Of a DNA stretch of 64,000 bases, positions 1 to 64,000 are shown in pieces; within the stretch, counting starts at the first letter, position 1; every line of letters begins with the position of its first letter. A program made the position numbers and the translations under genes. The stretch is from assembly GCA_907163375.1 (NCBI GenBank), contig CAJQUW010005234.1:532501-596500 (forward strand), read 5' to 3'. This DNA comes from Prostheceraeus crozeri. Its lineage: Eukaryota > Platyhelminthes > Polycladida > Euryleptidae. The notes under the pieces were generated by a model. That model did not search any database, was not told the origin of the DNA, and was given only the letters and a program-made list of their open reading frames with translations.

Positions 1-343
1 TATTTTATGAACAGTTTTTTATAAACACTTTAAGAACGCCCTGTTTCATTGATATCAACTCCAGTGAGTTTGTCGATGCGTCCATTGGTCATTCTGAAAA
101 ACGATGTAAGCTGCAAGATGTAAAAGAAGTAGGCACAGAATCGGCCTAATGTAAATCAATAGGTTTTCTGGTTCAATCCAATTGAAGACAGATTTGTGGC
201 CGAAGGTGGATCTGATGGTGGCCGTTGGACTTTGTGGCCGAAGAGTGGTTCATTCGAAAACCAATTGGCACAGACCACATAGACGATTGACTAATTTTCT
301 TTCGGTCAAATTGCTAATTAGTCTACTAAGCGCTTGACTCCTA
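1..343. other. Non-coding, no gene seen
   Basis: Short, AT-rich, no credible coding frame or recognised repeat. It ends at the target duplication of the first hAT element. Confidence 0.5.
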
Positions 344-351
344 ATTGAAAC

Positions 352-1142
352 CAGGGATGCGGAGTCGGAGTCCCGGAGTCCTATCATTTTTGCTGGAGTC
401 GGAGTCGGAGTCCTATCAAATGATAGGACTCCGCACTCCGGCCTATAACTAGACCCTAAATGTAATACAAACAAATTATTTATTCTCGTGCATATAGCTG
501 TCACTGTCTTGATATCAACTTTCTCCGTCAAACAAAAGTACAGAGACAGCAGTGCATGCAAAGCTTGAAATAGTTGAGGGAATGACCTGTGATCGTGAAA
601 AAGGATTGTCTTTTCACTCGGTGATTCAGTAGAGAAGACAAGCCTTCCTAGCCTCGATCACACCTACGCACCAAAGGTCACATCAGAGACAAAAATGAAA
701 TACCAGTTTGTTTGAGAACATTACCTCTTACCCAAACGTTAATCTTGTGTGATGGCTCCTCCAAAGCGCATATTAAAATCGAAAGTGTACTCATATTTTT
801 TGAAGAAGGATGGTGATTTTCTTGCCTGCTAGAGACTGAAGAAAAACCGTGTGAAGCACACATCAAGAAGATGGGAGGAGCCGAGTCGTATGCATCCAAC
901 TGAAAGCGACATTTGATGAATTTCATCGAAGATGATTGATAATTGTTACAGCAATGATCCCTAAAAATAGGTTCAGGTAAGCCTATAATGATCTATGATG
1001 TAGGTTACCAGGTTAATTTTTCAAAAAACTAGGCTTTATATATTGGCCACCCGGAGTCGGAGTCCTATCAAAAGCCGGAGTCCTATCAACCCCCGGGGTC
1101 GGAGTCGGAGTCCTATCAAAATGATAGGACTCCGCATCCCTG
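352..1142. mobile_element. Non-autonomous hAT-like element A
   Basis: The 791-bp unit starts CAGGGATGCGGAGTCGG and ends with the inverted CCGCATCCCTG. It is flanked by an exact 8-bp direct duplication, ATTGAAAC, at 344-351 and 1143-1150. Both ends carry short iterated GGAGTC/TCCTATCAAA units that occur again inverted. An 8-bp duplication and CAGGG termini are hallmarks of hAT transposons. No transposase frame is present, so it would have needed an enzyme in trans. The exact duplication suggests a fairly recent insertion. Confidence 0.88.
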
Positions 1143-1150
1143 ATTGAAAC

Positions 1151-2616
1151 CATTACGTCCTTTTATAACATAGAAAACTCTCTGAATGATCCTCGATGAA
1201 CCGTATCGCACAAAGCTTGAAATTGTCTGCGGATGATTTCTTCTACGTCTATCTTGTCCAAAAGACCCATTTCTGCAAATTTTACCGACATGTGAGGACG
1301 TATGTGATATCCTTTGGAAACTGATAAAATCTGACTTAATTCAACCCGCTGTTGAAAATTTGAATCTTAGAACAGTCTCAAACTTGACCAACTCGTTCGT
1401 GTTCCATCTGTGCACTAAGTGCAGTGCAATGTCTATTTTGTAACAGTTATTAAGCAAAGTCCATCACATAATTAGCTGCGTCTAGCTCTATTCCAATAGA
1501 AATAATATATTAAATATATTCTGGAAGTCATTGTAGCTCACATAGCTACTTAGGCCTAACTAGATTTGTAGTCTGAGGCCTATTCCAACTTATTATTTTA
1601 CCTTGACATATTTGATCAACAGGCTTGGTAAATTCAATAGAAAGTACAATCAGTAATCAAGTAAATGGTATTAAAGAAATATCAAAACATCAGACCTACG
1701 CTTACCTCACCAAATACAAAACTCTAGTTTAAGCTCATAGACTGCACGTACATGCCTCATCAGTAATTTAGTTTTGTAGAAGAATGTAGAAGACTATCCG
1801 AAAATATCGTTCATTCAGCTTTCTGGTAACGATCGAAGCCGAGTATAGGCTCCACGTACATTTTCGCAGAATGATTCAGACATGCAGAATCATAATTTTT
1901 GACTTTCAGAGCTCTTCTTTACTTAGTTTTACAAATAACAGTCCTACTTAAACGACAAAAAACATACTGGCATTGATCCTTGCCTCTTGTCATGATGTCT
2001 TCACTTCATTGAAAAGGAGATCCAACTATCCATTATGCGGTCTTCCTCCTGTCCTGCTTCCATCCATCCGAACATTGAGATTTTTGCATGTTCCTTTGAT
2101 TTCTTTCTAATAATCTGTCCAGCCATTGAGGTTGTCTCTTGAGAGTCACCATTGTCAATGGTATGAAGTTTCTGTTGAAAAGTGACTTATCCAGCTCATG
2201 CGCGTGGTTAATCGACTTATTTATGCCTTGGAGGCGGTGAAGAGTGAATACAGAGCGCTTAGCGTGGCTTACGGGAGATGAGAGAGCTCCCATTGTTAGG
2301 TCTTGATGTATGAGGCGAAGTTTGTGTAAAGGCGGATTACATATTTATCACACAGCGATTACATCTTTATGGGATTCGAGGATGAACAGGATCTGTTTAC
2401 TTGTGGGAATCGAAAAGGCAAAGATTGATGTACAGGATTTGTTTACATGTGCGGATTGCAAAAAGCATACTGTATTTATTGATGGGATGAATTTAATGAC
2501 AAGATCAGTTTACATGTGGGAAACGCAACAATTGAATGATGTCTGATTTATCTTTGTGACATATCTTTCAAGACATATCATTACCTATTCAGTATTTTGT
2601 CAGCCACTATGTGTGG
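1151..2616. other. Non-coding, no gene seen
   Basis: AT-rich sequence. The two open frames of about 80 residues (2033-2293 minus, 2310-2546 plus) show no recognisable domain. No repeat structure identified. Confidence 0.4.
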
Positions 2617-2674
2617 GACCCCGCTCGTCTGGGTTTGAGTGTTCAGGTTAGGGGTCGAAACACAACTAGACGAG
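2617..2674 (+). ncRNA. Pseudoknot-like structured RNA motif, copy 1
   Basis: Three helices can be drawn: P1 GACCCC (2617-2622) with GGGGTC (2651-2656); P2 CTCGTCT (2624-2630) with AGACGAG (2668-2674); P3 GTGTT (2639-2643) with AACAC (2659-2663). P1 crosses P2 and P3, so the fold is a pseudoknot. A second copy at 9550-9614 keeps all three helices through paired base changes, while loop stretches GGGTTTGAG, CAGG and TCGAAAC are unchanged. The flanks of the copies are unrelated. The class is not identified; a ribozyme or the head of a Pol III retroposon are the main options. Confidence 0.45.
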
Positions 2675-2689
2675 TACCTGCTGATGACT

Positions 2690-3895
2690 GACGGACTGCA
2701 GTATTATGTTTTATATCCCTTAATCGGTAGCTGAAGTAGTGGTCGATGTATTGTAATTCAAATGAAGAAATGTGGAATTACATGAAGTACTATAGACGGA
2801 TGAAGAAACTGGTGATAACAAATTCAAGTGAAGAAATAATATTTTCCATGTGTAGTCTTAGGTATAGTGTGTATATAGTTTCATTGCCTTCGGTGTAGTA
2901 GAATGTCATTGTAGTTCTATTGTTTACCTCCATTATCCACTTTCCACTTATCAACTCTTGCCATTATCCACTTTGTGTAGTGTCAGATATAGTTCACTTG
3001 TAATCGGTGTAGTAGCATCGTTGTATTTCCATATTTTACCTCCACTTTTCCAATTTCTATTCATCGGTTTCCTGTTGTTTTATAATATCCATTTTTAATT
3101 TCCTTAACCTATGGTGACCATTGTCTTATTCTATTTCCACTATCAGCATCTGTAGTCGGCACAGTATATTAGACGTCTGCTTTGAACGTGTATACGGCAG
3201 TGTTTGGGATCTATGGTATTAGTACAAGTCTTAAGATTTCCATTTTTACCAGATATTGGGCCAAAGCTGATCAATTTTAATTCGTTGCCACGAGAAGGCT
3301 ACATTGAGTTCTTTTAAGAACTGATTAATCCAATGGTTACACTAGCATTGCCTTTGTACACTTGCGGATTGGAGAACGCCATCAGTCCTCATTAGGACTA
3401 CTTTAACTAATAATTTAAATTAGTAAGCATTATATTCTATTATAAATGGCTACTGGGATGACTTTCATCATCGTATGAGAATTGATTTTAAGTGTTTGGC
3501 CATTCCTGGAGTAATGGTGCGTTTTTGTAAAATGAATTGTGTAATCACTTTAACCAGGAAAATAAAAACCACTAGGGTTGTCCGACGTTTCGAATATCTT
3601 TTACGAGGACGAATTACATTACTTATGCAGTATTAGCCTCAATACTGCATGCATGTCATTTCCATGAAGACTTCATTGTGATTACACCTATGGATTACAC
3701 TATGATTAATCAATTGACTTTCATACATTTAATTGAAAGCAAAGAAACATTAGTTTTCAAGCCCATACCCGTTACAAGTCCAGCTTACTAATTAATTCAT
3801 TTGTTGGAAATATAATGGAATTCCTATTTCAAATACATTTGTCGATCACATGCAGTGCAAGTAAACACTATTACAAGGATTAACAATCAGATAAT
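2690..3895. other. Non-coding, downstream of lectin-like gene
   Basis: No credible coding frame. The stretch near 3,580-3,620 (GTTGTCCGACGTTTCG) looks like old repeat debris, but I could not place it in a family. Confidence 0.35.
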
Positions 3896-4582
3896 TTAAA
3901 TTGAAAAAGAGTATATTGTCCATCCAGGTGATAACACAGTATCAGGAGAGATTGAGTTCAGCAATTGGCAAGTGAACGTTGAGGCTTCATACTGCATCGC
4001 AACGCAATCTGAATCCATTGTGCAAGACCTGGCGCAGCCAATGAGAGATTCACGTGGATCGCTAACATTGCGTGAAATACATGACGCAGGTATTACGAAA
4101 TCAACAAAAATCCTAATAAACAGACGCTGATTCTGCGGCAATGACTGTATACCTGAGATTTTACAAATGTATGGTTCACTGAAAGTGCATTCTTGAAATG
4201 CTATTGCTGCTTCATCTCTTACATAGCGTCCACATCCAGATGACATGAAGTAGGATATCAGTGGTGTGTAAGTGACATTCATGCCATTTATCCATTTAAT
4301 TGTTGTGTATTTCATGCCAATGTAAAAGCTATACATATTATATGTGACAGCTTTGGCATTGATAAACTCTTCTTCTGCTGCTGACGAGTACCAAAGCAAG
4401 TCCCCTCCAGATAGTAAACAAGCCGATCTTGCATCATTAAAAGGAGATGTAGAACCGTAAGAAAAAGTGTAAGTTGTACCATTGAACGTTTCGGAAAAAG
4501 TAGCACCGTCAACTGATTTTAAGCCTGCCACCAAAACGAGAAGAAATACGAATCCAATTGTCATCGAACACCGTCTGAACAT
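3896..4582 (-). CDS. Secreted C-type-lectin-like/PAN-like protein A
   Basis: A 228-residue single-exon protein. It starts with an RR n-region and a hydrophobic stretch (FVFLLVLVAGL) typical of a secretory signal peptide. A C-type-lectin-like fold follows: TYTFSYG, DARSAC, GGDLLWYSSAAEEEF and the closing EPYICKI, with paired cysteines and no clear EPN/QPD sugar-binding triplet. The last 70 residues hold a Cys pattern (GCARSCTMDSDCVAMQY, then CQLLN) resembling a PAN/apple domain. The start is the first ATG in frame; a second at 4564 would also give a signal peptide. The paralogue at 21,235-21,888 has the same order and length. Expected to be extracellular; ligand unknown. Confidence 0.8.
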   Translation of the reverse strand: MFRRCSMTIGFVFLLVLVAGLKSVDGATFSETFNGTTYTFSYGSTSPFNDARSACLLSGGDLLWYSSAAEEEFINAKAVTYNMYSFYIGMKYTTIKWINGMNVTYTPLISYFMSSGCGRYVRDEAAIAFQECTFSEPYICKISGIQSLPQNQRLFIRIFVDFVIPASCISRNVSDPRESLIGCARSCTMDSDCVAMQYEASTFTCQLLNSISPDTVLSPGWTIYSFSI

Positions 4583-4984
4583 CTTATAAAGTATAGTGAC
4601 AAGGAAGGACAAAGCCTAATTGTTCCCCTCAGCTGCGATTGATAATTTCTTTCATCTGCAAGACATTTCTGTAAAATTATATAATTCATCTCAAATTCCA
4701 TGATGGCGATCATTGGATACAAGCCTGCTGCACAAAGTCTCCAATGCCAGCGAATCAAGCCTTCTGATATTCATTATATACCACTTGCTTGTGCGAAACA
4801 ACAGACGTCTTATTGGGTTTCAATATTCATCAGTCAGCTTCATTTAAAATTGGCGGGAATTAATCGAAGGCATTGGATGAAATTTCCATAAAATGCGTCA
4901 TTTGTCTTCAATAAAGAATAGAAACGGTTTAAATAATCCTCGTGTCACTTGAGAATCTACAACTATGAGTTTGTCCATAGAGTA

Positions 4985-5810
4985 GATGTATTAGGCAGAG
5001 TAGCAACTCAGCATTTATTAAAACCCCAATGTGTATACAGTTCCGATTTTATTAAATGAACTCGAAGTGAATACAATTGGAATTGTTTCCAAATGTGAGA
5101 CATGCACATTTATGCAGTTTTGCAGAAATTACAACGGAATTGACTGATCATGATAGTATAACGCAGAAGGAAATGATATTATTTCACAGATCCTTCATGT
5201 CATGACAGCTTTGGAGAGGTAGTGTTTGTTAAATTAGCAACTCGATGACCTGCTATTGCTTTCATGTTGAACCTCGAGAGAATCTTCTTGAGCGTGATCA
5301 TATCATGAGCAACTTGCCACTGGTAGAGCAAAATGACATAATCAAAGACAATGATTTGAATTGACTTAAAAAAATGTAAATGGTTCCACATCACTATTCA
5401 GATTCAAGAAATGAAACATAAATTTAGTGAATCATAAAATCATGCCGATGAAAATTGAATCAAAAACATGAAATTACAGACAAGAAAGCACAACAAGATG
5501 TCGACTTTTTCATGAAGACTTCCATTATCATGCCGTTCATTATATTTCTTTGCTCATCAGCATAAGTTCCGCAGCTACGATACTTGTTAGCAAATATCCA
5601 TTGCTTTTGATATCCAACTTGTTTCATACTATTTATAACGGGACGTCATGTCGGTTGCATTTAATTTGGCAAAAATTTAGGTTTTTCAAAACTTCTCAAA
5701 TATTTTTTGAACCGCAGGAACGTAATCTCCGCAAAAAACTGAATCTTTTCATATAAAAATTATCAGTGTATGTAGATACTTTTTGAGTTGACACTCTACC
5801 TATATAGTGA
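4985..5810 (+). repeat. Dispersed repeat R1, copy 1
   Basis: Shares a long collinear stretch with 52,880-53,700 (same strand) and with 7,480-8,310 (inverted). Landmarks are GTAGCAACTCAGCAT at one end and the CCGCAGGAACG...AATCTCCGC segment, then the region of a GAGTGTC/GACACTC motif, at the other. Length about 0.8 kb. No coding frame; likely a non-autonomous transposon family. Confidence 0.65.
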
Positions 5811-7479
5811 TGAAAATTTTCCGGAAAATTTTGAAAGTCCTGATTTTTTGTGATAGGCCCTATACTTAAACCGCTTCCACAGCCGAGTGAGCTGCACACC
5901 GATGGAATGGGTCTAAAACTGTTGATTTCATCATTATCTCGAATATAACGATCTTGAAAAATGAAAAATTTTGAATTTTTGTGATATAATTTTTGCGTTT
6001 AATACCACAGCCGAGGCATGGACAAATCAATGGGTGTTCTAAAACTCTTGATTTCATCATATTATTTCGATTAAAACAATCGTAGCAATGCGAGTCCCGT
6101 CCGCGGATTTTTGAGCATTCCTTTGCCACCAGTGACTTGTTGGCATTTTTAATATTATCACACAGACACCGTTTGGGATACCGTGAATTTTTTTCCTTTA
6201 CTTTAGGGGCATAATTTCATGCAATGAAAAATATCTGGAATATACACTGCAAAGTATCTGGGGTAAAATATCTGCAATGTACACTTTATTTGGGAGTTTG
6301 TTTGTAGCTTGAAAGTCAAGCTTTATTATGCAGCCATGATAATAATGATACAAATTTTCCATGTTATAGTGAACATGTGAAGCATAAGCACACAGTACAC
6401 CGCAGCATCATGCATGAGCGACCATATTGGAAGATATATAAAGACTGTACACTCCTGAAATATTTGGAAACTAAAGATATCTGTAATGAGTAGAAGAATA
6501 TCTATATGATTGCTTCTAACTTCTGGCGTATTGTCCGATATCTTCGTGGAGGACAAACTACACATCTTCCATTTAGATAGTTCCAAATTGATTTCAGATC
6601 TACCCAAATGAATTTCAGACATTTCTAGATGAATTGGAGATTCTCTAGTTGTTTTAAGATCCTTTCAAAGTTGGGTTTCTGACAGATATCTGAAATTCAA
6701 TTATAGAAATCTGAAATCCATCTAATGTCTGAAATACATTTGGAAAGATCTGAAATAGACATGGAAAGGGTGCGGTTGATTCGAAAAGGTAACATGCAGG
6801 GATGATAGAGAAGTTTTCGGTCTTTGAATATAACAGTCTTTACAGACGACTAGAACAAGTCTCCAAAACAAAGGCAAAAACGTCAATCACCGAAAAACAA
6901 ATTTCAAATTTTTCCATTGGAAAATTTTCCATTTGAATCACTACCTATATATACTTACTCTATGAGTTTGTCGAACTATTCAATGATCTAACCATAAAAA
7001 TCAGACTTTCCGCTTTTCTTAAGTAAGGAGTAGAATGGACAATAGCGGTTTGTTGATGTCATTTCCGCTAATCATTTAGGCATCGACTTTGTCAATGTTG
7101 CTAGTTTTTAAGAAGAATCAAATTGCTGAAACAGCTGTAGATTCTTGCCGTTAAGCGTACTATTGCAAGTTATTTTATAAAAATGCCTTTATTTATCAGG
7201 AGAAATGATAATTGTCGTGAGTATCTAGAAGTCTACTGATAAACTGCCGGAAAATTCCTATTGTCAGACACTGGAAGCCGCCATATTGTGAGCACCATTG
7301 TTAAGACAACGCATGTCCACGAATCACCATTGTTTTAAATGTCTATGCTCGTTATTCTCCTTTATTATTATAGAATGGCAGACTTCTATGATTGCGACCA
7401 TCTTCAAAAAGAAAAAACTCCTGTTGATGGACACCTAACCTCGTTTTATATTTTTCAATTGCCGAAGCATAAAATAAGT
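5811..7479. other. Non-coding between two R1 copies
   Basis: AT-rich, no gene. Around 6,600-6,770 there are several short variants of the phrase TCTGAAAT spaced at 20-30 bases, a weak internal repetition. Confidence 0.35.
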
Positions 7480-8310
7480 ACATAGTTGATAGAGTGTCGA
7501 CTCAAAAAAAATGTCGTCAGTGAAAAATTTTACATCGTAAGATTCAGTTTTTGCGTTCAGATTGCGTTTCTGCGGTCTAACAAATATGTCAATTTTTCAG
7601 AAGCTAAATTTTTGCAAATTATTCCTGTGTATACATAATAGCGACTTGAAACCATCGTATACTACAAAGTAAGTAGTATGAAACTTATTAGATGTCAAAA
7701 TGAATGGAAATTTGCTAACAGGTATCTTAATTCAACGGAAATGAAGCTGATTATGAAGGAAATTTCATGAACTGCATTATCATGTAATTCTTTATGGAGA
7801 AGTTGAGATCTTATTGTACTTCTTGGCTGAAATTTCAGGTCTTTAATTCAATTTTAATTGGCATAATTTTATGATTTGCTAAATTTATGTTTCATTTCAT
7901 GAATCTGAATAGCAATGTGGACCCATCTACATCTTTTAGAGTTCATTATGATAATTGTCTTTGATTGTGATATTCTGTTCTTTCAGTTGCGAGTATTAAT
8001 TTTTACATGATCACGCTGAAGAAAATGCTCTCTTTTATTAGGCTGAGCCTTAGAGTAACCCACAGAATTACTTATTTAACAAAAATTACCTCTTCAAGAT
8101 TATCATGTCACGGAAGATTTGCAAAATAGCATTATTCCTTCTGTATTGCTGTCATGATCAGTCAATTCCGTGTCAATGCCTTCAAAACTGCAAAAATTTG
8201 CTTATCTCATTTGGTGCTGGTTCTCAACAGTTCATTTAATGAAATCAAACCTGTACACAAATTGGGGATTTGATTAATAAAGAGTTGCTACTCTAATTAA
8301 TATGCTTATC
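7480..8310 (-). repeat. Dispersed repeat R1, copy 2 (inverted)
   Basis: Reverse complement of copy 1: GAGTGTCGACTCAAAA near 7,494, AGATTGCGTTTCTGCGGTC near 7,568 and GAGTTGCTACTC near 8,282 match in order. Together with copy 1 it forms a large inverted pair separated by about 1.7 kb. Confidence 0.6.
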
Positions 8311-9194
8311 CTATGTACCGAAGCTTTCGCTCGGACCTCCGAGCTTCGTCAACGGACATGCAAAACTCACATGGACTTCTTAACATCTCCTTGCGGTTAT
8401 CTTGGTTTCTCAATTTTTATGTGACATATTTTAATTTCATTTTACTTTGTTGCCAATAGGACTGCTTCTTTACACGTACGTAGTCTAGGACATGTATGTA
8501 CATGGAGTCAACTTTTTTTGCTCTTTTGTTCCATTTTGGTGCATGATATCACCACGCTGTAGGTTGCCTGTTGAGTGAATTGATTAGCAGTTTAAGTGAC
8601 GCATGCTTTTAGACAAGTTGTATGATGACAGCTCATGTTCTTCGATTGACAGTGTCAGTTTGTATCACTGTTCAACAAACAAAGTAACGGATGCATCATT
8701 GTCATAGTTTAACTGAAACCGGAAAATGCAATCTCTAGTGATGTAGGGCACGCTGATTTGCGACACGAATGGAAGGCATGAGAATCGATTGAATTTCGAT
8801 ATAATAAAGGTAGTCCGTTTCTATAATCATCTCTGAATACCAGGATTAAAAATGCTTAAATCAATTTGCTTGAAGATGTTTTGATAACATCCTTAGTGTC
8901 GAGAGACAGTGTAATTTTTAACATGAAAATCAAATTCAACAATTATCGCACCACAGTTCTTGGCATGGATTAATGCTGATACCGGTATATTAATCTATTG
9001 TGAAGAAGCACATCGCAATTGTGATTATGTTATGCTTCTTATGTCAAGCCTCATGCTACCTCAAATACGTCGATAATTTCCAAAGTCTAGCGCAGCATAG
9101 TGTCTTAAATAAATTGAAAACTTTCACGATGTTTAAATGCTAAAACAAGACACATTTTTAAGAAAATACCTTAATTATGGATCTTCAAAGATAA
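8311..9194. other. Non-coding, no gene seen
   Basis: No coding frame of note. A small imperfect palindrome, CGAAGCTTTCGCTCGGACCT followed by CCGAGCTTCG, lies at about 8,319-8,348. Confidence 0.3.
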
Positions 9195-10605
9195 TAAATA
9201 CCGGGTATTTATGGGTTATCTCCCCCTCCAGGTTTTCAAATTTGTCTAAAACCTGCAAAAATGAATCAATCGTCACCAAACTTCAGGCAGATGTACTTAA
9301 GGATATTTTCTACCCACATGCAAAATTTCATGCAGATCAGACCAGTGTTTTTTGCAGTAATATAAAGTATAATATATATAATAATAATATATATAATATA
9401 ATATATAAGTATAATATATAAAAAATATATATAAGTAAATCAAATGCCTGAGGTACATTTCAGTCAATAGTGACTCTATTTTTTTGATAGATGCTAATCT
9501 TTCTCTATTATAAATTTAATTTTTGAGGCTGTGCATCTTAAATGTACAGGACCGCGCTTGGTCGGGTTTGAGCGTCCAGGATTAAGCGGTCGAAACGCGA
9601 TCGTCCTGACCAAGTTCCTGTTGATGACCTCATTAAAAATAGTCAAATAATAATATTTATATGCATATTTTGTACAATTCTATTTCACGTTTTAGCTTAA
9701 GGAACTAATATTAATTCTCTTACACACTTGGTAGATTTTAGATAGCGTAATCCCGCTGTGTTATTAGCTAGATCTGGTATTTTGATTGGAAACAGACCTG
9801 TCCTCTTATCATCTGAATGGGCAGACTGTTAAATATGATCTTTTCAATATATAAGTGATAAACATAATTTTGAACAGAACGACTTACTCGCCAATTCATT
9901 ACACATGAGGAGAGGAGAAGCGTTGTTTGTCCTTCTAGTAAGTATTTTTAAAATTTTTAGACATTTTAGGATATAAAACTTCTCTTTTAAATCATACTTT
10001 GTACCTATTGAAAATTAACTAGTCATTAGCTTGTTTTTTTAACTTTGTTACCTTGACGCACTTTGCTACGTTGAATAATATATAAGTATAATATATATAA
10101 TATGATATATAAAGTATATAAAGTAGTATAATGTAAAGTGTAGCGATGTCAATAGCTTGATCTGACTTCGCATGTTCGACGCATCATTGCTACTCGTGTG
10201 TGTATTGTTCTCTATCCCTCTTCATCTCATCCACTGCCATTTGAAATTTTCCCACGGCCTCTACTTTGCCACATTTTTTTAAGAGGCATATTAATGTCAG
10301 GGATATGGCTTGGTCATCATCGCTTTATGAGTTGTCGGGAAATGACTTTGTTGACCTCAAGTGCTTTCTGCTCAGACGATGAGGTCAGAAGAAGTCAGAT
10401 CAAGCTGCCGGCATCGCTGTAGTTCAAGTTATCTCTCCAAATTCAAAAAATGCTTCTCCGATTTGCCTAAAATTTTGTATGTGGCTAGAGAATATCCTCA
10501 CTTACGTGTGTTTGAAGTGACGATTAATTCAATTCTACGGATTTTAGACAAATTTGAAAACGTGGGTGGGAGATAACCCACAAGTACCAAATACCGTATC
10601 ACGAC
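9195..10605. mobile_element. Long-terminal-inverted-repeat element with AT microsatellites
   Basis: An arm at about 9,198-9,360 (GGGTTATCTCCC..., TTTTCAAATTTGTCTAAAA, then AATCGTCAC) recurs inverted at about 10,437-10,600. The arms are about 160 bp and visibly diverged. The interior has TA-rich runs (9,361-9,440; 10,070-10,130) and RNA-motif copy 2. No transposase frame. I could not define a target duplication, so the limits are approximate. Confidence 0.5.
9550..9614 (+). ncRNA. Pseudoknot-like structured RNA motif, copy 2
   Basis: Partner of the motif at 2617-2674. P1 is GACCGC (9550-9555) with GCGGTC (9586-9591), P2 CTTGGTC (9557-9563) with GACCAAG (9608-9614), P3 GCGT (9572-9575) with ACGC (9595-9598). 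Compared with copy 1, one P1 pair, four P2 pairs and one P3 pair change on both strands so that pairing is kept. The P1-P2 spacer is a single G in both. Confidence 0.45.
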
Positions 10606-10943
10606 AGAACTGCAAAGTTGAATTAACAGAAAAGAAGCTTCATAGTGTACATGTATCCGAGCAGTGGCGTCTTCTAAGTACCTGCGAGACCTTGGGCGCA
10701 TACTCAAAAGCAATCTACGAACATTTATAAAAATGAAAAGTGTTATCATTCATTAGATTTCATTAAAATTTGATAGGTTTTCGTGATAGCTATGCACAGA
10801 CTTCCGTCTCAAAATCTGACGCTCAGATCAGAGCGATTATAGTTTTATGACGCGTGTTCGAATCACATCTGTTTCTTCGAACAATCAAACACACACGCTG
10901 GTGGTGTCTTATGTTCAAAGAGAGCTGTGTGGCTTGCGTGTAA

Positions 10944-11145
10944 GGCCTCAGCCACACTGCGCGCTTTTCCAAGCGTTTCCGAGCAAAGTGTTTTGCAGCA
11001 AATATAAAGTCATCATTGCCGCAGTTGTAGACTGCCACACTGCGAGCAAAGCAAACGATCAGAGCGATTAATACCTTCCGGACATAAGTTTGCTCGAGAC
11101 GCTCGGGACGCTCGTGTTTGCGTTGCTTTCAGTGTGGCTGAGGCC
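10944..11145. mobile_element. Harbinger-like MITE
   Basis: About 202 bp with 16-bp terminal inverted repeats GGCCTCAGCCACACTG, flanked on both sides by the trinucleotide TAA (10,941-10,943 and 11,146-11,148). A 3-bp TAA/TTA duplication and GG...CC termini fit PIF/Harbinger MITEs. No coding capacity. Confidence 0.65.
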
Positions 11146-11339
11146 TAAGGCAGTAGGCGCACGCCCTCGCCAATCTCGGCATTCCCGATAGACATAATGC
11201 TTTGCCTTCTCCAATTTTTGAAATGAAATTCTAAAAATACGCTCGTTTACTTTACTCATTGGCATAATGTGCAATTGTTGATCTAGGTGCGCTACCTAGA
11301 TATAGAAAGGGGAGCACCACAGAATTAGACAGATCTTCT

Positions 11340-11810
11340 CTTCTCCTGTTTGACTAGAAAGGAAGCATTGGAACATGTAACGTTAATGAAAGCACAATCT
11401 GCTGACATAATACCATAGCAATCGAACAATGAACAGCCAAGACAGCTCAACATTAAACACGCCAAATTGTGCGAAGTTTCAGTGACTGTTTTCAACCGGA
11501 TCACACACCAAAGAGACAGACGATATCAAGTTCTACAGAGAAGTTGGTGAACGTTTTTTTGTGCACCTTCTAACTTTTTTATTAATGATCGGAGAGCCCA
11601 ACATTATCGAGAAAACTTTTGCGCAATGATCTGAATTCTTCGAATCTGAAGTAATCGTGGCGATCGGAGCATTTTGAAGGAATTCACATCAATCCGCAAG
11701 CAACGCAGACCATTTTCCCTATCTCTGCAAGGTATTGAAAATTTCCTTTTGCCCATTTAGTAAGCTCCTGCATGTGCCATCGTTTTGAATAAGTTTGCAC
11801 TTCTAGCAAA
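11340..11810 (+). repeat. Dispersed repeat R3, copy 1
   Basis: About 470 bp that recurs as reverse complement at 22,575-23,035. Shared landmarks in order: GGAAGCATTGGAACATGTAA, ACATAATACCATAGCAATCG, TTTCAACCGGATCACACACC and GTTAGAAGGTGCAC (inverted sense). Identity by eye is high. The coding frames inside are not convincing. Confidence 0.7.
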
Positions 11811-12358
11811 ATGCGGCGGTTAAATAATCTAATTCTGCGGTAAGTACAGTTCAATTGTCATTGTCTTCGTCGCTTTTCGGGGAGGTCACACCTCAACCAA
11901 CAGGAGATGATAACGTTCAGACGAAGTGTGCGATGAGATGATGAGCGTTTGCCAATGAGTGCAGAGTAATACATCTGACTCGAACAGATTCGATAGGATT
12001 CCATAATTTTATTTTACATGATTGATGTGACGCTATGTTTAGTACTGTAGATGAATTCATAACCACGTCTTTCGTCCGAAGAGAATATTATGATGAACAG
12101 ATGACCGTTGTCACGCAAGGTAGGACAACACCAGATATAAAAATTGAAAGCACTCACAGCAAAAGAAATAAGGAATATACAAGAAACTTTAATGCATCAA
12201 GATTTCAAGCGTTGTGAGTGGCTGACCGGCTGTCAGTAATGAAATGAACTCTTTTGTTAGCCTTAATTGGTTTCTCTTTTCTCGAGAAAATGGATGTTAA
12301 GTATTTTGAAATATATATGGATTTCTATTCCAATATTTTCTATAAAGACATGCATGTA

Positions 12359-14144
12359 CAGGATGAGCCATAAAATATACGCAAAACTTTAAAGATGTAC
12401 TGTGATTACTGAAATCAACATTCGAAAATCATTGTAAAGCCATTTTGTCCGTCAAGACTTGGGGTTTTATTTCCTGCAATATTCTTTGCTCCTCTAAAAC
12501 TTCATCTGTAAAAAATTTAGAATATGAATCTTTTCCAATTATCTACTAGTTCATGAAATTGTAGCATTGTTTAGCGCATTATTTGTCATTTTGCTTTTGT
12601 TCAGTGATTTGATTTGACCGAAGACTGATTCAACAGTTGATTCGATTTTGCTCGACCAACAATTTGGACATAGGCAAGTCATCTAAGTTGCTTGAAATTT
12701 TTGAATTTGTCATTCAATTTTGAAACTTATGATTCATCTTAGATATGCGAGGAACAGCCTCCAAAACTAGAAGTTCAATTGTGTTCCTGCCGCTGAAGAT
12801 GTCGCTTGATTTATAAACAAGATTGACTCTCGCGAAGTTGGTTCTTTCAAATAACGAATACCCATTTGTTACTCTACTTGTATATGTAAGTGAATCATGT
12901 CCTCGCAGAGTGATACCCTTCATCCTTCAACAATCAGTAGAATAATGCAGAAGTTTGTGAAAAAGACTCCAAGACAACCGCCAGTCTTAGGTAGAACGTC
13001 GATGTAAATACGTTCCGCGATCGAAATCACCAATCTTCAAGTGGTAAATTCATTTGGGCCACACTATTTCTAGACAATTTACGTTTGGATTCGCCGTCAC
13101 TCAACCAAAGAACAAATCAACGCAATGTCCTACGAGTCGCTCACCAAATTGGGATGCATCCATTCCGAATATCCCGAACACATGCGATTAGTGGCCATGG
13201 TCAGTGCAAGCGTCTGGATTTCACGAAGTGGATATTGGAGAAAAAGGAAATTCTGCCAAACATTCCTTGGTCTGATGAAGCTTGTTTTACATTAAATGGG
13301 CTCGTCAAGCGATGCAGCTCTGTGATAAGGGCAACCCAGATGCAAATTGGTGAGACATCTCCAATTAGTAAAACTTTGCAATTGGCTGGTGATTTCTTCT
13401 AACTTCAAATTGCAGTCCTACTCTTTCGAATCGACTGTAGATCAAAACAATTATACCAACATGTTTCGTGATCACCTCATGCCTGTATTGCAAAAGAAAC
13501 GAAGTATGAAGACTGTCGCTTTCCAACATGATAGAAGACCTGATTCTTCGAAAAAGGTACGACATTTTCCATCCACGAAAATCCCTGAGGAACGAGTGAT
13601 TGGTCTTGGTTGCGGTCTTCCTTGGTCACCGGGGTCTGCCGATTTGTGCCCGCTAGACTTGTAGGGAGTTTCGAAGACTCATGTGCATCATCATTTTTTC
13701 ATAAAAACATTGATGTGTTGAAGGAGAAAATCTGAGAAAATGCACCATCTGGAACCAGATGAACTTCACGGCACTGTTGGCCATTTATTCTTGAGATCGC
13801 AGGGTGTTATCGATGCTGATGGAGAATTGTATGAACATTGACCACTGACTATAAGTTACATACTTCCAGTGAACCTTCCTTGTGATGTGCTCAATTGTAA
13901 AATTTCGTACGGAAAAGTGGTTTTTGGTTTTAATCTTTAACGATAAACATTTCGAAATTAAGCTGCTTTCAATAAAATTTAAATCAGCTAGTGTACTGTC
14001 AAATAATTACAAGAGAAAAATAATATTTCACACAGGAAAGCCCCATGTCTTGGTAATTTTTGTGGTGCAAAAACTCAAGCAGAATCATAATCTCGGTCAG
14101 CACTACACGTCATTAAACTTTTGCGTACATTATGACTCATCTTG
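12359..14144 (+). mobile_element. Tc1/mariner-like transposon A (decayed)
   Basis: The left end CAGGATGAGCCATAAAATAT and the right end, inverted as CAAGATGAGTCATAATGTAC, form terminal repeats of about 36 bp that continue through ACGCAAAA(C/G)TTTAA. Both sides are flanked by TA (12,357-12,358; 14,145-14,146). This agrees with the TA target of the IS630/Tc1/mariner group. The element is 1,786 bp and contains a broken transposase on the plus strand. Confidence 0.8.
12960..13740 (+). pseudogene. Tc1/mariner-like transposase remnant
   Basis: Two overlapping frames (13,085-13,402 and 13,347-13,664) together resemble a mariner-family transposase. KWILEKKEILPNIPWSDEAC carries the first catalytic Asp, AFQHDRRPD the second, and a WSP...DLCPLDL stretch the third acidic block. 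The helix-turn-helix part upstream is only partly readable. A frameshift near 13,350-13,400 and a stop after 13,664 show it is dead. Confidence 0.72.
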
Positions 14145-14146
14145 TA

Positions 14147-16650
14147 TATCTTGACAGAGTTCTACATTTTACGAATGCATTTACGAACCATGAAGACTGC
14201 CACCGGCCGGCAGCATGAAGATTTGAGTCCCTCTTGTCGCTTGTATTATGAAAATTGTTTTCAGTGTATCAAACGTGAGCAAAAATCCATCAAAGGAATG
14301 TCGACTACTTCTGCTGAGTGCTGTGCTGCATTAGATATCAATCATATTGACAGGAGCATTTTATGACATGCTCATATGATGATGATTTGTGTATTCCTTT
14401 ATTGGAATGGAAATCATAATACACACAGAAACTTGCATGTACAATAGAAGTTAATCAGTAAATGTAAAGTAATGCGAAGTATGCACGTATACTAAAGTCA
14501 TTGTAAAGTAAGGTTAAGCGCATGCACCAAACTGACGATGATAACTATTGTTGCAAAGTCTCGACATGTAAGGGAAGAAAGAGTAACCATGTCTGTCAGT
14601 TCTTATTGCCGGAAGATGAAAGTTTCCAGATGTGGTTAGCATGGGCGGGACACAAGGGCTTAATATATGATTTTCCTGCTCAACTATATATCTTCACATT
14701 CTCATGCACAACGATAAGTGACGTTCAGTAATAGATGAGCATGATATCAGCGATATGAAATTATGTAGGCCCTAACTGCATGGATTTTAGGTGGTTTTTA
14801 CAGACAACACAATTGAAACACTATCAATTATAGATTATAAATTGAACTATGCTACATTATAGTGGTCCCTCGCGAATAACTGCTGAATGGAAATATGAAT
14901 GCCAACAAATTAAGATCAAAGCATCTTGTTAAAAAGATTCTGTAAAGACATTTGGGAACCTCGAAGTCATTTACCAGTATGTCATCATAGCGCAGCGTCG
15001 GTAGCATCGAATCCTGTAGAGGTTATCAATATAGACAGTGTGCATTTAAAGCATATATTAGTCAGATTTTCCTTCGGTCAAATGAGATTTGAATAAATAC
15101 AGAGACCTTATTCTACGAATGCAAGTTGATTTTATGTCAATGCAAATATTTCTGACACTCTCAACTTTGTTTGACTTTGTAAATATTTCATAATCAGTTA
15201 TGCTGCGGAATTTTTATCATTTGAAAACAAATATTTGTGGCTAGCCAATTCTGTAGCATGGTTGCGTCACAAAATTTCGAGATTCATTTTCTTAAACTTC
15301 CAAACACAAAGCTCATATAAAGAAAATGAGAAAATCAAGAACGATGGATTTCATCGCGGATTTCTAGTATTTTTCATGTGCTATCAGAAGTTTTAGTGTA
15401 CACATTGAGATGATTTGTCGCATCAACATAAAGCTTAACATTCGTCTATTACTTTCAATCAGCAAACCGAATAATCGACTGGTTACACACGCTTGATCGA
15501 TATTGGCAATCGAAAGATAACTTTAGGCCTATTTATCGACTGATTGCTTCTTGTTGCCCGTTCTTACTCGAAATCATTCGATTATTTGAATCAAATACTT
15601 ATATTAATTAAACAATTATTTGATAAACTCTTAACCACAAGCCCTGACATATAGCACAATTAATGCATCGGGTGTCACTATCTTTTATAAATGTTTCAAT
15701 AAAGCATGCCTTGTAGTAAAAACACTGCTTTAAAACATTTTTGTTTTAAAACGTTATTATGGTGTATTTGTAGTTTTCAAATTGCAGCATCCATTGTAAG
15801 ATTTATTTGTGAGCGAATAAATATAGTTTTATAGCTGATTTTATGTAGGCTAATCAATAAAAAGAATAATTGAATACTGAGTTGCACCTTCAGTTAAAAA
15901 TTTAGGAGCAAGTCTGTTTACTCACCATTTCAATCAATATCAGGAATCATCAGCAAGCCTATCTCACGTCTCTCAACTTTGACACAACTACCTTTTCAAA
16001 GTTGTTGTCATAGCTGGAGTAAATTTGAGATACGCATTTAGCACAGATTTTTAATTTAAGCATTAAGGTTTTTCACCAAATACTATTTTCAGCTCACAAC
16101 TGAAATTGTGTCGTAAGGTTATGGCATAATTGAAGATGCTGCTTTTTTCAAATACAGGTTAAGCAAAAACATTGAGTTGCACATTCAGTTCAAAAATAGG
16201 AACAAATCTGAAGATCCGCAATGTCATCCAACATCATGCAGGATTCATCAACAGGTCTAACTCAGCCTCAACATCAACATAATTCCCTACCTAAACATAC
16301 CACCATACCCGAAATAAAGGCATTAACGTAGACTGAAGCACAGCGGTGTGTTTAACATATTTGTAACATAATTTTAATGTGCTAAATCTGTATCTCAGCT
16401 TTATTTGCGTTTTTCTTAATTATTTGAAAACTTAGGGTATCTCCAATTCGTATTTTATTCTCATTATCTCATTTGAAAGTATTGATATGCATAGAATATC
16501 ACATTACAGATATATTGAAGGGTAACTTTCCAAAGTAAAATCTTCCATATTTCAAATACGTGTAGGCAATTCAGTGCCTCTAGCTTTTCACGAGATCGAA
16601 AAGATATTTCTATGCGCGCATTTGCTGTGCACCACCATGAAAAAAGGCCT
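14147..16650. other. Non-coding, no gene seen
   Basis: About 2.5 kb of AT-rich sequence with only short, domain-free frames. Around 15,880-16,260 two stretches echo each other (GAGTTGCACCTTCAGTTAAAA... and GAGTTGCACATTCAGTTCAAA..., each followed by CATCA-rich text), a weak tandem duplication about 290 bp apart. Confidence 0.4.
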
Positions 16651-16654
16651 GTCG

Positions 16655-16745
16655 GATGGGAATCGAACTCAGTCCTCGAAATGCTAACGTTGCACGAAGA
16701 TCAACAAGACTAGCGAAGCACACTTTCCACGTTCGCGCCAGAACC
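16655..16745 (-). repeat. tRNA-like (SINE-like) fragment
   Basis: On the minus strand GAGTTCGATTCCCATCC matches a tRNA T-arm/B box and is followed by a T run that could stop RNA polymerase III. The rest does not fold into a proper cloverleaf, so a tRNA-derived retroposon or tRNA pseudogene is more likely than a working tRNA. Confidence 0.35.
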
Positions 16746-16747
16746 AG

Positions 16748-17195
16748 CACTAGGTGACATGTCACACTACATTACGCGTTATTCACGAGTAAACTACGTG
16801 TAATTACACATGACCCTAAACATTCGTGGCTATATGCATGACGTTGGTGCAACATCTGTCGGCAGTCCTGTTATACAGACTTTGCGTCTCATGTGTCTGC
16901 ATGGATCAGAGGCTAAGCAATGTGATAGGACCTCAATTTCATGCTCAGGGAAGACAGAACATGCTTAGCGGTTCATCCGTTACAACGCATACAACTGTAG
17001 ACGACGCGCAAATTATAAACGCTCGCCCGCGCGTATTCATAAGCATTCTCCATGTTTTAACAGCATCAGATCAAGTCATTTCTGACTCTTGTGCAGCGCG
17101 TATGCACGCGGGTAGAAGAATAGAATGTCTTTAACCACGGATGTTAGGGTGCTCCGTAATAATGCGTGAATTACGCGTGTCATGTCACCTAGTGA
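16748..17195. mobile_element. MITE-like inverted-repeat element
   Basis: CACTAGGTGACATGTCACAC at the left end and its near-perfect inverse (GTGTCATGTCACCTAGTG) at the right end frame about 450 bp. The similarity continues for about 40 bp (TTACGCG...TTCACG). The 102-residue frame inside (16,826-17,134) has no recognisable domain and is probably chance. No clear target duplication. Confidence 0.55.
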
Positions 17196-17199
17196 GGCA

Positions 17200-18198
17200 T
17201 AGCTCTAAGTGCGCATTATGACATCATCCTCCTGTTTTTGTTTCTTCTGACAATAACAGCTGCTCAGAAGCGCCATTAGTGCAAAGAACTCATTTGGGAT
17301 AATGATTATATCCATTAAAGGGATTTAAACCACAACTTTTTTACAATTGATGATTTAAAAAATTGAATTGCTACTTAGAGTACGAAGAAGCACTTGTTAT
17401 ATCAAATGAATGCTACCATCGAAAAATTAAGGGTTTTTCGCATTTTAGTGACACTTTAGCAATAAAGGTGGTGAGAAATCGTCCGGTTGGATTCGCCTCC
17501 GATGTCAAGTGGTTCCTCAGTCATGTATTCTAAACTGTTTGGCCTATATTCATTGGCATAAATTCAGGCTAAAAATAGGCGTTATAAAGAAGCTATAATA
17601 AAGGTGAAACTTTCTAATAAGCATTTAAGACGTTTATTGAAGTTCGGGCTGTTTTCAGGCAGACTTGATGTAGCTTGACATAATTTTATGGAAAAGGTTC
17701 CACTCATTTTGAAAAGTTGTTTTGCATCAGTATCCCTTCTTCAAATATTAATTATTGTAGGGCACAACGTTGGGAGAAGGTCCGCCGGTCGATGATCGTC
17801 CAAGGAACTGAAGTTAGATGTTCATAGGTAATTTTTCTGATCAGCCCCATGCCTTCTTGCATATCTCTACTTGATCAAGTACTTGCAAGTATATTGTTCA
17901 TTGTCAACTGACAATGGCAACATGGCGGTTTTTCTCGGGTGAACTCAACAATGTTTTTGAGTTAGAGATTCCCCACAACTTTTTGATCGATGCGTTTAAA
18001 ACGCATTTTGTTTGCGCAACATCTTTCGGCCTACGACGTAGGCCATTCTCAAACGACTGATTTATTCAGAAGTAAACATTGCACGATTGACACAGACACA
18101 CGTTCAATAATAAATATTTAATTATGACGTTAAATAATCAATAATCAAAAAATCAATTGACATTGCGGATGATAAACGGGAATGAATAGCGCGGTAAC
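17200..18198. other. Non-coding, no gene seen
   Basis: No coding frame or identified repeat before the duplication that flanks hAT element B. Confidence 0.4.
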
Positions 18199-18206
18199 GA
18201 ATAAAG

Positions 18207-20564
18207 CAGGGCTGTGGAGCCGGAGCCGAGCCGGAGCCGGAGCCTTAAGGAGCCGATGGTTTTGGTCGGAGCCGGAGCCGATGGTTTTGGTCGGAGCCGG
18301 AGCCGATTTATCACAAAGGCTCCGGCTCCGGCTCCGATAGTTTGAGCTTTGATATAAATCTAGAATTTTGAAAGTTATTAATTGGCATCATAAAAAAATT
18401 AAATCATTTGAAATCTAAAGATATGTATTTTAAGTATACCAATGATCTGTCCTCCACGATATCTTTCTTTGCAGTTGCCGCCTTCTTTTGTATTATATTT
18501 ATTATATATTTACACACATGTGTAATATTTTTTTATTGCATATGTTTCGTAAGACTCATTTCCATATTGACAACGTATTCTCCAAAATCCATTAATTTGA
18601 AGACTTGTTATATGCATGCTAACTAGATGATTGTAGATTCCTAGAGACAAGTCGCCAGTCATTTATGTACACATTTCCAGTTCAATCAGCAAAGATAATA
18701 TAGCTACATTTCTTGCGCAATGTCTTACATCTAATACGGTTACTATGTAGGCTATCATCTATCGGTATGGCTACTGGCAGAAGCTACTGGCATCTGTGAC
18801 AATGCCAATTTCCTTAGATTGTATTGTAGGCTCTTGTGCAGTCCCCCAACCTACATTTTTCAAAACAATCGATTATTCAATTTGATCAATTTTGATTGGA
18901 GGGATAACTCTTCACACTCACACGAATGACCTGACTACAAGTCCTCACATGGCTATAGCAATAAGCGACCCAGCCACTTCTAGTAGCGCCCTATTATTTT
19001 AAAGGTATCTCATTCACAATGAATTTCCTTTGACTTCAAAATTCAAAGGGTATATTTCAATGCGAAAAACCCGAAGGCAAATTACAATGTTGACTTGCTG
19101 ACGAAGTTTGCGACCATGACATCGCAATTACCCACGTAGATTTTTACAACAGCACGGAATGCTTCACTCAAACCGGTGATGCTGAAACGGACATCCAATG
19201 GTGCTGCATCTTTTGACCAGAGAAAAAATGGGGGGCGGACTGCACAAGAGCCGTATCGTGTAATAATATTTCCCCAAATGTCATAGACCTGTGGATTTCA
19301 AGAATTTTCATTATTATTTTTTCCGTCTGTCAACACTTTATGTTGATATCATGCTGACTTATATGTAAACAATAAAAAAAGACTGAGACGCTCTCAATAA
19401 AGGCGCCTTTTGACCTCCCTTTTCTATTGTCTGTGACATTAAACCGCACGCGCATTCGAAAGCTAGCAAAGTAGATGGGATTTCTGCTCGGTGCTCGCAG
19501 TCAAATTTTTATTATGCATAGCACCCTGCAACATACTGTGTGATACTCCGAGTTCAGTTTCATCAGCCTAACCATCATCAGAGGAATAGTGGTAATGTGT
19601 TATACATAAATTGAATATAATAATATACATGAATCATTGATGAATTATTTAGTGCAACTTTACGCCATAATGAAAAATACGAAATTAATATAATGTAAGT
19701 TAGGCCTTAACTTATTAAGTATGCTGCATAGAATTACAAAACTTGTCCTAAATTAGATATTTTTAATTTTTTTAAGTATAATTTTCAATTGTACATTTCT
19801 AGCCTACACTGCAATGAGGCTATCTAAATTACAATTTCTACAGATGATGAGTCGTGGGCTACCCACCGATCATATTATTCATGGACCAACAGACTATTGA
19901 ATAAAGGCAATAACAAATAACAATAACAACCTAAGCTAGCCTATATACACTTTAATATTCAATAAAGCAATTGATATCTTTATTGATACGGTATATTTGG
20001 CTATATAGCCGATACCCTTTCCATGTTCGAGTAGATACAGGCCCTATAAGTTATTTAGAGGCATACGCTATCCAGTTTCATATTCAAGCTTTGTTAAAAA
20101 GCTTATACTACTATTCGGCTCCTGTGACGGCTAATTAGGTATATCATCATCACTCATGTGGTCTTATTTAATGTAGCCTCGCAGTAGACTGTTTGCAGGC
20201 TAGGCCAATTTATATTTAGCCAGTGCGGGAGATTTTTATCTAATTTAACCAATCCTGGCTATAACTTTATTTTATCTTTCAGAGATAGTCAATTCATGCA
20301 AAAATATATGACAAGTATGTTATTTGTCATTATATTAGACTATTATCATTTTTATTATTAACTTAAGTCGTTGCTTGTTAATGAAAACTAATTTGATGAT
20401 TGTAGCAAGCCTCTAAAGGCCACACCGTTATCCAAAAAACCCGTTCAACGGATCCAGGATAACCAGCATAGATAGAACCTGAATTTGAAGCCGGAGCCTT
20501 TCACATCAGTGTCGTGGAGCCGGAGCCGGAGCCGATGAGATAACGCATCGGCTCCACAGCCCTG
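18207..20564. mobile_element. Non-autonomous hAT-like element B
   Basis: The 2,358-bp unit starts CAGGGCTGTGGAGCCGG and ends with the exact inverse GGCTCCACAGCCCTG. The 8-bp duplication GAATAAAG is exact on both sides (18,199-18,206; 20,565-20,572). Runs of GGAGCC units follow each terminus, as in element A with GGAGTC units, so the two are probably related families. The only frame inside (18,408-18,626, 72 residues) is hydrophobic and unrecognised. No transposase. Confidence 0.9.
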
Positions 20565-20572
20565 GAATAAAG

Positions 20573-21234
20573 CAATGCAAATCTGGCTATTATGAACAAC
20601 GGTAGCATTCAACACATGCGCGAAAACGGATAGGAATCACATCGAAGACAGGCACACAAAATACATGTTTAAACGACAATAAAACTAAAAATCATGATAC
20701 TGTAATGATATGCATAAGAAAGCGACCAATCAAGTAAGTCTAAAATTATGATCAGATTCCCTATTTTCAAAAAAGAACTCAGCAATGAGTCTTAAAAAAT
20801 AAAGAAATAAATAATTAGACCTTGTTTATACTCGGAAGCATTTTAGGAATCCCTTGTTAGATCTCAATCAATAATTGCACACATTACAGCCCTACCCCAG
20901 TCCGCGCATTAATATTCAATTATTATCTTGCACTCTCATTTTCCAATGCTAACATTCTGTCAGCTATCTGCTTCAGTTGTATCATTTTTCATTAATGGAT
21001 AGATATGTCAATATTCTGTAACTACTTCATCGCCAACTTATAACAATTAGTCCGGCTCATTAGACACGTAAATAATTTATCTAAACAGACATTGGCGGAG
21101 AATTGCGTATCAATAGCAATCAATGATTGTGTAAAACTGAGGCATAAAATAACCGACAGTGATTTCTATAGTAGCTGCTTTCATGATGTGATCATCCTAG
21201 TTTGACTACTGTAATCATTATCAAATTCTTCATT
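20573..21234. other. Upstream region of lectin-like gene B
   Basis: Non-coding. It precedes the lectin-like gene and presumably contains its promoter, but no clear TATA box is placed. Confidence 0.3.
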
Positions 21235-21888
21235 ATGAAAGGAATATTTTTCATCTTGCTTCTCATGGTAGCGAGCACCAAAGCGAGCACCTCAAGTACA
21301 ATTGTAAACAATGGCGTAACTTATTTCTTCGACACTAGTCAGATGTCATTTTCTAATGCAAGAGAAGCGTGTCAAAATCTTGGGGCAGATCTGGTATGGT
21401 TTACATCTGCGGCTGAGGAGGCTTGGGTAGCCAGTCAAGCTACGTCACAAAACATGAACACTTTTTACATGGCATTTCAATACACAACAGATACTTATGT
21501 AAATGGATTGCCTGCAATTTATAAACCAACTATCAACACCTACACCACGACGGGATGTGGATATTACAAACCCTGCTGTTCTTATGTAATTTTTCAGAAC
21601 TGTGGCGTTACGGAGCCATATATTTGCAAATTTCCACCACCAAAGACCACCGCAAATCATCGTTTGTATCGGAAGTACATCGATTATGTCATGGTAAGTG
21701 GTCTTCATGACATCAACTCTCAGATTGATTCTCCAATGGTTTGTGCTAGACGTTGCGTCATGAACTCAACATGTGTTGCAGTTCAGTATAAATCTTCTAC
21801 ACTCTCATGTCAATTATTGACTGCGACCTCGTTCTATGGAACGATGATACCATCAGCAGGATGGATTATTTACACATTTGCCCAATGA
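21235..21888 (+). CDS. Secreted C-type-lectin-like/PAN-like protein B
   Basis: 217 residues in one exon. MKGIFFILLLMVASTKAS is a clear signal peptide. The lectin-like part has NAREACQNLGADLVWFTSAA, GCGYYK and TEPYICKF. The C-terminal Cys block (VCARRCVMNSTCVAVQY, SCQLL) matches the PAN/apple-like end of protein A. The ending GWIIYTFAQ parallels GWTIYSFSI of protein A. The start is the first ATG. The two genes are on opposite strands 17 kb apart, with the same domain order, so they are an inverted duplication. The canonical calcium/sugar triplet is absent in both. Function beyond secretion is not known. Confidence 0.82.
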   Translation: MKGIFFILLLMVASTKASTSSTIVNNGVTYFFDTSQMSFSNAREACQNLGADLVWFTSAAEEAWVASQATSQNMNTFYMAFQYTTDTYVNGLPAIYKPTINTYTTTGCGYYKPCCSYVIFQNCGVTEPYICKFPPPKTTANHRLYRKYIDYVMVSGLHDINSQIDSPMVCARRCVMNSTCVAVQYKSSTLSCQLLTATSFYGTMIPSAGWIIYTFAQ

Positions 21889-22574
21889 CATTGGAATTAT
21901 CCACTTGTAGAATACGAGCATGAATCTATTGTAATCTTGAGAATCAAATCCTGTATCAGTGTTAAACAATTGCAGAACATGGTTTCTTTGCAATCGATGA
22001 TGGTTCTTGTCTGATAAATTTGATCATTAAGAACCTTCAGATTAATAATAGGAACTTTACTAATCTAGAGGTTCTTAATGCAAGGCGACTATGTCCCGAT
22101 CTCTCAAAATCATCTGTTCTATGGACTCAGCGTCCTAATTTGTGACAAAGTCCTATAAACTGTGTATAACAAGGTCCTATACAAGTTCCTATATATTCTA
22201 TAAGCTGAATTTACAGATGATTAAAAAACGAATCAGCCTTAAGCATGGGCCGAAATTCAAAGTACTGCAACCTTTGAATATTACATCTAAAAATTGGAGC
22301 AAAAATCAAATTTATCTAGATCCTTGATCACATCAAGTTTTAGATAGCAAAGCTGCTCAGCTTTCATCCTGCAGATCAAATAATGTTGCTGATGAACTCA
22401 TCAATTTTTTATTCAGATAACAATGGATATCCAACGCATGTCTCCAAATAAAATTAAACATTTTCTCTCATGTCTTCACAAAATGTGGTAAAAGTCAATG
22501 GCTATCAAACAAGGAAACTTGAAGCGAAGCAACGACAGAATTAGACTGTTTAAACGTGTCGCTTTGCTGAAATG
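21889..22574. other. Non-coding, downstream of lectin-like gene B
   Basis: No gene seen. A short hairpin near 22,023-22,081 pairs TTAAGAACCTTCAGATTA-like text with AGGTTCTTAA. Confidence 0.3.
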
Positions 22575-23035
22575 CAAACTGATTCAAAACGATGGCACAT
22601 GCAGCAGCTTACTAAATGGGCAAAAGGAAATTTTCAATGCCCTACAGCGATAGGGAAAATGATGGTGGGTTGCTTGCGGATTGCTGTGAGTTCCGTCAAA
22701 ATGCTCCGATCGCCACGGTTCCTTCAGATTCGAAGAATTCAGATCATTGCGCAAAAGTTTTCTCGATGATGTTGGGCTCTCCGATCATTAATAAAAAAGT
22801 TAGAAGGTGCACAAAAAAACGTTCACAAACTTCTCTGTAGAACTTGATATCGTCTGTCTCTTTGGTGTGTGATCCGGTTGAAAACAGTCACTGAAACTTC
22901 GCACAATTTGGCGTGTTTAATGTTGAGCTGTCTTGGCTGTTCATTGTTCGATTGCTATGGTATTATGTCAGCAGATTGTGCTTTCATTAACGTTACATGT
23001 TCCAATGCTTCCTTTCTTGTAAAACAGAAGAAGAG
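22575..23035 (-). repeat. Dispersed repeat R3, copy 2 (inverted)
   Basis: Reverse complement of 11,340-11,810 through most of its length; see copy 1 for landmarks. Confidence 0.7.
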
Positions 23036-24073
23036 ACGGCCAGTCTAATCCTGTGGAAGTAACACTGTTTTTCAGAGTAAAACGTCAAGAATGCAGTCTT
23101 TGTCATTAACTTAGTAGACAACTGGTTTCATGGCTTCTGCCTCGTTGCGACAAGGAAGCTTGATGCACGCTATTGCCAATGAATGCGACGCACGGCAATG
23201 TACATTGCAATTGCTATGAACGAGAAAGAAGTAATATTCATGAATAAAGCAGGCCATATAGTTTACCACATTGTTACATAGTTGTAGAATCGTAGTCAGA
23301 ATCCCTTCGTAACAGACTACACAGAACAAGAAAAAAAGACAAGCGAAGGAAATTTTATGAGCGAACTCCGCCAGCCATTGATACACTTAAACCATTCCCT
23401 CTGATTATCGCAACGATGTTTCATCATAATTTTTGATTTATGATATGATATTTATAATTCCTCTGATTACTGTTTCTATATTTGATAGAATTTATTCACA
23501 GGGAAAATCTTAACAGAGAGGAATTCTATCGCGTATATATCTGTCCTGCTTCAAAGTTAGTAATCTGACATACTTTGCAACGGATAGAGGATAGCTGCAC
23601 AATTCCCTAGGACGTAGTTCAGGAAAATTCCTTGATACATCAAATAATTCACCTCTCCGTATCCCGGAGAATCTCACAGCCATTCTCCATCCATTACAAA
23701 GAAAAGTGGCTACTTTACTTGAATTTGAACTTTCTGCAAGAGATTTCAGGAACAAAATTAAGTAGCCTATGTATATACTGCTCATCCATGGTGTCATTGT
23801 GAATTCCATCTCTCTCGTATCGAAAGCTCTGGTCTCCGACACAAGACATGCAAACGTAACATAAGCACAAAAGCAATAACAACAAAACAATATCCTGTAA
23901 GTTTCGCAAAATTGTAGAATTGTTTTCTTGTGCAGGCTTGAAAATCGGTCATTGGATCATCGGTCCACAGATCGTCGAGTCACTGTTTTTTATGCGGGTC
24001 GCCCAGGTCCCTGTAATGACCCGTTTTTCAATGATTATTTTAATCAACTTTTGTTTAGGGCTTTCACTACTGA
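23036..24073. other. Non-coding, no gene confirmed
   Basis: Contains a 126-residue minus-strand frame (23,510-23,890) without a recognisable domain. I do not call it a gene. Confidence 0.3.
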
Positions 24074-24352
24074 TCATGGTATTTTTGAGTTGGAAAGAGC
24101 CAGGAAATTTTTAGATGTTAATTATTTATGTTAATATTATAATTAATTATAATTGTAAGTTGTGATGTACAAAATCTTTCGATTACCATCCAGTAATCAT
24201 CTTCAGGTACAAAAGACTAGGGTTAGTGGAAGTTTGAAATACAAGGAATTTGAAAATGATATTTACAAAGAGATTTGTACATCATAACTTATAATTATAA
24301 TTAACATCTAAAAAATTCCTGGCTCTTTCCAACTCAAAAATATCATATCATG
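24074..24352. mobile_element. Fold-back element
   Basis: An arm at 24,074-24,170 (ATTTTTGAGTTGGAAAGAGC...) recurs inverted at about 24,265-24,352 (GCTCTTTCCAACTCAAAAAT), separated by about 95 bp. The whole would fold into a near-perfect hairpin of about 90 bp. No coding capacity; a MITE is likely. Confidence 0.65.
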
Positions 24353-25702
24353 ACTAGCCAGGGCATCTTCCAAGTACTACTGATCATGTGAATGTTCTTC
24401 AATTGTGACTCAACAAGAAACAGGAATTTCCTGCTCTAAGCATGAATCCAAAAGATATTCTGTATTTAATGCATCTATGACATCATTGAGCCAAAGCGTC
24501 TATGACTCCGGAAGCGATGAAAACGATCTCTGTCGCCCTTGTTTTTTTTACAGAAACTCGTATTATCACATCGGAGTTGAGAGCGTTTCCAGACAATAGC
24601 ATGAAGATCAGAAAAATCATATTAGCTCCAAATACTATATGCATGCACAATGCACATGTATTGATATTGTGTTCAGCTCTTACACAATGCATAACATGAC
24701 ATAAATAGGTTTAAAAGATTCATGCTTGTAAAACCATGATTTTTCAATTCCTGAGATTATTTAGATCAGAAACACGATCCTGTTTTCATGAGCAATTACA
24801 TTCATTTCAGAGGTTAGTTCTCTCTGAGTTTGTTCTTCACATAAACGCACATGTAAGCTACAATGATCATGAGCTGTCAAGCATACACTAATTTATGATT
24901 GAATTTATGTCTAAATTCAATATCTAGAAATGCGGGTCATGGCTATTAATTACCATTGATGGTGACCTGCTTTCAGCTCTGAATTGAATTGCTAATACAT
25001 ACATTCACGTTCACGAGTAGTGTGGATGATGTTTGTACAATTCAAACAATTGCGTACACTGTGTACTCATAAATGATTATGATGTGTAGTCATGTGCTTG
25101 ACATATTTCACTTCAAATCAAATCAAAATAGCCGAAACCACCAAATACTTTATAAAAAGGCAGAAGAACATTCGCGATTTTACAAATGTGCTCTTGAATA
25201 TGGGTTTGACTTTCCGATGGCCCTGCATCAAAAATATCTTAACAGCACATCAGAAATGCGTATAGATTATGCAACTATAAAACGCATTAGCGAGTATAAA
25301 GTATTTTAAAAACCAGAACAAATTTTCGAAGGGGGAGTCCAAACATTCCCCCTAGCAGGACGAGGGTTGAGTAGCTGTTGTTGGAACAGGGACTCCAATT
25401 CCAAGGATTGTGCTAGATTACATTCTGATGACGAAGGAGCGTTATGATTAGACAGTCATGTTGTGGCTTGACTAATAGGTTGATGAACCGCAGCCTGTAT
25501 ACAGCATAAATGCAACCGGAGGTTAAACCCCATCCGCAAGCATGCCCAAGAAGGCCGTCATCCACGAAGAAAGCTATAGCTGCATTGAAACATTCTATAT
25601 TTTCTCTACTTTCGCATTTATAGCAGTTCAAGGGCAAAAACATGCATTATGCCTCAAATTAAATCTCCTAATGTCACTCTCAATTCTTTCGAATATTTTG
25701 TC
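24353..25702. other. Region 3' of glutamine synthetase
   Basis: No further gene supported. It should contain the 3' untranslated region of the glutamine synthetase gene, but I cannot place its end with confidence. Confidence 0.3.
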
Positions 25703-25848
25703 TCAATCTAGGCATACAGTTTTGGTGATTATTCCGCTGACACTGTAAGGATCACAGTTTGATGCTGGTCTTCTGTCTTCAAGATATCCACATTCATCCA
25801 AGCTGACTTGTCTTGGGATTCGAATAGACGCTCCTCTGTCAGCGACAC
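25703..25848 (-). CDS. Glutamine synthetase exon 6 (last)
   Basis: The acceptor CCTTCAAG precedes the exon. It encodes [15 protein letters not shown] and [13 protein letters not shown], then the C-terminus and stop. The phase-1 join with exon 5 (split Gly codon) restores the family sequence exactly. It holds the Arg and Glu residues that bind ATP phosphates and the ammonium site. It now lies 25 kb from exon 5 because of the inserted provirus. Confidence 0.93.
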
Positions 25849-28800
25849 CTTGAAGGGAATGGAATGAAAGTTGCTTATTGATCACAGAGAGAACTGCATT
25901 ATAAGTCGCACGCTACCAAACCGATGAAATGCTTGCCACCTATATGCTCTATTTCCTTTCGGTAGCGTTATTGTTGCTGTCTGGTAGCGATGCTACCAAA
26001 GCTGCATAGTGTCTACCAGATGCTTCATTTTCTTCTAATCGTATAGATATACATATCAAAAGTTACATGGTGCTTTTTCGCTGCGTTGTAAGTACTATGA
26101 TGCTAACATCTAAAAATCGAAATTGAATTCGATCCCCCCTGCTGATCTCCCAAACTATTGCACCAATTCCGTCATACACACCACACATCAATCGAATAGG
26201 CATTTAAAGGGGATTCAGAAAAACAGTATCAGTTTTATTTTTAAAGTCTTCCCTGGGGTGAAGTGAAGGTCAAAAACCGCCACTTTTGAAAAAATTTCCA
26301 TCAGATCACTATTTGAGATGGAAGATGACAACAAAAACTAATAAACCATACACTAATCGAAAGATCTGGTGAAGGTAGTTAATGAAACGATGGTTATTAA
26401 TCGCTCTGAGATTACATCATTGCATTAGATAAGGTCAAAGATCAAATAATTCAAACTTTTAATTCGACTCAAATATCACTAAAATCGCACATTTTAGTAC
26501 TTAGTTTCTGTAGATCAAGAAACAACCCGATTCGGTGACTTTTATCGAGACAATGAGACAAAAAGCAAAATGATTCTGAAAAATTTCAATGATCACTGAT
26601 CCGATGCAGAACTAATAAGCACAAAAATAACAAAAATTCATATTTAAAATTTGAATTTCAAATTTCAAGCATGCATACAAAAAAATATATAATTTCAAAT
26701 TCAAAGATTTTGCGTTTGTGAATATCTCTATATTAATAGGAAGAATCCTTTATGTAATATCAACTTATTTCATCAAAAATTGATCTGGTAATATACATTA
26801 GAAGTGAATATATACTGATAACAGCCGTAATAATCCAAACATTCAAATTTTAAGTCAAAAGTTGCATGTAGAAATCAAGATACTAGAAATCTGGTGGCCA
26901 TAGTTTGCTTGGTTTAAAAGATATTCAAAAAATTCGCCACCCCCCCCCAATGAGGCGAGGGTAAAAGCATACACTAATTTCCCTAGGAAGTTTGCAGTAG
27001 ATATGCTGAAGTAGTAAGTAAAACTCCACTTCTGGATAGCGCAAGATGGCCGCCGTCGCTGACGTCCCCCCCCCCTCCTGTCAGTCGAGTCGGTCGTGGT
27101 GTGCCGTCGTGTTGCTTCGAGTCTGACGTCCCCCCCCCTCCTGTCAGTCGAGTCGATCGTGGTGTGCCGCCGTTTTGCTTCGTGTCTGACGCCCCCCCCT
27201 CTGGCCGGCCGTCGTAGCGCGAGGTGGTGTGTGATGTGCTCTCCAGGTTGGCGTGGTGTGCCAGCCAGGTTGGGAGGGTGGACTGTCGTAGCGCACTTGA
27301 AAAAATCCTAAGTGTCAGAGTGGCTTTGTATGGGTAAAATTTTGAAAATTTTCCAAAGTGTGTCATTTCGACCTGGGACCTTCACCAAAACATTTTTCAT
27401 CAAATTTCACTGACCCCCCCCCCCGACAGCAATCTTCTAACTTTGGTTCTAGTGGACGGATTTTGTCTTACAGCTACTCGTTTGAAAGAGGAGAAAAAAC
27501 TGCTCGATGACATTTTTTGTTGCGAGTCAATCGGACCAGCCGTTCAAAAGTTAGAGCTGTTACAAGATTTTAGGTCGGAGCTCACCTGAAAAAATCCTAA
27601 GTGTCAGAGTGGCTTTGTATGGACAAAATTTTGAAAATTTTCCAAAGTGTGTCATTTCGACCTGGGACCCTGACCAAAGTTTGTTTCATCAAATTTCACT
27701 GACCCCCCCCTCGGGACAGCAATCTTCTAACTTTGGTTCTAGTGGACGGATTTTGTCTTACAGCTACTCGTTTGAAAGTAGAGAAAAAACTGCTCGATGA
27801 CATTTTTTGTTGCGAGTCAATCGGACCAGCCGTTCAAAAGTTAGAGCTGTTACAAGATTTTAGGTCGGAGCTCACCTGAAAAAATCCTAAGTGTCAGAGT
27901 GGCTTTGTATGGACAAAATTTTGAAAATTTTCCAAAGTGTGTCATTTCGACCTGGGACCTTCACCAAAACATTTTTCATCAAATTTCTCCGAACGAGGGG
28001 GTGTCAGTGAAATTTGATGAAAAATGTTTTGGTAAAGGTCCCAGGTCGAAATTCGGAAGTTTTAAATTTTTCAAAATTTTCACCACACTGGAGCTCTCAC
28101 ACTTAGGAATTTTTTCACTTGTGGCATGTTACATGGACATGTGCTGACGCACCAACTTTCCTTGGTCATATGAGAATGGTTTAGGTGTCATATGATAGAG
28201 AATGATGAGACGAATCGTTTGCAACAAACCGCATGTCGCTACAATGAATACTTTCGGAGATAGAGCCATTTTGAGTTTTCTTCCGAGCATATATAAACCC
28301 CCGACAACGTAAGTCTCATCACTTCATCGAAAGACGAGGTAAGCGACGGTCGTCGCTCTGAGCTCCCGATATCGGGTGTTTCAAAGGACTCTATCTTTTG
28401 AAGTAGGCAAGCTATCTTCTTACTTCAAAGTTTGTGTGATAGAGTTTGATAGTGTCTTTACTACTGATAAAAATTTTTAAAAGTAGTATGAGTAGTAAAA
28501 TGCGGAATTTTTAAAAAATTCTTAATTTTCAGTTTTTTCAAAGTTTTAACATGTAGACTAAGGTTTTCAAGTATGCTGGGTTCAAATCTGCTATCAGATT
28601 TCAAATTTAGCTAAGTCTAAGGCAGCTTTGAGGGGTTAGATCCCAGCTACTGATCACTACCTTTGACTCGGCGTTGCTGTTACCACTTCGGGGCAGTGAC
28701 AATGATGTCTTCAGCTGTAAATAGCGGGTATCGGGGAAGATCTCTCACTTCCCTAGTGATCAGTACAAGGCCTTCGGGCTGTCGACGGGATCGAGTGCCT

Positions 28801-31800
28801 CTCACTACACTCAAATCTATCATTCCTCACTAAGTGTAATGCTTTAGGAATATGACTGTACTACATGATTCCAAACTTATACAAATTTCATTATCTTACA
28901 GTTAACGATAAAATCTCAGGCATGGCAAACGACAAAAACAGAAAATTCTATATCAAAATGTGCACATGTGGGCAAATCAATCGCAGTGCGGACGCCAAGG
29001 CGCATGTCAAGAAGGTGGGCACCGACCACATGATTATCCTGAATAGGGTTGCGTGTGTAAAGTGTAGAGTGTTGAAGGGTGATGAGGATGAGGCGCGATT
29101 TTACAGAGTGCATGCTGACTGTAGTGGAGGTTTGGTGAATGACTTGAGATTCACGCAGTTGATTGTTGAAGAGAGGGAGCGAATGTTGGCGATAGAGCGA
29201 GACGGCAAGGTGGAGAATGTTGTTGAGAATGTTGTTGAGAATGATGAGTTGGCGAGAGCAGTTGCTTCGTTGGAGGCTGAGATTGAGCGAAAGAGAGTGC
29301 TTGAGAGTGATGATGAGGATGATGTGGATTCAGATAGGGAGCGTGTGAGGAAGTTGAGCTCTTCTTCTTCGGAGGTCTCCAACATAGTTTTTGAGGACCC
29401 CCCGCAGAGCTCATCTTCCCCAAAAGTGAAGAGTGGTGGGATTCGTATGCAGTCGGCGAGGTGGTTGAAGGATGAAGAGAAGAAGCATGTATCGCAGCAG
29501 ATGGCGCATGATTTGTTGGTAAATAAGTATGAGAGTTTGAAGAAGGTGAAGGATGAAGTCGTGAAGGAGTTGGATGAGTTGAAAAAGAAGGAACTGAAGT
29601 CGAAGGAGGTAGCGGATGAGAATATTCGAATGAGGCGTAGTGTGACTGATTTGAAGAATAAGACGCGAGAGTTGGAAGAGAAGAATGATGACTGTGAGAA
29701 GAGGGAGAGTGCTGCGGAGAGAAGAATGAGAGATGCAGAAGCGAAGTTTGAGGAGATGATGAAGGAGATGAGTGTGTTGAGAGCGAGGAATGTTGAGTTG
29801 GAGAGGAATATGGCTCGGCGGGGTGATGAGAGACAGGCGTTTGAGAAGTTGGAGCGCATGAGGGATGAGTGGAATCGTGTGAATGAGGATAGGTTGTTTG
29901 AATTTCACATCCCTATTCGGGATAATCATTTGGATGGACAAGTCCTTGTAAATCAAAGTCTCGACGAGTCCATCATATGCTACAACGGCCATCCGACCAA
30001 GAAATGTCTGCATGCCACCCTGAGAATGCGCGGCCATCTCCATAAATACTCTGTTAGAAAGCGCGCGAGACTGCCTAAGGATGGCTAACTTGGTAAGTGA
30101 AAAGCAAATAAGATAGTATATCCTATTCTAATACATATCATTTTCATTGCAGTTCTTTGCCCGCCTTCACCACCCCATCACGTTACTCCCGAGAACGAAC
30201 CACCGGCTCTCTTAAGGGCCACCTAGGGGCAAGACATGATAGAACCTCCACGCGGTTTGCCCTGGGCAGTCTTCGGACTGGCGAATACTATCATTAAGTT
30301 GAATCTGCTATCAGTCAACTTGAACGTCGCGTCGCGTTAGAGGGGTATATAAACCACTGCCTCTCATTTCATTTCATTTCAATCATGCAGACGCCGAACA
30401 GTCAAGTCAGCTCTCCTCGCGGACCGCAGTTAAGGCCGCGAAATTTATTTGAGGAATTTGTTAGGCTAGAGGAGCAAGACAGAGTCCACAGCAATCTTGC
30501 TCGGATTGGCAATCCGATGACAGCAACTGTTGTCAATCCAACAGAATGGCGCTACATTCCATTTTTCAGTCACGTGCCAATTAGCGTGGAAGTCGACAGT
30601 GCTACCAAAGAGAGAGTCAAAGACTCTCTCAGCAGAATCGGTAGGGTGTAACATGACGACTCCCGAGAACGAACCACCGGCTCTCTTAAGGGCCACCTAG
30701 GGGCAAGATTTGATAGAACCTCCTCGCGGTTTGCCCTGGGCAGTCTTCAGACTGGCGAATACTATCATTAAGTTGAATCTGCTATCAGTCAACTTGAACG
30801 TTATGCAGTCGATTGCTATCCCTGAAGCATTCTGATTCGCTGTTGAGCAATTCATTGTTGAAAACACTATATAAGCCAGAAGATTGTAGCGCTTCTCATT
30901 CAATTTTAAGTCACCATGTAAGCAACATCTGCTAGTACCATTCCCGACTTCATCGATGAAGACAACGCCATTCCCAACTTCATCATCCTCGACGAGTGGG
31001 ATGAAGAGGATGAGAAGAAGGGGAAGATCAAGAAGATCATTTGGACGGATGAGGTGTGGACTCCGAATACCACCCGCATCCGAATGGTGCCAGATGCACC
31101 AGCACGACCTAGGCGGTATAGGGTCTATGAGAACCTAACCGTCATACCTATTGACTATTCAAGCCAATAGTCAACTTGTTACTCCCGAGAACGAACCATC
31201 GGCTCTCTTAAGGGCCACCATGGGGCAAGACATGATAGAACCTCCACGCGGTTTGCCCTGGGCAGTCTTCGGACTGGCGAATACTATCATTAAGTTGAAT
31301 CTGCTATCAGTCAACTTGAACGTTGCAAATGAAGTTCGGTGTAATACTTCCTTTCGACGGGCGTTCCTGTAAAGGGCGGCGGTGAAACCCGTAGCTATGT
31401 ATACCGCAAGGGACATTCGGCAATGGTCAATCTTGTTTAACCTCTCTGCGTCATGTTTGCAAGTGATTGCCTCTGTCTCAACGTAGTATGCATTCGCGTC
31501 AGGGCGACATTTAGCCAACTGTCGAAGGTTGCCTAAAACTTTCCATTGCATACGTTATGAGAACCATAAGTTCTACCTGTCTCTATCAATGAGACGAATT
31601 GATGAATGGAATGAAATGGGAGGACACTCACGCGCCACACGCAACATAACACACTTCTCTCTTCCGTAGTCTAACAAGCTCTTTACACATGGATCGCAGT
31701 CGATTGCTATCCCTGTATCAGAAGTGTAAGCTATCTTAATTTTATTTGACACATTTTCATCTACCATTGTCACCCATATGAAATGTTTTAAGATTTACAA

Positions 31801-34800
31801 GTTAGACTAAGCGTGCTGCTATTTCCAAATGAAAAAGTATACATGGTTAAATCATCCACTTAAGCCCATCCGTAGTCTAACAAGCTCTTTACACATGGAT
31901 CGCAGTCGATTGCTATCCCTGTATCAGAAGTGTAAGCCATCTTAATTTTATTTAACACTATTTCATCTACCATCATCGCCCATATGAAATGTTATAAGAT
32001 TTACAAGTTAGACTAAGCGTGCTACTATTTCCAAATGAAAAAGTGTACATGCTTAAATCATCCACTGAAGCTTCATTCAAGTAAGTCAGTATGAAAGCAA
32101 AGATAATACGAAATAAAAATTTATTATGGCATGTACTTCAAAAGGTCTTCATCGTCAATATCGTCCCAGAGTCTGGCTTCACATAGATAACAAAAACAGT
32201 TCACTTGCTTCAATCGTTCTTCTACTGCGAGCCTCACTTTGTCGATGTACTCCCACTCCGCCATAGTTCGTGGCTGTGAGTTAGGGGTGTACCATTCCCA
32301 TAATTGGTGGAGGAATTTGGTGCTGGTGATCTCCATCACATCATCAGCATCGTACTGCAGATACTTCCACCTCACGCCTGTTAAGTCGGGACACTCCTTT
32401 TCACAAACACTCTCTTCGTCGTCCGCTGGTAATGACAACTTTCTGATATTGTCCAGTCGGTACACCTTCTCTACCTTCCCCTTCGTTGGAGCGTTTGGTG
32501 CAACGAGCGCCTTTGGTGTTGAGCATGGAGAAGAGAATTTTGTGTTTGGCGTTGTCGGAGGGCTTGTCATGTTGACTGTGAATAATAATTTTGAAATGTT
32601 TTCTAATTCTTAAGTATCAACAAGCAACCAATCAGAATGAACAGCCAATGAATGATGAATATGAAAGTATATATGTAAAGTGACATTCGTGTCATTTCAC
32701 TCTGTCTTTGTGACATATAAGTGAAGTGTTCTCTGGCGAATTCTATATTTGAGGCGTACAAGTGAACTGCTCTCTCGTGAATTCCAAATTTGAGTGAAGT
32801 CTCTATCTTGTTGAAGTATCAACCTTAAACTTGATTTCGTTGAAATGGTAAGTTGAAAATTTCTTCACTCATCTCCCTCAAACGTGTGGCTAATAGCATC
32901 TCCCTCAATTTCAGGCATCAACTTCATCACCAACGCCCTCCCTTCTCGAGGAAAATTTAGAGTTGTTGAGTCAAAGTAGGTTGTAACAATACACTGAGAC
33001 TTGAACAGAGATGATAGAATGATTTCTCTTTCAGGTGATGTGAGTTCCAGCTCAGGACTCTCGCGACAAGGCAACGAGTGGGAATGTGCCGACTGCGGAC
33101 ATATGTTTACAAGGAAGCACAGTCTCATTCGACACATCAAACAACGTGTGTGTCAACGCAAAGCGGCGTCAATCTCCGGAGGTGAAGTTGATTCTGACGA
33201 TGACATCTCCTTTCCTTGCGATTTGTGCCCTCTTTCTTTTGATAGTCACTTTCATCGATCTTCGCACAGACTTCAACACACGCATGCAAATAATCACTAC
33301 ATCAACGGTACCTCTACCATCTCCCTCATTAATGTTTCATATAATAATTTAGTACGCGACTACTGCATGGAGTCCAATACTCAAATAGTAGATTTTCCTG
33401 AGTGGCTCCTTCAAAATTCTAACATTATCGAAGCGCTCTTCAACAATTTAGACAATTTTAGAATGAAGGCGCTCATCTACCTTAAACTAAAATATATTAA
33501 GATAGATTTTCAAACGGGTCAAGTGACGGAGAGAATACAGTTTCATGTTCCTTCCTCTTCCGCAACCGAAGTTGTAGACTGCGAGTCTTGGCTAAATTTT
33601 CACATTCAATGTTTAAAATCAAATGTAGATAAATTCAATCAACGCGACAGCGCTCTCATTTTTGATGGTGTGGACTCAGCCATATTCAAAATTTCCCTAT
33701 TAGAAAGTCATGCAGCTCGAGGCACATTTAAACTACCAAAAACGTTGTATAATAAGAAAGCTGTCATCAATGTCGATTGTAAATCACAGTGTTTCAAATA
33801 TGCAGTCCTATCCATCCTTCACTATAATGATATCAACGCGAATCGAAATCATACCTATAGCTATAGACAGTGGGAGGATGAACTAGACTTTGAAGGTTGT
33901 GATAGTAACAACATGAAAATCAAAGATGTAGAAACGTTCGAAAAACATAATAAGATTAAAATTGTCGTTCACGTGTGGGAGAAGGGGTTGAAGGGTGCCC
34001 GCTATTATTCACGTTCAACTTGTTATGAACGTGTAGTCAACCTCTTATTAGTAAAACAAGATGATAGCGAGGAATGGCACTACTGTGGTATTCCCAAAAT
34101 CTCTCGCTTGTACACTCACTTGGGGCACTCTAAAAGAGGTGAACATTTTGTATGCGACCGCTGCATCCGCTCCTTTTGGAGTAAAGATAAATTTGAAACT
34201 CACTATGAATGGTGCAAGCGAGGTAAATTACAAATGGAACGCATGCCCAAAAATAAAATATTTTCACATAGGGATAATAGTGACGAATTAAGTCCCCTGC
34301 GTGTCATTTACGCAGACATAGAATGCTACATTGATGATATCATCCACAAGCCAGCAGCCATATCCTGCTATGAAGTATGGCATGACCACTTTAGGAATAG
34401 ACAAAACAAAATGCATACTTGGCAAGGTGAAGATTGCATTTCAAAATTTCTAGAATTTCTCGATAAAGCTGCTAAATTTCAACAATCATATGATTCCCAA
34501 TTGCAGCGTAAGTCACTACATATGTCAGATGAAGACAAACAGAAATTTGAAAGTTGCACATCGTGCCCCAAATGTCATAAAACGTTTGATGACGACAAAA
34601 TTAAGAAAGTGCGTGATCATGATCACATCACTGGTAAATTTAGAAACGCACACTGCTCCAAATGTAACTTTTCACTTAGGTTGAGACGTCGTGTACTACC
34701 CGACATTTTTCATAACTTTAAGGGCTATGACAGTCATATGCTCATAAAAGGAGGGTTGAGCCAGATGAAATCGTGGCAGTTTAATGTAATAGCGCAAACG

Positions 34801-37800
34801 AGAGAAAAATTCATGGCAATGACAGCAAAAGTACCAGTAGATAAAACTAAAGAAAATAAGACAGTCTTCTTCGAAATAAAATTTTTAGATTCATTCCAAT
34901 TCATGTCAGCGTCACTAGCTTCTCTCGTTCGTAATCTCAAGTTTCTTCCCCATAGTCAAACTTTGAAGAAACACTATCCAAACTTAACGGATGAAATAAT
35001 CACTCGCAAAGGAGTCTTTCCCTATGCGTATTTTACCTCAATGTCTAAACTAAATGAAACAACCCTTCCTTCCATTGACAAATTCCAAAACGATTTGACG
35101 GGTGAAGATTGTCCAGTAGAGGACTATGAACATGCTCAAGAGGCATGGTTAAAATTTGATTGTAAAACGTTTGGAGATTATAAGATCGCTTACTTATAAT
35201 TAGATGTCATTTTGCTGGCTGATGTCTTTCAGGAATTTCGACAAGTGGCATTAGAAGAAGACAAATTAGATCCTGTCCACTTTGTCAGTCTACCAGCCAT
35301 GTCCTTTAAATCAGCCTTTAAAATGACTGGTGAGACCATCCATCTCTTACAAGACCCGGAGATGTATAACATATTTGAGCGCGGAATACGCGGTGGTCTC
35401 ACATTTGTGAATAAACATCACATAAAATCTAAAACAGTAGGTAATGATCATATCCATCTAAAGTACTATGACCAAAATAATTTATATGGCAGTTCACTGT
35501 CTAAACCACTACCTCACTCCGAGTTTAGTTGGTTAAATCAAGATGAGCTTGCGTATTACTCCAACCCTTCAAACATTCTGAAGATTCCAGATGAAGGTGA
35601 TTGGGGATATTATTTTGAAGTGGATTTGATTTATCCAAATAGTATTAAAAATAAAACTGCTGATTTCCCACTCGCACCTGAATCTGGTGAAGTGACTGAA
35701 GATATGTTTTCACCATTCATGTAACAATTTCATAATAATTTAACAGAGTGTGGACAGCCAAGGTACAAACCATGCCGCAAACTTTTGCTCACCCAATATG
35801 ATAAGAAAAATTAACTCGTACACTTCTGCATACTAAAATTCTATTTAGAAATGGGCATGCTTCTAAAGTCAGTTCACCGCATTATCAAATTTAGACAGAA
35901 AACCTTCCTCAAACCCTACATAGATAGTAACAGTCAAAAACGTGCACTCGCCCAAAATAATTTTGAAAAGGATTTTTATAAATATAAGAATAACAGTCTT
36001 TTCGGAAAGATCATGGAAGATGTTAGAAAACGTATGAACTACAAACTAGTCGTTGATGAACAAAAATATCACAAATTGACCTCATCACCTCTTTTCATTG
36101 ATAGAGACATCATCGATGAGGATCTTGTAGGTGTTAAAATGATAAAATCAGAAGTTGAGTTGTGCAAACCCATCTATATTGGGCAAGCCGTTTTAGATTA
36201 TTCCAAGCTTGAAATGTATCAACTCTTCTACAAAATATTAAAACCATGCCCTCTCGTAAAAGAGGTTCGCTTGCTGGGTGGTGATACAGATAGTTTCTTT
36301 TTAGGAATTACCACTCAAAAAACTTTAAATTTTAATGAAGTAGGTAAGTCATTAGAAAAATATTTCGATACATCTAACTACAATCCCACTCATCCACTCT
36401 ATTCCATACAGAATAAAGCCAAACTTGGTTGTTTTAAGGATGAAACAGCAGGAAAGGAAATAGATAAAATGATTCTCCTCCGTCCTAAAATGTATTCCAT
36501 GAAATTAAAAGAATGTGCAGATAGTATTAAGCGTGCTAAAGGTATATCAAAATCCATTGTTCACAAAATGAAACATCGGTCCTATAAGAAGGCCTATAAA
36601 AATAAAACTATAACGTTTGTCAATATGACAATCTTAAAATCTCAAGTTCATACTGTGAAAACGCACACGTTCAAGAAACGAGCGCTTTCAGCATGGGAGG
36701 ATAAGAGGTGTTGGATAGGACATAACACATCTCTTCCACATGGACATCCTGACACAAACATACCTCCACCCAAAAGAATAAAACTCACGCTACCACATTC
36801 AGGAGATGTATTGACATAATCAACTTTAACTCAGTATTTTGATGTTGCTTTTTGTAGATATACATGGTTGTTTTATGTATCGCATGAGATCGTTTCTTCC
36901 TTGTGAATATATGCCTACAGTCAGCCCATTCCCCCTTTATCTGTGAAAAGACTTTTTCATACACATATTTTTATTTCAATAAACATATCACAATGACTTC
37001 ACTTTGTTTTCCGAAACACTAAAGTTACGAGGGATTTAGTATCTTTCACATGGATGCACTCTTGTAAACCATTGGTAATTTTGATAGCAATAGAGGGTAT
37101 AGTTTGTTTGACGACGGGATGATAGAAAATAGATTCAAACATCTTCTCGACTATTCCATATGAAGCGTCTTTATCATGAATGAAATCACGTAAAATGTAT
37201 TCTTTTTTCTCACCAACAGAAATAGGAAGAATCAAATCACTTTGAATGTAAAGGTGCTGTTCATGTTTATCAAGTGTCATTGGTGTTTCTATACCAATCG
37301 TATGCGCAGCAGTAAACACAGTTTGTAGCATTGAAAAACCAAAGAGTTTTTTTCAAATTTTTACTCAATTGACATTGAATGTCATCACCCAGTTTCAGAA
37401 CAACGCGTTGATTTTTAATTGAAAACGAAATGTGGTGTGTCTTTACATCATATTTACTTTTCATCACATGCTTCAACTTCTGTTGTATATAAGGATTTAC
37501 TACATGAATGAAGCTTTCAACTGTATGATATAGACGCGGCATTATATTGATAGCAACTTTAGATTCTTCATAAGACTGGTAAATTTTCTTGATGCGATCA
37601 CCATAGATGTCCACCCACCATTCATCATTAACTGAATCAGCTTTAGTGTGATATTCATGAGAAGCATACACCAGACCGCTTCCAATAATAGGGGTTAGAT
37701 GTCTTACAAAATGGCGCAAGGTTGGAGAGAAATAAACTGTAAGTTTGTCATTATATTTCTGAATAACCAACTTATTTTTGTCCGCCATAATTTTCTCTCC

Positions 37801-40800
37801 ATACTTCTTACCCACAGTCTCATTCCATCGTTTTACTAACTCAATAAGTGATAAAGGCTGAACACCACGCTTTTTCAAAATGATGCGTTCTTCGCATTCT
37901 ACAACATCTTCATCAAATATTTTAAATTTATAATGAAATTTGTTAATTCGATTTGAATAAACTTTTTTAACATTTGCAGTAGCAATTGACGTTAGATGTA
38001 GCCCATGACCAAAACCGAGATGTGGATAGAATTCATTATCCAACCTCAGTGTAAGACCTTTAGTAAAAGAATGAAAGCGAAGGAACTGTCTCCCACTCCA
38101 ATGATAGATAGTAAACTCATAAACTTTCTGATCCTTATTCTTCATGATGGAAGTATTACCACTGTTGAATGCCTTAATAATTTTCTCATTCCCAAATGGA
38201 CCATACTAATCTGATTTTATCTGAATACATTCATAGTTCCACTTTCCGTCTGACGTTAAATTGTATGGGAACTGGAATGCATTATTCATCGTTATTCCAT
38301 CATGGGTGCAAGGAGTCAATATCATTTCTTCCAAATCATTCACATTCTGAATATTGCTATCATAGCAAATACTAGAAACGCCAACCTCCCATTCATCTTC
38401 TAAATGTAGTGGGCGATTTAATTCTACTCGATAGTCTGATGGTTTATTTTTGGGAAATTTATTCATAGAAGCATTACTGGGCAAGTAGATTAGAAACGAG
38501 TCCTTATTTTCACTTTCCATATTATTCACATTGGAAAAATATATTAGCATACTTTTGCATTAACTCTTCATTCGGAAATGGAGTGTGATACTTGTCACAG
38601 CATCTTTATGAAAAGGAATCAACGCACCAGCATCGTCATAAATTGCAATATCAATTTGTGGGATGTAGTTTGACTTCAGCTTTGTATAATGCACTTTCTT
38701 GAAAGTATGCTCAAATAAAATACTGCAGCTTTTTGGCTGGTATGGTATCATTGCTAGCAATGGAGCTTCAACATCTTCCACACGTACATCTTCACCAATA
38801 TTGGAATATATCTGAAAATAGTTAATACGACGCGATAGTGACATGTCTGCGCTAGCTTTGGTTACAGTACCACTTTTAAAGATATTTTGATCAAAACCCA
38901 AAATGTCCATTAGAGTTTTATCCATAATTAGTTCAATACCTTTTCCACTTATAGTGAGAGACAAAACACCTTCTTTTTCAGAAAATGAAATTTGTTGGTC
39001 ATTAATCACTTCATTTAAATAATCTACAACCAATTTAACTGAAGTAATAATGCGAGGCATCAACACTCTTGTTTCATGTAAGATACCACCTAAAGGCTCT
39101 ACACACTTTCTGTATAAAGATACGGTCCATTCTGTGTCAAATTGATTTGACCTTTCACATGGTAAATGTTGCATATCAAATTTTCCATGAGCAGCTGCAG
39201 AACGATGTCGTAAGAACTGATGAAAATCTTTTGAACAAACTAATACTAGATCATCATCATTTAATTTACTTATTGCAATATGATTAGATGATTTGATATA
39301 AGTCAATGTTGCCACTTGTTTACCATCAACTCGAAGGAGATAATCAAATTTCTTCAATAATGTTTCAGGAGTCATGTTTGTCTTTCTTGGCTTAATCACA
39401 ATCTTCTTCACCAACGTCTTCTCATTTTTTGGAATAAGATCTACATAATAAGCTTTCTCTCGATATATTAACTGTTTATGACCACTTGGGTGGTAACTAA
39501 CGTTATAATTATCATAGCTTGTTAAGGCGCTAGCGAGGTAACCTAAATCATTTCTTAAACTTGGACTTAAACCAACAATCCAATCTTTCTCAACTACATG
39601 ATGTACATAATTATGATCATCATTGTGCGGAGTAAATTGGACAATATGTTTACACGCTTTATTCAAGAAATCATATATAAACTTTTTACATGATAAGAGA
39701 TCTTTCTTTGACCACTATGGAATGTATACTCGGCAGCCCTTTTCACATTGGTAAGCAGCTGTGCGTCTCATATTAATAGTCATCACCTCATGATCAAAAG
39801 TATAGACACAGTTGCTATGAACAAGTTGAGTGACACCCACTTCCCACTTTCCATTTAGCTGTTGTGCATGATCAATGGGAGTAGAAAAGAGTGCGGCTCG
39901 ATTACTAGCAAATTTATTTGCAGCCGCATTGCTAAGCAAAATATGATAAAACGACATTTTGATATTGCTGATCTGCGACTTTGCATAACATCATGAAGAC
40001 TTGGATTTTGGACTCTCTACAATATATCAGAGTTGATCGTAATAGAAACGTACATTTCAAAAATTCTCATGGTCATACATCAAGAGGTATTACATTAACA
40101 TGGCGACAATTTGTCAACCTCAATGATATCATGAGGGATTTGGAATATTTTGAAACATTAAGATTCATCTCCTTGGGTGATCAAGTTTGGCTTCAACATT
40201 ACAGAAATGAAATTCAAATCTGCCATTCTCATTCCGCAAACTGTTTCTCATTTCGCAAATACAATTGGGAGAAGTATAGAAGATACATACATGGCTCCAT
40301 CATGACATTTATTCGTCGTGAGTTCATCGCCCTAGTATGCAAATCTTAATCAGACATGACTACCACGCACCATGAGTTGGAAATTAGATTCCCTACAACG
40401 TATTGAAACGGATCATGATCGAAACGTCTATTTCAAAGATTCAACTGGAAATGTGAGAAGAGAGTTTGCTTTATCTCATCGTCATTTTTAATCTCTACAT
40501 CATATCATGAAGGATTTGAAATACTTCTATATGAAAAGACATTCACGTATTGGAAATCGCATCTGGTTGCGCGTCAACAAACGGCGAATTCAACTCTATC
40601 ATTCCAAACTCCATACTAACTTCACATTTCATCAAGGTAGTTGGGAAAAGTATAAAAGGAAGGTACATCGCTCAATTTACTCATTTTTTCATCATGAAGC
40701 GCCATCGCTACACCATCGTCAACATTCTACGTCGCTTCAGACTCTACACCAAAATCGATCTCACAACATTACACCAACACCTTCCAAACAGCAAGTATTA

Positions 40801-43800
40801 CCCGGGCCGTCCTCAAATGTTAGTGGTGAAGATGAACAATTCACGGAATCTTCAACTCTTCCCAAATGGGACTGTACAGATTCTCGGCGCCCTTTCTCAT
40901 TCATCGGCGCAGTCAATGCGCTTAGAGCTACAGAGACTAATACGTCGGATATGGAAGAGGGAGAGGTGTGTGATGTCGAATCTGACTGTGGACAATATGG
41001 TGATCTCTACTCAATTGAGTGAAAGTGTATCATTTTTGAAGATTCGTACCAGCAGTTACAATTTGTGTTATGAACCCGAACTTTTTCCTGCAGCTCTCAT
41101 TAGTTGTTGGTTACCTGTGCATGTTGCAATCTTTCATAATAGTAAAGTGATTATTACTGGACTAAAATCTCATGTACAAGCAAATGTGATCCTAGACTAT
41201 CTCATCGAGTATGTACGTACCCAGCGCATTGTAAAATAAAAAACAATTTTTCCAACATGATGTTTTTATTTCAAATCATGATAGAACTTACAAATCATTT
41301 TTTCATTAGAGGAAGGATTACATGAAAAGTTTTGAATAACAGATACAAATCGAGATACATGTAAACGTTTTAAGATGAAGTACAGTACAAAAGCACCACA
41401 CGTTGATGAAAGTGGATGTTGTAGTATGCGTTCATTTCGCTGATATTGACGCGTATGTTTTCTCAACCACTGCTGTGTTGGTATATTTGGAGGTTGAGCA
41501 AGAGAGTCAAATAGTTCACCACGTCGGTCTTCTCCAATAAAGATCGCTTTCCAATGCTCACCACCTAAATTCTGCGAATGAGTGTTTAGCACAATAAAGA
41601 TGGGATAGTGATTTACTGCAGGTGGTAAGGTATCGAGCGAATAGACATTATCGAAAGCTTTCAACGTCGCTTCGTCTGCATTACGCTGTACTTTAGTTTT
41701 AATATCGTCAGCAGTCAACCAACTCATTAACGATTATACTGAAGAATCACGTCACGATACTTTGTAATTTCAATATTTGAATCGAAGACTGCATAAATTA
41801 ATACATTGATCGTCTCAGGTAGTGTTCTTTTGAACGTCAAATCCAAACGAATATTATGAGGCACGTTCGCTTGACGATAGGGTGCACTAATATCGCTGTC
41901 AGCAGTCAAATCAAATGCATAAATAGTATATCCACTCTTAAACTCTTTCATAGTCAGTCCGTTGGTGTCATCCGTATTGTAAAAGCCAAAGACATCCATA
42001 AAATCAACATAACTGCGCATAAATTTATCCGAAGCAAAATCTGGTTTGTAGGGTGGACCAGGATGACTCACACCATTTACACGTAAAGCAATTTCACTTA
42101 ACTGATTGTGTTTAAAATTGAAAGGATTCTTCTTTATATTACCATTAAATGCATCATTTTCAACCATTGCCACCATGAGGAGCTTCGGTGCTTCCGATGG
42201 AAAGAGGCCATCTTTCATGAAACTCTTTTGATCTTTCGGAATTGAAAAGGTGAGAAGCTTTGTATGCTGAATGGGGTAAATGGCATTTTGGCGGTTAAGA
42301 CCTTCAGCATGCCCTCTAATGACACTTGGATTCGGTACTACTCGACAAATGTAAAGTGCAATATCTTCCACATGAATTCTAAAATTTTCAACTTTAGCAA
42401 ATGCATTCAGCGCAAATTCAGGCTTATTCAATGTCAGCTTGAGTCGCATGCTGGTATTACAGAGTAAAAACTTTGACTGTCTAAAGAAGTCTAAATTCAG
42501 CGGACCATATAGCTGACATACTTTACTATCTTTAATCATAGCAGATCGCTTTACAAAGCCACTGTTTGTTTCAGCATCAAATTTTCCTGCTTCATCTCTG
42601 TACCATCCCATGGCTTCCATATGACTTTTTTGTGCTGCTGGATGAAACTGTGATACATGATTGAAATATGATTTATAGGGATAATCGCTTTGACCACCTT
42701 CCACCTGCTGCTCTCTAATCGTTAGAGAAACATCGCGAAGTAATGTAGTCAATGGTAAACTGTTCAGTCCAACTTTATGTGTATCGTCAATAGCATTTCC
42801 ATCTGCTTGCTGAATTCTAAACCTCAAATCAACCATCGCATAACTCAAATCCATGTAGTCATCACTACCACCAGGAATAACAAATTCAATGGGGCCAGCA
42901 TTCTCAGCTGCTCGAGGATGATAATCTACAATACTTGAACTAAGAATATCTGTCTGTATGGCTTGTTGATCAAACAAACAAAACCCGGAAGTTTTACACT
43001 CCATGATTAGAAGTTATGGCAGCGTCGTCGTTTAGCGCCTGATGAATGATTAGAGCCTCTGCGACGTTTGCGTGAATGCCTTTTGACTGAAGATCGCACC
43101 TTACCAGCTCCGCGAAGTTTCCTTCTTCCTTTATTCATTCGTTTAGGCGATTTCTTTCCTTGAGTAACACCAGCAAAGGTCTGCTTCAATGTTTTTAAAC
43201 CGCGTTCCTTCCCACGATTCAACAAACTGCTCTTAAAACTTCTACCTCTGGAAAGATCACTAGCAACATCACCAGCAAAGCCAACGGCATTACTTAAAAC
43301 ATTTCGTTTTAAAGATCTTCCGACATTGGATATGAGAGGTGCTACAACAGATTTCAGTGCACCAAGTATGCTACCTCCACGTTGGCGGCGAGCGCCGCTG
43401 TAAATTTGTCCTCCACCACTTACATAGGAGGGTCGTGAATAAAATGAGGCAGTTGGATTCATAGCTCAAACCCTAAACATTGTTAGTTACAACTTTGCAT
43501 GAATCACTGTCGATCACTTAGATGAAAGATGTCGGCAGGACGCATCCAAGAGTTCATACTTGAAGGATAACCAGTCCATTTAACAAGACACCATTCTTCA
43601 CCTTGTCGTTTTTTACACCGAATGATTTTCTCTACCAAATATGTTTCACTTTCAGTGACTACCTCAATCTCATCGCGGTAAAAGCTACCCTCAATTTCTT
43701 CATTATCGTAATCTTTCAACTTGTAGGTGGTGGGAGAGTCTTTTTGATCAATCCTTGATACTGTAAATACCTCCTCTGTCCAATTCGGAAGGTACCCTTT

Positions 43801-46800
43801 AGCAAAAACACTCTTCACTTTTGAGATACGAACTTTATCACCAATTTTCACATCACTTTTCACATGAGTGCGTTTACGTTGGAATGATTCGCTCACTTTA
43901 TCTACATTGTCAGCATTTACATCTACTGGTCTGAGTCCAATAGAACGATGGATAGAGTGATTGTAGGCATGGAGTGTATCTTGTAGAACATTTGTCCAAT
44001 TTTGTGTCAGATTGGCAGTAAAATGTCGCCACAAGCGATTTTTTAATGTGCGATTAAAACGTTCAACGAGTGCAGCTTTATAGGCACTCTTTACACTGAA
44101 CAACTCAATGTCATGCCTCTCAAATAATCTTCTCACATGCTGATTTTCAAACTCTTTTCCTTGATCACTCTGAATTCTTTTTGGAATGCGACCTTCTCGA
44201 AAAATTGTTTGGAATGCTTTTGCTACTCCTTTCCCTTCTTTAGTTTTTAAAGGTTGAGCCCACGCATAACGCGAGAAAATATCAATGACGGTTAAAATAA
44301 AATTATTGCCCGATTTATGTTTTGAAATGGAGGCAACATCACACAAATCTGCTTGCCACTGTTCATCGATGTCATGAACAATATAAGGGCGGGTGCGGTA
44401 CTTCTTTTTCGCTTGTTTGTGGAGTGTATAGGTAGCCTGACCCTTTAACCATCGTTTCACTTGTGATTGTGGAAGACCACTCGCTTTTGATAATTTCTTG
44501 ATAGATGCAAATCCTGCCGGATGTTTTACATCATAATAGATTGACTTCAAACGTTCAGTCGATGACGACTGACTCTTTTTCCTCCTTCTCATCTTTTTAT
44601 TTTCTTGCCTTTCTACATTTACAACAACTGCAGCATTTAGCTTTAGCGGTTTTGCGATCGTGTTCACATTGCTTAGGGGTTTCATTGTGAGAGCTGGCGC
44701 AGCAAGTACAAGTGACAACGACATTCACCTCTGGTGGCTCATTACATGGCAAGCAACACATCTGCTTCATATTAATAGTCTGAGAACATGTATTTCTTGG
44801 GAGGAGCTGTTTTACGTTTTTCTTTTACTAGTTTTAGTGGTGATGTAGATCTACGTCGAGTTCTTCCTCTTGTTTGCTTAGTGAGTGTGGGAGGGGATGT
44901 AGCAGGTGACGTCTTAAACCAATTTGTTGGCATTTTCATCGCCTGAAGCATTGGAGCAGTAGCCACTGTTGAATCAAGTTCTTTCAATGTCTCATTATTC
45001 AAAGCAAATTTTGGCACATTATACTTTTTCAATAGTTTAAGAAAGTATGACCAACCAAGTGGAACATAGCCCTGACGGCGCTTTCTATGTGTCGCATACT
45101 GAATCAAGTCTTCATAACGTGAAGCATCAATCACTCTATTTTCATCTGTAATGATTTCTCCTCTATCATTTACATTGAGATGGGGTTCAATACTGTTGAA
45201 AAGAGATATGGCATGTGCGCGAGATGCTAAAGGTGTAGCAGTCGATACAGAGTCACGCATCTTATTCTTCAAATTTTTTAGTTGCTCAACAGTTTCCGAT
45301 TGTAATAATACAGCACGATGTGGATCTTTGATGTGAACATTTTGCTGATAATCTATTTCTTTCCTATACATTTGATTTGCAAGAGGTTGCTTTACTTGCT
45401 GCATGGCAGTCAATTGTACATATTCATCCTGAGGAATAACAATCATGCGAGAATAAGAACTCATAGTTTGTAGATAATCATGGGAGTTTTCAAAATATCA
45501 CTTCGAAATCTAAATTCTTCCGAACACTCTTGCGTAAAGTCAATGAATAAGTAACCGTGTGGTTTTTCAGTAGCTGCTTGAAAAATTTCAATTAAGGCTT
45601 TTGATCCTCTGGGTGCAACTTGTCGCGCTAAAATTTCAAATTGACTTTTATCTCGCGGATTCTTGAAAATAGCATAATAGTGTGTATTCAGGTTTCGTGT
45701 ACGAGCTTTTTTTCCATCAGGAAACAAATTTTGTGTGATATAGATGATAAAGCACCTTTTATGATGTGCTGCGGGAGTGAACATATCTGTAACATCTTTT
45801 GAATTCTTACTTTCTTTTGATAAATCATCCAATACAACAACATCATTAGACTGAAGTTTATCCACTGCAATAATTCCTTCATGTCGAATAAAGTTGCGAC
45901 TTTGCAATTCCTGAAACAGCGACGGTTGATAAATACCATAACACCAAATCACTCGATTGATAGGTTCCTTAAACAACTCCCTTCTTTTATCCAATAAATT
46001 CAGCGTGAAAACAGTTTTACCTGCATGAGATGGACCTGATACAGTCAGAACTTTATCACATTGAAGTCTGAAATCCATTATAATACTTTGAGATTTAACA
46101 TTTGCATAATTAACGTTTAGAGCCAAAGATATTACCCAATACGTTGCCCACGATAGGAGCTAGCATCGGTAGTAACGCTGGAAGGAAACCGCCCTTTTGT
46201 GTTAGAGTTTCCCTCTTTCTTTGAAGGGTGACTTTAGGATTGGAGATGAAACGCAATTTCGTAGCATATCGCTTAAGTAACTTTCGTTGTTTTGGTGCTA
46301 ATTTCTTCGTCTTCAACTTTCTCACATGAGAAATAATTTCACGAATGAATTTATCGTTAGCATGTCGTATAGCATTGTATCGCTGATTTGCTTTCATTCG
46401 TCGGAGAGCTTGAATGGCTGAAGAAAACTTTGAAGACTTTTGACTTTTACGTTTCGTTATTTTACGTTTCGCCATTTTCCGTGTTAGTCTTTGCTAAAAC
46501 CTATCTTTACCACATTTGCATAGGTACTAACTATTGCGGCATAAGTGACACTCGAAATGAGCAATATCACAGTGGTTACATTTGCAAAGTTGAATGCAAT
46601 TACGTATGAAACAGCGTTGACAAAAAGCATGCTTACATCTCTTGAAGATGCGCTTTTCATTTCCATCCTTTCGCTTACATACATCGCAACACATAGTTTC
46701 ACCGTTACTGATGTCTATAGCAAGTCTTTTTGAAGATATGAATTTGCTAGCCTTTTCTAAATAATAGACGCATGTACAGAAGGGATATACTTCGAGAGTG

Positions 46801-49800
46801 AGCAGACATAGCTCGAAAACCAGTTGTGCTACAATCAAGTACCACTGCATTTTCAATTTTTCTTTATAGAAAGTTGAATGTGAATATCTGAAATCGCTTC
46901 AATCACTAGACTGCTGCCATGATGGTTAAATGCGTTAAGACGTTCAGCAATTTTTATCATATGTCTTTTAAAAAATTCTTCGGGGTGATCTACCACTTCC
47001 ATTGAATAAGAAGCAAAATGGAAAGAGCGACTTTCCACCTCTTCCTTTCCAAAATGACTAAACTTAATTTATTTTCGCAACTAATCGCGCCATGACAATG
47101 CTATCAGAGAATGTATTCATTAACTCTAGAAATAGAGTGCTAGCATCATCGACCACTGCTTCGATGTCGGTCTCATCTTTATGAAAATTTATCACATAAT
47201 CTTGAACAGCTCCTTTTAAACTTTGCCTATGAAAATGTAATGTTCCGCAGTCGTTTGAGAAAGACATGATCGCCCTTTATCTAACCCATCCATTGCATGA
47301 AAACAACAACTCTTCTCATAGTAACATTTATTAAATAACGGTAACAAGCATGCATTATAAATCAATGGTTTGTAACAGATAAAATAGATACAGCTGGGAA
47401 CTATCATACAGCGAGCAATGATGACCATACAGGACTTTGGCAGTGTTGAGGTAAGGAGGAAAGAAGCATTGGTTATGAACGTAGCTACTACAACGAACAG
47501 ACAAAAATGGAACAGACAAATCCTTAAAACGTTTCGTGACTTCATGATAATGTTGATTCACTCTACTATCCCAAGGCGGGAGCAAAATATCATCAATGAT
47601 TAGATTGGGAAATACTTTCCTCTCCTTACCAGGATTACTACAAAAGATGCGTATAACATTGAAAGCAGCTAACCATCGTTTAAAGTCAATAAGAAGAGCA
47701 CTGTCACAAGAAAAGCCATAGTCTTGCAAATATTTCAGATTAAGTCCATGAATGTGTTTTCTCGCCCATTGATCAACATTGGGATCGCAGTTGGCATGTT
47801 GATGATAGACACTAACAATCTGATATGTCCAATTGTTCATAGCAATAGCACTGAGCTCCTGTACAGGTTCACCCTCACAATCCATAAAAATGATGATAGA
47901 AGCCTAAAACAGAAATTTACACATCTAAGGAAACGTTCTATAACATATTACAAAATGAAGAATTACATCGATGCTTTTCACGACAAAATACACAAATGAT
48001 ATGATGGCAACGAAGAAGTAAAATGTATCTAATAAGACCACGTCTACGACACTCAAAGCACATAAGCGAATTGTCATAGAGTAGAGTTAGGAAAGGACTA
48101 GTAATTCTCCTTCTTTGATTTGCGTTTTGATGCAGCATTCTTCTCCGACTTGCGCTTCGTACCACTGCTGTTAAGGATTTGATCAATTATGTCATCCACG
48201 TTGGGTGGTTTTGGAATATATAGGATGGACTCCATATGCATGGAGAGAGAGACTATTTTATTATCCTTGTGTCGACCATAATATAGCCCATTCACTTTGA
48301 AAAGGATATCCCAAGTACCTTCTCCGAGCTCGTCGCATGTGATGGATGTTGAATGATCTCCCTCCTTCTTATAGTAAGTGCACCAATGTGATACCGGTAG
48401 GCAAATGTGATTACCATCCCAAATCTTTCTATAGGGAGTATCCTTGTCATCTCTCGCCTTCCACTCTTGAGCAAGAGGAGTAGGAATGTCCATATTTAAT
48501 GTCACGTACTCCTCAATAATATCAAGTTGGTGGCGAATGTACGGACTCACGGGGATCAGTATGTAGTCCCCATACTGATTGTGCATTATCTTGACATCCG
48601 TGGAACGGAGCATTCCCGTTTGGAGTACTACGCCATGATCGTCATAACGCAAGACTTGTTTAAATTTACGCTGTAGCGGTGTAGGATTATGTACCTTGGT
48701 TGTTTCTTCCACTGGCCTCAGTTGTAGATGATCTGATCGTAGCGAACCTTGTAACGTTTGACCGCCATTTTGTCCTACTAGTGCAGCAGATGGAGTAGAT
48801 GCCTGAAAATGAAAAAGATTGTATTAAGTTTGCGTTCAAGGGAGGGGAGGGAAGAAAGTAGCGACTTACCATTTTAGTTGGATAATAGAATAGGGAACTA
48901 GAGAGAGAGAGAGAAAATGTGCGTCCGTCACTCGTGCGATTCAACGATGGAATGATTCTCACTGTGGAAGGCTCGCTATTTATATAGAAATGCTTGATTC
49001 TCATTGGATTATGATCCTCATTGGACAATAACATCAAGCTGATTCCAAATCTGGCCTCCGTTTACCAATCCGAGCCTTCGTTCGCCCGCTGGGGCTGTTT
49101 CTTGGGAAATTCTAACTCTGTCGTTTTTTCACCAATCTCCCAAATCTTGAATGGCGTCTCACATCTAAACGAAGACAGATATGAACAAGCCGTTTCTTTC
49201 ACTGAATTTGTCTCAGTCTTAGCTTTCAAACGAGCTATTGCACGACTTTCTACGATCTCTAGAACCAAAGTTGGAAGATCGGTGCCGAGGGGAGACGTCA
49301 GGGAAACTTTTTCTCTCCGATTGCGTTCAGATTCACCATACCGATGCAGAATTTCATGCTGAATCCGAATCTGACCTCCGTTTTCCCATCCCATGCCTCG
49401 TTTTGGCGCTACAGCCCAAAACGTCCAAAATTCTAACTCTGTCGTTTTTCGACAATCTCCCAAAATCTTAAATGGCGCCTCACATCTAAACGAAGACAGA
49501 TATCAACAAGCCGTTTCTTTCAGTGACTTTGTCTTACTCTTAGCTTTCAAACGAGCTATTGCACGACAAAATCCGTCCACTGGAAGTCAAGATCGAAGCT
49601 AGCTCTCCCGAGGGGGGGGTCAGTGAAATTTGATGAAACAAACTTTGGTCAGGGTCCCAGGTCGAAATGACACACTTTGGAAAATTTTCAAAATTTTGTC
49701 CATACAAAGTCACTCTGACCCTTAGGATTTTTTCAGGTGAGCTCCGACCTAAAATCTTGTAACAGCTCTAACTTTTGAACGGCTGGTCCGATTGACTCGC

Positions 49801-52800
49801 AACAAAAAATGTCATCGAGCAGTTTTTTCTCCTCTTTCAAACGAGTAGCTGTAAGACAAAATCCGTCCACTAGAACCAAAGTTAGAAGATTGCTGTCGGG
49901 GGGGGGGGTCAGTGAAATTTGATGAAAAATGTTTTGGTGAAGGTCCCAGGTCGAAATGACACACTTTGGAAAATTTTCAAAATTTTACCCATACAAAGCC
50001 ACTCTGACACTTAGGATTTTTTCAGGTGAGCTACGACAGTCCACCCTCCCAACCTGGCCGGCACACCACGCCAACCTGGCCGGCACACCACGCCAACCTG
50101 GAGAGCACATCACACACCACCTCGCGCTACGACGGCCGGCCAGAGGGGGGGCGTCAGACACGAAGCAACACGGCGGCACACCACGACCGACTCGACTGAC
50201 AGGAGGGGGGGGACGTCAGACTCGAAGCAACACGACGGCACACCACGACCGACTAGACTGACAGGAGGGGGGGACGTCAGCGACGGCGGCCATCTTGCGC
50301 TATCCAGAAGTGGAGTTTTACTTACTACTTGCTGATAAACGATTTGTTGAATGATGAATGTAGCAGCTTCTCCCACCAAAACTTAAATGATATAGCGAAG
50401 CTGGCGACGACTTACTGGAAAGCTTTTTCTTCTTTTCAGTCAGTCAGTTAACGTTAATAAACTATCGGGAAGTTAGCCGGTACATGGAAGTTAATAAGTA
50501 GTGGAGTTAGTAAAGTACACGGCGTCATCTTCACATTATGACTGACAAAGTAAAGGATTATAGTGTTTGTGATGAGTGCACAATTCACATCAGAACCAGT
50601 AGCGCTACAGAAATTTATAGAAGATGAGCGCACTTCTCACAGCGTATTACATATTCACCAACGTATTCCACAACATTCCCTAACCTCAAAAAATTCTTCA
50701 TACACGGTTTTTGTGAATTTTAAAAAGAATTATGCGCGAAAATTTCGATTGCTCACAGTGAAAACAACGAATCCAACTTGAAAACGAGAATAACAAATAT
50801 TGCGAAATATAAATAAGCGCTTGATGACGAAAGCTAACTAGGAAAATGTTTTGTAGCTGTCACTTTAATATATTTGCCGTCCAGCTATCAGTGCGATATT
50901 TTGGGGACATTCGGGCGCCAATTGCATATGCACAATCCAGTGCTACAAATGAATATGAGCTACTTCTTCATCCCGTGCTCCGCGATCAATATTGCTAAAT
51001 AATTTCTATAAAGTGGACGATAAAAATTTCATTCGAAAAACAGAAACTTAGTTTAATAGAATGACATTGACCAGGACGCGATATAATTACCTGATCTAAA
51101 TTCACTGATGCTGCAAGTTTCATGACTTCCAGTCAGCCGCCGCCTGTTATCTTCACCACAAAGCGGGTCATAAGCCTCAATATGCTCCTGATGCTTGTAA
51201 CTCATTCGGTCAATTGCTCGTTCAATCTCTGCAATGCCTCCTGGTTGACGCATAGCATCAGTAGAGAAGTTGCAATGAGCACCGGAACCGTTCCAATCAC
51301 CTGGTATGGGTTTTGGATCAAAGGAAATGTCGTAACCGAAATCCTCAGCAACTCGACAAAGAATGAAGCGGGACATCCACATGTGATCCCCTATATCGAT
51401 GCCTTCGCATGGACCAACTTGATATTCCCACTGAAAGGAATAGAAATTAGATATGAAATATGAAAGCTTTGAGACAATAATAGTGAACGTGTGTGAAGCT
51501 GGTGGAGCCACCCAGGGAAAATATTATTTATTACAACGAAATTCTATTCGAAACGACTTATACTTCATTAATTTCAGCCTCCTTATCATGATTTGGGGCT
51601 CAGATTCCACAAAGTCGCAGCCGTGTTTGAGAAAGTCTAGTTGACAGTTAAAAGTGGCTCCGTTGTGAAGTCAGAGGAACCAACTTCTTAGTTTCGCTGA
51701 TAGGCGTAGTAAATCAATTTTATTTTGTCACTACCTGATCCAATTAGTTGTGCTGATCACAAATGCATTCTTCATTTTCCACGACAATGCGGCTAAAAGC
51801 GGTAGTATCGCAACTTGCTCATGTACGTGTGTGAAGGTAGCGGAACTACCCAACGGAACCATTTTTATTCGAAGCAACTTTACTTTATCAATTTCTGCCT
51901 TCTGATCATAAATATGTGCTCAGATTTTACAAATTCGTTGTCGTTATTGAGAAATTCAAGTTTAAAGATGGTTTTCCGGTGGGTGGTTCAACTGACTTCT
52001 CACACGTTAAAAGTGAGTCATCTTTAAACCATTGATATGCTGTATTAGAACCGCTCAAATCTCCTTGTGACGATTTGAGGCCACAGGCACGCAGAGTATG
52101 TATAAGCCAAAAAGGCAAATAGAATTCTGCGCATCCTTTCAATTATAATTGGCACATAGAATAAGCCATATGTCATACGCCGCTGATTATGCTGGCACAT
52201 AGAAAATGCCCTTAGCAATTACTTACATTGTGGCTTGTGCTTTATGATAGATCGTGATGGGAAATGGGGAAGATGACTTAAGGCGCACGACTTATGGCTC
52301 GGTTATGAATATATGCCTTGTGGCAGGTAGCTGCCCATTTACAGCAGCCATCGAAATGAAAAATATTCAAGATGCTGTTTCAAATTCCTTCCAAGTTCGC
52401 TGTTTCGAACACTACGCATGCTATGGTAATAACTATGCTGTAGTACGCCTAATAAGTAGTATTGCCACCGAAATACAACGAAGAAATTCAAAGGACAAGT
52501 GGCTATTCAAAATGCACGCGTAAGATGCCGTAGACAAGTTGCAGTGCATGAAGAATCAGTTAATGTGCTTCATAGTGAGCTTTCCAAATAGACTTTCATG
52601 TGAGTAGATGAAACTACTGTGACGCTTCGATTGGACATCGTCATTTGACTTCGTCGACGGTTTCAGTTTTCAGACGTCATATATTTCTAAAGCGCGTCAC
52701 TACTGAATAGAAGCATTACTTAGTAAAAGTAAGTAAGGGGATGAGGGCTGACCATGAAGGATTATCGTATGAGGCGAAGCTAAAAGATCAAAAGAAAGGA

Positions 52801-55800
52801 AACTATCACAGCCATTCTGAAGACGACAAACCTATTCCTTTCAAACACATGCTGAGTGCTAATCTCATAGAGAAAATATATTAATTGGTGTAGCAACTCA
52901 GCATCTATTAAATCCCCATTGTGTATACAGCTTCGATTTCATTAAATGAACTTGAGTTGAGACCCAGTACCACATGTGAGATATACAAATTTTGCAGTTT
53001 TGAATACATTTCCACGTATTTGACTGATCATGATGGCATTAGAAAAGGAATAATAGAATTTTACAAATCTTCCGTGTCAAGGAGATGTAATTGTTTGATA
53101 AATTAACATTTCAATGGGTTTCTATCACTTTAATGCTGAGCCTTATCAATAAGAGCATTTTCTTAAGCGCAATCATGTCACAGGCTACCTGCCACTGAAA
53201 GAGCAAAACATCACAAAATATCATAGTCAAAGACAATTATCATAATTAACTTTAAAAGATATAAATGGGTGCACATTACTATTCAGATTCAAGAAATGAA
53301 GCATAAATTTAGTGAATCATAAAATCATGCCGATGAAAATTGAAAACCTGAAATGTTAGCCAAGAGATACAATAGGATCTCAACTTCTCCATGAAGATTT
53401 GCATCAATGTGGTTCATGACATTTCCTTGATAATCAGCTTAACTTCTGCTTAATTAAGATGCCTGTTGGTGGATGTTCATTCATTTTGATAGTTTCATGC
53501 TACTTATACAGAGGTACCAAATCGCTAGTATATAAACACAAGAATAATTTGCAAAAATTCAGCTTCTTAAAACTTGATCAAATATTTTTTAGACCGCAGG
53601 AACGACGCAATCTCCGCAAAAAGCTGAATCTTTTGATATAAAATTTTTCACTGTATGCTGACATTCCTTTGAGTCGACACTCTACCTACCACGTACTTAC
53701 TATATGGCTGATCTGGAAAATGTGGCGAAACGTGACAAATAATGAAGTTTATTTTAGTCAATCTGATCGATGCGATTCTATGTCCTAAAATGTGTTGCAT
53801 ATTGAAAGTTGACAAACACAGTTCAGACGTCTCTCTCACTATGTATTTTAAAATGAGCCTTTCACGAGCACCGCCCGATTGCGATGAAATGAAAATTGAT
53901 TTTAAGCAATATGACTATTATTCTCTTGAATTATTCTGTTGAATTTATCAACGATGATTTCTGATTTAAAATCAATAACCAAGTGACGATTGTCTTAGTG
54001 AATGAACAAACGCGTCGGGATTTTTGTATACATTTTACAAAATAATAAAAGTTAGATTAACATGTGAGCAGGTCTTTTCTTCGATTTTGAATTAGAAAGC
54101 ATTGTAAAGAACTTCTCGACATATCTACAGACCTACCTGTGATGGCATCACTTCGGCATTTGTTCCTGATATATTTATTCCAGCATACAGACAAGCTCGG
54201 TAATGAGCTTCGATTATATCTCGACAGATGGCGTTACTTGCACCAACACTGCAGTAAAATGGTCCTGTAAAGCATGAACGAAATTTGATGTCAATTAGAA
54301 GCACATTTTTGCATTAACAAAAGGATGCATAAAAATCAGCATTTCACAAGTGTCGTTTCTAACCTGCGTATCAAAATGCATTTAATTATAAGTTTCGGAG
54401 TTTTATATAGAATCATTAAGAGTTCACGCTAATAAATGGTTTATATACCGGTAGAAGATTTATTCATCTTTGTTGAATGAAAATTCGTGAAATTTTCTCT
54501 CCATTTTTATTTTTCGCGTAAAGTTGAAAAGTTAGAGGTAAAAGCATCTGTATAACCCCACGTTTCGGGTAGTCACCCGTCCTCAAGGGTATCAGTGGTA
54601 AAAGCGAATGAAGACTTGCTGTCGCACTTCGAATGATGTGAACAAGAAAGTTGATTACAATAACCATGAACAGTAAAATATGCATTTGTGTCAAACGTAT
54701 TTTGTTCCTGGCTGTACCAACAGTTCCAAAAGATGAGTTAAAAATGCAGTTATATTGCAAATTGATGAAACGACAAGTTGAGTGTTTCACTTGATTCTGT
54801 TGAGGCGTCTTGTGGGCCTATACTTAAGGTGTTGGTACCAAGTGTTACATCGGTTTACAAAGCCGGTGTCAACTTTGAAATCTGCCAGTGCAAAATATCT
54901 CAAGCATCATTCGGAACATCGAGATAATTTTATATTGCTATACTTTACTGATGAATAAAACTGTATAAACTCAAATCAAATCAATTTGTACCTTGAGGTC
55001 GTGGATAGCCGCCTTTCGGCCAACCAACGGGCCATCCTTCAGTCGTCATGATTGTAAACTCCTGCTCTATGGCGAACCATGGATGCTGATCTTTTGCAGC
55101 CTCCATTATCTCATTGCATTTATGACGATGATTGGTCGCTGAAAAGTAAAGCAGTGTTTTTGTGAAACGTCAGTGATATAGGCAACTTTAATTGATGTGA
55201 TTGCTACATTCATGAATGCAATCCATTACTATCATTGATTTATTAATTCCCTGAACTTTCGATTCTGCTCAATTTATCTGACTATAATCGCACTTATCCA
55301 ATATAACTGGATTCGTATGGGAAATGAATCTTAGAGCTTAAAGTCTCTTTGATCAGTTTCTCAAAACCGCATGTATCTGCGACTCCTTTTTGGTTTGCGA
55401 ATTAGCGCCTTTATCTTTTCAACTATGATGAAAATGCAAATTATATTTTCAGAAATCATTGCAAAGTAATAGGTTGCCGACTTAAGTCATTAATTGCAGT
55501 CAACATCGGGGGTTTTCCAGTAGGGTTTTCACTGGCGACCCTGCTGCTATCTATCTGATTATCTATCTTTCCATCATGAACAATTTTCCCATTCAAAACT
55601 AGGGATTTAAAATGTTAATTGTCTTTGATTTTTTTCAAACAGTGGTCTATCTCAAAACAGAGAAGGACAAATGAGGTTGTCCGAGCTTTGCCTCAACCAA
55701 ACTTGATATTCTAGGATCGATGTCAACTCATAAAATAGCTCACGTTCGGATCTGTGTCAACGCGATTTCGATGCTATGATGTAATGTACTGCATCTTTAA

Positions 55801-58800
55801 AAAAACGCTTTAAAAATGATATTGGAAAGATGTTGATACTAGAATTAAATATTGTAACAAAATATGTTCTATACAACTCTCACGCATGATGTAAACAATG
55901 CCATTTCCACTCTTATCCATTTCAGTAAACGTCCAATAAATGATCACTGTTTTCTTTAATAACATGTAAATTGGGTTGCAACCAAAAACAATCGGTGATC
56001 GAACCGCGATAGTGTCATTGGAAGTCGGTATAAGAAGGGCATCGAAACTAAAGGTATCACATCACCAGCGAGAGTTCAATGGAGGAATGAGCAGTAACGT
56101 TAAAACTACTAGCTTTGAAACTAGCCAGGAGATTATCTGTTGCTGACAATCTGCTATATCTTGTTTTCAGCTTATACCAAAGTCACCTGAGATTCTATCC
56201 GTCTAAACTGAGAAACATAGTGCGGTCTATCCCTGGAAGCGGAAGAGGATCAAATGTGACCGCGCTTTCACTTCGCTGGTCAGTTTACCTGTTGGTTCTC
56301 CATCATATCTGTACGTGTCGCACATCACCAGGATATTGTTGCCAAGTCTGAACGGATCTCTGAAAATCGCTTTCGGGTAAAGGTAGGTATCAGAGTTGCG
56401 GCCCGATGCTTGCCCTGTACTGCTTCCGTCATAATTCCAATCTGGCAAAGCTGAAAGTAAAAACAAGGAGAAGAATTTACTTAAGATTGCTGACAATTAA
56501 TAAAACGGATGTTCACGTCTGTTTCTAGGGGCAGTGAGAGGGATCTCACAATGTTATACAAAACCGCCATCGGGGTCATTAAGGCAAGGTTCACAATGAA
56601 AAAGGGTGCATGATCGATTTCAGGTTAGAAACTCTTGAAAAAAATGACCGTAAATATAATTAATACCTTTTTCCAAATAAAGGTAATCATGGCTATTATA
56701 TCTTGGCATCAATCGAAATGTCTGTATATAACTATCGATCTGTTAAAGTAGTGCGCTTCATAAAGAACAATGAAACTTTCTAATTGATGCCCTTGAGACG
56801 ATTCACTGTGATGGTTTACAAAAGTAAAGGTGCGGCACACAGTGCTCAATCAATATTCCACATTTGTCGCACCTTTTGTTGTTTATTCTATCTCATGAAA
56901 TCACAATAATATCAATTGATGCTGTTTAACCATGCCTTTCGATTTCATTAATTGTTGTCATCATAAATCTAGGTGATTTTTGTGTTAATTAGCATGTTTG
57001 AAATGTGATCTTATTTTACATGTATTGAAATCAACGTTAACTTTACTGATGCGAAAATATTTACCTATTCACTTAATCATCTACTAAGCTCATGGAGCCG
57101 AAAGCTCAGCAGCCCGCATTATCAACAGATCATATCCGCTACAGCTCGACAATCCATAAAGACAAATCCTTTGAAATGCAAGTTGCAGCTAGTGTATTTC
57201 TAGCACATCACGCACTAAATACGTCGAAGTAACGCGCACATTGCCTCACAGCTATGAGCATACAGAACGTGTGATGGCTCTGTGGTGTGACGGACTTTAT
57301 AGGGAGATGTTGTAAACTGACTTTTCATGCTATCACATGTTCATACTGGCCATAAAGATCATATTCAACATCAGCTTTAGTAACCATTCTAAGTAGTATG
57401 TAAGCCAATCAAAACGATTAAAGTTACAGGTAAAATTAAATGAAAAAATATAGTTGTGGATAAAACAACAGATTTCAGGCTTCCCTTTCACCCGTGCTTT
57501 GCTGATGCATCAATAATCTTCAATATACTTTCAAGTGAATAATTTGACTTAATCAAATTTTTTGCCAAAGTTTCAGTTATCATGAGTCAAAAAAATAAAA
57601 ATACATATTATGCGATTATGTCATTAGGTATATCAATTGGTGCTTTCAATGTTTGCTTCAGAATTTCACTGTACATACCAAATTCTTCTTTTTAATCCCA
57701 TAAGTGTGACTCACAGGCACCTTAATCTATCATTTTCATTTTCAAGTGATGCACTTACTTTGTAATGAATATACTCTCAGTGCTACTTATTAATATTGCA
57801 CGAGTAGACCTAATGCGTCAGCTGAAGATGTCTTAATAAATACTGAAAACGTCTAATGCCCTGAAAATAACAAGAAAATCTATTTTCATAAAATGTGCAT
57901 GCATATGGATTATGAATTACAATATCATATTCGGAAATGATTTATTCACCATCAAAACGAATTAAGCCACGCAAACTGAAACGCTTTAACATTGCAGATC
58001 ACTTTAGAAATATTATTTACAATGCAATATTGCGGTTCCGATGTCTGAACCGCAGTGCGCTGTAAGGCTGAAGCCTGTTAGGTCCGAAGTACCAGCAACA
58101 TCATCTTGCCGCTCTGATAGGACTATCTGATCCGTGATGTCATTGTGGTGAGGTTATCGGTGAATAGAGTCACAATATACGCAGTGACATATTATGAATC
58201 ATCTTAGCATTAGACTTCTAGATTTTGTCGGAACTATTGCTCCTTAGTTGCAATATTGTCCGGTAAATACTATGCCAATCCAATGGAATGATAAAAGTCC
58301 AGTACGTATCCGCTATTATAGATGTTTCAGCCATTCCTTAAAAACATTGTATTAGCAATGAGGCTAAGCGTGTAATTGATTACTATGGATCAATGCAAAT
58401 TTCTCCATGACCATGGTATCATTTTTGCTCTACATTTTCATCTGTCCGCTATTTGGATCCATCCATTGTCCATTGGTGTCAACGTAAAGCATAAAGTCAA
58501 TAAATTCAATTATATAAATCAGTAAAAAATAGAAGCCCTGAGATGACTTCAAATGCAAAATTATACTGGCAGAGATTCATTCTTTCAAAGATTTATGTCT
58601 AAAGCCAAAGTTGAGGGTGTCATTTCTTTTCAAAATGAGCCGTGTTGTTAAGTGCATGCTTCGTCCTCTGGTCAATTTCATGCATAACATCAATGTCCTG
58701 TGATCATTCAGAAAGAATCTATAAAGTAGTTTTAATTTATTGTAATCTGTTGCAGCAATTATTTGATGTAATTGATGTTATTTTCATGATGAAAATATGT

Positions 58801-59452
58801 GCTTCCACGTAACTCTAAATAATTCCATGATGATTCTTATGCGTCCAAGGTCTCCATGAAGAACAGTATTCCGGATGGAAACATGCACACATTTGTCCAG
58901 TCATTTTCAAAGAAATATAGTATCAGTAAATAATCTCATTATATGCAGATTCTCCCCAATAACGTGTCCTCGGATAATCTGCATTATAGTCCTCTAAACT
59001 ATGACAATATTCCCATATGAAGGTTCAATATTTCAACATAAGAATACGAACTTTAGCGTAATCTGATCTCCTTTGCGTAGCATCAACGCATGACCTGAAC
59101 CTATGTGCGTAAGATCTTGATCATTGCGAAATATCAACTTTTATGAGAAACGTGATACCTTTGAAATTATTCTAATTTATCAAAAATGTTGGCACAAGCA
59201 CTAATGTGTCACAATTATATGAGCGATATTTTGATCAGGTCAGTGCTTCTCTACCAGTTATGGAGCAATTAAGTAATGGCAGTCTTAAACATCACTCACC
59301 GGAAGCAGATTCAGGTACAGAGTTCAGAGTTCTAGACTTAGCTCGTAAGCTTTGACCAGAGCCATCTATCCAAACGTACATTGCTTGAATAGCATTCTCT
59401 GGCTGAGGGATTTGGAAGTATTTATGCAGGGTTGATTTGTTGGTATACATGT
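25703..59452 (-). CDS. Glutamine synthetase, six coding exons
   Basis: Type-II (eukaryotic) glutamine synthetase, which joins glutamate and ammonia using ATP. Coding exons on the minus strand: 59452-59300, 56450-56289, 55138-54992, 54264-54137, 51430-51091 and 25848-25703. All five introns have GT-AG ends and the junction phases (1, 1, 1, 0, 1) agree. Family residues present: WNYDGSS, both Glu of [62 protein letters not shown] and YLEDRRP. Expected length is about 357 residues, normal for invertebrates. Two oddities: a 2-nt excess in exon 1 breaks the frame from its ATG, and the last intron (25.2 kb) holds the Polinton. It may be a live gene using a later ATG at 59381, a recent pseudogene, or an assembly error. 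Confidence 0.9.
26134..26958 (+). repeat. Dispersed repeat R2, copy 1
   Basis: About 825 bp, collinear with 63,164-63,975 on the same strand. Shared text includes GATCTCCCAAAC, ATCGAAAGATCTGGTGAAGG, CGCTCTGAGATTACATCATTG, AACAACCCGATTCGGTG and a final C run. No coding frame. The Polinton inserted about 50 bp past its end. Confidence 0.75.
27010..27717 (+). repeat. Left terminal inverted repeat
   Basis: About 708 bp, matching 49,604-50,329 inverted with few differences. The outer part is GC-rich and carries two tandem units of about 73 bp (GACGTCCCCCCC...CTGTCAGTCGAGTCG). The inner part is built of a 290-bp unit that goes on repeating beyond the inverted repeat. C runs (7-12 C) are frequent. 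Confidence 0.93.
27588..28122. repeat. Tandem 290-bp units ending in a palindrome
   Basis: The unit beginning AAAAAATCCTAAGTGTCAGA occurs at about 27,298, 27,588 and 27,878 (period 290). The third is cut short and turns back: 27,876-27,986 pairs with 28,010-28,122 around a loop of about 22 bases, forming an inverted repeat of about 110 bp (closest pairing TTTCGACCTGGGACCTTCAC with its inverse). Confidence 0.8.
28290..28297 (+). promoter_or_regulatory. TATA box of leftmost gene
   Basis: TATATAAA, followed about 40 bases later by a candidate splice donor GAG/GTAAGC (28,334-28,340). The acceptor TTATCTTACAG ends at 28,901, so a 5'-untranslated intron of about 0.56 kb is likely before the ATG at 28,922. 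Confidence 0.6.
28638..28791. other. Imperfect cruciform in 5' intron
   Basis: ACTGATCACTA (28,649-28,659) is the exact inverse of TAGTGATCAGT (28,754-28,764), and GATCCC/GGGATC frame it further out. It lies in the putative leader intron. The role is not known. Confidence 0.4.
28922..30088 (+). CDS. Coiled-coil protein with N-terminal Cys motifs
   Basis: 388 residues. The N-terminal 70 residues hold CTCGQ, VACVKC and VHADC, a possible metal site. An acidic stretch (DDEDDVDSD) and a Ser run follow. Residues from about 180 to 335 form a charged heptad-rich coiled coil. The C-terminal 70 residues are basic and end [11 protein letters not shown] chose the ATG at 28,922, just after the putative acceptor, rather than 28,865, which would lie in the intron. 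A short direct repeat encodes [11 protein letters not shown]. No family recognised. The mRNA is expected to end at the histone-like stem-loop at 30,205. Confidence 0.72.
   Translation: MANDKNRKFYIKMCTCGQINRSADAKAHVKKVGTDHMIILNRVACVKCRVLKGDEDEARFYRVHADCSGGLVNDLRFTQLIVEERERMLAIERDGKVENVVENVVENDELARAVASLEAEIERKRVLESDDEDDVDSDRERVRKLSSSSSEVSNIVFEDPPQSSSSPKVKSGGIRMQSARWLKDEEKKHVSQQMAHDLLVNKYESLKKVKDEVVKELDELKKKELKSKEVADENIRMRRSVTDLKNKTRELEEKNDDCEKRESAAERRMRDAEAKFEEMMKEMSVLRARNVELERNMARRGDERQAFEKLERMRDEWNRVNEDRLFEFHIPIRDNHLDGQVLVNQSLDESIICYNGHPTKKCLHATLRMRGHLHKYSVRKRARLPKDG
30093..30152 (+). other. Putative 60-nt intron after the stop codon
   Basis: The donor TTG/GTAAGTG and acceptor TTTTCATTGCAG/TTC are near-consensus. 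It begins 5 bases after the stop of the coiled-coil gene. It could be a 3'-untranslated intron, or join a short frame starting at the ATG at 30,081. Confidence 0.45.
30184..30327 (+). repeat. Cassette repeat, copy 1
   Basis: First of three near-identical 143-bp repeats (also 30,658-30,801 and 31,180-31,324). Each lies just after a gene and, in the first two cases, before the TATA box of the next. The first third contains the histone-like stem-loop. The last third has CTATCATTAAGTTGAATCTG and an AAGTTGA...TCAACTT hairpin. Confidence 0.92.
30205..30220 (+). terminator. Histone-type 3' stem-loop, copy 1
   Basis: GGCTCT-CTTA-AGGGCC followed by ACC: a 6-bp stem with a 4-base loop. This fits the histone mRNA consensus GGYYYT-4 nt-ARRRCC-ACC. 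About 9 bases further on is CAAGACATGA, similar to the purine-rich histone downstream element (CAAGAAAGA). No AATAAA is present between the coiled-coil stop and the next gene. Confidence 0.65.
30346..30353 (+). promoter_or_regulatory. TATA box of 88-residue gene
   Basis: TATATAAA, 32 bases before the ATG at 30,385 and 19 bases after cassette repeat 1. The leader contains three CATTT repeats. Confidence 0.65.
30385..30651 (+). CDS. Small protein of unknown function (88 residues)
   Basis: Intact frame from the first ATG after the TATA box to a TAA 28 bases before the second histone-like stem-loop. The middle is predicted helical ([20 protein letters not shown]), the rest mixed. No family recognised. 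The promoter-gene-stem-loop arrangement makes it a real gene despite its size. Confidence 0.6.
   Translation: MQTPNSQVSSPRGPQLRPRNLFEEFVRLEEQDRVHSNLARIGNPMTATVVNPTEWRYIPFFSHVPISVEVDSATKERVKDSLSRIGRV
30658..30801 (+). repeat. Cassette repeat, copy 2
   Basis: Near-identical to copy 1, including the whole stem-loop. Confidence 0.92.
30679..30694 (+). terminator. Histone-type 3' stem-loop, copy 2
   Basis: Same 16-base stem-loop and ACC tail, 28 bases after the stop codon of the 88-residue gene, with CAAGATTTGA downstream. No AATAAA nearby. Confidence 0.65.
30805..30824 (+). promoter_or_regulatory. Conserved 20-mer, copy 1
   Basis: GCAGTCGATTGCTATCCCTG also occurs exactly at 31,696-31,715 and 31,902-31,921. 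Here it lies 44 bases before a TATA box, so an upstream promoter element is possible. Confidence 0.5.
30868..30875 (+). promoter_or_regulatory. TATA box of acidic 84-residue gene
   Basis: TATATAAG, 41 bases before the ATG at 30,916. Confidence 0.6.
30916..31170 (+). pseudogene. Acidic small gene with stop at codon 2
   Basis: The ATG at 30,916 is followed at once by TAA, but the same frame then stays open for 82 codons to a TAG at 31,168. The encoded text looks like a protein: acidic EWDEEDEKK, then [16 protein letters not shown] and a Pro/Arg-rich end. It has its own TATA box and sits between cassette repeats 2 and 3, with the stem-loop 31 bases after its stop. No family recognised. A 60-residue frame in another phase (30,956-31,138) is probably its shadow. 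Confidence 0.5.
31180..31324 (+). repeat. Cassette repeat, copy 3
   Basis: Third copy of the 143-bp repeat; it differs from copies 1 and 2 by only a few bases. No TATA-linked gene follows it. Confidence 0.92.
31201..31216 (+). terminator. Histone-type 3' stem-loop, copy 3
   Basis: Identical stem-loop with a full ACCA tail (the form seen in histone genes) and CAAGACATGA downstream. 31 bases after the stop of the acidic small gene. Confidence 0.65.
31325..31662. other. Unassigned stretch after the cassettes
   Basis: A 126-residue minus-strand frame (31,171-31,551) covers part of it but overlaps cassette repeat 3, which gives open minus frames at all three copies, so I do not trust it. It may be the remnant of a lost cassette. 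Confidence 0.35.
31663..32066 (+). repeat. Tandem duplication, 206-bp period
   Basis: 31,663-31,860 and 31,869-32,066 are near-identical (TCCGTAGTCTAACAAGCTC ... TTAAATCATCCACT). Each holds one copy of the 20-mer GCAGTCGATTGCTATCCCTG. No gene inside. Confidence 0.9.
32124..32570 (-). CDS. Hypothetical protein, 148 residues, divergent to polymerase
   Basis: Intact frame. The N-terminal 45 residues are Pro/Ser/Thr-rich and disordered-looking. The rest is folded-looking, with W and acidic residues ([26 protein letters not shown]), a CFCYLC motif and an acidic tail [13 protein letters not shown]. No family recognised. It is head-to-head with the polymerase gene across a 274-bp intergenic region with two CCAAT motifs (about 32,625 and 32,643). 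Codon use and an intact ending support a real gene. Confidence 0.7.
   Translation of the reverse strand: MTSPPTTPNTKFSSPCSTPKALVAPNAPTKGKVEKVYRLDNIRKLSLPADDEESVCEKECPDLTGVRWKYLQYDADDVMEITSTKFLHQLWEWYTPNSQPRTMAEWEYIDKVRLAVEERLKQVNCFCYLCEARLWDDIDDEDLLKYMP
32571..32844. promoter_or_regulatory. Divergent promoter region of polymerase
   Basis: Contains TATATAT at 32,668-32,674 on the polymerase strand and CCAAT motifs at about 32,625 and 32,643. A weak duplication of GAAGTG/GTGAACTGCTCTC with GAATTCT/GAATTCC follows at 32,720-32,790. Confidence 0.5.
32845..36819 (+). pseudogene. Protein-primed family B DNA polymerase, broken
   Basis: Replicative polymerase of the element. Proposed exons: 32,845-32,847 (ATG only), 32,915-32,975, then 33,035 onward; introns of 67 and 59 nt keep frame. 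Order: C2H2-like fingers (about 33,080-33,285), an OTU-like region with [13 protein letters not shown] near 33,772, another C2H2-like finger near 34,150, ExoI YADIEC near 34,312, an endonuclease-VII-like [16 protein letters not shown] near 34,608, Exo[13 protein letters not shown], Exo[12 protein letters not shown], motif A (NNLYGSS), motif B (KNNSLFG) and motif C (GGDTDSF). Three in-frame TAA codons (35,197; 35,722; 35,812) interrupt it, with no frameshift. All catalytic acidic residues remain, so the loss looks recent. Confidence 0.93.
36820..36998. terminator. Convergent 3' region, polymerase and pentons
   Basis: CAATAAACAT (about 36,977) can serve as the polymerase poly(A) signal, and TTTTTATTT on the same spot offers AAATAAA for the minus-strand penton genes. 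This contrasts with the left-end genes, which lack AATAAA. Confidence 0.55.
36999..38520 (-). pseudogene. Penton-like minor capsid protein, copy B (diverged, broken)
   Basis: The start [20 protein letters not shown] and [12 protein letters not shown] match the N-terminal signature of Polinton minor capsid (penton, single jelly-roll) proteins. The end (HLYIQSDLI ... LVTLVFRK) matches its C-terminus. An in-frame TAG at 38,206-38,208 and a +1 shift near 37,340 break it. It is a tandem, strongly diverged paralogue of copy A just upstream, only 39 bp from it. I chose the ATG at 38,520 by comparison with copy A; an in-frame ATG lies at 38,550. Expected to form the vertices of the particle. Confidence 0.72.
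38560..39957 (-). pseudogene. Penton-like minor capsid protein, copy A (one stop codon)
   Basis: A single frame from [19 protein letters not shown] to LHFRMKS, 465 codons, interrupted only by TAG at 39,715-39,717. [12 protein letters not shown] is the usual N-terminal mark. Near the C-terminus [27 protein letters not shown] and the ending [15 protein letters not shown] fit the family well. This is the conventional penton of the element; copy B is the odd one. Apart from the stop it looks intact, so a late mutation, readthrough or an assembly error should all be considered. Confidence 0.82.
39993..40349 (+). CDS. Small PC4-like(?) protein, copy 1
   Basis: 118 residues from the ATG at 39,993. 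Two similar halves: [15 protein letters not shown] with [16 protein letters not shown], then [17 protein letters not shown] with [15 protein letters not shown]. Strand-strand-strand-helix halves ending in GITL...W..F/L resemble the PC4 single-stranded-DNA-binding coactivator domain, but the match is distant and I mark it as a guess. A second copy follows at once, and the TBP-like gene after that, all on the plus strand, facing away from the penton gene that starts 36 bp to the left. Confidence 0.55.
   Translation: MKTWILDSLQYIRVDRNRNVHFKNSHGHTSRGITLTWRQFVNLNDIMRDLEYFETLRFISLGDQVWLQHYRNEIQICHSHSANCFSFRKYNWEKYRRYIHGSIMTFIRREFIALVCKS
40372..40710 (+). pseudogene. Small PC4-like(?) protein, copy 2, stop at codon 40
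   Basis: [20 protein letters not shown] aligns with the start of copy 1, and [17 protein letters not shown] with its second half, so this is a tandem duplicate. TAA at 40,489-40,491 interrupts the first half. The frame then stays open beyond the homology to 41,022; that tail overlaps the TBP-like gene in another frame and is probably chance. The TBP-like ATG (40,694) lies inside the end of this gene. Confidence 0.55.
40694..41239 (+). CDS. TATA-binding-protein-like protein
   Basis: 181 residues, the size of a bare TBP core. Two TBP repeats: repeat 1 IVNILRRF...[21 protein letters not shown]...[14 protein letters not shown]; repeat 2 NMVIST...[11 protein letters not shown]...[16 protein letters not shown]. 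The YEPELFP segment is the family signature. The minor-groove Asn of each repeat is kept (N10, N101), as are three of the four DNA-kinking Phe (F56, F131, F147); the fourth position is P40. The frame is intact. I chose ATG 40,694 because the fold begins there; an in-frame ATG at 40,550 would add unrelated sequence. It should act in the nucleus at the TATA boxes seen in this element. It is convergent with the protease gene, with 26 bp between stops. Confidence 0.85.
   Translation: MKRHRYTIVNILRRFRLYTKIDLTTLHQHLPNSKYYPGRPQMLVVKMNNSRNLQLFPNGTVQILGALSHSSAQSMRLELQRLIRRIWKRERCVMSNLTVDNMVISTQLSESVSFLKIRTSSYNLCYEPELFPAALISCWLPVHVAIFHNSKVIITGLKSHVQANVILDYLIEYVRTQRIVK
41266..41727 (-). CDS. Adenain-like cysteine protease (PRO)
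   Basis: 153 residues, intact. Catalytic residues of the adenain/Ulp1 group are visible: His in [10 protein letters not shown], acidic residue in GELFDS, Gln in [10 protein letters not shown] and Cys in [10 protein letters not shown]. It should process virion proteins during maturation. Its ATG overlaps the TAA of the major capsid gene (TAATG), as expected for tightly packed capsid genes. The length is normal for Polinton proteases. Confidence 0.9.
   Translation of the reverse strand: MSWLTADDIKTKVQRNADEATLKAFDNVYSLDTLPPAVNHYPIFIVLNTHSQNLGGEHWKAIFIGEDRRGELFDSLAQPPNIPTQQWLRKHTRQYQRNERILQHPLSSTCGAFVLYFILKRLHVSRFVSVIQNFSCNPSSNEKMICKFYHDLK
41727..43004 (-). CDS. Major capsid protein (double jelly-roll, hexon-like)
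   Basis: 425 residues, intact. The text has the layout of Polinton/adintovirus hexons: an N-terminal acidic/hydrophobic lead, [59 protein letters not shown] and a C-terminal [20 protein letters not shown] with [11 protein letters not shown]. This protein family is expected to form the trimeric capsomers. Genes for a basic core protein (upstream) and the protease (downstream) flank it on the same strand with 2-bp spacing and an overlap, so they are probably co-expressed. Confidence 0.88.
   Translation of the reverse strand: MECKTSGFCLFDQQAIQTDILSSSIVDYHPRAAENAGPIEFVIPGGSDDYMDLSYAMVDLRFRIQQADGNAIDDTHKVGLNSLPLTTLLRDVSLTIREQQVEGGQSDYPYKSYFNHVSQFHPAAQKSHMEAMGWYRDEAGKFDAETNSGFVKRSAMIKDSKVCQLYGPLNLDFFRQSKFLLCNTSMRLKLTLNKPEFALNAFAKVENFRIHVEDIALYICRVVPNPSVIRGHAEGLNRQNAIYPIQHTKLLTFSIPKDQKSFMKDGLFPSEAPKLLMVAMVENDAFNGNIKKNPFNFKHNQLSEIALRVNGVSHPGPPYKPDFASDKFMRSYVDFMDVFGFYNTDDTNGLTMKEFKSGYTIYAFDLTADSDISAPYRQANVPHNIRLDLTFKRTLPETINVLIYAVFDSNIEITKYRDVILQYNR
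43007..43462 (-). CDS. Basic virion core-like protein
   Basis: 151 residues, very rich in Arg/Lys in its last third ([20 protein letters not shown], then RRRG and KRRR). The middle has a hydrophobic stretch [20 protein letters not shown], and the start is Gly/Ser/Tyr-rich with [13 protein letters not shown]. Such proteins sit next to the capsid gene in Polintons and adintoviruses and are likened to adenovirus core proteins. DNA binding in the particle is inferred from composition and position. Intact; its stop is 2 bp from the capsid ATG. Confidence 0.75.
   Translation of the reverse strand: MNPTASFYSRPSYVSGGGQIYSGARRQRGGSILGALKSVVAPLISNVGRSLKRNVLSNAVGFAGDVASDLSRGRSFKSSLLNRGKERGLKTLKQTFAGVTQGKKSPKRMNKGRRKLRGAGKVRSSVKRHSRKRRRGSNHSSGAKRRRCHNF
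43504..44592 (-). CDS. Retrovirus-type integrase with chromodomain (INT)
   Basis: 362 residues from the ATG at 44,592. The catalytic core carries [17 protein letters not shown] and [15 protein letters not shown], giving the DDE triad. An SH3-like stretch ([12 protein letters not shown]) is followed by a C-terminal chromodomain ([20 protein letters not shown], then KWTGYPSS and SWM). The longer frame up to 44,724 overlaps the Cys-rich mini-gene and its extra 44 residues look unlike protein, so I chose the later start. The chromodomain could steer insertion to modified histones. Intact. Confidence 0.92.
   Translation of the reverse strand: MRRRKKSQSSSTERLKSIYYDVKHPAGFASIKKLSKASGLPQSQVKRWLKGQATYTLHKQAKKKYRTRPYIVHDIDEQWQADLCDVASISKHKSGNNFILTVIDIFSRYAWAQPLKTKEGKGVAKAFQTIFREGRIPKRIQSDQGKEFENQHVRRLFERHDIELFSVKSAYKAALVERFNRTLKNRLWRHFTANLTQNWTNVLQDTLHAYNHSIHRSIGLRPVDVNADNVDKVSESFQRKRTHVKSDVKIGDKVRISKVKSVFAKGYLPNWTEEVFTVSRIDQKDSPTTYKLKDYDNEEIEGSFYRDEIEVVTESETYLVEKIIRCKKRQGEEWCLVKWTGYPSSMNSWMRPADIFHLSDRQ
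44597..44770 (-). CDS. Cys-rich mini-protein, metallothionein-like composition
   Basis: 57 residues with 12 Cys (21%), in CC, CXC and CXXC arrangements ([24 protein letters not shown]). Lys-rich, with no Phe, Tyr or Trp. It fits exactly between two genes: its ATG is 1 base after the stop of the 230-residue gene and its TAA is 4 bases before the integrase ATG. That packing and the bias suggest a real gene. Metal binding is inferred from composition only; it is not homologous to any metallothionein that I can name. It could also be an upstream part of the integrase reached by frameshift. Confidence 0.5.
   Translation of the reverse strand: MKQMCCLPCNEPPEVNVVVTCTCCASSHNETPKQCEHDRKTAKAKCCSCCKCRKARK
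44772..45464 (-). CDS. Conserved Polinton protein of unknown function (230 residues)
   Basis: Intact. The start [15 protein letters not shown], the middle [18 protein letters not shown] with [12 protein letters not shown], and [14 protein letters not shown] resemble a protein often found next to integrase and ATPase in Polintons. The C-terminal 60 residues are basic and disordered-looking ([14 protein letters not shown]). A virion or DNA-associated role is likely but not shown. Overlaps the ATPase stop by 4 bases (45,461-45,464). Confidence 0.75.
   Translation of the reverse strand: MSSYSRMIVIPQDEYVQLTAMQQVKQPLANQMYRKEIDYQQNVHIKDPHRAVLLQSETVEQLKNLKNKMRDSVSTATPLASRAHAISLFNSIEPHLNVNDRGEIITDENRVIDASRYEDLIQYATHRKRRQGYVPLGWSYFLKLLKKYNVPKFALNNETLKELDSTVATAPMLQAMKMPTNWFKTSPATSPPTLTKQTRGRTRRRSTSPLKLVKEKRKTAPPKKYMFSDY
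45461..46078 (-). CDS. A32-like DNA-packaging ATPase
   Basis: 205 residues from the ATG at 46,078; the frame extends upstream only with non-ATG codons. Walker A GPSHAGKT, Walker B VVVLDDL and a polar sensor motif IIYITQNLF are clear. These are the marks of the FtsK/HerA-type packaging ATPases of NCLDVs, adenovirus-like elements and Polintons. It should drive genome translocation into the capsid. Intact; it lies just after the small basic/hydrophobic protein gene (31 bp). Confidence 0.92.
   Translation of the reverse strand: MDFRLQCDKVLTVSGPSHAGKTVFTLNLLDKRRELFKEPINRVIWCYGIYQPSLFQELQSRNFIRHEGIIAVDKLQSNDVVVLDDLSKESKNSKDVTDMFTPAAHHKRCFIIYITQNLFPDGKKARTRNLNTHYYAIFKNPRDKSQFEILARQVAPRGSKALIEIFQAATEKPHGYLFIDFTQECSEEFRFRSDILKTPMIIYKL
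46110..46475 (-). CDS. Small basic protein with Gly-rich hydrophobic tail (pX-like)
   Basis: 121 residues. The N-terminal 85 are strongly basic ([35 protein letters not shown]). The end is [20 protein letters not shown] followed by GNIFGSKR. The combination of basic body and GGF-LP-LLP-LAP tail is typical of the small virion proteins of Polintons and adintoviruses compared with adenovirus pX; membrane activity and DNA condensation are the usual proposals. Intact. Confidence 0.75.
   Translation of the reverse strand: MAKRKITKRKSQKSSKFSSAIQALRRMKANQRYNAIRHANDKFIREIISHVRKLKTKKLAPKQRKLLKRYATKLRFISNPKVTLQRKRETLTQKGGFLPALLPMLAPIVGNVLGNIFGSKR
46527..46850 (-). CDS. RING-like protein 1 with hydrophobic N-terminus
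   Basis: 107 residues. The first 30 are hydrophobic ([20 protein letters not shown]) and could anchor it in a membrane. A Cys/His block follows: [32 protein letters not shown] and ECHLC, giving C-x2-C-x13-C-x-H-x2-C-x2-C, the first six ligands of a RING finger, with further Cys after it. Viral RING proteins are often ubiquitin ligases; that role is inference. Start: the first ATG (46,850); the gene overlaps no neighbour. Confidence 0.55.
   Translation of the reverse strand: MQWYLIVAQLVFELCLLTLEVYPFCTCVYYLEKASKFISSKRLAIDISNGETMCCDVCKRKDGNEKRIFKRCKHAFCQRCFIRNCIQLCKCNHCDIAHFECHLCRNS
46853..47002 (-). CDS. Very small protein, unknown (49 residues)
   Basis: From the ATG at 47,002: [20 protein letters not shown]..., then a hydrophobic/acidic end. 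The frame is open upstream to 47,038 but without an ATG. No family. Supported only by its tight fit between neighbours (stop 2 bases before the RING-like ATG). Confidence 0.35.
   Translation of the reverse strand: MEVVDHPEEFFKRHMIKIAERLNAFNHHGSSLVIEAISDIHIQLSIKKN
47064..47267 (-). CDS. Very small protein, unknown (67 residues)
   Basis: Intact frame starting [20 protein letters not shown] and rich in acidic residues in the middle ([13 protein letters not shown]). Predicted mostly helical. No family recognised; position in the packed minus-strand block is the main support. Confidence 0.4.
   Translation of the reverse strand: MSFSNDCGTLHFHRQSLKGAVQDYVINFHKDETDIEAVVDDASTLFLELMNTFSDSIVMARLVAKIN
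47355..47885 (-). CDS. DnaQ-like exonuclease-like protein
   Basis: 176 residues. The start [17 protein letters not shown] has the D-x-E spacing of a DEDD exonuclease ExoI motif followed by an 'IA' strand. [14 protein letters not shown] and [12 protein letters not shown] follow in the order seen in related proteins of Polintons. The later part has [10 protein letters not shown] and HYHEVTKRF, where the remaining metal ligands may lie, but I cannot assign them surely. A role in replication or repair is possible. AATAAA lies about 25 bases downstream (minus sense, near 47,329). Intact. Confidence 0.5.
   Translation of the reverse strand: MDCEGEPVQELSAIAMNNWTYQIVSVYHQHANCDPNVDQWARKHIHGLNLKYLQDYGFSCDSALLIDFKRWLAAFNVIRIFCSNPGKERKVFPNLIIDDILLPPWDSRVNQHYHEVTKRFKDLSVPFLSVRCSSYVHNQCFFPPYLNTAKVLYGHHCSLYDSSQLYLFYLLQTIDL
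47938..48138 (-). CDS. RING-like protein 2 (66 residues)
   Basis: [26 protein letters not shown] and RCNSSFC give C-x2-C-x13-C-x-H-x2-C-x2-C, the same spacing as RING-like protein 1, so the two may be related. The body before it is basic. It overlaps the 3' end of the next upstream gene by 41 bases. I chose the first ATG (48,138). Confidence 0.45.
   Translation of the reverse strand: MLHQNANQRRRITSPFLTLLYDNSLMCFECRRRGLIRYILLLRCHHIICVFCREKHRCNSSFCNML
48098..48872 (-). CDS. Spliced protein of unknown function (235 residues)
   Basis: Exon 1 is the ATG alone (48,872-48,870); a 67-nt intron (48,869-48,803) with GTAAGT and TTTTCATTTTCAG follows; exon 2 runs from 48,802 to the stop. The unspliced frame has no ATG near its start, which supports the splice. 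The protein has a folded middle ([31 protein letters not shown]) and a basic tail ([20 protein letters not shown]) that looks like a nuclear signal. No family recognised. It has a TATA box and two CCAAT motifs upstream and is the first gene of the long minus-strand block. Confidence 0.65.
48975..48986 (-). promoter_or_regulatory. TATA box of the minus-strand block
   Basis: CTATATAAATAG on the minus strand, about 105 bases before the ATG at 48,872. TCCAATGAG occurs twice further upstream (48,999-49,024), offering CCAAT boxes. A CT-rich run (48,895-48,912) lies in the leader. Confidence 0.65.
49100..49603. repeat. Diverged tandem units inside right terminus
   Basis: 49,108-49,250 and 49,420-49,568 repeat the same text (AATTCTAACTCTGTCGTTTTT, CATCTAAACGAAGACAGATA, CTTTCAAACGAGCTATTGCA) at a 312-bp period. 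Parts of it (AAACGAG...ACAAAATCCGTCCACT, CTAGAACCAAAGTTGGAAGAT) are diverged versions of the 290-bp unit of the terminal repeat, so the end grew by unit duplication. Confidence 0.8.
49604..50329 (-). repeat. Right terminal inverted repeat
   Basis: About 726 bp, inverse of 27,010-27,717. It has an extra 21-bp unit (CCGGCCAGGTTGGCGTGGTG, in minus sense) and slightly different C-run lengths, otherwise near-identical. High similarity of the two ends suggests recent insertion or gene conversion. Confidence 0.93.
50336..51090. other. Glutamine synthetase intron 5, right of the provirus
   Basis: Intron sequence with no gene or recognised repeat. Without the provirus and one duplication copy, this intron would be about 1.9 kb. 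Confidence 0.6.
51091..51430 (-). CDS. Glutamine synthetase exon 5
   Basis: Acceptor CCTTTCAG and donor GTAATT frame 340 nt. Encodes [50 protein letters not shown] and ends in the split Gly codon. It holds the glutamate-binding and ATP-binding core residues (Glu of QWEYQ, His of GAHC, Arg of RRLTG). The exon is followed by the intron that contains the provirus. Confidence 0.95.
51431..52879. other. Glutamine synthetase intron 4, first part
   Basis: Non-coding. Two related stretches (about 51,490-51,660 and 51,825-51,990) repeat GTGTGTGAAG, TTCATTAATTTC/ATCAATTTC and CAGATT text at a spacing of about 335 bp, an old tandem duplication. Confidence 0.4.
52880..53700 (+). repeat. Dispersed repeat R1, copy 3
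   Basis: Collinear with 4,985-5,810 (GTAGCAACTCAGCAT, GTGTATACAGCTTCGATT, GACCGCAGGAACGA...CAATCTCCGCAAAAAGC, GAGTCGACACTCTACC). It lies in glutamine synthetase intron 4. Confidence 0.65.
54137..54264 (-). CDS. Glutamine synthetase exon 4
   Basis: Acceptor CTTTACAG and donor GTAGGT frame 128 nt. Encodes [40 protein letters not shown] and PSQ, ending in phase 0. It has the metal-binding Glu of NAEVMP. The usual YYCGVGA is FYCSVGA here, a mild divergence. Confidence 0.94.
54992..55138 (-). CDS. Glutamine synthetase exon 3
   Basis: Acceptor CTTTTCAG and donor GTACAA frame 147 nt. Encodes [29 protein letters not shown] and [12 protein letters not shown]. Both metal-ligand Glu residues of the IEQEF motif are kept. 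Confidence 0.94.
56289..56450 (-). CDS. Glutamine synthetase exon 2
   Basis: Acceptor TTACTTTCAG and donor GTAAAC frame 162 nt. Encodes [40 protein letters not shown] and RYDGEPT. It includes the conserved WN(F/Y)DGSS loop. Confidence 0.94.
56451..59299. other. Glutamine synthetase intron 1
   Basis: 2.85 kb of AT-rich sequence without a gene or clear transposon. Confidence 0.6.
59300..59452 (-). CDS. Glutamine synthetase exon 1 (frame broken by 2 nt)
   Basis: The ATG at 59,452 opens [18 protein letters not shown], which resembles the usual N-terminus of invertebrate enzymes. The later part [20 protein letters not shown] is in another frame. The shift falls in a GAGAGA tract at about 59,397-59,402; one GA less would restore a normal length. 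The donor GTGAGT is intact. A second ATG at 59,381 is in the enzyme frame and could start a shorter protein. Confidence 0.85.
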
Positions 59453-59864
59453 TGATATGCTAGTTGTACCTGAGCAGGGCGTGGAATGCACCTTAATATA
59501 CTCAATAAACCAAAACCAATGTGTTCATTGGTCCGTAGCTCATTGAGGGTCTGTGCAGAAGCAGATCATATGCGAAGAATGTTTCACAACAGAAGTAATC
59601 ACATTCTTGCATTCAGATTCTTTTATCATTGACACTTCAACAAATTTGTATAACCCTTCTCATCCTCACATGTATAGAGCAACACATGCCAATGTAATGT
59701 GGATAATGAAAAGGTAATTCCATCCTCCCTCCATTGAAGTTTCCTTCTAAAATAAAACACAATTTCCATTTAAATTTCCACCAAGTATCCATAATTCATG
59801 TCACTCGCTTTTACATGTAGCTCAAGCTGCTCTCGACATCTTTGATTGAAATTGGTTGCTTATA

Positions 59865-61271
59865 CTATGTGTAACAAAAGTTTTTGCCGATTTTCACATG
59901 AAGGAACACGATCATAAACCATCATGAATAGCTGTATTACGACAACTAATGCAACCAATGAAAGTTATCAGTTTCAGTGTTCGAACAAATTCCCATTGGC
60001 ATCGAAACATTCTCAAACTCGCTTTCTAAAATCGGTCGTCGATCGACGAAACAAGACTAAGGGGATTTCGTAAATTTCTAGCTCAAATCTCCTTCTTAAC
60101 TCGAAAAATTAGGAAATATGTAGCCGGGTGGACTGTAAACCTGACTTCTCAGGTGCGTCCAAAACCAGTAGTCGTAGGCAGTTACATCAGGTCTCCTTGG
60201 AGGCCATTCAACTAGCCCTCGCCTCCCGATCAATCTGTCATTGATCGGGAATAGCCATAGAAGCTTACTGACAATTGGCTCCATAATATTGAAACTGTCA
60301 TTGACCACTGCGACCATAGATGGGGACAACGTTCTCCCTCAACACTTCATAGTAACGCTGACCGCTCATTGTTTCGCGGGAAACGTCACATGAGATTAAT
60401 CCGGCGGCATGCCCGATACAATCAAATTTCGGTTCTTCCACTGTGGCTCATTTGAAGATTTTCTGCCCCGTAGAGATTAATGTTGTGTTGACTGACACGA
60501 CTCTCTAAGCCGAAGACACATTAATCGGAAAACATTTTTTGATGAGTGTTTCCTGATGAAAGCAGAATCTTCAGAAGACTTGGTGATCATCATCTCACAG
60601 AATCCAATTATTCCATCCGCCACATTCTTCTATCGTGCCACTGTTGGCAGCAGGCCTTCATCGGTTTGCATGGGTGACAGTTTTTTCCTTTTAAAATTCG
60701 GTCTTTTGACATGTGTGAGAGATCACCGAATTCACTTGCCACTTAACGAGTCTATGTGGAAAGATCCACGTTTGCAGCTGGCTAGACATTCTCATTCTTT
60801 TCTTCGATCGTCGTGCTTCTTGGTCGTCCACTTCTCTTTCGATGATGCACTTAACTTCCTGTTTTAAGAAGTCTATCTTTCCAGTAACGAACAGTTCGCG
60901 CAGATGGTGTGCCAATATCATGCGTTTCAGCAAATAGCCTAAAATAATACTTATCCTGCAGCTATTGTGCACTAACTTTCTGTACTACAGTGTTAATTCA
61001 ATTCCAGTTATAATGAAACATACAAACTGAACAATAGTTCAAATGACAAAGTTCATGCTACTCGCAAAACGTACATGAAATAAATCGTTTTGTTAAGAGA
61101 ATTAAGAATTCAAATTATATTATTGAATCACTAAATAAAGTTTTCAGTATTACCCCCAATCACTGTTTGATGATCATATAGCTATAGAGCGAGGAATCGT
61201 TTGTGGTAGGTAAGCTACATCATGAAGTTGATGCAATAAGAAAAATCAGCAAGGACTTTTGTTACACACTG
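59865..61271 (-). mobile_element. Tc1/mariner-like transposon B (decayed)
   Basis: CTATGTGTAACAAAAGTTTT at the left and the inverse of CAGTGTGTAACAAAAGTCCT at the right are terminal repeats of about 30 bp, flanked by TA (59,863-59,864; 61,272-61,273). The 1,407-bp size fits a complete Tc1/mariner unit. A broken transposase lies on the minus strand. Confidence 0.75.
60060..60700 (-). pseudogene. Tc1/mariner-like transposase remnant B
   Basis: The minus strand reads WPPRRPDVTAYDYWFWTHLR, the third catalytic Asp region of the family, and further upstream (about 60,340-60,420) text like the GQRYYEVL stretch before the second Asp. Several stops and shifts are present. Confidence 0.65.
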
Positions 61272-61273
61272 TA

Positions 61274-63163
61274 CATGTACAGGTCGCAGAGTGCATGTTG
61301 ACCAAAGGTTTTTCAAATGCAATTTGCGCGCGTTCTATGGATCACACGATGTTGGGAGAGGAGCCATTAAAATCGCTTAGATATCCTCTTTCTCTTTATT
61401 CTGTTTAATCTACTCTATTCTATGGATACACTATGGGTATAACGAGAAGGGACAAAATCAAGAACGAAGAAATCAGAAAGAAACTCTGTCTACACAGGCT
61501 GCAAGAAAAACTCAGGGAAAGTTACGATGGTTACGATTACGTTTACGATGGTTCGGGGATGTCAGTCGAAAAGAAGAGTGGTACGTGGGAAGAATAGTGG
61601 AAAGGTTGGAAATAGGAAAGCAGAAGAGGGTAAGACTCAGCAGACGGGTCACCGGCAGATATGAAAGAGAATGAACTGAAGGATGAGGATGCAATGGACA
61701 TAGGTCGAATCCGCACCGGCGACCCTTAATAAGGGAAATATTTGTAGAAGAAGAAGACGATGATGATGGCAAAGAAGATGAAGAAGAGGAAGGTGTATTT
61801 TTCCAATTACTTTGTAGTGTCTTTAGCAGGAGTTTCTTTATGATTAGGACATGCATAAGATGTAATTCAGATAAAGTACATGCATGCATCAATGATGACG
61901 ATTAAAGTGTGTTTACGTGTCAATTTTCAAAGGCACGCATAATTTTTATCTGATATCACGCTCACATGTAATGATTAAGCAATCGTTTCTTGAGTACAAC
62001 GCGTGCGCAGCTCCATTGCTAACTGTTTTGATCACCATTGATCACATCTACTGTAATAGATGGATTTCATTGTATGAGAAAGTTGCAGCATCACATTGGA
62101 AGTTCAAACATGCCACTCCTTCATTATTTCAACTGTTGATGGAAAGCACATCTGATACCTGATTCGACCTTCAATAAATTTTTCTAGGGACTGGAAGTGC
62201 ATTGAGTCACAATTTGAATTGACAAGGATGAATATGATGTTACAAACATTATTTGTTATCTTAACATAAGAATAAACTGAGTATATAGTGATGAAAAAGA
62301 GTCTGTCGGGAGATGTAGGCCTATAATTTGTGATGGTGGCATATTGGAAGAAATCCTTGCCTATGCGAATACTTATCACAGGGATTGAAAACACTCATTG
62401 TAGGGATTTTAATTTAATGCATTGACAGGATGGGCAAAATTGATTGGCTAGTAGATTGATTACTTGATCACTTATTATTGAAATCAGATTTTAGTCATTT
62501 TAGGTTTATAGGATTACCTTTATGCAAATGATCGTCTTTAAGTGAAGGTGTCTTTTTTGAAAATAGGGGATGACAGCAATTTTTTATCGCAAGTAAAAAT
62601 TTCAAACATGCACAATCATTATGAACAACATCGTGCAAAATTATAAACAATTATAAACCTCCTTTAATTGTTTCAATAATTACTTGTTTTCCATCCATCT
62701 TGGGTGGTTAATTGAGCAAATACCGTATATCACAGCTTAATACATTCTCGAATATAAAGCCGAAAACAAATTTTGCTATTTTTTAAGAGAATTGCAATTG
62801 TATCACGGCTACACAAGCATATCATGCTACGCTTTCAGCTAGCATATTTAATTTGCTTGGCCGCATGCATTTTTTTCAACTATTTCATGAATTGTTAGCG
62901 TCTACATGCAATCAGTAGCATGGATACTGTATATGCGAGTAAATGAAAAACTAGACAAAAAATGTCTCAAATGATCAAAAGAGTCAAATGAAATTCGCCT
63001 TTGAGATTTCAGAATGTCGCCTACAATATAAAGGACCTTTCTGTCTGCTCAATTTTTATTTCAGACCACTTTGGTGATTGTTGCTTTTAAACTTTGATTA
63101 ACCTTCGCCCATTGGGGTGCCTTTTCCTAGCGCGCCCCACTGCGGATGGTGGGGAACATCCAC
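61274..63163. other. Non-coding, with GAA/GAT-rich stretch
   Basis: No gene supported. 61,745-61,795 is a purine-rich low-complexity stretch (GAAGAAGAAGACGATGATGA) that creates misleading frames on the other strand. Confidence 0.4.
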
Positions 63164-63975
63164 GCCCCCTGTGGATCTCCCAAACCATTGCAACAATTCT
63201 GCCATACCACACATTAATCGAGTTGGCATTGAGAAGGGACTCAGAAAAGTTCAAAGATCAAAAAACGCCAATTTTTTTTAGCAAATTTCCTTCAGATCAT
63301 TATTTGAAATGGAAAATGACAACAAAAACCAATAAACCATGTACTAATCGAAAGATCTGGTGAAGGTGGCTAATGAAGCAATGATTATTAATCGCTCTGA
63401 GATTACATCATTGTATGAGGTTAAAGGTCAAATAATTCAAACTTTTAGTTCAACTCAAATGCCACTAAAATCGCATATTTTAGTATTCAGTTTTTGCAGG
63501 TGAAGAAACAACCCGATTCGGTGTCTTCTATCGAGACAATGAGGCTAAAAGCAAAATGATTCTGAAGAATTTCAATAATTACTGATCAGATGCAGAACTA
63601 ATAAGTGCAAAAATAACAAAAAATCATATTTGAAATTTGAATTTCAAATTTCAAACATGCATGCAAAAAAGCAGATGATTTCAAATTCAATGATTTTACG
63701 TTTGTGAATATCTCTATATTATGGAAGAATGCCTTATGTGATCTCAACTTATTTCATCAAGAAATGATGCCGCAATATATATTAGAAGTGAATATATACT
63801 GATATCAGCCGTAATATTCCAAACATTCAAATTTTAGAATAGCTCTCATGCCAAAAGTATTTTGCCAAATTTATTATCCTTCAGTCAAATGTTGCATAAT
63901 ACTTAGAAAGTAGGCTACTAGAAATCTGGTGACTATAATTTGTCGGGCAAAAGACGCCCCCCCCCGCAGTGGAGC
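63164..63975 (+). repeat. Dispersed repeat R2, copy 2
   Basis: Collinear with 26,134-26,958, same strand, ending in the same C-rich run. About 37 kb separates the copies. Confidence 0.75.
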
Positions 63976-64000
63976 GATGGTCTGGTTTAGTTCCTTGAAA

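What the first reader, a model, noticed from the sequence alone, without database searches (positions are those of the whole stretch)
40694..41239. Provirus encodes an intact TATA-binding protein
The 181-residue product covers both TBP repeats, with the signature YEPELFP, both groove-reading Asn and three of four kinking Phe. TBP-like proteins are known from some giant DNA viruses; I am not aware of one described in a Polinton/Maverick. It stays intact while the polymerase and pentons are broken, and the element has strong TATA boxes of its own. A virus-supplied initiation factor that favours the provirus promoters would be new biology.
Basis: partly seen in the sequence, partly recalled or inferred. 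Interest (0 to 1): 0.88.

Follow-up and report, generated by a model that had tools for sequence, protein, structure and literature searches.

The report
A Polinton with its own TBP
A virus-like Polinton element, present in many copies in its host's genome, carries its own gene for a TATA-binding protein, which is predicted to steer the host's transcription machinery to the virus's promoters.

Summary
Confirmed: window 40694-41239 encodes a two-repeat TATA-binding protein (Pfam TBP 1.8e-20; model pLDDT 95.6; all 44 significant PDB fold matches are TBPs). It lies in a 23.3-kb Polinton/Maverick (TIRs starting AGTAGT, 6-bp TGCTGA target duplication, rve integrase). It is no host retrocopy: the host TBP is a split gene, 26% identical, and the viral rows form one clade (100/100). 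At least 138 listed database relatives exist, and two lineages 45% alike sit in this 2.05-Gb genome. All 41 rows checked replace one DNA-kinking Phe with Pro and keep the C-terminal DNA contacts. Between near lineages pN/pS is 0.14-0.34; within the genome copies decay neutrally, so "it stays intact" is chance (8 of 27 copies not chosen by TBP are broken). New here: a TATA/Inr core promoter 43 nt before the TBP ATG in both lineages; an upstream PUR/Whirly-like gene that runs 329 nt into TBP in another frame; five TATA+Inr promoters in the element. Likely mechanism, untested: a virus-supplied initiation factor used with host TFIIB and Pol II. Viral TBPs are known from giant viruses, mirusviruses and herpesvirus mimics; seven searches of an open-access library found none in a Polinton.

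The parts
40694..41239 (+). TATA-binding protein gene, 181 aa
40651..40659 (+). TATAAAAGG, TATA box of the TBP gene, 43 nt before its ATG; also codons Tyr-Lys-Arg of PUR2
   Evidence: same place in L065, L066, L069, L071, L073, L074
40681..40687 (+). TCATTTT, Inr-like, A at 40683, 32 nt after the first T of the TATA box
   Evidence: TCATTT at the same place in L065
40372..41022 (+). PUR2-tail gene: PUR/Whirly-like domain plus a tail of 108 codons read in the +2 frame of TBP; one internal stop in this copy
   Evidence: open throughout in 32 of 52 covered copies, of which 13 of 26 in the sample not chosen by TBP
39993..40349 (+). PUR1, 118 aa, two beta-beta-beta-beta-alpha repeats, predicted single-strand nucleic acid binder
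27010..27778 (+). left terminal inverted repeat, starts AGTAGTAAGT
49544..50329 (-). right terminal inverted repeat
27004..27009 (.). target-site duplication TGCTGA, left copy
50330..50335 (.). target-site duplication TGCTGA, right copy
28290..28297 (+). TATATAAA with Inr 31 nt downstream
30346..30353 (+). TATATAAA with Inr 30 nt downstream
30868..30875 (+). TATATAAG with Inr 34 nt downstream
48979..48986 (-). TATATAAA with Inr 33 nt downstream
41266..41727 (-). protease, convergent neighbour of TBP
   Evidence: Peptidase_C48 E 0.0011, 19.3 bits, below the cut-off of 20.7
41727..43004 (-). major capsid protein candidate
   Evidence: DJR-like_dom E 0.033, below cut-off
43504..44724 (-). integrase with chromodomain
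   Evidence: rve 3.1e-11 and Chromo 1.7e-6, both above cut-off
45461..46078 (-). packaging ATPase candidate
   Evidence: Pox_A32 E 0.011, below cut-off
33019..36819 (+). broken DNA polymerase region in several ORFs
   Evidence: ORFs; polymerase motifs recognised from memory, no Pfam polymerase match; the ORF 35851-36819 is 67% identical to a stretch beside the TBP of L065

Best explanation
The ORF at 40694-41239 encodes a TATA-binding protein of an integrated Polinton/Maverick virus lineage, and it likely acts as a virus-supplied initiation factor that would bend DNA at the virus's own TATA/Inr promoters and recruit host TFIIB and RNA polymerase II. Shown by calls: TBP identity over both repeats; place inside a TIR-bounded element; a family well separated from cellular TBPs; purifying selection between lineages; a conserved TATA/Inr core promoter on the TBP gene; four more TATA/Inr promoters in the element. 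Inferred: (1) the TATA promoters are first read by the host machinery; (2) the viral TBP then binds them, its own promoter included, through its kept C-terminal half; (3) its E127/E129 stirrup holds host TFIIB, since none of 19 element proteins scanned matched an RNA polymerase; (4) the changed N-terminal half (F to P, T to L, V to M/H/L) alters site choice or frees the protein from host control of TBP.
For: TBP by Pfam, PDB profile and fold. Inside a TIR/TSD-bounded element with an rve integrase. The second lineage (45% TBP identity) has TBP with a PUR-like stretch upstream and a polymerase end nearby. pN/pS 0.14-0.34 between near lineages. C-terminal contacts N159, V161, E188, F190, P191, F207, T215 kept in 41 of 41 rows and E186 in 39 of 41 (yeast numbers and roles recalled). 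TATAAAAGG at -43 in window, L065, L066, L069, L071, L073, L074. Five of nine TATA sites in the element have an Inr at 30-34 nt, against 1 of 22 in the flanks, background 0.108, chance 0.0013. No RNA polymerase match among 19 element proteins scanned.
Against: No binding, expression or partner data. F99, V71 and T124 of the N-terminal repeat are changed, so TATA binding itself is not certain. TATAWAW is not enriched in the element. Most structural genes have no TATA box within 120 nt. The TATA box of the TBP gene also encodes part of PUR2, so its conservation may be partly coding. Copies in the genome decay neutrally. Some short ORFs of the element were not scanned for RNA polymerase.
Confidence: 0.55

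Rival explanations
1. A late-promoter switch: the remodelled TBP mainly reads a different element in front of the TATA-less structural genes, such as ATGCAAA, as herpesvirus TBP mimics read TATT.
For: ATGCAAA is the commonest 7-mer upstream of starts: 5 of its 8 occurrences in the element lie within 80 nt before 19 starts, 6 of 8 when one more penton-like start is counted. The N-terminal DNA contacts are changed in the whole family.
Against: Found after looking at all 7-mers. Distances vary from 10 to 46 nt (one start was set one base off there, the ATG is at 39957). The site before PUR2 is also coding and is not kept in L074. No ATGCAAA stands before a start in the 7-kb L072 of lineage 2, which holds no structural gene match. 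Both central Asn are kept, which by recall disfavours G-C in the centre.
Confidence: 0.15
2. Host shut-off: the viral TBP acts as a decoy that binds host TFIIB or other partners and lowers host transcription, with promoter choice secondary.
For: The TFIIB-facing EPEL stretch is kept while half of the DNA contacts are changed.
Against: All C-terminal DNA contacts are kept, which a decoy would not need; the gene has its own strong promoter type shared with other genes of the element.
Confidence: 0.12
3. A DNA-bending structural role in replication or packaging at the TIRs, not in transcription.
For: Neighbouring PUR/Whirly-like genes are predicted single-strand nucleic acid binders and fit replication as well as transcription.
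Against: TFIIB-facing residues are kept in 39-41 of 41 rows; TATA/Inr promoters stand in the same element.
Confidence: 0.1
4. A recent retrocopy of the host TBP caught by a transposon.
For: The gene is intronless.
Against: 25.7% identity to the host TBP, separate clade at 100/100, purifying selection between lineages, second lineage in the same genome.
Confidence: 0.01

Closest known systems
TBPs of giant viruses (NCLDV), e.g. Heterosigma akashiwo virus TBP, ASFV B263R
   Same: Virus-encoded TBP fold; best named matches in BFVD. ASFV B263R is also read with three conserved Phe (PMC5825884, passages).
   Different: Only 8-20% sequence identity in the structural matches. Several of those viruses encode RNA polymerase or TFIIB as well, e.g. 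Megavirus (PMC11464507, passages); none was seen here.
Mirusvirus TBP
   Same: A TBP carried by most members (59% of genomes, PMC10132985, passages).
   Different: Very large viruses of plankton; not compared by sequence here.
Herpesvirus TBP mimics (KSHV ORF24)
   Same: Viral TBP-like factor used with host Pol II, no viral RNA polymerase (PMC12529657, passages).
   Different: ORF24 keeps four Phe and lacks the acidic residues for TFIIB; here three Phe and the acidic residues are kept.
Polintons/Mavericks of animals
   Same: TIRs with AGTAGT ends (commonest in vertebrate Mavericks, PMC8097293, passages), 6-bp target duplication, integrase, protease next to capsid gene.
   Different: The vertebrate Maverick paper has no mention of TATA, TBP or transcription factor; TBP and PUR genes are extra.
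Haloarcula virus HJTV-2 TBP
   Same: A virus with a TBP gene and no close relation to giant viruses; the only phage-collection match.
   Different: 24% identity, E 0.02, archaeal host.

Membership tests
TBP family (PF00352) | Two TBP repeats in one chain | tested here: met
   73 bits against a cut-off of 22.9, two stretches; profile against M. jannaschii TBP 2-176 in one stretch
TBP family (PF00352) | Saddle fold | tested here: met
TBP family (PF00352) | Binds and bends DNA | not testable with these tools
   needs an experiment
canonical cellular TBP | Four intercalating Phe | tested here: not met
   F99 of yeast is Pro in 41 of 41 rows; the other three are Phe in 41 of 41. It is therefore not filed as a canonical cellular TBP
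canonical cellular TBP | Groups with host TBP | tested here: not met
   viral and cellular rows lie on two sides of a 100/100 branch
canonical cellular TBP | Acidic TFIIB-facing stirrup | tested here: met
   E186 position E in 39 and D in 2 of 41, E188 position E in 41 of 41
Polinton/Maverick | Terminal inverted repeats and 6-bp target duplication | tested here: met
   40 of 40 nt at the ends, TGCTGA on both sides
Polinton/Maverick | Retroviral-type integrase | tested here: met
   rve 3.1e-11, Chromo 1.7e-6
Polinton/Maverick | Adenovirus/Ulp1-type protease | tested here: inconclusive
   C48 E 0.0011, just below cut-off
Polinton/Maverick | Double jelly-roll capsid protein and packaging ATPase | tested here: inconclusive
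   DJR E 0.033 and Pox_A32 E 0.011, both below cut-off
Polinton/Maverick | Protein-primed DNA polymerase B | tested here: inconclusive
   no Pfam polymerase match in the two pieces scanned; motifs recalled only; region broken
Herpesvirus TBP mimic (ORF24 group) | Loss of the acidic TFIIB-facing residues, four Phe kept | tested here: not met
   opposite pattern
PUR-alpha/Whirly fold (PUR1, PUR2) | PUR repeats by sequence and fold | tested here: inconclusive

The most novel reading that the evidence does not exclude
A 23-kb DNA virus with no RNA polymerase of its own carries a reprogrammed TBP as its transcription switch: host-type TATA/Inr promoters fire first, then the viral TBP and its PUR partner, whose acidic tail is encoded in another frame of the TBP gene itself, redirect host Pol II to viral late promoters marked by ATGCAAA.
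Probability: 0.15. Interest if true: 0.92.

Novelty: new variant of a known kind. Interest (0 to 1): 0.75.

Why it matters
TBP is the general promoter-binding factor of archaea and eukaryotes. A small Polinton that brings its own TBP, but no RNA polymerase that I could find, would be a minimal system for capturing host Pol II by supplying one factor, and it differs from the herpesvirus mimic because the TFIIB-facing residues are kept. It gives Polintons a gene-expression programme that can be tested promoter by promoter. The family-wide F-to-P and T-to-L changes are a natural experiment on how TBP reads DNA, and the many copies in one host offer natural variants.
Full report

The element. Inverted repeats bound 27010-50329. 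The two ends are identical over the 40 nt compared, start AGTAGT, and are flanked by TGCTGA on both sides. The integrase is clear; protease, capsid and ATPase are weak Pfam matches below cut-off; the polymerase region is broken and was recognised by motifs from memory. AGT repeated twice is the commonest end of vertebrate Mavericks (PMC8097293, passages). None of 19 element proteins scanned matched an RNA polymerase family; several short ORFs were not scanned.

Family. The first protein search gave 61 relatives, all with a precomputed Pfam TBP domain, 31-78% identical to P0001 in the alignment. The profile search gave 1145 proteins at E<=1e-3; this number may include cellular TBPs, and only 120 are listed. 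The 120 score 219 bits or more, against 90 bits for the best cellular chain of the PDB with the same profile, so they are of the viral type. Both lists together name 138 relatives. Their organisms are not given. P0002 (81%) and the PUR1 relative P0064 (76%) have the same longest contig length, 1771, so TBP and PUR are probably neighbours there too (inference).

Origin. In a tree of 41 viral-type rows, chosen from those held, and 5 cellular TBPs, the cellular rows lie on one side of a 100/100 branch. With the host's own TBP and a host TBP-like factor added, 15 viral-type and 7 cellular rows again separate at 100/100; the tool warns that the host TBP-like factor is a long branch. The host TBP was found as two exons on C9306 (72% and 86% to the microsporidian query) and is 25.7% identical to P0001. 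A second host gene on C3829 (39%) looks like TLF/TRF2 by eye (name recalled). Giant-virus and mirusvirus TBPs were not in the trees, so the source of the family is open.

Copies in the host. The genome held is 2.05 Gb. P0001 gives 11,874 first-look candidates, of which the 150 scored all match at 99-100% without stops; the protease gives 12,637, of which 150 scored. Candidates are not confirmed copies. Another query, P0010, brings up 150 scored loci at 47-50% identity to it. One of these, L065, has a TBP 45% identical to P0001 (2.8e-46), a PUR-like stretch just upstream (29%, 6e-5) and a polymerase end nearby (67%, 7e-61). L073 and L074, from the host-TBP search, are nearer lineages with the order PUR1, PUR2, TBP.

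Selection. Among 30 loci picked by protease score, TBP is full length in 27 and broken in 8 of these; PUR1 is broken in 8 of 28, the capsid gene in 16 of 30 (unions counted by me from its lists). All distinct changes in TBP give a ratio of 0.75 as printed; private ones are 81 nonsynonymous to 24 synonymous, ratio 0.97; those in three or more copies are 5 to 9, ratio 0.16, or 0.13 without residue 83, where the window alone differs from 27 of 27 copies. Between window, L073 and L074 pN/pS in the TBP frame is 0.14-0.34. So TBP was selected in the virus and is not kept by the host.

DNA and partner contacts. On yeast numbering (numbers and roles recalled; F, E and TFIIB roles also in PMC12529657, passages): F99 is Pro in 41 of 41 rows; T124 is Leu in 38, Met in 2, Phe in 1; V71 is Met, His or Leu in the 38 rows that reach it; L114 is Gln in 38 of 41; L205 is Ala, Thr or Ser in 41. 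N69 is kept in the 35 rows that reach it, F116 in 41. In the C-terminal repeat N159, V161, E188, F190, P191, F207 and T215 are kept in 41 of 41, E186 in 39. KSHV ORF24 keeps four Phe and loses the acidic TFIIB contacts: the reverse pattern. TBPs with three of the Phe are known from apicomplexans and ASFV (PMC5825884, passages).

Promoter of the TBP gene. TATAAAAGG starts 43 nt before the ATG in the window, L073 and L074 and, of seven lineage-2 loci, in L065, L066, L069 and L071; L067 and L070 lack the exact string, L068 has it but with a changed distance. It is kept in 26 of 29 and 29 of 30 near-identical copies. Eighteen nt (TGGGAAAAGTATAAAAGG) are identical between window and L065. The box also encodes Tyr-Lys-Arg of PUR2, so part of this may be coding. 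TCATTT follows with its A 32 nt after the first T in window and L065. Of 39 database relatives with long upstream extensions, 13 by my reading of the printed rows show Ile-Lys at 14-13 residues before the start, which fits TATAAA without proving it.

Promoters of the element. There are nine TATA[AT]AA[AG] sites; five have YYANWYY at 30-34 nt: 28290+, 30346+, 30868+, 40651+, 48986-. The other four lie in or against the polymerase and penton-like regions. Flanks: 1 of 22; background 0.108; five or more of nine by chance 0.0013. Of 20 starts examined, TATAWA within 120 nt upstream was found for three: 32570 (at -103), TBP (-43) and 46850 (-18). ATGCAAA: 5 of 8 occurrences within 80 nt upstream of 19 starts, 6 of 8 with one more start.

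Reading. The best-supported account is a virus-supplied TBP used with host TFIIB and Pol II. Shown: identity, place, separation from cellular TBPs, selection, promoter sequences. Inferred: binding, partners, which promoters it serves. No earlier report of a TBP in a Polinton was found, within the limits told under Tried and rejected.

Noticed in passing
window 38554-38560, 39980-39986, 43494-43500, 46101-46107, 46515-46521 (minus) and 40337-40343 (plus): ATGCAAA stands 10-46 nt before the starts of several structural genes and of PUR2; a possible late-promoter element or POU-type octamer. The PUR2 one is also coding.
   Followed up: partly
window 40372-41022: A gene that overlaps TBP by 329 nt in another frame, with a tail that shares an R-[RK]-P-F-S-F-x-x-A-V-x-x-L-R stretch between two lineages and is rich in acidic residues at its end in the window lineage.
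   Followed up: partly
genome G000: The first look gives 11,000-12,600 candidate places for each of three Polinton queries in 2.05 Gb, hinting at thousands of TBP-bearing copies; not counted properly.
   Followed up: no
L033 (C5587:282500-292400), L031 and L032 (C9113:45000-64800): Rearranged, partly duplicated and inverted Polinton pieces with several TBP genes a few kb apart.
   Followed up: no
window 30182-31326 and 27285-28000: Tandem-like direct repeats inside the left end of the element: three copies of 149 nt about 0.5 kb apart, two TATA/Inr promoters lying just after the first two, and 289-nt repeats in the TIR.
   Followed up: no
window 3896-4582 (-) and 21235-21888 (+): Two similar host-type secreted ORFs outside the element; the first matches C-type lectin and PAN domains, the second was not scanned.
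   Followed up: no
L072 (C3873:111401-118400): Lineage-2 element carries relatives of the window ORFs 47355-47885 (40%, 2.6e-34) and 48098-48613 (25%, 1.5e-11), the latter in more than one copy (also in L065, 22%, 2e-8).
   Followed up: no
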